Source of the DNA: Actinostola sp. cb2023
Taxonomy: Eukaryota; Cnidaria; Anthozoa; Actiniaria; Actinostolidae
Direction of reading: 5' to 3'
DNA length: 64,000 bases
NCBI GenBank assembly: GCA_033675265.1
Contig: JAUJYZ010000945.1
Span: 62,001 to 126,000 of the forward strand
Shown here in pieces: positions 1 through 64,000 of this stretch (positions within the stretch are counted from its first letter, which is position 1; each line of letters begins with the position of its first letter). The notes below the pieces were generated by a model, which worked only from the letters and a program-made list of their open reading frames with translations, did not search any database and was not told the DNA's origin. A program made the position numbers and the translations under genes.

Positions 1-1805
1 GCTGCATGTATCAACTCACTTCGTTCTAAGTTCTGAAGATCTCTAAACCCTTTGCGTGATCCAATATGTGACTCGAACAATCATGCACAATATTTCCAGC
101 CGATTCTGGGCATTCAAATCAGTGATTTACTTACAACAATTTCAAAATTCAGCAAAATAAAGATCTATCAGTGTTATAAGCTTACCACAACACACAATTA
201 CAGCGGTACAAAGCAGAAGAAGACATTTGACTTCGTTTAGATTTCAATCTTGTGTCACGGTTGTGCGGATACTCATGTGCAATATTGATAGCATATTTAT
301 CTTCTAACTTCTCGCATTTTGCTTTGATCCCCATTATTTCATCGTTTAACTCAACATGTGAAGTCATTTGAGCGATATTTGAGTTGTTTTGAGCAATATT
401 TGCTTGTGAAGAATGGCTCGTGTTGATCAGAGCCTTCTGTAATTATCTGAGCGGCCGGCACAGGGCGCATGCGCTGTAGAACACAGTTTGCGATTTCAAG
501 CCAAAGAAGAATACGAACAAATCTCATTTTTAGAGTCGGGTCTTCCACAGGAAGCCCGACTAATAAGTCATAACGCAGAGCGCTATAATGACATGACCGG
601 CTTCCATGACACTTGCGCACTTGTGTAAGGATAAGTCTATCAATTCGCCGAATGAAAAGTGTAAGTGTGGTCAGTAAAAAACTACTTTGAGTCAACAGGA
701 GGGACTTTTGTGGCGCATGCGTCGCCACAGTCAGATGAATACAAGATGTACTCGACACAAGTTGTTTGGTTCCAATGTTTACAGTTTTTGCGGACGTATT
801 ACGAGAATTGTATGTACTGAACACGCAGAAATGAATTCTTAATGCTATCTTTGTGCCTTAAAGATATTTCATTGATCGAAATATTAGAATATTATGCCTT
901 TATTTGTAATCAAATTCCTGTTCTTTTGCTGTGCTAAATACTCTATTTTGGACAACATGGCGGCCAGCTGACATGGAGTAAACAGTTTGTCGACGTTGCA
1001 AGCTCAGTCGCGAAGAAGATGTAAGGGAAAGTAAATACATTTAGTCAATTCTTATACATATGGAATGTATATTATTATATTTTAGCCTTCATCAACACCA
1101 AATCAACTTCAAATAAACGAAGATAAACTTGGGTATGATGTCTGGAATACTCAATTATCCCAATCTTTAAAGTTAGTTATCTCGAAATTGAGCCGAAATC
1201 TCCACAATATCCACAACATAATTAATTAAAGTCATGTTTCCTGTTTTTGAAAAATTCCCGTAACTTCTCTGGGAAAAATCGCTCGGTCGAAGATTTTCGA
1301 CAATATCTTCGTCATAATTTGTAGAAAGTGAATTAATCGTCAACACATTTATTATGGTATTCGTTTTATGGTGGGGCCTCTTCTGTCAGTGTTCCAATGT
1401 TCTTGTAATATTCCCATCCAAGGTCATATTTTTAGATATTATGCTGAGATCGGTCAAAGTGTAAACATTTTATTGAATTGTAAAGTTTGCATAAATTTCA
1501 TTACTCAAAAATATACATTTTTTGCATATTGCTTGAAATCCAGCCAAAACTCCACAAAAATTTTACCATTTCATAGAACTATGTACCATATGCTTTCAGT
1601 ATATGTTATTGAGATTGTTGGAAAAAATCGCCAGAATAGATAAAATTACAGTTTTTCATGATAACAACAAAAATATCTTCATGGAAAGGTCTGGGAAGAC
1701 ATCTAAATTGTTTTCAAATTCGATGAAACTTTGTACAGGTATAGTAAATAAATACCACAAGACACCAGGACAGTTTCAAGACTGTTGTTACAGTATTTAT
1801 AGAAC
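1..1805. other. No recognisable gene
   Basis: AT-rich DNA with only short, biased open frames on both strands. The longest (351-824, minus) has no recognisable motif, no clear splice signals and no similarity I can name. I see no tandem array or clean inverted repeat. It is probably intergenic or old repeat sequence. Confidence 0.5.
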
Positions 1806-2610
1806 AAGACGCTCAATGAGCGTTCACTCGGGCATTGTGAAAAGGAAAATGTCAGTTGTTCGAGGAAGTACTTGAAAATGAATGCCAGTTGGTTGAAGAA
1901 CAAGGACAATGTCAGTTGCGCGAGGAGAGACCTGACAATGACTGACAGTTGCGTGACGAGGGAGACTATGTATATACATGTATGTGTCGAGTTCATTTGA
2001 TTTGCCTTTGAGTTCATTTGATTACCTTTTGACTTTGAGTTCCATTGATTTGATTTTGATGAGTTTGTGTAAAGGCCCCCTCTCTAGCTTCAGATCCCGA
2101 AACGTCGAGTTTGGAATCGAGTTCGGGTTCGAGTTACGGTTCGAACGTCGAATAAAACAAGGACATCTTCTTCAATACAATATAATTTCTCTGACGTCAT
2201 GACAATCAGTGACAGTTGAGTGACGAGGGAGACTATTAGTCCGGTGAGTACGAACATGATACGTCTTGAGGTTGCATAGGTCAGATGGTTCCGATAACGG
2301 CCTCGCGTTTGTTTTAAAATATATATATTTTAAGCGAGCTTCTAGTCCTTTTACCACTTCTAGTCATTGAACGATGAACTAGAATCCTGACCTTTTAATA
2401 GCTTGAAGATCTACAGCTGCTTTCAAAACTAAGATTCATAATCTACTTGAGTCCTGTGTCTCCTTTATCTTTTCAAATCTGCGGAGTAATCTTGAAACTC
2501 CGGATACGATTAAATACGTCGCATACTTTCGTCATTCTTGAGCCTAAAAAAACTACTACCGAAAAACGCATTTTCTAACTCGGGCGGCCTGCGGCCTGGG
2601 CCCGAGTAAA
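1806..2610 (+). repeat. Dispersed repeat family, copy A
   Basis: This segment matches 31629-32401 in the same orientation. The shared part begins at AAGACGCTCAATGAGCG, runs through a long conserved block (about 1960-2300, including GTCGAATAAAACAAGGAC), and ends at a GC-rich inverted motif, ACTCGGGCGG...CCGAGT, near 2577-2609. The middles differ (about 2303-2420 here against 32090-32212), and copy A has about 50 bp extra near its start. The AATAAA-containing block could be an LTR polyadenylation region, so a solo LTR or a non-autonomous element is possible. No target duplication was identified. Confidence 0.7.
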
Positions 2611-3835
2611 AACAAATTAAGTTATAATCCACAAAATTCCAGCTTGGGCTTCCTGTGCCGTTCAATATCAAACAAAATACGAATTTTGTGAATAGCCAGT
2701 GTGCAGTGAAAAGCCAGAATTAAATTAACATTTGACTATATTAAGCCTTTTTGTCGAACTCTGATGATCAAAATAGCAACAGAATAAAATATAGCGTTAT
2801 TATTACTATAATCGGTTTTTGTGCTTCCGAAATTACGCTTTTATGGTCCAGCGGTTAAGCGCATGCTCATGCAAATTTCCCTCCTGTTCTTTCTGAGTCA
2901 CCTTAATACACTACTAGTTAAAAAATCGAATATCGGTAACTAATTAACTCAAAACACGGATTATAAATCCCTACACCAAGATATCATTCACATCCACGAA
3001 ACATCTTTTTGACAGTTAGGATTTTTTTTTCTTGTAGTGGACCAAAAGAACTCTTGCTTGAACTGATGGAAAAAGCACCTGTGCGACAATAGAGGCCTTT
3101 AGATTCGACAACGACTCAGGAGTACGACTACGAGTAAGAGTTTCCGCCGTTACGATTGGTGCGCATGCGTGAAGCCGTGACATTGTCACGCCAGCTTGAA
3201 AATCTCGTTGTCGTTTCGCAACCTCGTCCCCAGGGTCCTCTCTTCTCGCTAGTTTCAAAATGGCAGACGCTCGAGAGAAGACCCTGGTGTAGGCTGGTCA
3301 CGTGTCTCCAAGAATCTTGGAGGTTCGTACCCAGGCTGCCATTTTCTTTATGGTCGAAAGTAATCGAAAGGGCCTTGTGAAGAGTTACTGAAGAAAATGC
3401 GTTCGTTGATGTTGCGATTGTTTTGCCTCCGAAATAATAAATAAAATCACTTTCTAAGCTGGAGCAATTCTGGCCATATGAAAAGATCGACAGTTTATTC
3501 GCTGTAAACAAGTGCTGCTATTTGTATACAAACACCTTTCACTGATCTCTAACGGCTAAAGTACAAAACATGTTGACGTGGATTAACGTGTCACATACTG
3601 CAAAACTCAAGAGCAAAAGCACTAGCAAATTATGTAAACAACGACAATAATATAACAGTTTGCCGTGTCACCGTCCGAGTCAGTCTTGCTCGTATAAATT
3701 GATACCTTGCTTTACGCCGTAAACGATCTCGATCGGTGGACTTTTTCATGTTCCTAAAGACATTTCAATGCTTCGATAACACTCACACATCACTTGCCCG
3801 GGTTTCCGAGGATGCGACCTTCCTAATTCGATACA
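2611..3835. other. No gene; short foldback at 3228-3287
   Basis: No supported coding exon. An inverted pair (CCCAGGGTCCTCTCTTCTCG at 3228-3247 and its near complement at 3272-3287) brackets a short spacer, which looks like a small foldback element. The rest is AT-rich unassigned sequence. Confidence 0.4.
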
Positions 3836-3844
3836 TTTAGGACC

Positions 3845-4804
3845 TAGCCTGCGTAGCCCGGCGCTAGGGAGAAAAAGGACAAAAAAGGAGGGGAAGAGGG
3901 GGGAGGGGAGGGGAAAAAAGGGACTGGGGAGGAGGGGAAAGGAGGAGGAGGGGGATTGGGGAGGAGAGGAGGGAGGGAGCGCCTGCAATGGTCCTATTGT
4001 TTACGCGTTATTTTCCGTCCTCTGAGTGGACGGAAAATTCCTATTGGTTGAGAAGGTGAAGGTGTCGAGTGACGACGAACAGTATTTATTGTAACAACAA
4101 CAACATAACCATAGCCTGCGTACACAAAGGATTTATTATCGTTCAGTCGTTACGTCTAACGGCTTTCCTCTCTCTCCGGCTTGTGAAACATACTGGTTTA
4201 TAGATGATATATACTTTCTGGAAAAGTATTCGATTGTATGGCTCTGCCGAATGTGCCACGGACAAACAGTGGCCGGTAGGTAATTCACGAGGCTACGGTT
4301 TATAAAGCACACGTACGAGAATGTTCAGGGACTTCATGATCAAAGACAGTCATCCCGATATCACTAAGGCCTTCGGCTAGTATAAGTTACCTCTGTATGG
4401 AAGGTTTAAATATATTTATGTAATATGCTTCATTTTATTTTGAAGACGCTAGCTTCTCATATCTACTCTTAAATTCTAGCGGTCAAATATTAAAATCTAT
4501 GTCTAGATTGTGCCCGTACTCTAGCTACCACAGTATTCGATTTCAACTGATAAATCCATTTGAATTATTTGACAGCAAACGGAAGTTTGCCAGATTGGAT
4601 AATTTTTGACAAGCGCCATTGACATTTGACGAGAGGCGGATAACGCGTAAACAATAGGACCATTGCAGGCGCTCCCTCCCTCCTCTTCTCCCCAATCCCC
4701 CTCCTCCTCCTTTCCCCTCCTCCCCAGTCCCTTTTTCCTCATCCCCTCCCCCCTTCCCCTCCTTTTTTGTCCTTTTTCTCCCTAGCGCCGGGCTACGCAG
4801 GCTA
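3845..4804. mobile_element. Non-autonomous element, long TIRs, 9-bp TSD
   Basis: The ends are inverted copies of about 165 bp (3845-4011 and 4640-4804). They start TAGCCTGCGTAGCCCGGCGC and contain a purine-rich (GGGGA/GGAGG) tract of about 120 bp. The 9-bp sequence TTTAGGACC lies exactly on both sides (3836-3844 and 4805-4813), so this is a precise insertion. A 9-bp duplication with very long inverted repeats fits Mutator-like (MULE) elements, but no transposase is encoded, so the superfamily is inferred. Apparent open frames on the G-rich strand inside the arms are compositional artefacts. Confidence 0.85.
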
Positions 4805-4981
4805 TTTAGGACCAGAAAAGAACTATCCGTTGAAACACAGGTAGCCCAAGCTGTGGACTTGTGGCGAGATTTACACTTCACAGCGAACTTTGAAAACCGT
4901 CTAAATAAAATTCTACAAACTTGTTTATAGTAACTCTCTCAAAATCGATCGGAATGGCTCCAAACCTCCCACAATTCCAAA

Positions 4982-5011
4982 TTATTATTATTATTATTAT
5001 TATTATAATAT
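4982..5011. repeat. (ATT)n microsatellite
   Basis: About nine ATT repeats, followed by AATATT. Confidence 0.8.
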
Positions 5012-5787
5012 TCATTAAAACGGACGCCGTCGGCAAAAGTCAGTGTTGACAGCTAATGAAAGGACTGTTGAAAGATGGATCCAAGAGATCAAAGTTGTTT
5101 ACAAGATATTTAAAAATATTTATAAGGTATCAGGGTACCCCTACCGACCGGTATGCATTCAAGTCGCTTTAACACAGAATCCGTCCATTAAAACCCCAAT
5201 AAAGTATACATTTTCTGAAAGCTAAATAAATGGAGATTCCAACTAATGGTCTATTAACAAAAAGTACATACGCGTTTTAAATATAAGTCGAGATCAACGA
5301 ATTTTCATATAGCGTTGTACGGCGAGGTCCCAGACAACCGCATTTTATCGGAAATTCAAGATCATTATCTTTATGCACTCTAGAGATATCAATTATCAAA
5401 ACTGTGTCTCCGTTTATCGATACGTTTCCCCGTTGCTTTTTTATCTGCCGCGAAACTTTCGGTACGCTAAAAATACATTGTTTTTTACTAATCAGTTAAT
5501 AACTCATGAAATCACTAAAATATCAAAAATCGGAGACACGGTTTTGAAGAATGATAATCAGAGATGAAGTCCTAAAAATCTCAGCTGAATCGAATAAAAC
5601 TCGTTTGTTTAGGAGCTCAAAATAACACCCGTATTTTCGTTAATTTGCTCTATGAGAAAAAGCCCAAACTGTTTTTCAAGTCAAGTGGCGGCTTTGTTTG
5701 CACAAGCGGCGATAATCCACCACAAATATGTGATCCAATACCTGATGACATATGATGGCATTCAAAACAAGATCGCCTTACAGTACC
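5012..5787. other. No gene; weak inverted repeat 5390-5560
   Basis: No supported exon. An imperfect inverted pair (AAAACTGTGTCTCCG near 5399-5413, CGGAGACACGGTTTT near 5531-5545) suggests an old foldback element. Confidence 0.35.
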
Positions 5788-5877
5788 TACAGTGCGACTA
5801 CACCAACGGTCCGTGCACGATTCCGCCAAACCATTTTTTGAATACGTCCGTTGTTTGAAAATCAAATAAAACGTCAA

Positions 5878-6185
5878 TTGTTGACCTTTTTCCAATTTTT
5901 CCAAAAAACAGAAAATTGAAAAAATCGAAAATTGTGATGACCTTTTTCCATTTTTTCCAAAAAACAGAAAATTGAAAAAATCGAAAATTGTGTTGACCTT
6001 TTTTCATTTTTTTCAAAAACCAGAAAATTGAAAAAGTGGAAAATTGTGTTGACCTTTTTCATTTTTTTCAAAAACCAGAAAATTGAAAAAGTGGAAAATT
6101 GTGTTGACCTTTTTCAATTTTTTTCAAAAACCAGAAAATTTAAAAAATCGAAAATTGTGAAGACCTTTTTTTTCTTCATTTTTTT
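5878..6185. repeat. Left subterminal tandem repeats
   Basis: About five units of roughly 57-60 bp built on TGTTGACCTTTTTCCATTTT plus CCAAAAAACAGAAAATTGAA. The same unit occurs in reverse complement about three to four times at the other end of the transposon (12713-12897). Such repeats often act as transposase-binding sites; that role is inferred here. Confidence 0.85.
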
Positions 6186-6519
6186 CACAAAATTTTTTTT
6201 TTTCATCACGGTAATTCAGTGTTGCCGAGTGGGGGAGGGGTGGGGGTGTGCAGTAATGTTATAAGCAGACAACGCATTGTAAAGCGGCTGTTTTCGACAA
6301 TATCCTGATCTTTGTACTAATAATTATTATTCTAAAGTTTATAACCTCACTGATTTTGATTAAAGCTGTTGGCAATTTGTCAACCAAGTTCTCATTACCC
6401 TTCCCTACCCCCGACGACAAATAATTTCCCGCCAATGACTAGACTATGGTGTTTCGCGCCAAAGGCTGAACGAATCAACGAGACAGCGAGCTAGTTCCGT
6501 GAGAGCCAGCGAGTTTGAA

Positions 6520-9500
6520 ATGGACTTCCAAGCGACCAGAAAGTTTGTGCTTTGGAGGGGAAGTAAAAGAATTGTTGTTACCGAGGTTGATCTAGATTCT
6601 GCAAGGATATCAAATATTTTCAAGGTACGTAAGCTGGTTTGCGTCGGTAGTGTATGGCGTTCCGTTACGGACAAAAATATGATTATAATATTTCAATCGA
6701 AAAATTACAATCTGTATCGAGTTTTCGAAAAATAGGTGTTGAAAAATAAAATAAATATAATATAAAATGAAATATATATCCAGTTTTATAAAATAACTTT
6801 TCAAATTTTTTTTTTAAGTATCGGAAATGTTGTGAAGAATATATATTGAAATATAATTTAAAACATTGAATCGAAGTTCGAAAAAAAAAATCAATGTCGA
6901 GAGGAACCGGAAATGAGATCCGAGATAAAATATTCAAAGTCGAGAGGAAACGGAAGTGATAAAATCTTGCGATTTACACGTGACAAGACGTGTGACAAAA
7001 TGCGCGGGAATTTCCCTCTGTACTTCTTCTTTTGTTTTGTAAATTTCGGTTGAGCCAGGATCGGTATGTCAGAACAAAGTCCACAAAATATACAAGAAAT
7101 AGTACGAGGGCGGTCGTCGAAAATTTGGGAAGACTTCTCTCCAACTCCAAGCACTGCAAGTAGCCAATGCAATACCTCGTGGTAATGGATCAAGCATGAA
7201 TTTGTCATCTGGGTTTTTATCAACAGAAAATGATAGCAGTTCTGGAATGAGATGGAGACCATGCAACGAGAGGATCGATCAAGTGATCGGTCTCTCCCCA
7301 GTCGTGGCCGTGGTATAGGGATGAAACCTTCCACTACTTGATCGTGCTTGAAATCTCGATCCTCCAGAACTGCTATCATTTTCTCTAGATGAAAACCCAG
7401 ATGACAAATTCATGTTTACCACGAGGTATTTGAAAGGTGCGATTCAACTGAGAAACGGTTGTTGTTGTTGCACTGCTACTGGCAGTTGGAGAGTCTATGG
7501 GGTTATTGCGGGGGTTATTTGGAAGTCTTCCCAAATTTTCGACGACCGCCCTCACTATATCTTGTATATTTTGTGGACTTTGTTCTGACATACCGATCCT
7601 GGCTCAACCGAAATTTACAAAACAAAAGAAGAAGTACAGGGGGAAATTCCCGCGCATTTTGTCACACGTCTTGTCACGTGTAAATCGCAAGATTTTATCA
7701 CTTCCGTTTCCTCTCGACTTTGAATATTTTATCTCGGATCTCACTTCCGTTTCCTCTCGACTTTGAATATTTTATCTCGGATCTCATTTCCGTTTCCTCT
7801 CGACATTGATTTTTTTTTTCGAACTTCGATTCAATGTTTTAAATTATATTTCAATATATATTCTTCACAACATTTTCGATACTTAAAAAATATTTTTGAA
7901 CAGTTATTTTATAAAACTGGATATATATTTCATTTTATATTATATTTATTTTATTTTTCAACACCTATTTTTCGAAAACTCGATACAGATTGTAATTTTT
8001 CGATTGAAATATTATAATCATATTTTTGTCCGTAACGGAACGCCATAGTAGTGTGTCAGAATTCGATGGACAAGACAGGCACGTTGTCTTATGATCATTT
8101 AAATTGATCAAGTTAGCTTAAATCTTTTCAAACTACATTTATATTCTATACGACATGACTTGAGAATGTAATTCCTTTCATTGGTTTATTGCATCGACCT
8201 GCATCATATGCTAGTGAAACTGACAAAACCGTTCACACAATATCCATAGGCGACATGGTTGAATATTAAGTAAGCTTTAATATTCATTTGGAAAGACATC
8301 AAACACTTATCATCATAACTATATGTGATTTTAGGTGACTTTAGATTCATTATACCTTGAGGATGAATTCAACAGACAGGCAAGATTCCCAAACCCTCTT
8401 ACTGGGAATTTCGATACTGTGTTCTGGGAAGACCGCCTGACACTGCAAGTAATGGGAGATGGCCCCATGACTCAAGAGGAAAGTATAAATCTCCCATCGC
8501 CACAGGACTTGGGCTTGTTGGCAATTGGATCTAGTCAAAGACCAGGAACAAGTGGCCTCAAGGGCTCACAGACTTCAAGTCGATCAACTCAGGCCCGAAT
8601 GGCCTTGGCGGGTCATTCCAAACCAAAAACAAATGGATTTCAAAGGGTTTGTTTTCCTTGCTGATTACGACTCTGATTACAAAATTGTTAAATCACACAC
8701 CGCCTACCTGAAGCTAACCAACGCCAATTCCAATGTCAATGAAATTGCAAAACTAACGAAAGAATATTTGAATTTGGAAGATGACCTTATCATAGTTGAT
8801 ACTCATGGATATGAAGTAATGGATTCAGGATCAACAAGAGGTATAAGTTGATCATATTCTGATTTATATTCTATTCTACTATTGCATTATTTTAATCTTG
8901 TTAGTTCTCTTTTATTCAATACCATACTATTCCATTCTATTTCACTCCATTTTATTTGTTCAATTATAGTCCAATTTAATACATTCAATTTCATTTCATT
9001 CTGTCTCATTCAGTTTCATTCTATTCCATTCTATTCTATATTCTTTTTCGTTCCATCCCATCATATTTCATTCAATTATACTCTATTCCACTCAATTTAT
9101 TTCCATCCTATTGTAAGTTGTAATTATATTCAATTTTATTCTATCCTGTTCTATCTAACCATAATTAAAATTCATCTAGTTATTTTTATTTGTTACAACT
9201 GTCTTTCTTTCTTCTTCTTCTTCATCTAATTACATGGACATTTACACAGAGAATGAGAATAAATTGCAAACACAATTAATCAGTATTTATTATTAAACAG
9301 GTGAAGAGTTTTGGAATGTTGCCAGTAGAAAAGTCTATGCAGTGCAAATGTCTCGTTATGAAGAGGTAAAGAAAAAGAGAGAGAGATCTATGGGAAAGGG
9401 AAAGAAGAGAAAATATAAGGCAGAAGTTGATCTGGAAAATGAGCTAGAAGAAATAAACGAAAAGTTAGATGCGCTTCTCAATAATAAAGCAAAAGATGTG

Positions 9501-9737
9501 CTTACTGAGAGTATCTCTGAAGCCTTTAAGTGTTGTGTTTGTCTTAAAGTTTCTTCGTGGCCAGTAGTGTCCACATGTTGTGAGCGACTTCTAGGATGCA
9601 AAGATTGCCTAGCGCAGTGGTATAGTGGAGATGGAAACTGTCCATTTTGTAAGTGCATGGATGGGAAAGATAAGCATTTTGTTTTAAAGGGCATTGATGA
9701 GCTAAATACTGTACTTTCTAAACTTGAGTTAGCATAA
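6520..9737 (+). CDS. RING-finger protein, transposon accessory gene
   Basis: Three exons are visible: 6520-6624 (ATGGACTTCCAAGCG start, donor AAG|GTACGT), 8335-8840 (acceptor TTTTAG|GTGAC, donor GAG|GTATAA) and 9301-9737 (acceptor AAACAG|GTGAAG, stop 9735-9737). Phases join (0, then 1). Exon 2 needs one frame change between about 8560 and 8640, where an extra base or a missed splice moves the frame by +1; with one base removed the CDS is about 348 codons. The last exon encodes a basic linker (KKKRERSMGKGKKRKYK), a coiled-coil-like ELEEINEKLDALL, then a cysteine-rich RING: CCVC, TCCERLLGCKDC, NCPFC. The expected His is absent (all-Cys ligands). By family this would be an E3 ubiquitin ligase domain; activity is inferred. 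The gene converges on the transposase gene in the same element. Confidence 0.65.
6653..8047. mobile_element. 1.4-kb palindromic foldback element, 6-bp TSD
   Basis: The two halves are near-perfect inverted copies (arms about 6653-7240 and 7390-8047, with further inverted blocks near the axis). Termini are TATGGCGTTCCGTTACGG and its complement. GTAGTG flanks both sides (6647-6652, 8048-8053). It interrupts intron 1 of the RING gene, raising it from about 310 bp to 1.7 kb. Each arm holds the start of the same coding sequence: on the minus strand 7591-7385 reads MSEQSPQNIQDIVRAVVENL and continues into a Ser/Thr-rich stretch, and the left arm carries a plus-strand copy from 7066 that goes out of frame. 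It therefore looks like a head-to-head derivative of one end of a gene-bearing transposon. Confidence 0.85.
8860..9180. repeat. Degenerate ATTCT-rich tract in RING intron 2
   Basis: A T/ATTC-rich, short-period degenerate repeat (ATTCTATTC, CATTTCATT variants) fills most of the 8841-9300 intron. The apparent open frame here is compositional. Confidence 0.65.
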
Positions 9738-9770
9738 AAGCAAACAAATATATTAGATTGCATCGTTGTG

Positions 9771-9910
9771 TTGAGTGATTTCCTCAGACCGTGACTATAC
9801 TAAACTATTAGACATTAGTAGACCCTAATTCCATTGTTTTCTTTTGTGCCCATTTGACTATTAGTCACTAGCTACTAGAAACTGTTTCACGGTCTGAGGA
9901 AAATCACTCT
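9771..9910. mobile_element. Foldback MITE between convergent genes
   Basis: The arms GAGTGATTTCCTCAGACCGTGA and TCACGGTCTGAGGAAAATCACT enclose about 95 bp. The core (CTAATTCCATTGTTTTCTTTTG...CACTAGCTACTAG) recurs at 23502-23618, so both belong to one family, here with extra outer arms. It sits between the stop codons of the RING and transposase genes. Confidence 0.7.
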
Positions 9911-9930
9911 AATTGACTCTTATCAGGCGT

Positions 9931-10015
9931 ACTGATTTTTCAGATCAGCAAACTGGTTTCTTTCTGGTGCAAACCAGTTCAATGCTGATCTGAAAAATCA
10001 GTACGATCATCAAGT
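9931..10015. repeat. Strong hairpin
   Basis: CGTACTGATTTTTCAGATCAGC is followed by a central CAAACTGGTTTC...GCAAACCAGTT and then the complement GCTGATCTGAAAAATCAGTACG. The stem exceeds 20 bp. It may be a small foldback element, or a transcript end structure for the convergent genes. Confidence 0.65.
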
Positions 10016-10271
10016 TGATGTATCCATGCTATATCATGCATGTGTAGCTATAGCTATTAAGTAGTTCTTATTGAAGAGTTGAATACTTTGTAATGTTGAC
10101 AAATGCAAAGAAGTTATAAAGAAGTTATTTACATTACAATAATGTATTGTAATGATGACTAGTAACCATTGATTGTAATTAATAGAAGTAATTAGTTGAT
10201 TACCGTTTTCATTTTTTCTAAATATAACAATAAATCGTTTTTGAATGTTTGAAGTTGTTTTTCTTGATTGT

Positions 10272-12604
<2,333 letters not shown>

Positions 12605-12712
12605 CCGAAGATTGAAAAAATGGCGGGCTATTATAGATTAAACTGAGTCACGTGATTGCCAAGTAATTAAAACCTCGCATTTAATAACATTTTCATTTTT
12701 TTGGAAAACATG

Positions 12713-12897
12713 TAAAAAGGTCAACATAATTTTCGATTTTTTCAATTTTCTGTTTTTGGAAAAAAGGAAAAAAGGTCAACACAATTTTCGATTTTTTCAA
12801 TTTTCTGTTTTTTGGAAAAAAGGAAAAAAGGTCAACACAAATTTCGATATTTTCAATTTTCTGTTTTTTGGAAAAAATGGAAAAAGGTCAACAATTG
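12713..12897. repeat. Right subterminal tandem repeats
   Basis: Three to four units of AAAAAGGTCAACACAATTTT-type sequence, the reverse complement of the left array at 5878-6185. They begin about 110 bp upstream of the transposase start codon, so they may also overlap its promoter. Confidence 0.85.
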
Positions 12898-12963
12898 ACG
12901 TTTTATTTGATTTTCAAACAACGGACGTATTCAAAAAATGGTTTGGCGGAATCGTGCACGGAC

Positions 12964-13214
12964 CACCAACCAAGGCCACCCAAACAAATTTTCATACAAA
13001 TTATCCAATCACAATTGAGTATTCAAACAACAGAATCTGCACAAATTTTCAAATTTTCGCTTTAAAAGCATATATTTTACTTTATATGTGTATGTATATG
13101 ATCAAGAGTGAACAAGAAACAGTTTAAATTGTAGAATTCGACATCATTCTGTTATTCAGCGTCACAAATGTGATTAGAAAATTTGATTCAAAATTTGTTT
13201 GGGCGGCCTTGGTT
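12964..13214. mobile_element. Nested MITE splitting the right terminal repeat
   Basis: The termini ACCAACCAAGGCCACCCAAA and its near complement (TTTGGGCGGCCTTGGTTGGT) bracket about 250 bp. Comparison with the uninterrupted left end (GGACC followed by GTTGGTGTAGTCGC in this orientation) shows the insert sits inside the terminal repeat. The duplication is unclear because the ends overlap the target sequence. Confidence 0.7.
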
Positions 13215-13231
13215 GGTGTAGTCGCACTGTA

Positions 13232-14049
13232 ACACAACATGGCAGGAAAACAAAGTTACTGCTGGCGGGAAATACGAGCATTTTGACCGTGAGTGGTTTG
13301 GCATCGTTATTCAAGGATATTTTGAGTGAGCAGTTACGATTTTTGGATACTTTCTTCGCATCTTAATCTTTGGAAAGTCTGTTGCGTGAGTGTTGTTGAC
13401 AGCTTGCTTGTCAACATCTTTTTGCATCAAATGAAATCCAAAATTCGTTTTTTTGATTCTAACTTTTTAGGGAAAACATATTTTTAGATTCTGATTGTTG
13501 GAAATGATAGATAATATTCAATTAGATTTGATTGTCAAAAAAAATCGAAACCGGTCTTTTGATAGGTTTTTGGTTTTTGATACCTTAATAAGTCATTCCC
13601 TGCACGGTTCATAGTCAGACAGATGTTCATAGAAAATCGAAGTTTTTTCGATAAAAGTTTGATTATCAACTGACATTGCCGGAGTTAGACGACAGAGAAA
13701 TCCTGAACATACCTGAACGGCAAAAGACGTGTCCAGATTTTGTTTTAAAGTCTGGAAGTTTTGGCTGGAGACGACAAGTACGTTACCTTGTGCGCCAGAG
13801 TCTTATTTTGACCTCCTTCCCGAGAGAGGGAGAGGGAGGTCAAAAGAAGACTTACCTTTCAAGCTGTCAAACCGTAATGAGATTTGTCTCGTCCAGGTTG
13901 ATGCGCTCGAGTGCGTATCACGCCCCAGATATGGCGCGCCGTTTGTTTCAGAATTAATGTTTCGCTTGATTATGTATTTGTCTACCGTGATGTGGTTAGA
14001 ATACCGTAATGCTACTGTCACACCTTGACTAAAATGCTTTTGTCTGGCT
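13232..14049. other. Unassigned spacer before satellite
   Basis: No supported exon. A short stem-loop (GTCTTATTTTGACCTCC... and GGGAGGTCAAAAGAAGAC, 13799-13852) is visible. From about 13980 there are degenerate TACCGTGAT motifs, an eroded edge of the following satellite. Confidence 0.45.
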
Positions 14050-16953
14050 TAAAGTTTTATATACCGTGATCAATTTACTCTACCTTGATAAAGTTTTATA
14101 CTACCGTGATAAAAAATTCACTCTACCTTGATAAAGTTTTATACTACCGTGATAAAAAATTCACCTGGGAGTAGGGGTAGATTATACTACCGTGATACAT
14201 TCACTCTACCTTGATAAAGTTTTATACTACCGTGATAAAAAATTCACTCTACCTTGATAAAGTTTTATACTACCGTGATAAAAAAGTCACTCTACCTTGA
14301 TAAAGTTTTATATACCGTGATAAAAAAGTCACTCTACCTTGATAACTTTTATCAGACTACCGTGATAAAAAAAATCACTCTACCTTGATAAAGTTTTATA
14401 CTACAGTGATAAAAAAGTCACTCTACCTTCAGCAACGTTTTATACTGCCGTGATAACAAAAATTCACTCTACCTTGATAAAGTTTTATACTACCGTGATA
14501 AAAAAAATCACCTGGGGGTAGGGGTAGATTATACTACCGTGATAAAAAATTCACCTAGGGGTAGGGGTAGATTATACTACCGTGATACATCACTCTACCT
14601 TGATAAAGTTTTATACTACCGTGATAAAAAATTCACTCTACCTTGATAAAGGTTTATACTAACGTGATAAAAAAAATTCACCTGGGGGTAGGGGTAGATT
14701 ATACTACCGTGATACATTCACTCTACCTTGATAAAGTTTTATACTACCGTGATAAATAATTCACACTACCTTGATAAAGTTTTATACTACCGTGATAAAA
14801 AAAAATTCACCTGGGAGTAGGGGTAGATTATACTACCGTGATACATTCACTCTACCTTGATAAAGTTTTATACTACCGTGATAAAAAATTCACTCTACCT
14901 TGATAAAATTTTATACTACCGTGATAAAAAAGTCACTCTACCTTGATAAAGTTTTATACTACCGTGATAAAAAATTCACTCTACCTTGATAAAGGTTTAT
15001 ACTACCGTGATAAAAAATTCACCTGGGGGTAGGGGTAGATTATACTACCGTGATACATTCACTCTACCTTGATAAAGTTTTATACTACCGTGATAAATAA
15101 TTCACACTACCTTGATAAAGTTTTATACTACCGTGATAAAAAAAATTCACCTGGGAGTAGGGGTAGATTATACTACCGTGATACATTCACTCTACCTTGA
15201 TAAAGTTTTATACTACCGTGATAAAAAAAATCACTCTACCTTGATAACTTTTATACTACCGTGATAAAAAATTCACTCTACCTTGATAAAGTTTTATACT
15301 ACCGTGATAACAAATTTCACCTGGGGGTAGGGGTAGATTATACTACCGTGATAAATAATTCACTCTACCTGGATAAAGTTTTATACTACCGTGATAAAAA
15401 ATTCACCTGGGAGTAGGGGTAGATTATACTACCGTGATAAAAAAATTCACCTAGGGGTAGGGGTAGATTATACTACCGTGATACATTCACTCTACCTTGA
15501 TAAAGTTTTATACTACCGTGATAAAAAAGTCACTCTACCTTGATAAAGTTTTATACTACCGTGATAAATAATTCACACTACCTTGATAAAGTTTTATACT
15601 ACCGTGATAAAAAAAATTCACCTGGGAGTAGGGGTAGATTATACTACCGTGATACATTCACTCTACCTTGATAAAGTTTTATACTACCGTGATAAAAAAA
15701 TCACTCTACCTTGATAACTTTTATACTACCGTGATAAAAAATTCACTCTACCTTGATAAAGTTTTATACTACCGTGATAACAAATTTCACCTGGGGGTAG
15801 GGGTAGATTATACTACCGTGATAAATAATTCACTCTACCTGGATAAAGTTTTATACTACCGTGATAAAAAAATTCACCTGGGAGTAGGGGTAGATTATAC
15901 TACCGTGATAAAAAAATTCACCTAGGGGTAGGGGTAGATTATACTACCGTGATACATTCACTCTACCTTGATAAAGTTTTATACTACCGTGATAAAAAAG
16001 TCACTCTACCTTGATAAAGTTTTATGCTGCCGTGATAAAAAAATTCACCTAGGGGTAGGGGTAGATTATACTACCGTGATACATTCACTCTACCTTGATA
16101 AAGTTTTATACTACCGTGATAAAAAAGTCACTCTACCTTGATAAAGTTTTATGCTGCCGTGATAAAAAAATTCACCTGGGAGTAGGGGTAGATTATACTA
16201 CCGTGATACATTCACTCTACCTTGATAAAGTTTTATACTACCGTGATAAAAAATTCACTCTACCTTGATAAAGGTTTATACTACCGTGATAAAAAATTCA
16301 CCTGGGGGTAGGGGTAGATTATACTACCGTGATACATTCACTCTACCTTGATAAAGTTTTATACTACCGTGATAAAAAAGTCACTCTACCTTGATAAAAT
16401 TTTATACTACCGTGATAAAAAAGTCACTCTACCTTGATAAAGTTTTATACTACCGTGATAAAAAATTCACTCTACCTTGATAAAGGTTTATACTACCGTG
16501 ATAAAAAATTCACCTGGGGGTAGGGGTAGATTATACTACCGTGATACATTCACTCTACCTTGATAAAGTTTTATACTACCGTGATAAATAATTCACACTA
16601 CCTTGATAAAGTTTTATACTACCGTGATAAAAAATAATTCACCTGGGAGTAGGGGTAGATTATACTACCGTGATACATTCACTCTACCTTGATAAAGTTT
16701 TATACTACCGTGATAAAAAAGTCACTCTACCTTGATAAAGTTTTATGCTGCCGTGATAAAAAAATTCACCTGGGAGTAGGGGTAGATTATACTACCGTGA
16801 TACATTCACTCTACCTTGATAAAGTTTTATACTACCGTGATAAAAAAGTCACTCTACCTTGATAAAGTTTTATGCTGCCGTGATAAAAAAATTCACCTGG
16901 GGGTAGGGGTAGATTATACTACCGTGATACATTCACTCTACCTTGATAAAGTT
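14050..16953 (+). repeat. 43-bp satellite, block 1
   Basis: Two monomer types of 43 bp share TACCGTGATAAAAAATTCAC and end TTATAC. Type A continues TCTACCTTGATAAAG; type B continues CTGGGGGTAGGGGTAGA. A shortened join (CCGTGATACATTCACTC) usually follows type B. The A-run varies from about 5 to 9. Larger blocks repeat (for example 15020-15330 resembles 15520-15830), so there is higher-order structure. The same satellite lies in inverted orientation at 34465-46264 and 50541-53010. Open frames here are artefacts. Confidence 0.95.
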
Positions 16954-16984
16954 ATTTACTTAGTTCAGTGGTGACCGTTCATCT

Positions 16985-18770
16985 GAGACCACCTAAGCGG
17001 TACCATATCGCGGATCTGGACCGTTCAGACTGGAAATGTCGACCGGAAACGCGATAAGACCAAGCAATGTCGTTAATGATGTTTTTGTTGTCCAATCTGC
17101 TACCGACTGGCTATTGTAGGTGTGTCATCAGAGTTAAAGATGCTCAAGTTTAGTCGTTTTTTTTTACATCCCCGCTTGCCAATCTATATTTAATTTAATT
17201 TCACTATTTAATTTCATAGCAATCGCCTAGGCAACGTTTATCTTGTACAAAGACAAATTGCTGACAACTCTCAGGAAGATTGAAGTTATATCAGACTGAA
17301 ACAGTCTTCCACTCCCCGGGGTTCCCTTATATTAAGTGATGCATGGGACACTCGTCGTAAAATCTGGAAAATGACCCCTAAAAGGCCTTGAGTTTTTGCC
17401 AAGTGGGTGTGGCATGAAATAACTTTCACCCCTATATTAAGAGAGGGTTTCCGTAACTATCACGTATAGGTTGGAAGTATAGAAAAATCCGAATTTCCAA
17501 AAAGTATGCCACAATAAAGGCTTTTGGTTACTGTTTCCAAATATGTACATTTTAGGTCGTTTGGATTTTTATTTAATTTTTGGCACGATTTTTTATATTT
17601 ATCGCTCAGGAGCAGTCAAAATAGACACCAAAATCGCGAATTTTCGGGAGCGAACACAGAGAAATTTTAGCTCATCTGCAAAAACAATTAACAATAGAAC
17701 GATAGCACAAGGGCGCTAGGACAAAGACGTTGTGTGTATAAGCTATGAGTTGTACTTATCTGTTGTCTGAATTCTGAAGTATCATTGACCTTTCTGGCCT
17801 CTGTTGTCCCCTACTCGGTTGCCAGTAAGTCGACTGATTCCTGGCCAACGAACGTTTCGATTTGAATATATATGTTCCAGTCCGCTATATGTTGTCGTTT
17901 CTTATTCGGACGTTTCACTGACCTTTCGATTTGAAATTAAGTTCCAGTCCGCACTCTGCCAAACGTATAGTTAGTTATCAGTGTAAGCTAATAAGTTAAT
18001 CAAATTCGCCCTAGCATCACTAGATGCTAGGGCGAATTTGATTAACTTATTAGCTTACACTGATAACTAACTGTACGTTTGGCAGAGTGCGGACTGGAAC
18101 TTATTTTCAAATCGAAAGGTCAATGAACTGGCGGAACATACACATATTCAAATCGAAACGTTCGTTGGCCAGGAATCGACTTACTGGCAACCGAGTAGGG
18201 GACAACAGAGGCCAGAAAGGTCAATGATACTTCAGAATTCAGACAACAGAGATAAGTACAACTCATAGCTTATACACACAACGTCTTTGTCCTAGCGCCC
18301 TTGATCAGACTGAAACAGTCTTCCACTCCCCGGGGTTCCCTTATATTAAGTGATGCATGGGACACTCGTCGTAAAATCTGGAAAATGACCCCTAAAAGGC
18401 CTTGAGTTTTTGCCAAGTGGGTGTGGCATGAAATAACTTTCACCCCTATATTAAAGAGGTACCAAGTCTGAAACAATTTCATGCCTTTGCATCTTGCGGT
18501 TAATTTGCGACGCCTCGATCAGAAGCTTCGCAAAAACAAATGTTTGGAGGTCGAAAGATAATAATAAATTGTATTGTATTGTAACTATTGAGACCACATA
18601 AGGGGTACCAAATCGGGGATCTGGAAATGTCGACCGGAAACGCGATAAGACCAAGCAATGTCGTTAATGATGTTTTTGTTGTCCAATCTAGTTGGTGTCT
18701 TGGTGGTCTTTTAAAATATGAGACCACCTAAGCGGCACCCATTCGAGGATCTGGACCCCGATCATCCCCC
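16985..18770. repeat. Nested direct-repeat cluster
   Basis: Two repeats occur twice in direct orientation. R1 (GAGACCACCTAAGCGGTACC..., 16985-17097) recurs at 18590-18690 with a further partial copy at 18720-18760. R2 (TCAGACTGAAACAGTCTTCC..., 17291-17455) recurs at 18305-18454. A 594-bp palindrome lies between the R2 copies and touches the second one. No coding exon is seen. Confidence 0.75.
17709..18302. mobile_element. 594-bp palindrome
   Basis: The arms begin AAGGGCGCTAGGACAAAGAC and meet at about 18019 (GCCCTAGCATCACTAGATGC) with almost no loop. The left arm carries a small extra segment with a partial internal duplication (GTTCCAGTCCGC twice). It is a foldback or MITE-like insertion; no target duplication was found. 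Confidence 0.8.
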
Positions 18771-18794
18771 CTCCCTCACGGGCCACTCCCACTA

Positions 18795-18957
18795 TAGTCG
18801 TATGTACTCGTATTGACTCGTATGTACTCGTATTGACTCGTATGTACTCGTATATTACTCGTACGTATTCGTACATTACTCGTACGTTACTCGTATGTGC
18901 TCGTATGTGCTCGTATGTGCTCGTATGTGTTCGTATGTTACTCGTATGTACTCGTAT
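18795..18957. repeat. TCGTATGTAC minisatellite
   Basis: About 16 degenerate 10-12-bp units (TCGTATGTAC, TCGTATTGAC, TCGTATGTGC). They end about 95 bp upstream of the start codon of the USP-like/AAA gene, so they could be part of its promoter region. Confidence 0.85.
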
Positions 18958-18964
18958 TATATAA
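18953..18964 (+). promoter_or_regulatory. Possible TATA box
   Basis: TATTATATAAG lies about 90 bp before the ATG at 19052, a plausible core promoter position with a short 5' leader. This is sequence only. Confidence 0.3.
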
Positions 18965-19051
18965 GACCGCAACAACTAGCAGATTTCTTCAGTTTACGCA
19001 GTATATCGTTAAGATCGAGACGGCTACCTTCATTTGCTCTTTATAACCGCC

Positions 19052-22000
19052 ATGAATTCCGAAAACGAAATATTGATCGCCGAGTTTAGACGGTTTCTTG
19101 AGACGAAAAAGGATCAGCCTCCAATGCGCTCTAGCGCTTCCGCGGTAACTAGTTCTTTGAGGGCCGATTCGAGTTTAGCCCAAAATGTTGGACGGGTTTT
19201 TTCAGCAGTGCACTTTCCACTCAGGCCACAGCTCCCACAGTATCGGCAATTGCTCAAGGCAATCGGCCTCAACTGCCTTCCATCAGACAGCCGGCTCATA
19301 GATACTCAGGGAGATACGTCCCTTACGGAAGGAAGAAAAAAAGTGACGAGAGAAGTTACGATATGAAGTTAATTCTCGTTGACTTCATTCCACAAGTGAT
19401 GGCGACTGGTCGGACTGAAAAATTTAATGGCACAACTCTTCTGGAATCTCCCTTCCGCGTTCAAGAGCGGGAGCTAAACACCAGCATCAGGAGAAAAATT
19501 TTCGGAATTATTCGATCTAGGTAAGTTCTGGTAGATAACTTTATACATGTACAAATGGTATATCTTAATTACTATCAGCTATATTTATTCTCCATTTTTA
19601 GTGAATAGAATTGTGCATTGAAATTGACTGGAGTGGGCTCTCAGGGTGACGTCAAGTTTATATCGTTTTCAAACATTGCCAAACCTTTATTAAGAGGGCA
19701 GCCCTTTGTCCAGTACGCTTAAGGCAGGGCGTAACGTTGGCTTAATATGTTATATTTTGGTTCAACATCTATTTTAAACAATTTAGGCTTCGTTTTCGTT
19801 TGCAGTACATAAACCCCTTTTGTCGTGCGTATTCGATAACAGCGAATTTACAGAATCGTGGGTGGTCTGCATTATATAGCACTAGTTGTCGCAATGTCAA
19901 TTAACACTGTCGTCCAAAGGTCGATTACGTACAGATATGTGTACTGACGGGGGGCTCCACCCAGAGGTTCAACCCCTTACCCTTTCATATGCCACTTCTT
20001 TTTTTATTTTGCAAATGAATTCAAATTATTGTTTGACATTACAGTAACAACAAGTCCCCTATGTTTGAAAAATGCAGGTATGCTTCTTATAATGGAGGTT
20101 TTCATTACGCTACAAGAAGCGGAAAGAAAACAAACTTCTGTTTAAGTCCACGTCAGGACCTCGATGGAAAAGAAGTCTACACGTTAAAGTCAAAGTCGAC
20201 TAACAATTTATATGTAATGCTGACTGAATCAGCATCTCCACCTTTGGAACCACCTTTGGAAGACAATGAAATCGAAGAGGAAATGGATAGCGATCATGTA
20301 TGTGTTTAATATCAGTAAAATTCAGCATTCATCAGCTAAACTCTTTTTCCATGCAGATACTTTTTTGTGGATTTTTTTACGGATCGGGATTAATTAAATC
20401 GTAAAATTTGCAAAAATGCTACACGGTATTTTAGAAAAAAAAAGCAAAATTTAGTTCGCGCGTATTGACTTCTTAAAAGATATCTCAAAATTCTTAAAAA
20501 ATTCATTATATTTCCCAAATTAATATTAATTTATGCTATTCACGCTGATATTCTCTTCTTTTTGTGCCGGAATACAGGACTGCGATCGTGGTATTCTACG
20601 ATTCCCAAACGTAGCCAGTGTTCCTCAACAGCAGTCGAGATTGGACAAAGAACGGCTGGTGAGTGTATGACTGCTAGATTTATTATCTCTATTATTTTTT
20701 ATGGTCTAAAAACACTAATAATGATGTAGATACATCATCACCATCACCGATATTGCGGGGCTACTCCAATATATATGCTATTTCCATATGTTATCATTGA
20801 ACCACAATAATAATAATTAATAATATTATTTTTATTATTATTACATTATCTAATTTCATTCCCTCTTTCTTGAAGGTTTCAGAACGCCAATCCAGGAAAG
20901 AAGATCTGGGCAGAAAGGTTAGTAAAAAATTAAGGCGATCTTCGGTTTGGAGGTTTTTTAATGTAGGAGCTTTCGGCTTCCAGACTGAAACCTTTAAGAC
21001 TAATGAACTATTTTCAATGTTATGGTGAACAGTGTATTAATAATATTTAATTGATTCAGATTATAATCGTTAATACTTAACTGAAACTAGTGTTTTTTTT
21101 TAATTCTGCAGTGGCGACGCGATACATTGTCGCGGTATCGTGCCGCTGAAAACGATTCAGATTCGAGCTCAGATGATGAAGGGGGGGTTGTATCTACCGA
21201 AACCATTGGTAGAAATACAGCCAAGGTAAAACTCATTTCATGTGACAGGTGTACTGAGTCAGTATGCATGGAAAGGATGCCCATCCCAAAATCCAAACGC
21301 GATCAACCTTGGGGCATTTTGTTTTCTTTCCCGGTGGAGGACATTTGGGCCAAGTGTGTGAAATTTTACTGACCGATTTATTAGGTCTTATTACCGGTAG
21401 TGGTTTTGTGGAAGAGCCCGGGGCATTTAATGTGATGTCTTTTATGGCATCAATTGTTGTACAGCAATTATATTACTCTTTACAAGTGTGAAAATTATTT
21501 TACGTCTCTAAATTTATTTCACTGACAGCCCTTTAATGGTCATCAAGTTGTGCTGAAGGAGAGCATCAGTTGCCAGGGAACCGGTATGTATCGCTTTGTA
21601 GAATGTCGCTTAGCTTAGCTACACTGCGTAGCCAGGCTCTAGGGGAAGGGAATGGGAGGGGGACAGGAAGGGGAAAAGTAGGGGGACTGGAGAGGAGGGA
21701 GAGGAGTTGGCCCCCTCTCCTCCAGTACCCCTCCCCTATTCCCCTTCCCCTCCCCTCCTTTCCCCTAGAGCCTGGCTACGCAGGCTGCGCAAGCGTTTCC
21801 GTGCTAAAATCTTGGAACTCTTTATTTATTGCCTTTAGGTGCATGTCATAATAATAAATAATAATAATCTTTATTTTAAGTGGGTTCACAAATCAATGAG
21901 TATGAGAAGTCATTGGAAACCCCGCCTAGTCCTCATTATCGGCTTTGAAATACTACAGTACAATTTCACGAAATTTATTTTCAGTACATTTGGGGAAAAA

Positions 22001-25000
22001 ATGGATCGCTGTCAGCCAATCAGAATCGAGAAATTATTTCATGTATATTATTATATAGGCAATGATTCATTAGTATTCGTAATTAGTTTAATAATTATAA
22101 AGTAATTTGTCGCTTGGTAATAGTTCGTGAAGTAGTTCGTAAGGTTACGTTTAATAACGTTCATGGTTCCTATTTTATCATAGTTTTTATAGTTACATAT
22201 GTATTTTATAGATGGAGGAAAAACTGTTACATGTCACCCGGCCCTCTGAAAATAAAGTTGATTATTATTATTAATTATTATTAATAAAAGGGTTTTACGA
22301 TCCGGCGAATGGACACTTCAGTAGTATCACTGCAGCATTGTCACTCCTTCAACATATCAAACCATTTATGGATTTGGTCGACTCAAGGAAAAGTCGTCTT
22401 TGCCAGTTACTAAATGAGGTTAGTGCAGTCATTGAAGATATAACCACCAGACCGCTGAAATATCGCTGGCGCGCACTGATAGTTAGAATTATCTGTAGGC
22501 TCTCGACCAATGAGAATACAGATACTGAGTACATTGTATTATAACGTGATTTCACAGGTAGCCCAAGCTCACCATTTGAAGCGTTATATAGAGATTGTGC
22601 AGTGTAAATTTATTAAAAAATACGATAAATCGTTTTTAAATTGATTGTAGTTGTTCTTTGTGAGTTTATTTAACTTTGGAAAAAATTTGGTGTCGCTACG
22701 ATTAAAACTAAGCGAGTTATAGCCATTTGAATTTTACCCTATGGTGTATACCCAAAAGTCGGACTCGACCAAGTTAATCCGAGGCGCTCGAGTTGCCAAC
22801 CTTCCCTTCTTCTTAGGGTCATAAATTTTAATAAATTTATACTGCACAATTCTCTATATAAAGCTTCAAACCTGTGGTGATTTGTTAGTTTCTCGCTATC
22901 AGTTAGATGTCTCTGCTGCGGACGGCATCGGCAAATAACTGATACAGCTCGCCACTGACAAATCACGATATTTTGCTCAACCTCGTCCAATAATTGCTTA
23001 TTATTATTCCACTCGTGCGTCATTTTACCATTAAGCTACTTGTAGCCTCTTCTTACGGCGTTTTATCCGAGATATTGGGTTTCGAGATATTGGGTTACCT
23101 GTGGTGGAGGTTAATTAACCCCCACCACAGGTAACCCAATATCCTCGGACCCAATATCTCGGATAAAACGCCGTAAGAAGAGGCTACAAGTAGCTTATTT
23201 TACCATATAAATGGACAAGAGAACAGCAAAATATGCCAGCGTATTACACAGTAGCTCGCGCGCGCACGAAAAACATAGCGAAAAACTGTCCAAAACTCTT
23301 CAGGAAAGAAAGAAACAAAATCAATTGTGGAATAATAAACCCCTTATTTGGTGGTTTGATATAATACTTGCTGATATTTTACTCATTGCTCGCATTTTCC
23401 TCGCCCCACGGGCTCAGAAAAATATGCAGATTTGACTCAGTCAGTACGTATTTAGTTTACATTTTGTTAGAAGTGGAAAATCATGATTTATATACGAATT
23501 CACCCGTGAAACAGATATTAGCCAAGTAGATATTACTAGACACTAATTCCATATTGTTTTCTTTTGTTTTGATTTGACTATTCAGTAGTCACTAACTATT
23601 AGATTTTGTTTCACGGGTTACGTGCCATCACTCCATATGCCTGTTATTTTATTATCGGGCTCTTTTTTTCAATCAGATATACCAGCTCAGAGGAGAAGCA
23701 GACAAAAGGATTGCAAATCCTTTCAAAGATTTGCTTTCACTGTTAGACCTTCCTGGTGATGCTGAGGCCATTGACGTGAATGAAATAGTCCAGAAACTTT
23801 TATCAAAAATACTTGAGAATGAGGTTTGTCCTTTTCCAATAGAGCCGTTGAAATAAGAATATAAAACGTAGTAATGTTTGATCTTATTTTCAGAATTGTG
23901 CAAGTAAAAGCATCTTCTCTGGCGTCAAAAAGTCCAAAGTCGACCTTGATTCTTCCATTACTGGAGAAGTGACATTGGAAACTACTGAAGTTTTAGGAAA
24001 TGGTCAGTCTATATATATTTCTGATATGAGCAATAATAATAATTCCTAAAGATTTAAATGTCATAAAACTAATGTTTGGTCTTTATATCTGGATAAACAA
24101 TTCCTATTTGAACAAATTTCGGGGACGGGTTAAACATCGGGGGATGACCGACCGTTTGCGCCGCTTCCAAATGTCAGTTCAATCCGCTATGACGTTTTTG
24201 GTTAGGATCTCTCGATCGATTTTCATTCTCAGTTACATTTGGGTGAAAAAGTTGAGCCATTACGAAGTTCGTGTTGCAGAGATCGATGGCGACCTATAAC
24301 TTCCAAAGTGTATTTTATAGAACCCTACTAAGTGCCCCACTGATGCTCTAGAATCCAGCGTTGCTGAACTAGCACCGTAGAGCACCGCTGGATTCTAGAG
24401 CATCATGTAAGTGCCTAAGACATGAAAAATATTAAATATTTCTGCCCGGCAAACAATCCATGATTATAGCCTCCTCCACAGGCAACTCCTTTGAACTTTG
24501 GGGTTCCCCGGCACAGAGCGATGCATGCGGAGGAGGCTCAGTACCATAATCAGTTGTAACTAGTTATGGTTTTGTGTAGTTGATACTTATGCTTACATTA
24601 TTATACTATGTAGGCAAGCCTTTTCATGCTGTTGGATTTCCCGCTCCATTACAATCCAGTAACGAGCCGATGTGCCTGCGAGATTTGTTAAGTCTCGAAA
24701 TAAACGAAGCGATCGTAATACCATACGATGACTGGGAAGAAGCCTGGAAGGATAAATACCCCCAAGAACAAGAAGCGACGGGTATAAATTTGTTCTCATG
24801 AGTTTAAGAAAAAAAACTGTTTTAAAAGCTGTTTTCTTCTTCTGAAACAGATATGGATAAAACACTTTACTGCACAAAGAGGGTATTTTGGGATACAACC
24901 CCAGAAGTGGTCACCTTAATTTTGAAAAGAACCATACCGGGACAACAGAGCAAGGCAAGACATAAATAACTAACGGTTCATTAAATTATTACTAATTCGA

Positions 25001-27311
25001 AAGCACTTTCATAATTCATACTTTTCTTGCTCATTGAATCATCGAATAATCATTAATGCCAATCATTATGTATTGCAGAATAATAGAATGATTAGTATTC
25101 CAAGGGACATACCCGAATTGGACTTCATCCACCCTGAAAACGAGTGTATCCATTCCAAAGACTCCGCCTCAAACACAAGCTTTTTCCTGTTTGGAATGAT
25201 TGTGAAAGCAGAAAATACAGAGCACGATTTTGCAGTTGTCCGTATCGGCAAAGATTCTAATTCATGGTAAGTTTCATATTCATGCATGCCTGGGCCGCGT
25301 TGATAGTTAGTATAGAGATAATATGTTATACATGATCAAAAGCAAAAAAAAAACATTATTTCACCAGGTTCCCCGACAGGGTGCGGAATCACTATTTGCT
25401 AACTTACATTAGAACCACCTCATTTATTTTACAGGGTTGTTCATGATAATCTAAACACCTACGAGGTAGATATGACAGACGAGCTCTTAAAGAATCTTGG
25501 TGGAGGCGAGCATAGAGATTCGTCAAGTATCCTTTGAAATCAATGATTTAATACAATGATCCGTCACATAGCCGGCTGTAGGATATCTATTGAAAACAGA
25601 TCAAACAAAGTGTAACAAATCAGCTTGCTATACTGTATATCCATTTGTTATATTCCTTCACAAATTAATGATACAGTTACATTTGTCTATTTAAAAAGCT
25701 GGGAATCAACTGTAGTGAAAGTGCCTATTCCCGACAAGGCTATTCAAAAGGAAATCTTCTCAAGGTATATTCACTATAGTAAAATCACTATATATATATT
25801 CGACAAATAGTATATCATTTATATACTAGGCCAACATGCAGACTATTTACTAAGCTTTTTCACAGGCAGCCCAACCATTGCTTCTGAGGCTACTAAATAA
25901 TTCAATAAAATGTTATTTGAGTCTTTCTTTGATGGGTTTCCTGTGGTAGAGCGCGCGCACAATCGGCGGGCTCCCTGTACTTGCTAAGTACGCATTACGC
26001 GCGCGCTCTACCACAGAAAACCCATCAATAAAATACGCGCGAATGTAGCTGTATTTAATTTCTATTTATTATTTAACAGGTTTGGTCCAAACCCCATAGA
26101 TTGTATTGTCGTAGGTGATGAGGCCGCACCAGGTAAAATGATATGATAGTTCACAAATATAAGTCATATAAGGCTAAGCAGTGTTTTATATACCGTATTT
26201 CCTCGATTAAGCGCTAACCCACGATTAAGCTCCCCTCTCGCAAGAAATATGTCATGTATTACAGTTAGTCGCGGCCGTCGGTGTTAAAGTTATGTTTCTG
26301 AGTTCAATTCACGTTTTTATATTAAGGGAATTTCATGTTACTGTAGAATTCCGATAGTATACGGCTACCCGAAAGTAACGGTTACCCGAAAGTAGCGGCC
26401 CCTTTGGCCTGCTAAATTCGAAAGTAACGGCGACCGCTATTATCGGAATTCTACGGTATTTCATCTTTTCGAATACTACCGCAAGCAAACACGCCCGCTT
26501 TATGAGATGATATAGAATTGAATTGTTCTTCTGACTACTTTATCTCAATTTTCCGTAGTGGACTATCAAAGCGTATTTCATTCTGTTGAAGAGAAAACCA
26601 GAGACTTTGTTGGCTTAGAACCATTAAAGCAGCAGTTCCTTCGCTTTGCCAAAACAGAAATACTCAACGAAAAGAGAAAGGGCCTTGGTTACAGAGTCAA
26701 CAATGGCTCTGTAAACCATTTCATATTCCAGGGTAATCCCGGTACTGGGAAGACGACCTTCGCGAGAAAAGTTGCAGGTAATTGGGATTTGCCACGTATT
26801 TCAGACTATGCTGATTTAACTTAACCTCCTTTGCAGACGTTTTAGTTGATTCGCTTTTCTCTCAACACAAGAGAAAATCTCTCAACACAAGAGAAAAGCG
26901 AATCAACTAAGACGTCTGCAAAGGAGGCTAGATTTAACTTGAGTTTCAGGCTTTTTGTGGCGGAGGGGGAGAGAAAAAGGAAGAGTGAAGAAAAGAGACA
27001 AAATCCTTCTTCTCCTCTCCTCTCCCCCTCTCTTCCCCCTTCCTTTTCGGAAGCCAGATTCTCATAATTCCTAAAAGGCGGTCAGCTATTGCGATCGCCA
27101 CTAGTTGAACCGCTTCTTACAGACACGGGCCGTACAAGTACTATACAATATGGACACTTTCCTATAACTGATAGTTCTGAATCGGTCCGCCCCGACAAAT
27201 TACACACAAATTTTACCCTGTATTAATACGGACACCTCTGCATATTATTTTAGTAACGCTCAAAACTGAAAGTTAGATGTCAAGTGTGAAAAGGATGTTG
27301 TTATACTTAGC

Positions 27312-27404
<93 letters not shown>

Positions 27405-28154
27405 GCGTATTATATTTGTTAATTATAGATCTCCTACACAGTATCCGGAAGATAAAAAAAAACAAGGTTGTATAGAGGTCCAGAGGGGGGACCTTGTCGG
27501 ACAATATGTCGGTTCAACAGAGCAGAAGACCAAGGGTAAGATAAAAGAAGCAAAGGGTGGCGTGCTTTTCATTGACGAGGCATACAGGTTGACCCCAAGA
27601 AGCGACAAAGTGGACTATGGTAGAATTGCCATTAATCAATTAATGGCATCAATGGAGACAGGAGATCCGGTAATGATCTTTGCCGGATATCCCAAGGATA
27701 TGCTATTGTTCTTACAGTCTAATCCGGGATTGAAATCAAGGATCAATTATAAATTCAATTTCCCGGATTATTCTGCTAGAGAATTAGGTGAGATCTTATT
27801 CAATAAGATCTCACAAAGCGGGTTCAAGTATGGTGGCAATATCGATCAGCTGGCTGACATCTTAACACAACACACAAGCTCCTCAAGCCGCAGCCAACAA
27901 AATGGCAGGCTTGTGAAAAAAACATTTTGTCGGAGGCCATTATAAATTTAAGTAACCGCCTGTCTTTTGAAGATAGTGGTTCAAAGCTCATCACCCTAGA
28001 CGATGACGATATAACATCCGGCTGCAAAATGTTTGGGGAGCTGGAGAATGCTGACGACATGACTGCATCAGCAAGTGGCGACAACGACAGTAAAGGGGAC
28101 GGCGGCGACGCTGCCCAAGAACAGGAAAAAGAATCCGTCGACGCCTCACTATAG
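19052..28154 (+). CDS. USP-like (pseudo-protease) + CbbX-type AAA ATPase
   Basis: Predicted exons: 19052-19520, 20045-20297, 20578-20658, 20876-20917, 21112-21225, 21529-21583, 22291-22418, 23677-23823, 23894-24002, 24614-24781, 24851-24954, 25079-25266, 25435-25526, 25677-25764, 26080-26132, 26559-26777, 27429-28154. Phases agree, giving about 1,012 residues. One intron is GC-AG (24955). Three sites need one added base (T-run near 19200, A-runs near 27460 and 27920), probably sequencing errors. Residues 1-240: unknown domain, then acidic Ser/Asp linker. Residues 335-660 read as a USP (C19) fold: FYDPANGHFSSITAAL aligns with the Cys box but has His at the Cys position; TPEVVTLILKRT, then EHDFAVVRI (His about 606) and WVVHDN (Asp about 624). 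Residues 700-1,000: AAA of the CbbX/SpoVK type, Walker A GNPGTGKTT (about 756), Walker B VLFIDEAY (about 816), Arg finger NPGLKSR (about 875). A likely ubiquitin-binding scaffold coupled to an ATP-driven remodeller; function inferred. Confidence 0.75.
21624..21783. mobile_element. Foldback element in intron 6
   Basis: CTGCGTAGCCAGGCTCTAGG and its complement (ending CCTGGCTACGCAG) flank purine/pyrimidine-rich arms of GGGGAAGGG type. It resembles the ends of the 3845-4804 element in motif and composition. Confidence 0.75.
22576..22872. repeat. Inverted pair in intron 7
   Basis: TATATAGAGATTGTGCAGTG with TAAATTTATTAAAA on the left is matched by the complement near 22824-22872 (TTTTAATAAATTTATACTGC...). 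It is a probable foldback element of about 300 bp. Confidence 0.55.
23032..23197. mobile_element. 166-bp MITE with 9-bp TSD, intron 7
   Basis: The arms TAAGCTACTTGTAGCCTCTT and complement run almost the full length, with a small central palindrome (CACCACAGGTAACCC). TTTTACCAT is duplicated exactly at 23023-23031 and 23198-23206. A 9-bp duplication fits a Mutator-like origin, by inference. Confidence 0.85.
23502..23618. mobile_element. MITE, same family as 9771-9910
   Basis: ACCCGTGAAACAG and complement TTTCACGGGT flank a core with CTAATTCCATATTGTTTTCT that matches the element at 9771-9910. Confidence 0.65.
24337..24407. mobile_element. 71-bp MITE with 8-bp TSD, intron 9
   Basis: The arms GATGCTCTAGAATCCAGCG and complement form a hairpin. 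TAAGTGCC is duplicated at 24329-24336 and 24408-24415. An 8-bp duplication is usual for hAT-type elements. Confidence 0.75.
24469..24538. mobile_element. Short foldback, intron 9
   Basis: GCCTCCTCCACAGGC and GCATGCGGAGGAGGC flank about 40 bp; the outer flanks TGATTATA and CATAATCA also pair imperfectly. Confidence 0.5.
25930..26027. mobile_element. Foldback element, intron 14
   Basis: The stem TGATGGGTTTCCTGTGGTAG with GAGCGCGCG pairs with the complement at 26000-26027, leaving a loop of about 35 bp. Confidence 0.65.
26339..26458. mobile_element. Foldback element, intron 15
   Basis: TACTGTAGAATTCCGATAGT and ATTATCGGAATTCTACGGTA are inverted copies. The loop holds short CCGAAAGTA(A/G)CGG repeats. 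Confidence 0.6.
26825..26927. mobile_element. Foldback element, intron 16
   Basis: The arms CCTCCTTTGCAGACGTTTTA and onward (37 bp) are inverted at 26891-26927. The centre holds a direct duplication of TCTCAACACAAGAGAAA. Confidence 0.75.
27312..27404. repeat. (AAT)n microsatellite, about 93 bp
   Basis: Uninterrupted AAT units just upstream of the acceptor of the last exon of the USP-like/AAA gene. Confidence 0.95.
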
Positions 28155-29720
28155 TGTAATTTTAAAAATAGCTACACGTTATTTCCTGCTGTCTACTGAC
28201 CAAATTGAAGATACATTGTCGATCGGTTGAGGCTAAACTGAGGAAAAAGTACCTCTGGCTGCCAGTATTATTGGATAGAGGACTGAAGTAAAATATTTTT
28301 TATCCGGCTACCCAGAATCCTTTCTTATCTTATCAACTTTATGCCGACAACGTTTATTCAATTTGATATACCTATTTCAGTTAAGTTAGTCACCCGAAAA
28401 GTCTGAAAGTAACCCTGAGTATTAGGGTTTGTTTTGGCGGAGGCGGAGAGACAACCTTTTTTGAAAAAGTTGTATTCACAGTTTTAACCTCCGTCTTGAC
28501 CAAAGACTGGAACTGGCTGATATCTCACGTAGTTTTATTGGTTTAGCTTTAAACCGGACCACCGTGCGCAACGGTAGCCCGATTTTCAGACTACTCATGT
28601 GTCATGATGATTTTCAGTTATCTATTACAGGAACTTAGGTTGAAACTTAGGTTACCCACGAGTAAGCAACTAATCTGGTAGCGATGACGTCATTAAAGGG
28701 GGTCATATTGCAAGTTTTAAAATATGAGATAATCTTTTAAAGGAATTACTTAGAATTAATGAATGTTTTATTTTGTTGATAAGAGATCATTATTTTGTAT
28801 TTAATCAGTACAATAAACTGGACGATGCAATTGTAAAAATTTATTCAAAATACTTTTATAACATTTTGAATATTGTACAGGAATTATCTATACATTTGTC
28901 AGTTTCATTTTTAGTATCTTTCTTTCATTGTTACTGTTATGAGTACAATTTATTTCAACTGGATTAAATGATTGAATTTCAATATAAATAAATAATATTC
29001 TTTTTTAAATAATGGTTAGTTATTAAAGTATATATTATAGTAAATATTAAAGCATATTTAAACTTAATCAGTGTTTAGATTTATTTGTTCACATGCTATT
29101 GATGAATCCATGTCAGTTGAAAACATTTTACGGCAGCTTTTTTCAGCCCATCGAGTGCGCGCTACGAGGAGCGTTTAGTTCTATTAAGCGGTCACTTATC
29201 AAATTCCAGGAAATCGGTCCCTATATTTACTGGCTTGACCTTTATTAAGTAGTCTGCTAACAGCCCTCCTTTTTCCTCCAGACTCGGCGAAGAGGAGTTT
29301 TTAGAATCCCGTGGACGCGAGGAGAATGGGGACAAGCGCGTCAGGGACCGGTTTTTCCCGGGATCTTTTTCTCTCGTTCGACTGAGTCTGGAGGGAAAAG
29401 AGGGGACTGTTAACAGTCTATTATTAAGCGGTCACCTCTATCACAGTTTATATTTCCCTATTGACCAATTTCATTGTATTTCACCTCTCTTAAACGGTCA
29501 CCTAGTTAGATTAGTTCAGATTACAATGCAATATTATTAATATTTTGATACGACGATAAGCGAGGTATGTCGAGTTTTTTTATTGCATAATTTTATTTTA
29601 TAATAACAATAATAATAACGAAAAATATAAAATATCTAACTAAGTAAAAAACTAACTATATATGATAAATATATATATAATTTAAAATAAAATTGTTTTC
29701 AACGATGTTTTCAAAGTTCA
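28155..29720. other. Downstream region; foldback at 29252-29418
   Basis: No supported exon. AT-rich sequence follows the stop codon. An imperfect inverted pair (GTCTGCTAACAGCCCTCCTT and AGGGGACTGTTAACAGTC) marks a foldback element set in sequence with TTAAGCGGTCAC motifs, which also occur near 32788-32850. Confidence 0.45.
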
Positions 29721-29951
29721 TTAATTCCGGCGTAGTCAATCGAACGTTCGGTAATCGAACCCAATCGTTCGATTGTTTTGAATCGAACGTTCGATAATCG
29801 AACCCAATCGTTCGATTGTTTTGAATCGAACGTTCGATAATCGACCGTTTCTTTAATCGAACATACTCGAACTGATTGAACATCTTTCATCGCGTCAAAC
29901 TACTGTGGTCATTTTTTTCATCTCAAAGTAACCGAAGCTAGTGTAGTTGCA

Positions 29952-30355
29952 AGTGCGATAACTTTAACAATAAAGGTAGTAGACCCAGTATAAGAATATC
30001 CCAACTCTCTGTTGTAAAGGCACTGTTTGATAACTTTAATAAGGTAGTAGACCCAGTATAAGAATATCCCAACTCTCTGTTGTAAAGGCACTGTTTGATA
30101 ACTTTAATAAGGTAGTAGACCCAGTATAAGAATATCCCAACTCTCTGTTGTAAAGGCATTGTTTGATAACTTTAATAAGGTAGTAGACCCAGTATAAGAA
30201 TATCCCAACTCTCTGTTGTAAAGGCACTGTTTGATAACTTTAATAAGGTAGTAGACCCAGTATGAGAATATCCCAACTCTCTGTTGTAAAGGCACTGTTT
30301 GATAACTTTAATAAGGTAGTAGACCCAGTATAAGAATATCCCAACTCTCTGTTGT
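29952..30355. repeat. 68-bp minisatellite, about six copies
   Basis: The unit contains GATAACTTTAATAAGGTAGT and CCCAACTCTCTGTTGTAAAG. Copies are nearly identical, so expansion is recent. The open frames here are shadows of the repeat. Confidence 0.95.
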
Positions 30356-30731
30356 ACTAGTAAAAGGCACTGGTTGATTTGCTGTTGTTGATGTGTTTTT
30401 TTTTTGGTGTTTCTGTTTACTTTTTTTCCTTGAAACTTGCTTAAATTAAATTTATTACGTTCTTTAGCCTTGGCTTACATGGTTATTAGATGGCAGAAAT
30501 CTTCCGATTTTAGAATGCAGTGCTTTTTATGGCCTTTTCGGAGATAAATATAGTATCGTGACCTTCAAATTAGATTAGCACATGATTGACAGTATTAAGG
30601 AGCTAGCAGATACTCACGCTATAGAAATATGTAAGAAACACCCTATGTACATGTAACACTGTGAAAGGTTAGTGTGTGTCGAACTATTGACGAGAGAAGA
30701 GGTAAAATACTGTGAGTAAATTGTAAGGGAG

Positions 30732-31253
30732 CAGGAGCCCATAAGTAGGAGCCTCCATCTGGGATGTATTCGTGAGACGACCTGTGACCGGTCAGGCTAT
30801 TTTTAGAACACCAGTTTGGCCGCGAAATTTTAACACCAGGTATTTTTGATTTCGGCTTTGTTACGGAGTTTCTAGCTTTTGGCTTGGTAGGTTTACTATT
30901 TGATGTTTTTTTAGTTCCTTGAGAAACAGAACACGAACTTGAAGACTCTTGGTCACTTTCCGATGAAGTACTAACTCTGCAAAAGAGTCACTGTAACTAT
31001 CACTATCATTTTCGCTCTCTTCACTTTCAGTTTCTTCAATTTCGCCAATTTCTTCGTCCGCCACTTTGTTCATCACAAATAAACACAAATCATCTACCTC
31101 ATTGATGCTGATTGGCTCTGTTTAATTCCCATGGGGGATTCCTATTGATTGATTTGTTCGCGGGAAAAGGTGTTCTAAAAATAGCCTGATCCGGTCACAG
31201 GTCGTCTCACAAACCCAGTACGGTAGATGGAGGCTCCTACTTATGGGCTCCTG
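30732..31253. mobile_element. Nested hAT-like element, 7-bp TSD
   Basis: Inverted termini CAGGAGCCCATAAGTAGGAG (arms about 90 bp with gaps) lie between exact AAGGGAG copies (30725-30731 and 31254-31260). The CAG-type terminus and near-8-bp duplication suggest a hAT relative. An acidic open frame at 30861-31088 (minus) is not recognisable. Confidence 0.75.
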
Positions 31254-31628
31254 AAGGGAGCCATTAGTGAGCTTGTGAGTGAATAAAAAAAAATATTGTG
31301 TTGGGCGACGCTCGTAGTGTTCTCAACAGCCTTTTATTTTCACCAAGCAAAATCGAACTAATCCGATTGATTGTGAGTTCGATTGGTTCGATTTTGTTCG
31401 GTAATCGAATTCTCCCAAGAGTTCTGGTTCGATTCTGTTCGATGGCCGAACCAATCCTAAAAAATCGAACGATTGGGTTCCATTGGATTCGATTGATTTT
31501 TTGTTCGGTTTTGTTCGATTGACTACGCCGGGATTAAGGTAATTCCTTTTTGCACTGCGCAATTCTACTGCGCATATATTTTATAGCGTGACGTATTGCA
31601 TGATCTATTCGCAATCACTTCGCAGCTT

Positions 31629-32401
31629 AAGACGCTCAATGAGCGTACACTCGGGCTTATGACAAGGACAATGTCAGTTGCGTGAGGAGAGACCTGACAA
31701 TGACTGACAGTTGCGTGACGAGGGAGACTGTATATACATGTATGTGTCGAGTTCATTTGATTTGCCTTTGACTTTGAGTTCATTTGATTACCTTTTGACT
31801 TTGAGTTCAATTGATTTGATTTTGATGAGTTCGTGTAAAGGCCCCCTCTCTAGCTTCAGATCCCGAAACGTCGAGTTTGGAATCGAGTTCGAGTTCGGGT
31901 TCGAGTTACGGTTCGAACGTCGAATAAAACAAGGACATCTTCTTCAATACAATATCATTTCTCTGACGTCATGACAATCAGTGACAGTTGAGTGACGAGG
32001 GAGACTATGAGTCGGATGAGTACGAACATGATACGTCTTGAGGTTGCATAGGTCAGATGGTTCCGATAACGCCCTCGCGTTACGACAGTCAGGCAGCAAG
32101 CAAAGCGATATTAGCTATCTAAACAAAATCTACTGAAAAATCAAACCCTTGCTCTCTAGCTTCAGAGACATAATACGAAGCTGCTCAGTAACGGATTATT
32201 AACGACATGTTGCTTTCAAAACTAAGATTCATAATCTACTTTAGTCCTGTGTGTGTGGTTTGTTCTTATCTGCTGAGTAATCTTGAAACTCGATACGATT
32301 AAATACGTCGCATACTTTCGTCATTCTTGAGCCGAAGAAAACTACTACTACCGAAAAACGCATTTTCTAACTCGGGCGGCCTACGGCCTGGGCCCGAGTA
32401 A
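31629..32401 (+). repeat. Dispersed repeat family, copy B
   Basis: Matches 1806-2610 in direct orientation from AAGACGCTCAATGAGCG to the ACTCGGGCGG/CCGAGT end, with a different middle (32090-32212). Confidence 0.7.
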
Positions 32402-32935
32402 TTAATTCAAAATTGGTTAATCTTTGCTTGCGGCGATTAGCTTAGTGGCGACTCACTCAGCGTCGGCCCCTACGAGTAACCTACGCTACAATTACCCTTC
32501 GCTTGCCTTACGAACTATACTGTATAATATAAAATTTGGTAACCAGGTATGAACTTCCTCGAACATATATATCAGTTTTTGATACTGTATTTTTTAGTGT
32601 AAATGATTTTAAAATATTTGTGTAATTAGTATAGTATCCGGCTTTATATATACCAAATATGATATTTGTTGGATTAAAGATTATATTTTGCGTTACTGTT
32701 GTTGTTAACAATAAAATATACATCACGTGATCAATTTCGCATTCTAGTTCAATATTTGCCATATTACATGCAAAATTTTAGAACACCTCCATTAAGCGGT
32801 CAGTTGGCTAATTCCCGAGGGTGACCGCTTAATAGAGGTTTGACTGTAAAGATAATGATAAGCTTATAATAAGCTTCACTATTATTATTTATTACATGCA
32901 TACGTACAATGTCATTTCATGTACAAAAAAGAAAA
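32402..32935. other. No gene; AT-rich spacer
   Basis: Unassigned AT-rich DNA containing a TTAAGCGGTCAG / GTGACCGCTTAA inverted motif near 32792-32836. It lies downstream of the DDE gene stop. Confidence 0.4.
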
Positions 32936-34442
32936 TTAAGTTTGTGTTGACAGAATATTTGCTACACAGTTCACAGTTTTAAGATAAATATCTACTCCAA
33001 AATTTACACTGTTCGATAAAGGATCGACTTCATGAGCAAGAATGTGCATCTGATTTTTAGCCAACGGACAAATAGGCTCCATTACTGTAACAGATGTGCT
33101 GTCATCATCATCATCACTGACAAGCGAAGTGCTCGGCAAATCAATGCCATAGCAACTGATATCAGGATTTCTAATATCTTCTACAGCAGTATAACCGAAG
33201 AAATCAACACTGATGACCCCTGCTATCCATCGTTGATAAGGCGTCTGGTTACATTCGATGATTCCATCCCAATCTAAACTCTTCTAAAGCTCTGTTAATA
33301 CGTGGAGTGAACACGTAATGCAGGCAAAATCTATCAGTATCGTTACTGAGATCTAGAAGGCCTTCCACTTCTAGGTAACTAAATACGCAATAAAAGGTAG
33401 ACAAACAACAGCGCGTGGTGTCTCTGTGTAGTCTCTCTATCCTTTGATTGTAGACAGAAGATCCTGCTATGTGTGATCCACGGTCTCTTCCTCTTACCGA
33501 CTCCATGTATCTGGCCACCTCAGTATTTTCCCCTCCATAATCCGTACGAATACGCGACGGTATCCCATATCTTCTTGTACCCCCAAGAAAGCTTGAAAAG
33601 ACTGTTGCTGCTCTGTTATTTGTGGCACATGTAAGGAACACTATTAGCCGCGAATAGCCATCGATTCCTCCATGAACTACGAAACCCCACTTGATTAGTT
33701 TGTGGAGACCATCTATATGCCATAACGCGTTAGGTCCAGGAACGTTGTATTGGTATCGGGGATGCATAGCTCGCCATCGCAAAGCGGTGTTGATAGGATC
33801 AATTCTTCGAATAATATCCCTTACACGATGTCTAGCAACATATATACCTCTTGAACGCAGGATACCTAGGACCATCCGCTCACCACAATTAACAAAGTTC
33901 GCCTTGACATCACCGATCTGACGTTCCAGCTCCGCACTAGAAATGTCAGTAAACCGTGTTTGCTGAAAATCGTAGTTTACCTCTTTTAACCTTCGCCAAA
34001 GAGTTGTTCGCGATGTGCATAACGTATAGCATATTCTCGACCAAGTAAAACGCCAAGTGCGAAGGTATTCAATTTGCGTCAGATTAACCACAATTCTTGG
34101 CCTTCCAACCATACCAGTCCTGTTGACAAGAACCTCTGGCAGAATTATAGAACTATAGGTAGAAGAATCAATGCGAAATAATTGTGTTTCGACGTCGTCA
34201 ATAAGACCTCCAATGGCATTGCTTAACCGTTTTACATTTTCATTGACATTAAGGGCAACATGGTCTTCAACAGATCCTTCCAAAGCAGCCCGAATAATCC
34301 TCTCACAGGCAGTTCTGTTAACCTGCAACCTTAAAAGGAATTCTTGCAGTGAATTTGAATCTGATTCGTGAAGTCTTCTCTCAACTTCTTCACAAAGTTT
34401 AGAAACACAATCAAGAAAAGTCGTCCATTGATCCTCCGCCAT
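32936..34442 (-). pseudogene. DDE integrase-type transposase, single exon, frameshifted
   Basis: One open frame runs 34442-33249 (397 residues). It continues in another frame from about 33253 to 32936 (NQTPYQRWIAGV..., CYGIDLPSTS, acidic DDDDDS), so a small deletion near 33254 splits a protein of about 500 residues. The N-terminal half is helical with a helix-turn-helix-like WSRICYTLCTSRTTLWRRL. The core shows the three catalytic residues: Asp in NALWHIDGLHKL, then GGIDGYSRLIVF and NNRA; Asp in RTDYGGEN; Glu in NQRIERLHRD. This is the eukaryotic integrase-core family (rva_4 type as I recall). It resembles the 10272-12604 transposase in order and spacing but lacks introns in the core. Only about 22 bp separate its start codon from satellite block 2. 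Confidence 0.8.
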
Positions 34443-34464
34443 TATTTTAAAATGCTACGTAGAA

Positions 34465-37400
34465 GAATCCACCCCTACCCCCAGGTTACTTTTTTATCAC
34501 GGTAGTATAAAACTTTATCAAGGTAGAGTGAATTTTTTATCACGGTAGCATAATCTACCCCTGCCCCCAGGTGAATTTTTTTATCACGGTAGAGTGAACT
34601 TTTTTATCACGGTAGTATAATCTACCCCTACCCCCAGGTGAATTTTTTTACCACGGTAGTATAAAACTTTATCAAGGTAGAGTGACTTTTTCACCACGGC
34701 AGTATAAAAGTTATCAAGGTAGAGTGATTTTTGTTATCACGGTAGTATAAAACTTTATCAAGGTAGAGTGATTTTTTTTTATCACGGTAGTATAAAACTT
34801 TATCAAGGTAGAGTGAATTTTTTTTATCACGGTAGTATAAAACGTTATCAAGGTAGAGTGAATGTATCACGGTAGTATAATCTACCCCTACCCCCAGGTG
34901 AATTTTTTTACCACGGTAGTATAAAACTTTATCAAGGTAGAGTGACTTTTTTATCACTGGAGTATAAAAGTTATCAACGTAGAGTGAATTTTTTATCACG
35001 GTAGTATAAAACTTTATCAAGGTAGATTGAATTTTTTCATCACGGTAGTATAAAACTTTATCAAGGTAGAGTGAATTTTTTTATCACGGTAGTATAAAAC
35101 TTTATCAAGGTAGAGTGACTTTTTTATCACGGCGGTATAAAAGTTATCAAGGTAGAGTGAATTTTTTTATCACGGTAGTATAAAACTTTATCAATCAAGG
35201 TAGACGGTAGTATGACTTTTTAGAGTGAATTTTTTTTATCACGGTAGTATAAAACTTTATCAAGGTAGAGTGAATGTATCACGGTAGTATAATGTACCCC
35301 TACCCCCAGGTGAATTTTTTTACCACGGTAGTATAAAACTTTATCAAGGTAGAGTGAATTTTTTATCACGGTAGTATAAAACTTTATCAAGGTAGAGTGA
35401 ATGTATCACGGTAGTATAATCTACCCCTACCCCCAGGTGAATTTTTTTTACCACGGTAGTATAAAACTTTATCAAGGTAGAGTGACTTTTTTATCACGGC
35501 AGTATAAAAGTTATCAAGGTAGAGTGATTTTTTTATCACGGTAGTATAAAACTTTATCAAGGTAGAGTGCCTTTTTTATCACGGCAGTATAAAAGTTATC
35601 AAGGTAGAGTGAATTTTTTATCACGGTAGTATAAAACTTTATCAAGGTAGAGTGAATGTATCACGGTAGTATAATCTACCCCTACCCCCAGGTGATTTTT
35701 TTATCACGGTAGTATAAAACTTTATCAAGGTAGAGTGACTTTTTTATCACGGCAGTATAAAAGTTATCAAGGTAGAGTGAATTTTTTATCACGGTAGTAT
35801 AAAACTTTATCAAGGTAGAGTGATTTTTTTTTATCACGGTAGTATAAAACTTTATCAAGGTAGAGTGACTTTTTTATCACGGCAGTATAAAACTTTATCA
35901 AGATAGAGCGAGTGTATTACGGTAGTATAATCTACCCCTACCCCCAGGTGAATTTTTTTATCACGGTAGTATAAAACGTTATCAAGGTAGAGTGACTTTT
36001 TTATCACGGTAGTATAAAACTTTATCAAAGTAGAGTGATTTTTTTTGATCACGGTAATATAAAACTTTATCAAGGTAGAGTGAATTTTTTATCACGGTAG
36101 TATAAAACTTTATCAAGGTAGAGTAAATTCAGTTATCACGGTAGTATAAAACTTTATCAAGGTAGAGTGAATGTATCACGGTAGTATAATCTACCCCTAC
36201 CCCCAGGTGATTTTTTTTTAACACGGTAGTATAAACCTTTATCAAGGTAGAGTGAATTTTTTATCACGGTAGTATAAAACTTTATCAAAGTAGAGTGATT
36301 TTTTTTGATCACGGTAATATAAAACTTTATCAAGGTAGAGTGAATTTTTTATCACGGTAGTATAAAACTTTATCAAGGTAGAGTGAATTTTTTTTATCAC
36401 GGTAGTATAAAACTTTATCAAGGTAGAGTGAATTTTTTATCACGGTAGTATAAAACTTTATCAAGGTAGAGTGAATTTTTTATCACGGTAGTATAAAACG
36501 TTATCAAGGTAGAGTGAATGTATCACGGTAGTATAATCTACCCCTACCCCCAGGTGATTTTTTTTTAACACGGTAGTATAAACCTTTATCAAGGTAGAGT
36601 GAATTTTTTATCACGGTAGTATAAAACTTTATCAAAGTAGAGTGATTTTTTTTTATCACGGTAATATAAAACTTTATCAAGGTAGAGTGAATTTTTTATC
36701 ACGGTAGTATAAAACTTTATCAAGGTAGAGTAATTTTTTTATCACGGTAGTATAAAACTTTATCAAGGTAGATTGAATTTTTTCATCACGGTAGTATAAA
36801 ACTTTATCAAGGTAGAGTGACTTTTTTATCACGGTAGTATAAAACTTTATCAAGGTAGAGTGAATGTATCACGGTAGTATAATCTACCCCTACCCCCAGG
36901 TGAATTTTTTTACCACGGTAGTATAAAACTTTATCAAGGTAGAGTGACTTTTTTATCACGGTAGTATAAAACTTTATCAAGGTAGAGTGATTTTTTTTTT
37001 ATCACGGTAGTATAAAACTTTATCAAGGTAGAGTGATTTTTTTTTATCACGGTAGTATAAAACTTTATCAAGGTAGAGTGAATTTTTTATCACGGTAGTA
37101 TAAAACTTTATCAAGGTAGAGTGAATGTATCACGGTAGTATAATCTACCCCTACCCCCAGGTGATTTTTTTATCACGGTAGTATAAAACTTTATCAAGGT
37201 AGAGTGACATTTTTTTATCACGGCAGTATAAAAAGTTATCAAGGTAGAGTGAATTTTTTATCACGGTAGTATAAAAACTTTATCAAGGTAGAGTGATTTT
37301 TTTTATCACGGTAGTATAAAACTTTATCAAGGTAGAGTGACTTTTTTATCACGGTAGTATCAAGGTAGAGTGAATGTACGGTAGTATAATCTACCCCTAC

Positions 37401-40400
37401 CCCCAGGTGATTTTTTTTATCACGGTAGTATAAAACTTTATCAAGGTAGAGTGACTTTTTTATCACGGCAGTATAAAAAGTTATCAAGGTAGAGTTTTTT
37501 TTTATCACGGTAGTATAAAACTTTATCAAGGTAGAGTGACTTTTTTTTTTTATCACGGTAGTATAAAACTTTATCAAGGTAGAGTGACTTTTTTTTTATC
37601 ACGGCAGTATAAAACTTTATCAAGATAGAGTGAGTGTATTCACGGTAGTATAATCTACCCCTACCCCCAGGTGAATTTTTTTTTTATCACGGTAGTATAA
37701 AACTTTATCAAGGTAGAGTGACTTTTTTTATCACGGTAGTATAAAACTTTATCAAAGTAGAGTGATTTTTTTTGATCACGCGGTAATATAAAACTTTATC
37801 AAGGTAGAGTGAGTTTTTTTTATCACGGTAGTATAAAACTTTATCAAGGTAGAGTAAATTTTTTATCACGGTAGTATAAAACTTTATCAAGGTAGATTGA
37901 ATTTTTTTATCACGGTAGTATAAAACTTTATCAAGGTAGAGTGAATTTTTTTATCACGGTAGTATAAAACTTTATCAAGGTAGAGTGAATGTATCACGGT
38001 AGTATAATCTACCCCTACCCCCAGGTGATTTTTTTTTAACACGGTAGTATAAACCTTTATCAAGGTAGAGTGATTTTTTATCACGGTAGTATAAAACTTT
38101 ATCAAAGTAGAGTGATTTTTTTTGATCACGGTAATATAAAACTTTATCAAGGTAGAGTGAATTTTTTTTATCACGGTAGTATAAAACTTTATCAAGGTAG
38201 AGTGAATTTTTTTATCACGGTAGTATAAAACTTTATCAAGGTAGAGTAAATTTTTTTATCACGGTAGTATAAAACTTTATCAAGGTAGAGTGATTTTTTT
38301 TTATCACGGTAGTATAAAACTTTATCAAGGTAGTGAGTGAGTATTTTTATCACGGTAGTATCACGGTAGTATAAAACTTTATCAAGGTAGAGTGATTTTT
38401 TTTTAAAATCACGGTAGTATAAAACTTTATCAAGGTAGAGTGACTTTTTTATCACGGTAGTATAAAACTTTATCAAGGTAGAGTGATTTTTTGTATCACG
38501 GTAGTATAAACTTTATCAAAGTAGAGTGATTTTTTTTATCACGGTAGTATAAAACTTTATCAAGGTAGAGTGATTTTTTTATCACGGTAGTATAAAACTT
38601 TATCAAGGTAGAGTGATTTTTTTATCACGGTAGTATAAAACTTTATCAAGGTAGAGTGAATTTTTTTTATCACGGTAGTATAAAACTTTATCAAGGTAGA
38701 GTGAATTTTTTTTTTTATCACGGTAGTATAAAACTTTATCAAGAGTAGAGTGAATGTATCACGGTAGTATAATCTACCCCTACCCCCAGGTGATTTTTTT
38801 TATCACGGTAGTATAAAACTTTATCAAGGTAGAGTGACTTTTTTTATCACGGCAGTATAAAACTTTATCAAGGTAGAGTATTTTTTTTATCACGGTAGTA
38901 TAAAAACTTTATCAAGGTAGAGTTTTTTTATCACGGTAGTATAAAACTTTATCAAGGTAGAGTGATTTTTTTTTATCACGGTAGTATAAAACTTTATCAA
39001 GGTAGAGTCAAGGTAGATATAAAACTTTATCAAGGTAGAGTGATTTTTTTTATCACGGTAGTATAAAACTTTATCAAGGTAGAGTGATTTTTTTATCACG
39101 GTAGTATAAAACTTTATCAAGGTAGAGTATTTTTTTTATCACGGTAGTATAAAACTTTATCAAGGTAGAGTGATTTTTTTTATCACGGTAGTATAAAACT
39201 TTATCAAGGTAGAGTGATTTTTTTATCACGGTAGTATAAAACTTTATCAAGGTAGTAGAGTGATTTTTTTATCACGGTAGTATAAAACTTTATCAAGGTA
39301 GAGTGATTTTTTTATCACGGTAGTATAAAACTTTATCAAGGTAGAGTGATTTTTGTATCACGGTAGTATAATCTACCCCTACCCCCAGGTGAATTTTTTT
39401 TATCACGGTAGTATATAAAACTTTATCAAGGTAGAGTTTTTTTTTTTATCACGGTAGTATAAAACTTTATCAAGGTAGAGTGATTTTTTTTTATCACGGT
39501 TGTATAAAACTTTATCAAGGTAGAGTGATTTTTTTTAATCACGGTAGTATAAAACGTTATCAAGGTAGAGTGATTTTTTTTTATCACGGTAGTATAAAAC
39601 TTTATCAAGGTAGAGTGAATGTATCACGGTAGTATAATCTACCCCTACCCCCAGGTGATTTTTTTTTATCACGGTAGTATAAAACTTTATCAAGGTAGAG
39701 TTTTTTTTTATCACGGTAGTATAAAACTTTATCAAGGTAGAGTGATTTTTTTTTATCACGGTAGTATAAAACTTTATCAAGGTAGAGTGAGTATAAAACT
39801 TTTTTTTATCACGGTAGTATAAAACTTTATCAAGGTAGAGTGATTTTTTTTTTATCACGGTAGTATAAAACTTTATCAAGGTAGAGTGAATGTATCACGG
39901 TAGTATAATCTACCCCTACCTCCAGGTGATTTTTTTTTATCACGGTAGTATAAAACTTTATCAAGGTAGAGTGACTTTTTTATCACGGCAGTATAAAACT
40001 TTATCAAGGTAAGATTTTTTTTATAGAGCGAGTGTATTACGGTATCACGGTAGTATAATCTACCCCTACCCCCAGGTGAATTTTTTTATCACGGTAGTAT
40101 AAAACTTTATCAAGGTAGAGTGAATTTTTTATCACGGTAGTATAAAACTTTATCAAGGTAGAGTGAATTTTTTTTATCACGGTAGTATAAAACTTTATCA
40201 AGGTAGAGTGATTTTTTTTATCACGGTAGTATAAAACGTTATCAAAGATCAAGGTAGAGTGAATGTTTATCACGGTAGTATAATCTACCCCTACCCCCAG
40301 GTGATTTTTTTTATCACGGTATATAAAACTTTATCAAGGTAGAGTGAGTTTTTTTCATCACGGTAGTATAAAACTTTATCAAGGTAGAGTGATTTTTTTT

Positions 40401-43400
40401 TATCACGGTAGTATAAAACTTTATCAAGGTAGAGTGAATTTTATCACGGTAGTATAATCTACCCCTACCCCCAGGTGAATTTTTTTATCACGGTAGTATA
40501 AAACTTTATCAAGGTAGAGTGATTTTTTTATCACGGTAGTATAAAAAACTTTATCAAGGTAGAGTGATTTTTTTATCACGGTAGTATAAAACTTTATCAA
40601 GGTAGAGTGATTTTTTTATCACGGTAGTATAAAACTTTATCAAGGTAGAGTGATTTTTTTTATCACGGTAGTATAAAACTTTATCAAGGTAGAGTGATTT
40701 TTGTATCACGGTAGTATAAAACTTTATCAAGGTAGGTGATTTTTTTTTATCACGGTAGTATAAAACTTTATCAAGGTAGAGTGAATTTTTTTTTATCACG
40801 GTATACGGTAGTAAACTTTATCAAGGTAGAGTGATTTTTTTATCACGGTAGTATAAAACTTTATCACGGTAGTATAAAACTTTATAGTAGTGACTTTTTT
40901 TCACGGTAGTATCACGGTAGTATAAAACTTTATCAAGGTAGAGTGATTTTTTTTATCACGGTAGTATAAAACTTTATCAAGGTAGAGTGATTTTTTTTTA
41001 TCACGGTAGTATAAAACTTTATCAAGGTAGAGTGATTTTTTTTATCACGGTAGTATAAAACTTTATCAAGGTAGAGTGAGTATTTTTTTTTTATCACGGT
41101 AGTATAAAACTTTATCAAGGTAGAGTGACTTTTTTATCACGGTAGTATAAAACTTTATCAAGGTAGAGTGAGTGTATTACGGTAGTATAATCTACCCCTA
41201 CCCCCAGGTGTGATTTTTTTTTATCACGGTAGTATAAAACTTTATCAAGGTAGAGTGATTTTTTTATCACGGTAGTATAAAACTTTATCAAAGTAGAGTG
41301 ATTTTTTTTGATCACGGTAATATAAAACTTTATCAAGGTAGAGTGAATTTTTTATCACGGTAGTATAAAACTTTATCAAGGTAGAGTAAATTTTTTTATC
41401 ACGGTAGTATAAAACTTTATCAAGGTAGAGTGAATTTTTTATCACGGTAGTATAAAACGTTATCAAGGTAGAGTGAATGTATCACGGTAGTATAATCTAC
41501 CCCTACCCCCAGGTGATTTTTTTTAACACGGTAGTATAAACCTTTATCAAGGTAGAGTGAATTTTTTATCACGGTAGTATAAAACTTTATCAAAGTAGAG
41601 TGATTTTTTTTATCACGGTAATATAAAACTTTATCAAGGTAGAGTGAATTTTTTATCACGGTAGTATAAAACTTTATCAAGGTAGAGTAAATTTTTTATC
41701 ACGGTAGTATAAAACTTTATCAAGGTAGATTGAATTTTTTCATCACGGTAGTATAAAACTTTATCAAGGTAGAGTGAATTTTTTTATCACGGTAGTATAA
41801 AACTTTATCAAGGTAGAGTGACTTTTTTATCACGGCGGTATAAAAGTTATCAAGGTAGAGTGAATTTTTTTATCACGGTAGTATAAAACTTTATCAAGGT
41901 AGAGTGACTTTTTTATCACGGTAGTATAAAACTTTATCAAGGTAGAGTGAATGTATCACGGTAGTATAATCTACCCCTACCCCCAGGTGATTTTTTTTTA
42001 TCACGGTAGTATAAAACTTTATCAAGGTAGAGTGACTTTTTTATCACGGCAGTATAAAAGTTATCAAGGTAGAGTGAATTTTTTTATCACGGTAGTATAA
42101 AACTTTATCAAGGTAGAGTGATTTTTTTTATCACGGTAGTATAAAACTTTATCAAGGTAGAGTGACTTTTTTATCACGGCAGTATAAAACTTTATCAAGA
42201 TAGAGTGAATGTATCACGGTAGTATAATCTAATCTACCCCTACCCCCAGGTGATTTTTTTTATCACGGTAGTATAAAACTTTATCAAGGTAGAGTGACTT
42301 TTTTATCACGGCAGTATAAAACTTTATCAAGGTAGAGTGATTTTTTTTTATCACGGTAGTATAAAACTTTATCAAGGTAGAGTGATTTTTTTTTTTATCA
42401 CGGTAGTATAAAACTTTATCAAGGTAGAGTGAATTTTTTTTTTATCACGGTAGTATAAAACTTTATCAAGGTAGAGTGAATGTATCACGGTAGTATAATC
42501 TACCCCTACCTCCAGGTGATTTTTTTTTTATCACGGTAGTATAAAACTTTATCAAGGTAGAGTGACTTTTTTATCACGGCAGTATAAAACTTTATCAAGA
42601 TAGTGATTTTTTTGTATCACGGTAGTATAATCTACCCCTAAGGTAGAGTGAATTTTTTTATCACGGGTAGTATAAAACTTTATCAAGGTAGAGTGAATTT
42701 TTTATCACGGTAGTATAAAACTTTATCAAGGTAGAGTGATTTTTTTTTTTTTATCACGGTAGTATAAAACTTTATCAAACTTTAGAGGTAGATTTTTTTA
42801 TCACGGTAGTATAAAACGTTATCAACAGGTCAAAGTAGAGTTTTTTATCACGGTAGTATAATCTACCCCTACCCCCAGGTGATTTTTTTTTATCACGGTA
42901 TATATAAAACTTTATCAAGGTAGAGTGAATTTTTTTTTTTTTGATCACGGTAGTATAAAACTTTATCACGGTAGTATAAAACTTTATCAAGGTAGAGTGA
43001 TTTTTTTTTATCACGGTAGTATAAAACTTTATCAAGGTAGAGTGAGTTTTTTTTTATCACGGTAGTATAAAACTTTATCAAGGTAGAGTGATTTTTTTAT
43101 CACGGTAGTATAAAACTTTATCAAGGTAGAGTGTGATTTTTTTTATCACGGTAGTATAAAACTTTATCAAGGTAGAGTGAATGTATCACGGTAGTATAAT
43201 CTACCCCTACCCCCAGGTGAATTTTTTTTACCACGGTAGTATAAAACTTTATCAAGGTAGAGTGACTTTTTTATCACGGCAGTATAAAGGTTATCAAGGT
43301 AGAGTGATTTTTTTATCACGGTAGTATAAAACTTTATCAAGGTAGAGTGAATTTTTTTTTATCACGGTAGTATAAAACTTTATCAAGGTAGAGTGACTTT

Positions 43401-46264
43401 TTTATCACGGCAGTATAAAACTTTATCAAGATAGAGTGAATGTATCACGGTAGTATAATCTACCCCTACCCCCAGGTGATTTTTTTATCACGGTAGTATA
43501 AAACTTTATCAAGGTAGAGTGACTTTTTTATCACGGCAGTATAAAAGTTATCAAGGTAGAGTGATTTTTTTTTATCACGGTAGTATAAACTTTATCAAGG
43601 TAGAGTGATTTTTTTTTATCACGGTAGTATAAAACTTTATCAAGGTAGAGTGAATTTTTTTATCACGGTAGTATAAAACGTTATCAAGGTAGAGTGAATG
43701 TATCACGGTAGTATAATCTACCCCTACCTCCAGGTGATTTTTTTTATCACGGTAGTATAAAACTTTATCAAGGTAGAGTGACTTTTTTATCACGGCAGTA
43801 TAAACTTTATCAAGATAGAGCGAGTGTATTACGGTAGTATAATCTACCCCTACCCCCAGGTGAATTTTTTTATCACGGTAGTATAAAAGTTATCAAGGTA
43901 GAGTGAATTTTTTATCACGGTAGTATAAAAAAACTTTATCAAGTAGTAGAGTGAATTTTTTTTATCACGGTAGTATAAAACTTTATCAAGGTAGTACGGT
44001 ATAAAACTTTATCAAGGTAGAGTGATTTTTTTTTATCACGGTAGTATAAAACTTTATCACAGATCAAGGTAGAGTGAATTTATCACGGTAGTATAAAATC
44101 TACCCCTACCCCCAGGTGATTTTTTTATCACGGTAGTATAAAACTTTATCAAGGTAGAGTGACTTTTTTATCACGGTAGTATAAAACTTTATCAAGGTAG
44201 AGTGATTTTTTTTTATCACGGTAGTATAAAACTTTATCAAGGTAGAGTGAGTATTTTTTTGATCACGGTACGGTAGTATATAAAACTTTATCAAGGTAGA
44301 GTGATTTTTTTTTATCACGGTAGTATAAAACTTTATCAAGGTAGAGTGATTTTTTTTATCACGGTAGTATAAAACTTTATCAAGGTAGAGTGAATTTTTA
44401 TCAAGGTAGAGTGATTTTTTATCACGGTAGTATAACCCCTCAAGGTAGAGTGAATTTTTTTTATCACGGTAGTATAAAACTTTATCAAAGTAGAGTGATT
44501 TTTTTATCACGGTAGTATAAAACTTTATCAAGGTAGAGTGATTTTTTTTTATCACGGTAGTATAAAACTTTATCAAGGTAGAGTGAATGTATCACGGTAG
44601 TATAATCTACCCCTACCCCCAGGTGAATTTTTTTACCACGGTAGTATAAAACTTTATCAAGGTAGAGTGACTTTTTTTATCACGGCAGTATAAAAGTTAT
44701 CAAGGTAGAGTGATTTTTTTTATCACGGTAGTATAAAACTTTATCAAGGTAGAGTGAATTTTTTTTTATCACGGTAGTATAAAACTTTATCAAGGTAGAG
44801 TGACTTTTTTATCACGGTAGTATAAAACTTTATCAAGATAGAGTGAATGTATCACGGTAGTATAATCTACCCCTACCCCCAGGTGATTTTTTTTTATCAC
44901 GGTAGTATAAAACTTTATCAAGGTAGAGTGACTTTTTTATCACGGCAGTATAAAACTTTATCAAGGTAGAGTGATTTTTTTTATCACGGTAGTATAAACT
45001 TTATCAAGGTATCAAGGTAGAGTGATTTTTTTTTATCACGGTAGTATAAAACTTTATCAAGGTAGAGTGATTTTTTTATCACGGTAGTATAAAACGTTAT
45101 CAAGGTAGAGTGATTTTTTTTTATCACGGTAGTATAAAACTTTATCAAGGTAGAGTGATTTTTTTTATCACGGTAGTATAAAACTTTATCAAGGTAGAGT
45201 GACTTTTTTTTTATCACGGTAGTATAAAACTTTATAGTAGAGTGATTTTTGTATACGGTAGTATAATCTACCCTACCCCCAGGTGATTTTTTTTTATCAC
45301 GGTAGTATAAAAACTTTATCAAGGTAGAGTGAATTTTTTATCACGGTAGTATAAAACTTTATCAAAGTAGAGTGATTTTTTTTGATCACGGTAATATAAA
45401 ACTTTATCAAGGTAGAGTGAATTTTTTATCACGGTAGTATAAAACTTTATCAAGGTAGAGTAAATTTATTTATCACGGTAGTATAAAACTTTATCAAGGT
45501 AGAGTGATTTTTTTTTATCACGGTAGTATAAAACGTTATCAAGGTAGAGTGAATGTATCACGGTAGTATAATCTACCCCTACCCCCAGGTGATTTTTTTT
45601 TAACACGGTAGTATAAACCTTTATCAAGGTAGAGTGAATTTTTTATCACGGTAGTATAAAACTTTATCAAAGTAGAGTGATTTTTTTTTATCACGATAAT
45701 ATAAAACTTTATCAAGGTAGAGTGATTTTTTTATCACGGTAGTATAAAACTTTATCAAGGTAGAGTATTTTTTTTATCACGGTAGTATAAAACTTTATCA
45801 AGGTAGATTGAATTTTTTCATCACGGTAGTATAAAACTTTATCAAGGTAGAGTGAATTTTTTTATCACGGTAGTATAAAACTTTATCAAGGTAGAGTGAC
45901 TTTTTTATCACGGCGGTATAAAAGTTATCAAGGTAGAGTGAATTTTTTTATCACGGTAGTATAAAACTTTATCAAGGTAGAGTGACTTTTTTATCACGGT
46001 AGTATTAAACTTTATCAAGGTAGAGTGAATGTATCACGGTAGTATAATCTACCCCTACCCCCAGGTGAATTTTTTTTACCACGGTAGTATAAAACTTTAT
46101 CAAGGTAGAGTGACTTTTTTATCACGGCAGTATAAAAGTTATCAAGGTAGAGTGATTTTTTTATCACGGTAGTATAAAACTTTATCAAGGTAGAGTGAAT
46201 TTTTTTTATCACGGTAGTATAAAACTTTATCAAGGTAGAGTGACTTTTTTATCACGGCAGTATA
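34465..46264 (-). repeat. 43-bp satellite, block 2 (inverted)
   Basis: Reverse complement of block 1: ATCACGGTAGTATAAAACTT plus TATCAAGGTAGAGTGAATTT (type A) and CTACCCCTACCCCCAGGTGA (type B). Nearly 12 kb, with recurrent blocks of about 200-600 bp and many small chimeric joins (for example at 40800-40920 and 44380-44450) typical of unequal exchange. The poly-T run varies from about 4 to 13. The many repetitive open frames are artefacts. Confidence 0.95.
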
Positions 46265-46821
46265 CACAGCAAGGTAAAGCAGGTTTATGGAAGTTTAAAC
46301 ATTGCATAAAGAGTGCTTAAAGTTCTGTAAGTAAAAACTTTTCAAAGTTTAAAGGAGCTTAAATCTGTATAAAGTTGAACTTTAAGCAATTGGAGCATAA
46401 AGCTTGATTAAAGTTAGCATAAAGTTGCTTGACGAAATTTAAACCATGTGTATGCCTAATTTAAAATTGGTATAAATTAGGCTTTAAGAAATATATAAAG
46501 GTGATTTACATTCGTGTAAACGTCAGGTTTATGCCAAATTTAAGCGACGTTTATGCCTAATCTAAAATCGGTGTAATCTTCAGATTTATGCCAAATTTAC
46601 TTCACCATTAAGTTCATCTTTATGCTATTCAAATTAGTCCAATATAAAGGAAACATATGTAGCAAAGTCATCATCTTATCCATTGTTGTGACAATGTTGC
46701 AACAGCCCGACCAAATATAAACACGGGTGAGCATGCAAGAGAGTGAAGAATCTCTGGAACCCTAATATCTCTCAGTCTCAGGTGAATGTAAACAATCCAT
46801 TCCAATCGACACATAATAATC

Positions 46822-46914
<93 letters not shown>
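46822..46914. repeat. (AAT)n microsatellite
   Basis: About 30 AAT units inside the 4.3-kb insertion. Confidence 0.95.
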
Positions 46915-47374
46915 CTTTATTAGCGTGTCAAATTACCTAGCACTGCACGTACGAAATATTGGATTTACGAACACTTTGCACCGGTGCAAATATGAAGTGA
47001 ATTTAGGGATCTATATTCGCACCACATTTGCACATGTTAGTGTAAGTTATGCAAAGATGGTGTTTGCACATGTTGCAAATATATGCAAACGTAAAGTAAA
47101 TATTAACTAACACCACATATTTGCACCATATTTTCCTTGATGCCGATACAGTTTTGCCTCATTTTTAATTATCACGGTTTTTATTTTTATATGCTTCCTG
47201 ATGCTTTCTGCATGTTTGGGTTGAGATCAGAGCAGAATGGAGACACACACCGACTCCGATCGATAAGTTGACCATTGCAATAAATTACGTTAGATTTTTT
47301 TTTGTTTATGAAACTCATCATTAAAATACTTTGAACATTTTATCGTACGCCGCATAAAATGAGAAGAGCGACAA

Positions 47375-47440
47375 CGATGCGCAATGATTCATGGGCCGTG
47401 GACAAATATCCACGACCCATGGTTCATTGCGCACCATCGA
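47375..47440. repeat. Strong hairpin
   Basis: GATGCGCAATGATTCATGGG and CCATGGTTCATTGCGCACCATC are near-inverted copies with the centre CGTGGACAAATATCCACG. The stem is about 25 bp. It may be a tiny foldback element. Confidence 0.6.
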
Positions 47441-47763
47441 ATGGCTTGCTGTGATTGGTCAAGATGGACGAGAAATACGTTTGAATTTAGGCGCCGACCG
47501 CCATGTTGTTTACAGTGTGGTTCGTTCGATCGTGGTGCCAACGTCTCTGTACTTGTGAGGAGGTTTTGGACTCTAAAAACCCTTGAGATTACTTGAATTT
47601 ACAGACATATGTTCGTGGTGTTCTTATCAGCTGGAAAGTGGTTGGAAAAACTATAAAAGTGTAAGTATTTACAGTTAAATGCACTCCTTAATAACAATCT
47701 TGTAAATCCTAATGTCCACAAATGAATACGAAGTTACTCGAACGGAATCGAGCTTCACGAGTT

Positions 47764-48558
47764 TAAAAAACACAGAGTTAGAACTGTTATAAACTCAAGA
47801 GTTGGCTGTTATAAACTCAAGAGTTATAGCCTAATAAAGGTACACAGAGTTAGAACTGTTATAAACTCAAGAGTTGGCTGTTATAAACTCAAGAGTTATA
47901 GCCTAATAAACACAGAGTTAGAACTGTTATAAACTCAAGAGTTGGCTGTTATAAACTCAAGAGTTATAGCCTAATAAACACAGAGATAGAACTGTTATAA
48001 ACTCAAGAGTTGGCTGTTATAAAGTCAAGAGTTATAGCCTAATAAACACAGAGATAGAACTGTTATAAACTCAAGAGTTATAGCCTAATAAACACAGAGT
48101 TAGAACTGTTATAAACTCAAGAGTTGGCTGTTATAAACTCAAGAGTTATAGCCTAATAAACACAGAGATAGAACTGTTATAAACTCAAGAGTTGGCTGTT
48201 ATAAACTCAAGAGTTATAGCCTAATAAACACAGAGATAGAACTGTTATAAACTCAAGAGTTATAGCCTAATAAACACAGAGATATAAACTGTTATAAACT
48301 CAAGAGTTATAGCCTAATAAACACAGAGATAAAACTGTTATAAACTCAAGAGTTATAGCCTAATAAACACAGAGATAGAACTGTTATAAACTCAAGAGTT
48401 ATAGCCTAATAAACACAGAGTTCGAACTGTTATAAACTAGAGAGTTATAGCCTAATAAACACAGAGTTAATTAGAACTGTTATAAACTCAAGAGTTATAG
48501 CCTAAGTATAAAAACACATAGTTAGAACTTTTTTATAAACTCAAGAGTTATAGCCTAA
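47764..48558. repeat. 68-bp minisatellite with 45-bp deletion form
   Basis: The unit contains CACAGAGTTAGAACTGTTAT, AAACTCAAGAGTTGGCTGTT and GAGTTATAGCCTAATAAA. Full units predominate at the left; shortened units lacking the GTTGGCTG part predominate at the right. Confidence 0.95.
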
Positions 48559-49224
48559 GGAGTTTTTTAAGGATAGACCTTAGGGACTTGTCAGATTTTT
48601 TTGAGCCTCTGATTTGGGAAGGTCATGAAACAAATTTCATTTTTTTCGCTAGGGGAGGGTCAAAACATTTTCAATGCTCAATTTAAAATCTCCATCCCCC
48701 CTAATTTCTGACAAGTGATTTTATTTCAACATTTAAGGAAACTTTACCAGATTGCTAAATTTGAAAGAGTATATAAACACAGTGATCTTGTAAAGTTTTT
48801 TTTTTGTACACGGTAACATAAAAATTTAAAACGCTACAGCTCTTTGAAATGCATAGTAAGATTTGTGTGAAAAAGACAGCAGAGATCACCACGTCCACCT
48901 TCTTGATGTTCTTGGTACATTTTAAATGCTTATAACTCTGCACTAATTTGATTTTTTATCTGACTTCATAACTGTACTGACAGTGGTCTTTCTTGTATTG
49001 CCAATATTATTCTGAATGCATTAATCTTTTGTGCTGCTCGTTCCCAGTCTTCGCTCTTTTTTATCATGAAAACAATGAAGTAGGATGATTTTTTCTTGCT
49101 AAAAAGTTAAAAATTGTAAGGTATAAGTATTGTTATATAATGACATTATATACCAATAATTAATATGTTTAAAACGATATAGTGTTGCTGTCATTTAGTA
49201 AAACTTTATTTCTATTTTTTTTAG

Positions 49225-49390
49225 AAGTTGCAACTTTAGGAAGGAAACCCTGGAGACAGTGGAAGTGGAAGAGAGAAAGAGGGATGCCATAAGAAAGACA
49301 CTCACTCTGGCTTATACAAGCTCAGATGAAAGCAAGGACCTTTCCGAAGACGAAGGAGGGCAGATTCTTTACCAAATAATGAATTTTTAG
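49225..49390 (+). CDS. Possible orphan exon, acidic protein
   Basis: After a pyrimidine tract and TTAG acceptor, one frame reads KETLETVEVEERKRDAIRKT and TSSDESKDLSEDEGG to a stop. It is charged and unlike the surrounding AT-rich frames, so it may be a remnant exon of the 4.3-kb element. There is no recognised family, and the upstream exon is uncertain (a candidate start lies near 47611). Confidence 0.25.
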
Positions 49391-49442
49391 GAGGCACTTG
49401 AATGGCCAAAAGCAGTGGGTTGTCACTAAGTAACAAATATGC

Positions 49443-49572
49443 AGGCCCTTGTTGCATGAAAGGTGTATAGCGCTATCCACCGGATACGTCCTATTGAACG
49501 GATACCATTTATCGGATAAATGCATCAGTTATATCTGTTGGATACTTTTCACCTTTCATGCAACCAGGGCCA
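49443..49572. mobile_element. MITE
   Basis: The inverted ends GGCCCTTGTTGCATGAAAGG and complement (CCTTTCATGCAACCAGGGCC) flank about 85 bp that includes GATAGCGCTATCCACCGGAT. The arms are about 22 bp. Confidence 0.75.
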
Positions 49573-50540
49573 GACAGCTTTAATGGTTGATGAAACTTTT
49601 TGTTTGCTAGATTTGTAAAAAATTCAACAGTGTTAAACTGTTTGCCCAATCCCAACCAGCTAATTTTGCCAGTCTTTTTTTGTCCCAGTGTATGGCCCTG
49701 CAAAAGGTAGAATTTGTTTTTATTATTAATAATTTGTAAATTTATTAGATTTTTATGCTTGCCTGTGGTTTTTTTTGCAAGTGCTGTATATTTTAAAAAC
49801 TGATCCAGTTTCAAGCACTTGAGAGACACATCATTTTCAACATAATGTTGCTTCTTTAGACCATGCAAGCTGGTACAGGTAGAGTTTTTTACACGGTAAA
49901 AAAAACTTTATCAAGGTAGACTGAATTTTAAAGTTTTTTATATAAGTATGAATTTGTACAATTACAACACACCATTACTGCAGTCAAATTAGAAAATAAA
50001 GAGTAGTTTAAATTTATATCTGAGTAGTTTCTTGGGTTTTTTATATTTGTGTGTTACCTAAATAATCAATGCCAGCAAATCTCGATTTTTGCATCATTTT
50101 GGCAATAAAGGCTTTATCGATATTAGAGTTGAATATATTATGGTTATATATAATTAACTTCGATTGTCAACATTTATTGTAGCTTTACGCTACATTTTTT
50201 TAATCAAAAGTGAGATTTATCACGGTAGTAAATGGATTTATTGTAGATTTTTATGCTACATTTAATGTTCACGCCAATCTTAAAATCAAGGTTTAAAAGT
50301 ACTTTAAGTGACATTTATATCGCGTTTATAAAACATTTATGCTACCTTTATACCTACCATAAATGTGGCTTACACGGAAGTGAAAAGTTATCTTTAAGTG
50401 ACTAGCTTTATCCAGGCATAAAGTTCTTTATCAAGGTAGACGAACTTTATGCACCGTAATTCTGGCTTTAAATGTGCTTAAAGGCGAGGTTTATGCAAAC
50501 TTTATGTCTTCTTTAAACATGATTAGTGATCATTTTGTTT

Positions 50541-53010
50541 TTTCGTGGCAGTATATAAAACTTTATCAAGATAGAGTGAATGTATCACGGTAGTATAATC
50601 TACCCCTACCCCCAGGTGATTTTTTTATCACGGTAGTATAAAACTTTATCAAGGTAGAGTGACTTTTTTATCACGGCAGTATAAAAGTTATCAAGGTAGA
50701 GTGATTTTTTTTATCACGGTAGTATAAAACTTTATCAAGGTAGAGTGATTTTTTTTTATCACGGTAGTATAAAACTTTATCAAGGTAGAGTGAATTTTTT
50801 TTATCACGGTAGTATAAAACGTTATCAAGGTAGAGTGAATGTATCACGGTAGTATAATCTACCCCTACCTCCAGGTGATTTTTTTATCACGGTAGTATAA
50901 AACTTTATCAAGGTAGAGTGACTTTTTTATCACGGCAGTATAAAACTTTATCAAGATAGAGCGAGTGTATTACGGTAGTATAATCTACCCCTACCCCCAG
51001 GTGAATTTTTTTATCACGGCAGTATAAAAGTTATCAAGGTAGAGTGAATTTTTTATCACGGTAGTATAAAACTTTATCAAGGTAGAGTGAATTTTTTTTA
51101 TCACGGTAGTATAAAACTTTATCAAGGTAGAGTGATTTTTTTATCACGGTAGTATAAAACGTTATCAAGATAGAGTGAATGTATCACGGTAGTATAATCT
51201 ACCCCTACCCCCAGGTGATTTTTTTATCACGGTAGTATAAAACTTTATCAAGGTAGAGTGACTTTTTTATCACGGCAGTATAAAAGTTATCAAGGTAGAG
51301 TGATTTTTTTTTATCACGGTAGTATAAAGCTTTATCAAGGTAGAGTGATTTTTTTTTATCACGGTTGTATAAAACTTTATCAAGGTAGAGTGAATTTTTT
51401 TAATCACGGTAGTATAAAACGTTATCAAGGTAGAGTGAATGTATCACGGTAGTATAATCTACCCCTACCTCCAGGTGATTTTTTTATCACGGTAGTATAA
51501 AACTTTATCAAGGTAGAGTGACTTTTTTATCACGGCAGTATAAACCTTTATCAAGATAGAGCGAGTGTATTACGGTAGTATAATCTACCCCTACCCCCAG
51601 GTGAATTTTTTTATCACGGCAGTATAAAAGTTATCAAGGTAGAGTGAATTTTTTATCACGGTAGTATAAAACTTTATCAAGGTAGAGTGAATTTTTTTTA
51701 TCACGGTAGTATAAAACTTTATCAAGGTAGAGTGATTTTTTTATCACGGTAGTATAAAACGTTATCAACAGATCAAGGTAGAGTGAATGTTCACGGTAGT
51801 ATAATCTACCCCTACCCCCAGGTGATTTTTTTTATCACGGTATTATAAAACTTTATCAAGGTAGAGTGACTTTTTCATCACGGTAGTATAAAACTTTATC
51901 AAGGTAGAGTGAATTTTTTATCACGGCAGTATAAAACTTTATCAAAGTAGAGTGATTTTTTTGATCACGGTAATATAAAACTTTATTAAGGTAGAGTGAT
52001 TTTTTTGATCACGGTAATATAAAACTTTATTAAGGTAGAGTGATTTTTTTATCACGGTAGTATAAAACTTTATCAAGGTAGAGTGAATGTATCACGGTAG
52101 TATAATCTACCCCTACCCCCAGGTGAATTTTTTTTACCACGGTAGTATAAAACTTTATCAAGGTAGAGTGACTTTTTTATCACGGCAGTATAAACCTTTA
52201 TCAAGATAGAGCGAGTGTATTACGGTAGTATAATCTACCCCTACCCCCAGGTGAATTTTTTTATCACGGCAGTATAAAAGTTATCAAGGTAGAGTGAATT
52301 TTTTATCACGGTAGTATAAAACTTTATCAAGGTAGAGTGAATTTTTTTTATCACGGTAGTATAAAACTTTATCAAGGTAGAGTGATTTTTTTATCACGGT
52401 AGTATAAAACGTTATCAACAGATCAAGGTAGAGTGAATGTTCACGGTAGTATAATCTACCCCTACCCCCAGGTGATTTTTTTTATCACGGTATTATAAAA
52501 CTTTATCAAGGTAGAGTGACTTTTTCATCACGGTAGTATAAAACTTTATCAAGGTAGAGTGAATTTTTTATCACGGTAGTATAAAACTTTATCAAGGTAG
52601 AGTGAATTTTTTTTATCACGGTAGTATAAAACTTTATCAAGGTAGAGTGACTTTTTTATCACGGCAGTATAAAACTTCATCAAGATAGAGTGAATGTATC
52701 ACGGTAGTATAATCTACCCCTACCCCCAGGTGATTTTTTTTTATCACGGTAGTATAAAACTTTATCAAGATAGAGTGACTTTTTTATCACGGCAGTATAA
52801 AAGTTATCAAGGTAGAGTGATTTTTTTTATCACGGTAGTATAAAACTTTATCAAGGTAGAGTGATTTTTTTTTATCACGGTGGTATAAAACTTTATCAAG
52901 GTAGAGTGAATTTTTTTTATCACGGTAGTATAAAACGTTATCAAGATAGAGCGAGTGTATTACGGTAGTATAATCTACCCCTACCCCCAGGTGATTTTTT
53001 TATCACGGTT
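50541..53010 (-). repeat. 43-bp satellite, block 3 (inverted)
   Basis: Same orientation as block 2 and originally continuous with it. A higher-order unit of about 600-650 bp is clear: the GCGAGTGTATTACGGTAGTA variant recurs near 50950, 51560 and 52210. The array ends at 53010 in a broken monomer. Confidence 0.95.
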
Positions 53011-53750
53011 TCACGGCCATCACTCTAAAACAAGGCATTTTGACAATCAATTAATTATTACTCGGCGGGCTGCCTGTGGCACACCGAGTTGAAAAATGGG
53101 CTTTCTTTTTCTTGTGGCCACAAATTGCCAACTGGGTGCCAAGGCGCATGTGCGCTGTGCCTCTGAGGAAATCGAAGATTCATTGCTGAAGGCTGCCGAG
53201 TGCTTATAGAGCATCTTGTTTATTTAATAAATCATACCTTGAATTGATGGGGTCGATGCAAGAATAGTGTAAGTGACTTGGATCAAAATCCAAATTTTCC
53301 TGTAGAATTCAAAGAGCCCACAAGAGAATTTAGATTAGAATCAGAGATCACTTAATAATAATAAAAGGCACCGACCCCTAAAACGTCCTGTTCAAAAGTT
53401 CTTAAAAGCTGACATATGAAATTTCCCCAAATTATCATTAAAAGTGTTGATACACCAGACCTAAACATAACTTGTCATGTCTACACAAGACTTCAAACAA
53501 ACTTCCTTCTGACTTGCAAATAGAGTAATAAACGTTGTTATATGCCGAGCAATCATGTAGAACAAAGAAGACTAAAAGAAGACTTGTGTTACGTGCTACC
53601 TACCAGACATACAGTCATTAACAATTTAACTTCCCTATGTTTCCTACTCAATTAAAAAAACTAAAATTGTTATGAGAAAGACCTAAATCATTCATTCATT
53701 CTACTATTTACCAGTAATCACAAGTGACTCTTACTGGATTTAGATTCTAG
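53011..53750. other. 3' flank of the IDH gene
   Basis: No coding exon seen. It probably contains the 3' untranslated region of the minus-strand IDH gene. A candidate AATAAA on the minus strand lies near 53219-53232. Confidence 0.4.
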
Positions 53751-53950
53751 TCAGAAATTCTCTTTCAACTTCACTGCAAGATTTTCAGCTACTTTGTCCA
53801 AGAATTCAAAAGTATTAAGGTAGTCAGACCGAACTACATTAGGCAAACCCTTGACACATCCAGCCAGGTCCTTGGTCATAAACCCTGACTCAATGGTGGA
53901 GATGCACACCTCTTCAAGGGCTTGACAAAATGCCAAAAGTCTGTCATTAT
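53751..53950 (-). CDS. IDH1/IDH2-like: NADP-dependent isocitrate dehydrogenase, last exon
   Basis: The exon starts after CTTTCTTTCAG on the minus strand (acceptor at 53952-53951) and ends at TGA (53753-53751). It encodes [35 protein letters not shown] and [11 protein letters not shown], then [11 protein letters not shown]. This is the conserved C-terminal end of eukaryotic NADP-IDH, which converts isocitrate to 2-oxoglutarate and makes NADPH. The terminus is not a peroxisomal SKL, so a cytosolic or mitochondrial form is likelier. Earlier exons are not visible rightward (54,012-64,000), so the last intron exceeds 10 kb and holds the 70-bp minisatellite and a retrotransposon. It is the only clear host housekeeping gene in the window. 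Confidence 0.88.
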
Positions 53951-54149
53951 CTGAAAGAAGTGAAAGAGCAGTCAGAATAAGGAATGCAGGAATACTGGAC
54001 TGAATATACATACGATACTCTTAACTAGAAAGAACTCAAGTAGTTATGCACTCAATCTAGTGGTGATTCAAGGACAATGATTCATTATTTTAACATGTAA
54101 GCAGCAGTGTTAAGATTTATGCAACTGTCCCTGGACTTACCTTAGTGAT

Positions 54150-57100
54150 AACATACTACAGTCATATTCTAGGCATACAATATAACTAACCATGCAGATT
54201 GGCACGATGCATGAGTGATAAGATACTACAGTCATATTCTAGGCATACAATGTATCTAACCATGCAGCTTGGCACGATGCATGAGTGATAAGATACTACA
54301 GTCATATTCTAGGCATACAATGTAACTAACCATGCAGCTTGGCACGATGCATGAGTGATAACATACTACAGTCATATTCTAGGCATACATACACCATGTA
54401 ACTAACCATGCAGCTTGGCACGATGCATGAGTGATAACATATTACAGTCATATTCTAGGCATACAATGTAACTAACCATGCAGCTTGACACGATGCATGA
54501 GTGATAACATACTACAGTCATATTCTAGGCATACAATGTAACTAACCATGCAGCTTGGCACGATGCATGAGTGATAACATATTACAGTCATATTCTAGGC
54601 ATACAATGTAACTAACCATCCAGCTTGGCACGATGCATGAGTGATAACATATTACAGTCATATTCTAGGCATACAATGTAACTAACCATGCAGCTTGACA
54701 CGATGCATGAGTGATAACATACTACAGTCATATTCTAGGCATACAATGTAACTAACCATCCAGATTGGCACAATGCATGAGTGATAACATATTACAGTCA
54801 TATTCTAGGCATACAATGTAACTAACCATCCAGCTTGGCACGATGCATGAGTGATAACATATTACAGTCATATTCTAGGCATACAATGTAACTAACCATC
54901 CAGCTTGGCACGATGCATGAGTGATAACATATTACAGTCATATTCTAGGCATACAATGTAACTAACCATGCAGCTTGGCACGATGCATGAGTGATAACAT
55001 ACTACAGTCATATTCTAGGCATACAATGTATCTAACCATGCAGCTTGGCACGATGCATGAGTGATAACATATTACAGTCATATTCTAGGCATACAATGTA
55101 ACTAACCATGCAGCTTGACACGATGCATGAGTGATAACATATTACAGTCATATTTTAGGCATACAATGTAACTAACCATCCAGCTTGGCACGATGCATGA
55201 GTGATAACATATTACAGTCATATTCTAGGCATACAATGTAACTAACCATGCAGCTTGGCACGATGCATGAGTGATAACATATTACAGTCATATTCTAGGC
55301 ATACAATGTAACTAACCATGCAGCTTGGCACGATGCATGAGTGATAACATATTACAGTCATATTCTAGGCATACAATGTAACTAACCATGCAGCTTGGCA
55401 CGATGCATGAGTGATAACATACTACAGTCATATTCTAGGCATACAATGTAACTAACCATGCAGCTTGGCACGATGCATGAGTGATAACATATTACAGTCA
55501 TATTCTAGGCATACAATGTAACTAACCATGCAGCTTGGCACGATGCATGAGTGATAACATATTACAGTCATATTCTAGGCATACAATGTAACTAACCATG
55601 CAGCTTGACACGATGCATGAGTGATAACATATTACAGTCATATTTTAGGCATACAATGTAACTAACCATCCAGCTTGGCACGATGCATGAGTGATAACAT
55701 ATTACAGTCATATTCTAGGCATACAATGTAACTAACCATCCAGCTTGGCACGATGCATGAGTGATAAGATACTACAGTCATATTCTAGGCATACAATGTA
55801 TCTAACCATCCAGCTTGGCACGATGCATGAGTGATAACATATTACAGTCATATTCTAGGCATACAATGTAACTAACCATCCAGCTTGGCACGATGCATGA
55901 GTGATAACATATTACAGTCATATTCTAGACATACAATGTAACTAACCATCCAGCTTGACACGATGCATGAGTGATAACATACTACAGTCATATTCTAGGC
56001 ATACAATGTATCTAACCATCCAGCTTGGCACGATGCATGAGTGATAACATATTACAGTCATATTCTAGGCATACAATGTAACTAACCATGCAGCTTGGCA
56101 CGATGCATGAGTGATAACATATTACAGTCATATTCTAGGCATACAATGTAACTAACCATGCAGCTTGACATGATGCATGAGTGATAACATACTACAGTCA
56201 TATTTTAGGCATACAATGTAACTAACCATGCAGCTTGGCACGATGCATGAGTGATAACATACTACAGTCATATTCTAGGCATACAATGTAACTAACCATG
56301 CAGCTTGACACGATGCATGAGTGATAACATACTACAGTCATATTCTAGGCATACAATGTAACTAACCATGCAGCTTGGCACGATGCATGAGTGATAACAT
56401 ATTACAGTCATATTCTAGGCATACAATGTAACTAACCATCCAGCTTGGCACGATGCATGAGTGTGATAACATATTACAGTCATATTCTAGGCATACAATG
56501 TATCTAACCATGCAGCTTGACACGATGCATGAGTGATAACATACTACAGTCATATTCTAGGCATACAATGTAACTAACCATGCAGCTTGACACGATGCAT
56601 GAGTGATAACATATTACAGTCATATTCTAGGCATACAATGTAACTAACCATGCAGCTTGACACGATGCATGAGTGATACCACATTACAGTCATATTCTAG
56701 GCATACAATGTAACTAACCATGCAGCTTGACACGATGCATGAGTGATAACATATTACAGTCATATTCTAGGCATACAATGTAACTAACCATGCAGCTTGA
56801 CACGATGCATGAGTGATAACATATTACAGTCATATTCTAGGCATACAATGTATTAACCATGCAGCTTGGCACGATGCATGTGATAACATATTACAGTCAT
56901 ATTCTAGGCATACAATGTAACTAACCATGCAGCTTGGCACGATGCATGAGTGATAAAATAGTTCAGTCATATTCTAGGCATACAATGTAACTAACCATCC
57001 AGCTTGGCACGATGCATGAGTGATAACATACTACAGTCATATTCTAGGCATACAATGTAACTAACCATCCAGCTTGGCACGATGCATGAGTGATAACATA

Positions 57101-59163
57101 CTACAGTCATATTCTAGGCATACAATGTAACTAACCATCCAGCTTGGCACGATGCATGTATGATAACATACTACAGTCATATTCTAGGCATACAATGTAT
57201 CTAACCATGCAGCTTGACACGATGCATGAGTGATAACATACTACAGTCATATTTTAGGCATACAATGTAACTAACCATCCAGCTTGACACGATGCATGAG
57301 TGATAACATATTACAGTCATATTCTAGGCATACAATGTATCTAACCATCCAGCTTGGCACGATGCATGAGTGATAACATATTACAGTCATATTCTAGGCA
57401 TACAATGTAACTAACCATCCAGCTTGGCACGATGCATGAGTGATAACATACTACAGTCATATTCTAGGCATACAATGTAACTAACCATGCAGCTTGGCAC
57501 GATGCATGAGTGATAACATACTACAGTCATATTCTAGGCATACAATGTAACTAACCATCCAGCTTGGCACGATGCATGAGTGATAACATACTACAGTCAT
57601 ATTCTAGGCATACAATGTAACTAACCATCCAGCTTGGCACGATGCATGAGTGATAACATACTACAGTCATATTCTAGGCATACAATGTAACTAACCATGC
57701 AGCTTGGCACGATGCATGAGTGATAACATACTACAGTCATATTCTAGGCATACAATGTAACTAACCATGCAGCTTGGCACGATGCATGAGTGATAACATA
57801 TTACAGTCATATTCTAGGCATACAATGTATCTAACCATGCAGCTTGGCACAATGCATGAGTGATAACATACTACAGTCATATTCTAGGCATACAATGTAT
57901 CTAACCATGCAGCTTGGCACGATGCATGAGTGATAACATACTACAGTCATATTCTAGGCATACAATGTAACTAACCATCCAGCTTGGCACGATGCATGAG
58001 TGATAACATACTGCAGTCATATTCTAGGCATACAATGTATCTAACCATCCAGCTTGGCACGATGCATGAGTGATAACATACTACAGTCATATTCTAGGCA
58101 TACAATGTAACTAACCATCCAGCTTGGCACGATGCATGAGTGATAACATACTACAGTCATATTCTAGGCATACAATGTATCTAACCATGCAGCTTGACAC
58201 GATGCATGAGTGATAACATACTACAGTCATATTTTAGGCATACAATGTAACTAACCATCCAGCTTGACACGATGCATGAGTGTGATAACATACTACAGTC
58301 ATATTCTAGGCATACAATGTATCTAACCATCCAGCTTGGCACGATGCATGAGTGATAACATATTACAGTCATATTCTAGGCATACAATGTAACTAACCAT
58401 CCAGCTTGGCACGATGCATGAGTGATAACATACTACAGTCATATTCTAGGCATACCATGTAACTAACCATGCAGCTTGACATGATGCATGAGTGATAACA
58501 TACTACAGTCATATTTTAGGCATACAATGTAACTAACCATGCAGCTTGGCACGATGCATGAGTGATAACATATTACAGTCATATTCTAGGCATACAATGT
58601 AACTAACCATCCAGCTTGGCACGATGCATGAGTGATAACATATTACAGTCATATTCTAGGCATACAATGTATCTAACCATGCAGCTTGACACGATGCATG
58701 AGTGATAACATACTACAGTCATATTCTAGGCATACAATGTAACTAACCATGCAGCTTGACACGATGCATGAGTGATAACATATTACAGTCATATTCTAGG
58801 CATACAATGTAACTAACCATGCAGCTTGACACGATGCATGAGTGATATATTATATTACAGTCATATTCTAGGCATACAATGTATCTAACCATGCAGCTTG
58901 GCACGATGCATGTGATAACATATTACAGTCATATTCTAGGCATACAATGTAACTAACCATGCAGCTTGGCACGATGCATGAGTGATAACATACTACAGTC
59001 ATATTCTAGGCATACAATGTAACTAATCATCCAGCTTGGCACGATGCATGAGTGATAACATACTACAGTCATATTCTAGGCATACAATGTAACTAACCAT
59101 CCAGCTTGGCACGATGCATGAGTGATAACATACTACAGTCATATTCTAGGCATATAATGTAAC
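54150..59163. repeat. 70-bp minisatellite, about 70 copies
   Basis: The 70-bp unit contains AACTAACCATGCAGCTTGGC, ACGATGCATGAGTGATAACA and CAGTCATATTCTAGGCATAC. Copies differ at a handful of fixed sites (CATGCAG/CATCCAG, TTGGC/TTGAC, ATACTAC/ATATTAC, GTAACT/GTATCT). Combinations of these variants recur, for example the run near 57180-57420 against 58140-58440, showing segmental duplication. Length changes are rare. It lies in the last intron of the IDH gene. Confidence 0.97.
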
Positions 59164-59408
59164 TGTAAGGGGTCATGGGTATAGTTTGGGAGATCCCATG
59201 GGAGGTAAGGAGTACTTAAGGCGGGATCGCATGCACGAACGAACGAGAGAGTTGTGCAGATTCCTTTGAACGAGATTCAGGTCCCTACTTCGTTGTGACT
59301 GTGCGATTCCTGCCCCCACAAGTAGGAATATAGAACGTAAAGCAAGTCAACCCACTGTAAACTGTATTGCAAGGATTTATTTAATACGAATAAAGCCCAT
59401 TTGCTACA
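59164..59408 (+). repeat. 5' LTR of retrotransposon
   Basis: It starts TGTAAGGGGTCATGG directly at the end of the minisatellite and ends ...TTTGCTACA. It includes an AATAAAG polyadenylation signal near 59389. TG...CA ends, a length of 245 bp and an immediately following primer site identify it. The 5 bases before it are GTAAC, the expected target duplication; the right copy is not in the window. Confidence 0.8.
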
Positions 59409-59410
59409 TT

Positions 59411-59428
59411 TGGCGCCCAATGTGGGCC
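59411..59428 (+). other. Primer-binding site, tRNA-Lys type
   Basis: TGGCGCCCAATGTGGGCC follows the LTR by two bases. It matches the known tRNA-Lys-type primer site (TGGCGCCCAACGTGGG) except at one base. Confidence 0.75.
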
Positions 59429-59449
59429 TACATTAAGTGAAGGACAAAG

Positions 59450-60185
59450 TCAAGAAATCAAGCTTCCCTTTCACGCAGTTGGCGCTCAGTTAACTCAACG
59501 AGCTTCAACAAAGTCAAGCCCCAGAATTCAAGCTTCCCTTTGACGCAGTTAGCGCTCAGTTAACTCAACAAGCTTCAACAAAGTCAAGCTGCAGAATTCA
59601 AGCTTCCCTTTGACGCAGTTAGCGCTCAGTTAACTCAACAAGCTTCAACAAAGTCAAGCTGCAGAATTCAAGCTTCCCTTTCATGCAGTTAGCGCTCAGT
59701 TAACTCAACAAGCTTCAACAAAGTCAAGCTGCAGAATTCAAGCTTCCCTTTCATGCAGTTAGCGCTCAGTTAACTCAACGAGCTTCAACAAAGTCAAGCC
59801 CCAGAATTCAAGCTTCCCTTTGACGCAGTTAGCGCTCAGTTAACTCAACAAGCTTCAACAAAGTCAAGCTATATAATTCAAGCTTCCCTTTTACGCAGTT
59901 AGCGCTCAGTTAACTCAATAAGCTTCAACAAAGTCAAGCTATATAATTCAAGTTTCCCTTTCAAGCAGTTTGGGAGTACAAAAGGATTGCAGAATTCTTC
60001 AACAAAGTCAAGCTATATAATTCAAGTTTCCCTTTCAAGCAGTTTGGGAGTACAAAAGGATTGCAGAATTCAAAATAGTTCAAGTTGTCAAGCTAAAGAA
60101 CTCTCTTGGAATTCAAGGGTGCCTTTCAAGCAGTTTGGGAGTACAAAAAGATTCCAGAATTCAAAATAGTTCAAGTTATCAAGCT
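59450..60185 (+). repeat. Tandem repeats in retrotransposon leader
   Basis: Seven 70-bp units (AGCTTCAACAAAGTCAAGCT ... GTTAGCGCTCAGTTAACTCA, spaced exactly at 59501, 59571, 59641, 59711, 59781, 59851, 59921), then two or three units of a second type with CAGTTTGGGAGTACAAAAGG. They lie between the primer site and gag. Confidence 0.9.
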
Positions 60186-60751
60186 AAGGAACTACAGGAA
60201 GAAGACAGAGCTAAGTACAAAAGAACATTTGAACTCTTTATGTTGAACATTGAAGTTTATGCAAAAGAAATTGTTGTATGTTATTTAAATTGTATTGCAT
60301 TGAAAGTGAATTTAGTTTGCTATCTCATTTGCTTAACAGATTTAGGATTGTATATTTTCAAGCGTTTTCAATTATCTAATATTTGGGATTGTTCGCACTG
60401 TGTATGTATTCGCATGAATTGTTCGCATATTTGTTTAAGTCTCGACATTTTGTTTTCTTTAAGTCTTTTTGGGAATTAGCAGTTACGAATTTAGAATTGT
60501 TCAAATCGTTTTGTTTTGCTGTGGGGATAGGAACTTGCGTTTTCGGTGTCGTTTCGGCCTTTTCGGTTCGTTCAACGCATGCTGGTTCCGTTCTTAATAC
60601 TCCTTTAGGTTTTTCACGTGGTTTCATTTTCTTTAAGGGAGGTTTTTCTTTCGTTCTTCTGTTTTTCTCGTCCACGCTTTTCGGGGTTTTTTTCATCTTC
60701 TTTATTCTTTTTGAACATTTTTTTTTTTTTTTTCCCATTCATTTTATTGTC

Positions 60752-61897
60752 ATGGGGACTAAACCGCAGGATGTCTCCGTACAAATTGATGCCGCAGAGG
60801 AGGACGAGACAGAACGACTTGCAGGTGCGGTTAAGCTGCTTCGACGATCTGGACTTTTTCAAGTGGAACCGATCGACCGTTACTACGATGCTGGTGCTGC
60901 CTCACAACAAAGTACATGTAAACCCTTTTCCACGCCTCATAACTCGCGATCTCGCCCGAGTACTTACGGTCGGAGTGGATTTGTTGATGCACAAATGTTT
61001 CCCCAACCACCTAGACTGTCGACGTTTTCGGGCTGTACGACAAAAACTGATGTATCGCTTGAAGCATGGCAGTTTGAGGTTAAGTGCCTAATCAAGGATG
61101 GTTTTTACACCAGGGACCTCATCACTCAAAATGTACGCCGTTCGTTAAAAGGAGAAGCTGGAAAGTTGGTCATGCACCTCGGCGAAGATGCATCCTTGGA
61201 AGCCATCTTACGAAAGTTGGAAAGAGTTTATGGTGTCGTTGAAAGCGGTGCTGCTATTTTACAGCGATTCTATAACAGCAAACAAGAAGCAGATGAAGGG
61301 GTTGCAGTTTATGGATGTCGCCTAGAGGATACGATTAGCAGTGCCATCGACCGAGGAATTGTTGCAAGGGAACAGGCAGACGAAATGCTAAGGAGTAAAT
61401 TTTGGTCTGGTCTTAAAGATGAACGAGTCAAGAATGTCACGAGACATCGAGTGGACCACATTAGAGATTTTGACACCCTTTTGGCTGAAGTTAGAGCTGC
61501 TGAACAAGAAGTAAAGGAAAATGAGAAGATGTGGGGTAGAGCGTTGAAACGAACTCCGGCAGCATCCTATCCACAACAAGAGTGGAATACAGCTTCAATG
61601 CATGATTCTAGCAATGTCAAGTCCTTAAGATCAACAATTGATGAAGTAATGCGAAAAGTAAACACACTTGAAGTTAAAATGAATCAACAACCGAATGTCA
61701 ATGACAAGTTAGAAAAGATCCTAAGCAGACTAAACGACATGGAGAAAGGTAGTACTAGAAACCAGAAAGAGAACCAGAGTGACTTCCGTGGTGCTGGCGA
61801 TGCAACCAAGACGCATTGGAACAAACCTAGGGATACCACCCAAGCAACCTCCTCTCAGTCAAACTCCAAGGGACCTCCGCAAGGGGGCAGGCGTTAG
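60752..61897 (+). CDS. gag: Gag polyprotein (PNMA-like) of LTR retrotransposon
   Basis: 381 codons from ATGGGGACTAAACCG to TAG. The capsid-like region starts about residue 90 (PRLSTFSG, EAWQFEVKCLIKDGF), continues RRSLKGEAGKLVMHLGEDAS, then LRSKFWSGLKDERVK. This resembles the gag of Ty3/Gypsy-class elements related to PNMA and mammalian capsid-derived genes. It forms the capsid of cytoplasmic particles. The C-terminal part is coiled-coil-like (STIDEVMRKVNTLEVKM, LEKILSRLNDMEK) and then Ser/Gln-rich. No CCHC zinc knuckle is present before the stop, which is unusual. The frame is open upstream of the ATG through a poly-T tract, but that part is hydrophobic leader and unlikely to be translated. 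Confidence 0.8.
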   Translation: MGTKPQDVSVQIDAAEEDETERLAGAVKLLRRSGLFQVEPIDRYYDAGAASQQSTCKPFSTPHNSRSRPSTYGRSGFVDAQMFPQPPRLSTFSGCTTKTDVSLEAWQFEVKCLIKDGFYTRDLITQNVRRSLKGEAGKLVMHLGEDASLEAILRKLERVYGVVESGAAILQRFYNSKQEADEGVAVYGCRLEDTISSAIDRGIVAREQADEMLRSKFWSGLKDERVKNVTRHRVDHIRDFDTLLAEVRAAEQEVKENEKMWGRALKRTPAASYPQQEWNTASMHDSSNVKSLRSTIDEVMRKVNTLEVKMNQQPNVNDKLEKILSRLNDMEKGSTRNQKENQSDFRGAGDATKTHWNKPRDTTQATSSQSNSKGPPQGGRR

Positions 61898-61950
61898 GTC
61901 CCTCACCACGCCCCACACCTCTACTCTCATCTCGCCCCACCCAGACTGCA

Positions 61951-62874
61951 GTGAAGAAACCTCAGATAGAAGATGTCGTGGGTGAAGTTAATGAAAGCAG
62001 AGTATTTTTGAATGATATACCATGTACAGCTCTTATTGATACTGGGTCACAGGTAACCACATTAAGTGAATCCTTTTGGAATTGTCAGCTTGTCAATTGT
62101 CCTATTCAACCGTTAGATGACATTATTGAAGTGGAAGGTGCTGGTGGACAAAAGGTGCCATTCTTAGGCTTTATAGAGGTAAGTATTTCTTTTCCACAGA
62201 ACGTTAATGGGATTCTGGAAACCATGAATGCAGTGGTATTGATAGTACCTGATACAAGATTTAACTTGAAAACGCCCTTGCTAGTAGGAACAAACCTGAT
62301 TAGACGTTGTAAAGACAGCTGCGCTGCTAGACTGGGGCCTTGTTTCTTACAAAGAATTAGACCTGACACTGCCTGGATGGTGGCGTACAGACACCTTGGA
62401 CATCAAGAGCGGGCACTCAGAAAATCCACACAAGTCTTAAGAGTGCAGAATGAGCCAGGAACACCAATGTTGATACAAAGCCAAAGGTCAACGGTGATTT
62501 GGACGAAAATAAGAACAACGAAGGTAGGGGGGACATTTCCAACGCTAATTGATGATTCGAACTCAGAATTGCCTAAGCCGCTTCAAGTAGTCCCATCACT
62601 GGTTGAGATTGAAATGAATGGAAAGAGCCAGACCATCCCAGTTGAAGTGCTAAACCCTGCTGACAAGCCAGTGATACTTCAAGCTAGAACAATAATAGGT
62701 AAGTTACATCCCGTTTTGGTAATCTCATACGAATCCTCAGTTTCAAGTCCTGGTCAAGACAGTCTAATACATAACAACTCTGTGCCTTCTGCACCTTCTG
62801 AATTTCCTTTTTCTCCTCATCTCACTGAAGATCAAAAGTCTCAGGCCTCTCAGATGTTAAGAGCAGGTGCATGA
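61951..62874 (+). CDS. pol: Pol, protease part only (truncated)
   Basis: It lies 53 nt after gag in a different frame. The aspartic protease signature is LIDTGSQVTTLS at about residues 29-40, preceded by a short N-terminus; later LVGTNLIRRC follows the family pattern. The product would cleave Gag-Pol. The recognisable sequence stops near HLTEDQKSQASQML, just before where reverse transcriptase should begin, and the frame ends at 62872-62874. RT, RNase H and integrase are absent from the rest of the window. Either this copy was cut by deletion or an unrelated element is inserted at about 62865 and pol resumes beyond the window. Confidence 0.75.
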   Translation: MKKPQIEDVVGEVNESRVFLNDIPCTALIDTGSQVTTLSESFWNCQLVNCPIQPLDDIIEVEGAGGQKVPFLGFIEVSISFPQNVNGILETMNAVVLIVPDTRFNLKTPLLVGTNLIRRCKDSCAARLGPCFLQRIRPDTAWMVAYRHLGHQERALRKSTQVLRVQNEPGTPMLIQSQRSTVIWTKIRTTKVGGTFPTLIDDSNSELPKPLQVVPSLVEIEMNGKSQTIPVEVLNPADKPVILQARTIIGKLHPVLVISYESSVSSPGQDSLIHNNSVPSAPSEFPFSPHLTEDQKSQASQMLRAGA

Positions 62875-64000
62875 GAAAATCAAGCAAAGTTGGAAATGAA
62901 ATTTTTTCACCCACCTTGAAATTTTGTGTGCACGTAGACCACCCAGGGGGGTGCACAAAAACACCCCATGTTGGGGTCATCAAATGAATTGTTGCCATAG
63001 AAACGGCAATTGTTCGTTCTGGCCCATGTGCCACAAATTCAACCCAAAATGCCCTCCAGTAAAGGGCAAATGAATGAGGCTCGTTTTCCGGCGCATTTAA
63101 ACCAATTTCATTCAAATTTGTTCCACAAGCAGGGCAACTCTTCTAGTTTTAAAAATGGTCAATCACTACAATTCGCTTTGAGTATTCGCTCAGAAAATCA
63201 ACACTTAACGAGGGGCCATGTCGGCCATTTTGGTAGACATGAAAAACAGGCCAAACTATTTGGCTGATATCTCCTAAAGTACGCTCTTCTAAGATATGAT
63301 ACTTTTATCACAACTTCTATAGACATTGATGTTTTAAATTCTAGAAAAAGTTTTTGGGGGAAAACTATAATTTTACGGTGGGGGTTCGTACCATTTGAGG
63401 GAAATGGTCAAAATATGAAAAATCAGTCTTGTTGTAGCTCGATTATTTCACTCAAAAACTAATTTCATTTACTAAATATCACTATAAAGGCAATTCTTAT
63501 TATCTCCTAAACACATTCAATCCAATTGTTGAAAGTCTGAAGACGCGAAGTCTGAGAAATAAAAATTCATAAAAGACCTACCTTGCGAATTTGGTCACTT
63601 TTCACAATGTCGGTCTAATCGAGGTGATTTTATCCTGATTATTCCACATTCTTGGCCATACATGGTGCAGTCACTAACAGGCATGAAAAGCTCTTAAATT
63701 ACAACTTTAAGATGTCCGGATTAAGATAACCTTTGTTTATCCCGATCACACAAACTGCACAGCTATCGAAGGACCAAGTCGTACAAGAGCGTAATACTTG
63801 ACGATCACTTCAATCGAAGCAGGAAAATCCATCCATAGAGCTGCATATATGGTTCAAGCACTTTGTTATAAACTCATGGTGTATCCTGATTACTGTTATG
63901 TGCTAAAATGTTGCCATTAAAATCTTTAAAACGACAAGATAGAAGTTTCTTGTTCGTATTGTAAAAACCGGAAATATCACGCGAATGTCAACCGCTGGCC
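62875..64000. other. Unassigned sequence beyond broken pol
   Basis: No exon, LTR or recognisable domain. A CCACCCAGGGGGGTGCAC motif near 62939 and short A/T-rich stretches are visible. It could be an insertion into pol or host sequence after a deletion. Confidence 0.4.

What the first reader, a model, noticed from the sequence alone, without database searches (positions are those of the whole stretch)
19052..28154. Fusion of a USP-like domain, probably without its catalytic Cys, to a CbbX/SpoVK AAA ATPase
The spliced frame joins a C19-like core (Cys-box-like segment at 22291-22418; LKR segment in the exon at 24851-24954; His box in the exons at 25079-25266 and 25435-25526) to an AAA module with Walker A, Walker B and an Arg finger. 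In the Cys-box alignment, NGHFSS puts His where Cys is expected, while the later His and Asp positions are kept. CbbX-type ATPases remodel partner proteins. A pseudo-deubiquitinase attached to one would suggest a ubiquitin-guided unfoldase or scaffold. I know of no described protein with this order.
Basis: partly seen in the sequence, partly recalled or inferred. Interest (0 to 1): 0.8.

Follow-up and report, generated by a model that had tools for sequence, protein, structure and literature searches.

The report
Coral USP-like and AAA fusion gene
A stony-coral gene family joins a ubiquitin-protease-like domain to a bacterial-type unfolding motor in one protein; the copy in this window has serine in place of the protease's key cysteine and may be broken by small frame errors.

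Summary
The domain order is real. A 17-exon gene model at 19052-28154 encodes an N-terminal domain, a linker, a degenerate USP-like (C19/UCH) domain and a SpoVK/CbbX/EccA-clade AAA+ module. Predicted proteins of five coral species have the same order over 92-100% of the searched region. The USP call rests on Pfam UCH: the P. evermanni piece scores 25.0 bits (cut-off 23.9), D. pertusum 20.6; three other coral pieces and the window have no hit. AlphaFold was too weak to decide the fold. 'His where Cys is expected' is wrong: aligned with relatives the column is Cys in 3 of 5 sequences and Ser in two, the window (AGT, 22320-22322) and D. pertusum. The putative His and Asp are kept. So the Cys loss belongs to some copies, not to the architecture. 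The window copy also has three frame breaks: one in about 19200-19243, one in 27454-27475, one at A7 27916-27922. Assembly error and recent decay could not be told apart; no reads or own-genome search were available. Nine literature searches gave no paper I recognised as describing this combination.

The parts
19052..19520 (+). Exon 1: start Met and first part of the N-terminal domain (MKLILVDFI...); holds frame break 1, somewhere in about 19200-19243
   Evidence: Three of seven N-terminal fragments from unnamed sources (P0121, P0126, P0127), which resemble P. evermanni P0004, match first in frame 2 (VGRV segment) and then in frame 1 (NRPQLPS...SGRYVPYG)
20078..20297 (+). Exon 2: rest of the N-terminal domain (...DLDGKEVYTLKSKSTNNLYVML)
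   Evidence: 54% identical to P0004 over 153 aa together with exon 1; no Pfam or significant PDB match
20578..21225 (+). Exons 3-5 (20578-20658, 20876-20917, 21112-21225): acidic linker
   Evidence: In-frame GT-AG joins; 18-30% identity to the four coral relatives that cover it
21529..22418 (+). Exons 6-7 (21529-21583, 22291-22418): start of the USP-like domain and Cys-box segment GFYDPANGHFSSITAALSLLQ; Ser codon AGT at 22320-22322 in the Cys column
   Evidence: Alignment to P0001, P0003, P0004 (Cys) and P0023 (Ser)
23677..24002 (+). Exons 8-9 (23677-23823, 23894-24002): middle of the USP-like domain
   Evidence: Alignment A1; tblastn with P0001 for exon 8
24614..24954 (+). Exons 10-11 (24614-24781, 24851-24954): LRDLLS segment and LILKR segment; GC donor after 24954
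   Evidence: tblastn with P0001 and P0004; splice check
25079..25764 (+). Exons 12-14 (25079-25266, 25435-25526, 25677-25764): His box EHDFAVVRI at 25220-25246 (His codon 25223-25225), Asp in WVVHDN, TFVYLKS segment
   Evidence: phmmer to the CYLD USP domain (2vhf) E 1.2, not significant; His and Asp in 4 of 5 relatives
26080..26777 (+). Exons 15-16 (26080-26132, 26559-26777): link and AAA+ N-part with Walker A GNPGTGKTT at 26732-26758
   Evidence: Pfam AAA E 1.2e-11; CbbX 3zuh/3syk E about 3e-36
27429..28154 (+). Exon 17: rest of AAA+ (QYVG 27502-27519, Walker B 27556-27591, NPGLKSRI 27721-27744), lid and acidic tail; frame breaks 2 (27454-27475) and 3 (A7 27916-27922)
   Evidence: tblastn with P0001 in frame 1 from 27457 to 27918, then frame 3 to 28094; DLLHSIRKIKKNKVV in another frame seen by eye

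Best explanation
The locus is a member of a stony-coral gene family that encodes one protein with a small N-terminal domain, a degenerate ubiquitin-specific-protease (USP) domain and a single CbbX/SpoVK-clade AAA+ ring subunit. The likely mode of action (inferred): the AAA part forms a hexamer that pulls a polypeptide through its pore with an aromatic pore loop and ATP hydrolysis, and the USP domain sits at the entry side as the ubiquitin-recognising part. In copies with a complete Cys-His-Asp set (Acropora, Porites) it would trim ubiquitin as the substrate is remodelled. In the window copy, with Ser for Cys, it would at most bind ubiquitin without cutting. Shown: the domain order, its presence in predicted proteins of five corals, the Ser codon, and the AAA motifs. 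Inferred: ubiquitin binding, hexamer, unfolding. Open: whether this copy is expressed, given its three frame breaks.
For: Five of the 120 listed hits are coral proteins covering 92-100% of the USP+AAA query. Pfam UCH hits the P0004 piece above its cut-off (E 1.7e-5) and the P0023 piece below it (3.7e-4), 2 of 5 pieces; UniRef calls P0004 'USP domain-containing protein'. SpoVK TIGR02881 (best E 4.6e-62) and CbbX TIGR02880 (best 6.3e-54) hit 6 of 6 members. CbbX structures match at E about 5e-56 with the profile of five corals and at about 3e-36 with the window's own AAA. Of columns identical in the corals P0001-P0004 (at least three present), the window changes 19 of 135 in AAA (14.1%), 51 of 143 in USP (35.7%) and 23 of 37 in the linker (62.2%), as expected of a protein under selection until recently.
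Against: The window's own USP segment has no Pfam match and no significant PDB match, nor have the P0001, P0002 and P0003 pieces any Pfam match (3 of 5 miss). With the longer pieces of A2 only 1 of 6 members hit UCH, at E 9e-4, and UCH is not among the 25 of 38 families shown for whole proteins. PDB searches with A2, A4 and P0004 pieces found no USP. Both AlphaFold models are poor here (513 of 770 and 303 of 374 residues under pLDDT 50), and Foldseek gave no match at E 0.001 for the USP model; USP14 appears at E 1.7. The Pfam match of P0004 starts after the Cys box. The three frame breaks may mean this copy is dead.
Confidence: 0.6

Rival explanations
1. The window copy is a decaying pseudogene of that coral family: it lost the Cys and then picked up small indels; the fusion works only in other species or in another copy of this genome.
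For: Three frame breaks plus Cys to Ser in one copy; the window is more distant from each of P0001-P0004 than they are from each other (USP 42-47% against 51-88%, AAA 67-71% against 73-86%).
Against: All 16 splice junctions are GT-AG or GC-AG, the model with frame-keeping splices has no stop, the AAA motifs are intact and AAA changes least. The larger distance could also mean a more distant species.
Confidence: 0.3
2. The frame breaks are assembly errors at homopolymers and the gene is intact; the Ser is real, so this species has a catalytically dead USP on an AAA ring.
For: Of six runs of 6 or more identical bases in the coding exons, three (T6, A9, A7) lie in or at the edge of the three break intervals. 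Coding similarity continues on both sides of each break.
Against: No reads were available. Break 1 is placed only to about 40 nt, and break 2 also fits a change in GTATAG 27470-27475, 8-13 nt after the A9 run, judged by eye against KKRKVVEVQ of relatives. The other three runs show no break.
Confidence: 0.4
3. The middle domain is not a USP but an unrelated coral domain that resembles one by motif only.
For: No Pfam hit for 3 of 5 coral pieces and for the window; no USP in PDB profile searches; poor models.
Against: One piece passes the Pfam UCH cut-off and a second is close; Cys, His and Asp motifs fall in the expected order and are shared by Acropora and both Porites. I also read a palm-like strand order in the full model, at low confidence.
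Confidence: 0.15
4. Two neighbouring genes (USP-like and AAA) wrongly joined by gene prediction.
For: No transcript data were available here; the coral proteins are predicted models, and how they were made was not checked.
Against: Models from Acropora, Oculina, two Porites and Desmophyllum join the same two domains at the same place.
Confidence: 0.05

Closest known systems
CbbX (red-type Rubisco activase) / SpoVK / EccA clade of AAA+ proteins
   Same: Walker A GNPGTGKTT, QYVG aligned with QYIG, LFIDEAY Walker B, NPG-SRI segment; AAA_lid_6 in 4 of 6 members; E about 5e-56 to CbbX structures by profile
   Different: Below the equivalog cut-offs of CbbX (181.8 of 459.25 bits), SpoVK (208.8 of 422.95) and EccA (160.6 of 466.65) for P0001; carries a USP-like domain; in an animal
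USP (peptidase C19, Pfam UCH) deubiquitinases
   Same: Pfam UCH above cut-off in P. evermanni; Cys/His/Asp motif order in Acropora and Porites
   Different: Very divergent; the window copy has Ser for Cys, and Asp aligned with the Asn of the Cys box
CYLD
   Same: Only PDB match of the window's domain up to E 10 (2vhf, His-box region, E 1.2, not significant)
   Different: No CAP-Gly domain among the Pfam matches of the window protein; AAA module instead
p97/VCP with its deubiquitinases, and the proteasome with USP14/RPN11 (recalled)
   Same: Couples ubiquitin handling to an AAA unfoldase
   Different: There the two activities are separate polypeptides; here one chain (inference)

Membership tests
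USP / peptidase C19 (Pfam UCH) | Profile match above the curated cut-off | tested here: inconclusive
   P0004 piece 25.0 bits (cut-off 23.9), P0023 piece 20.6; P0001, P0002, P0003 and the window none; longer pieces 1 of 6 at E 9e-4
USP / peptidase C19 (Pfam UCH) | Catalytic Cys in the Cys box | tested here: not met
   Window Ser (AGT 22320-22322); Cys in P0001, P0003, P0004; Ser in P0023; P0002 does not cover it
USP / peptidase C19 (Pfam UCH) | Catalytic His and Asp | tested here: met
   EHDF and WVVHDN in the window; His and Asp in 5 of 6 sequences of A1, both missing in P0023; assigned by motif, USP patterns recalled
USP / peptidase C19 (Pfam UCH) | USP fold | tested here: inconclusive
   AlphaFold pLDDT mostly under 50, on P0001 and not on the window protein; Foldseek without a significant match
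USP / peptidase C19 (Pfam UCH) | Ubiquitin cleavage or binding | not testable with these tools
   Needs a biochemical assay
AAA+ ATPases, SpoVK/CbbX/EccA clade | AAA profile above cut-off and Walker A/B, Arg finger | tested here: met
   Pfam AAA 45.6 bits (cut-off 21.2) for the window; motif coordinates; CbbX structures
CbbX proper | NCBIfam equivalog cut-off | tested here: not met
   181.8 of 459.25 bits for P0001; scores of the other members were not shown
SpoVK proper | NCBIfam equivalog cut-off | tested here: not met
   208.8 of 422.95 bits for P0001; scores of the other members were not shown
CYLD | CAP-Gly domains before the USP domain | tested here: not met
   None in the Pfam list of the window protein
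CYLD | USP domain most like CYLD | tested here: inconclusive
   Single phmmer match at E 1.2; no PDB match with coral pieces

The most novel reading that the evidence does not exclude
Stony corals have a one-chain ubiquitin-guided unfoldase, built by joining a USP deubiquitinase to a bacterial-type CbbX/SpoVK ring motor; in some species the USP has lost its Cys and became a ubiquitin-docking platform for the motor.
Probability: 0.35. Interest if true: 0.7.

Novelty: new variant of a known kind. Interest (0 to 1): 0.5.

Why it matters
Eukaryotes normally bring deubiquitinases to AAA unfoldases as separate partners (recalled). A single chain joining a USP domain to a CbbX-type motor, found in predicted proteins of Acropora, Porites, Oculina and Desmophyllum, would be a compact natural system for asking how ubiquitin removal and unfolding are coupled, and what an animal does with a CbbX/SpoVK-type motor. 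The mixture of Cys and Ser copies would allow presumably active and dead versions to be compared.

Tried and rejected
His at the Cys column: rejected by alignment with the four relatives that cover it. Intron 19145-19224 and acceptor 27475/27476 (used in the model): both keep the frame open, but the first removes sequence that P0121, P0126 and P0127 keep and the second removes 15 residues that P0001-P0004 and CbbX keep; P0023 lacks the same 15 residues, so a real splice variant is not excluded. Ubiquitin-like fold for the N-terminal domain: my impression from the strand/helix pattern only; the PDB profile search gave nothing (best E 0.47, a C-type lectin). Mitochondrial insert as the cause of the GC-skewed stretch near 36-46 kb: rejected, it coincides with a 43-bp minisatellite.

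Searches of low power: (alignment A2) scored only the 7994 candidates sharing most words and returned P0004 and seven N-terminal fragments, missing the known members P0001, P0002, P0003 and P0023, so its absences say little. Scans of virus and prokaryote contigs with the USP alignment and of prokaryote contigs with the AAA part found no relative; since one search shows that bacterial AAA relatives exist, at least was not sensitive.

Not achieved: own-genome search for a second copy (genome search busy); species not identified beyond a likely relative of stony corals (inferred from the relatives); origin of the AAA part not tested by a tree.
Full report
What is there. A 17-exon model, 19052-28154 on the + strand, has 15 GT-AG introns and one GC-AG intron. 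With frame-keeping splices it gives 888 residues up to 27942. The protein has a conserved N-terminal domain (about residues 78-180 of that model), an acidic linker, a USP-like domain (283-641) and an AAA+ module (660 onward). Pfam finds AAA in the window protein (E 1.2e-11); two further P-loop families, Sigma54_activat and Mg_chelatase, barely pass their cut-offs over the same region.

Relatives. The protein search with residues 283-870 found 6711 proteins among 7995 scored candidates and listed 120. Five of the 120 are coral proteins that cover both domains: Acropora millepora P0001 (52% identity, 100% of the query), Oculina patagonica P0002 (53%, 92%, N-terminally short), Porites lobata P0003 (48%, 96%), P. 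evermanni P0004 (48%, 94%) and Desmophyllum pertusum P0023 (38%, 99%). The other 115 cover 23-46% of the query and carry AAA accessions; I take the match to be the AAA part but did not look at the coordinates. A search with the USP part of P0001 alone returned five proteins, P0001-P0004 and an A. cervicornis model that looks joined to other sequence, P0128; P0023 was not among them. No relative of the USP part was found in virus or prokaryote contigs, in scans of limited sensitivity. The order is thus shared among corals. Wider occurrence in animals is not excluded, because the protein search needs shared exact words and a length window.

Is it a USP? The P. evermanni piece hits Pfam UCH at E 1.7e-5, 25.0 bits against a cut-off of 23.9; D. 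pertusum at 3.7e-4, 20.6 bits; the pieces of P0001, P0002 and P0003 and the window have no hit. With longer pieces 1 of 6 members hit, at E 9e-4. UniRef names P0004 'USP domain-containing protein'. The window's own domain finds one solved structure up to E 10, the CYLD USP domain, at E 1.2 over the His-box region; this is a lead only, and coral pieces did not repeat it. AlphaFold on whole P0001 gave pLDDT under 50 for residues 1-474, and on the USP pieces a mean of 38.1. Foldseek on that second model had no match at E 0.001 or better, with USP14 tenth at E 1.7. So USP membership is probable for the family from sequence and unproven by fold.

The catalytic residues. In the alignment of six sequences the Cys column reads Cys in P0001, P0003 and P0004, Ser in P0023 and in the window, and is not covered by P0002. 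The window codon is AGT at 22320-22322. The His (NHQY, NHHY, EHDF) and Asp (WIVHD, WVVHD) motifs are present in 5 of 6 and missing in P0023. That these are the catalytic His and Asp is assigned by motif, from recalled USP patterns. The window also has Asp where the four covering corals have Asn at the start of the box, and one extra residue. No Cys-box-like segment was seen between 21584 and 22290 in the translation.

The AAA module. NCBIfam SpoVK, CbbX and EccA models hit 6 of 6 members (best E 4.6e-62, 6.3e-54, 5.2e-47); for P0001 the scores lie below all three equivalog cut-offs. CbbX structures 3syk and 3zuh match at E about 5e-56 with the profile of five corals and about 3e-36 with the window's own segment, and Foldseek ranks CbbX first to fourth for whole P0001. 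Walker A, the QYVG segment aligned with QYIG of CbbX, Walker B with its Glu, and the NPG-SRI segment are present. That QYIG is the CbbX pore loop and that the Arg is a finger are recalled.

Frame breaks. Of the seven N-terminal fragments from unnamed sources, I aligned three (P0121, P0126, P0127): they match exon 1 first in frame 2 (the VGRV segment) and then in frame 1, so the frame changes somewhere in about 19200-19243; P0126 and P0127 also carry a weaker frame-2 match on to 19249. Downstream, P0001 matches the window in frame 1 from 27457 to 27918 and then in frame 3, around A7 27916-27922. Before that, DLLHSIRKIKKNKVV resembles DLLYSVRKIKKRKVV of P0001 in another frame, seen by eye, so a second change lies in 27454-27475, which holds A9 and GTATAG. 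There are six runs of six or more identical bases in the exons; three lie in or at the edge of the break intervals. Assembly error or recent indels both fit; reads would decide. Constraint differs by domain: of columns identical in P0001-P0004, the window changes 19 of 135 in AAA, 51 of 143 in USP and 23 of 37 in the linker; the N-terminal domain had only 3 such columns.

How it probably works. The AAA part resembles single-ring remodelling motors. The USP part sits on its N-terminal side, where such motors usually carry recruiting domains (recalled). The most likely mechanism is recruitment of ubiquitinated partners by the USP domain followed by threading. Copies with Cys would also cut ubiquitin; copies with Ser would only hold it. 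None of this has been tested.

Literature. Searches of the held open-access library for CYLD with CbbX, CbbX with deubiquitin-, three of the four terms AAA ATPase, ubiquitin-specific protease, scleractinia and CbbX, stage V sporulation protein with cnidaria, CYLD with AAA+ ATPase and domain fusion, pseudo-deubiquitinase with AAA, LOC114951485 and deubiquitinase with Acropora and AAA ATPase returned no paper. CYLD with coral returned 36 papers, of which 20 were listed; I saw titles and starts of abstracts only, and none named such a fusion. Databases already hold automatic models of the coral proteins, so the proteins are recorded; I found no paper that describes the combination.

Verdict. The pseudo-enzyme claim needs the correction from His to Ser and from family to copy. 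The window copy itself may not be functional.

Noticed in passing
window 14050-16960, 34580-46264, 50616-53009: The same 43-bp minisatellite (TTTATCACGGTAGTATAAAAC...) forms three large arrays or groups of arrays, the longest about 11.7 kb; it coincides with the low-GC, GC-skewed stretch.
   Followed up: partly
window 54144-59164: A 70-bp satellite of about 72 copies, 96% matches.
   Followed up: no
window 33252-34454 (-): Open 401-aa frame with an integrase core domain (PF24764, E 7.5e-71), probably a DDE-type transposable element.
   Followed up: partly
window 9297-9734 (+): ORF with a weak RING finger match (PF13639, E 6.4e-4, below cut-off), upstream of the fusion gene.
   Followed up: no
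window 60380-62871 (+): Overlapping ORFs with PNMA similarity (E 7.7e-8) and weak aspartyl-protease similarity, probably a retroelement.
   Followed up: no
window 53754-54020 (-): Stretch that reads like the last exon of an NADP isocitrate dehydrogenase (recalled pattern; no Pfam match), directly beside the 70-bp satellite.
   Followed up: no
P0121-P0127 and P0004, residues before the USP domain: A conserved ~100-aa N-terminal domain without Pfam or PDB relatives found; its strand-helix-strand pattern looks like a beta-grasp to me.
   Followed up: partly
P0023 (Desmophyllum pertusum): Divergent relative that has lost the putative Cys, His and Asp and lacks the 15 residues after Walker A in its deposited model.
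   Followed up: partly
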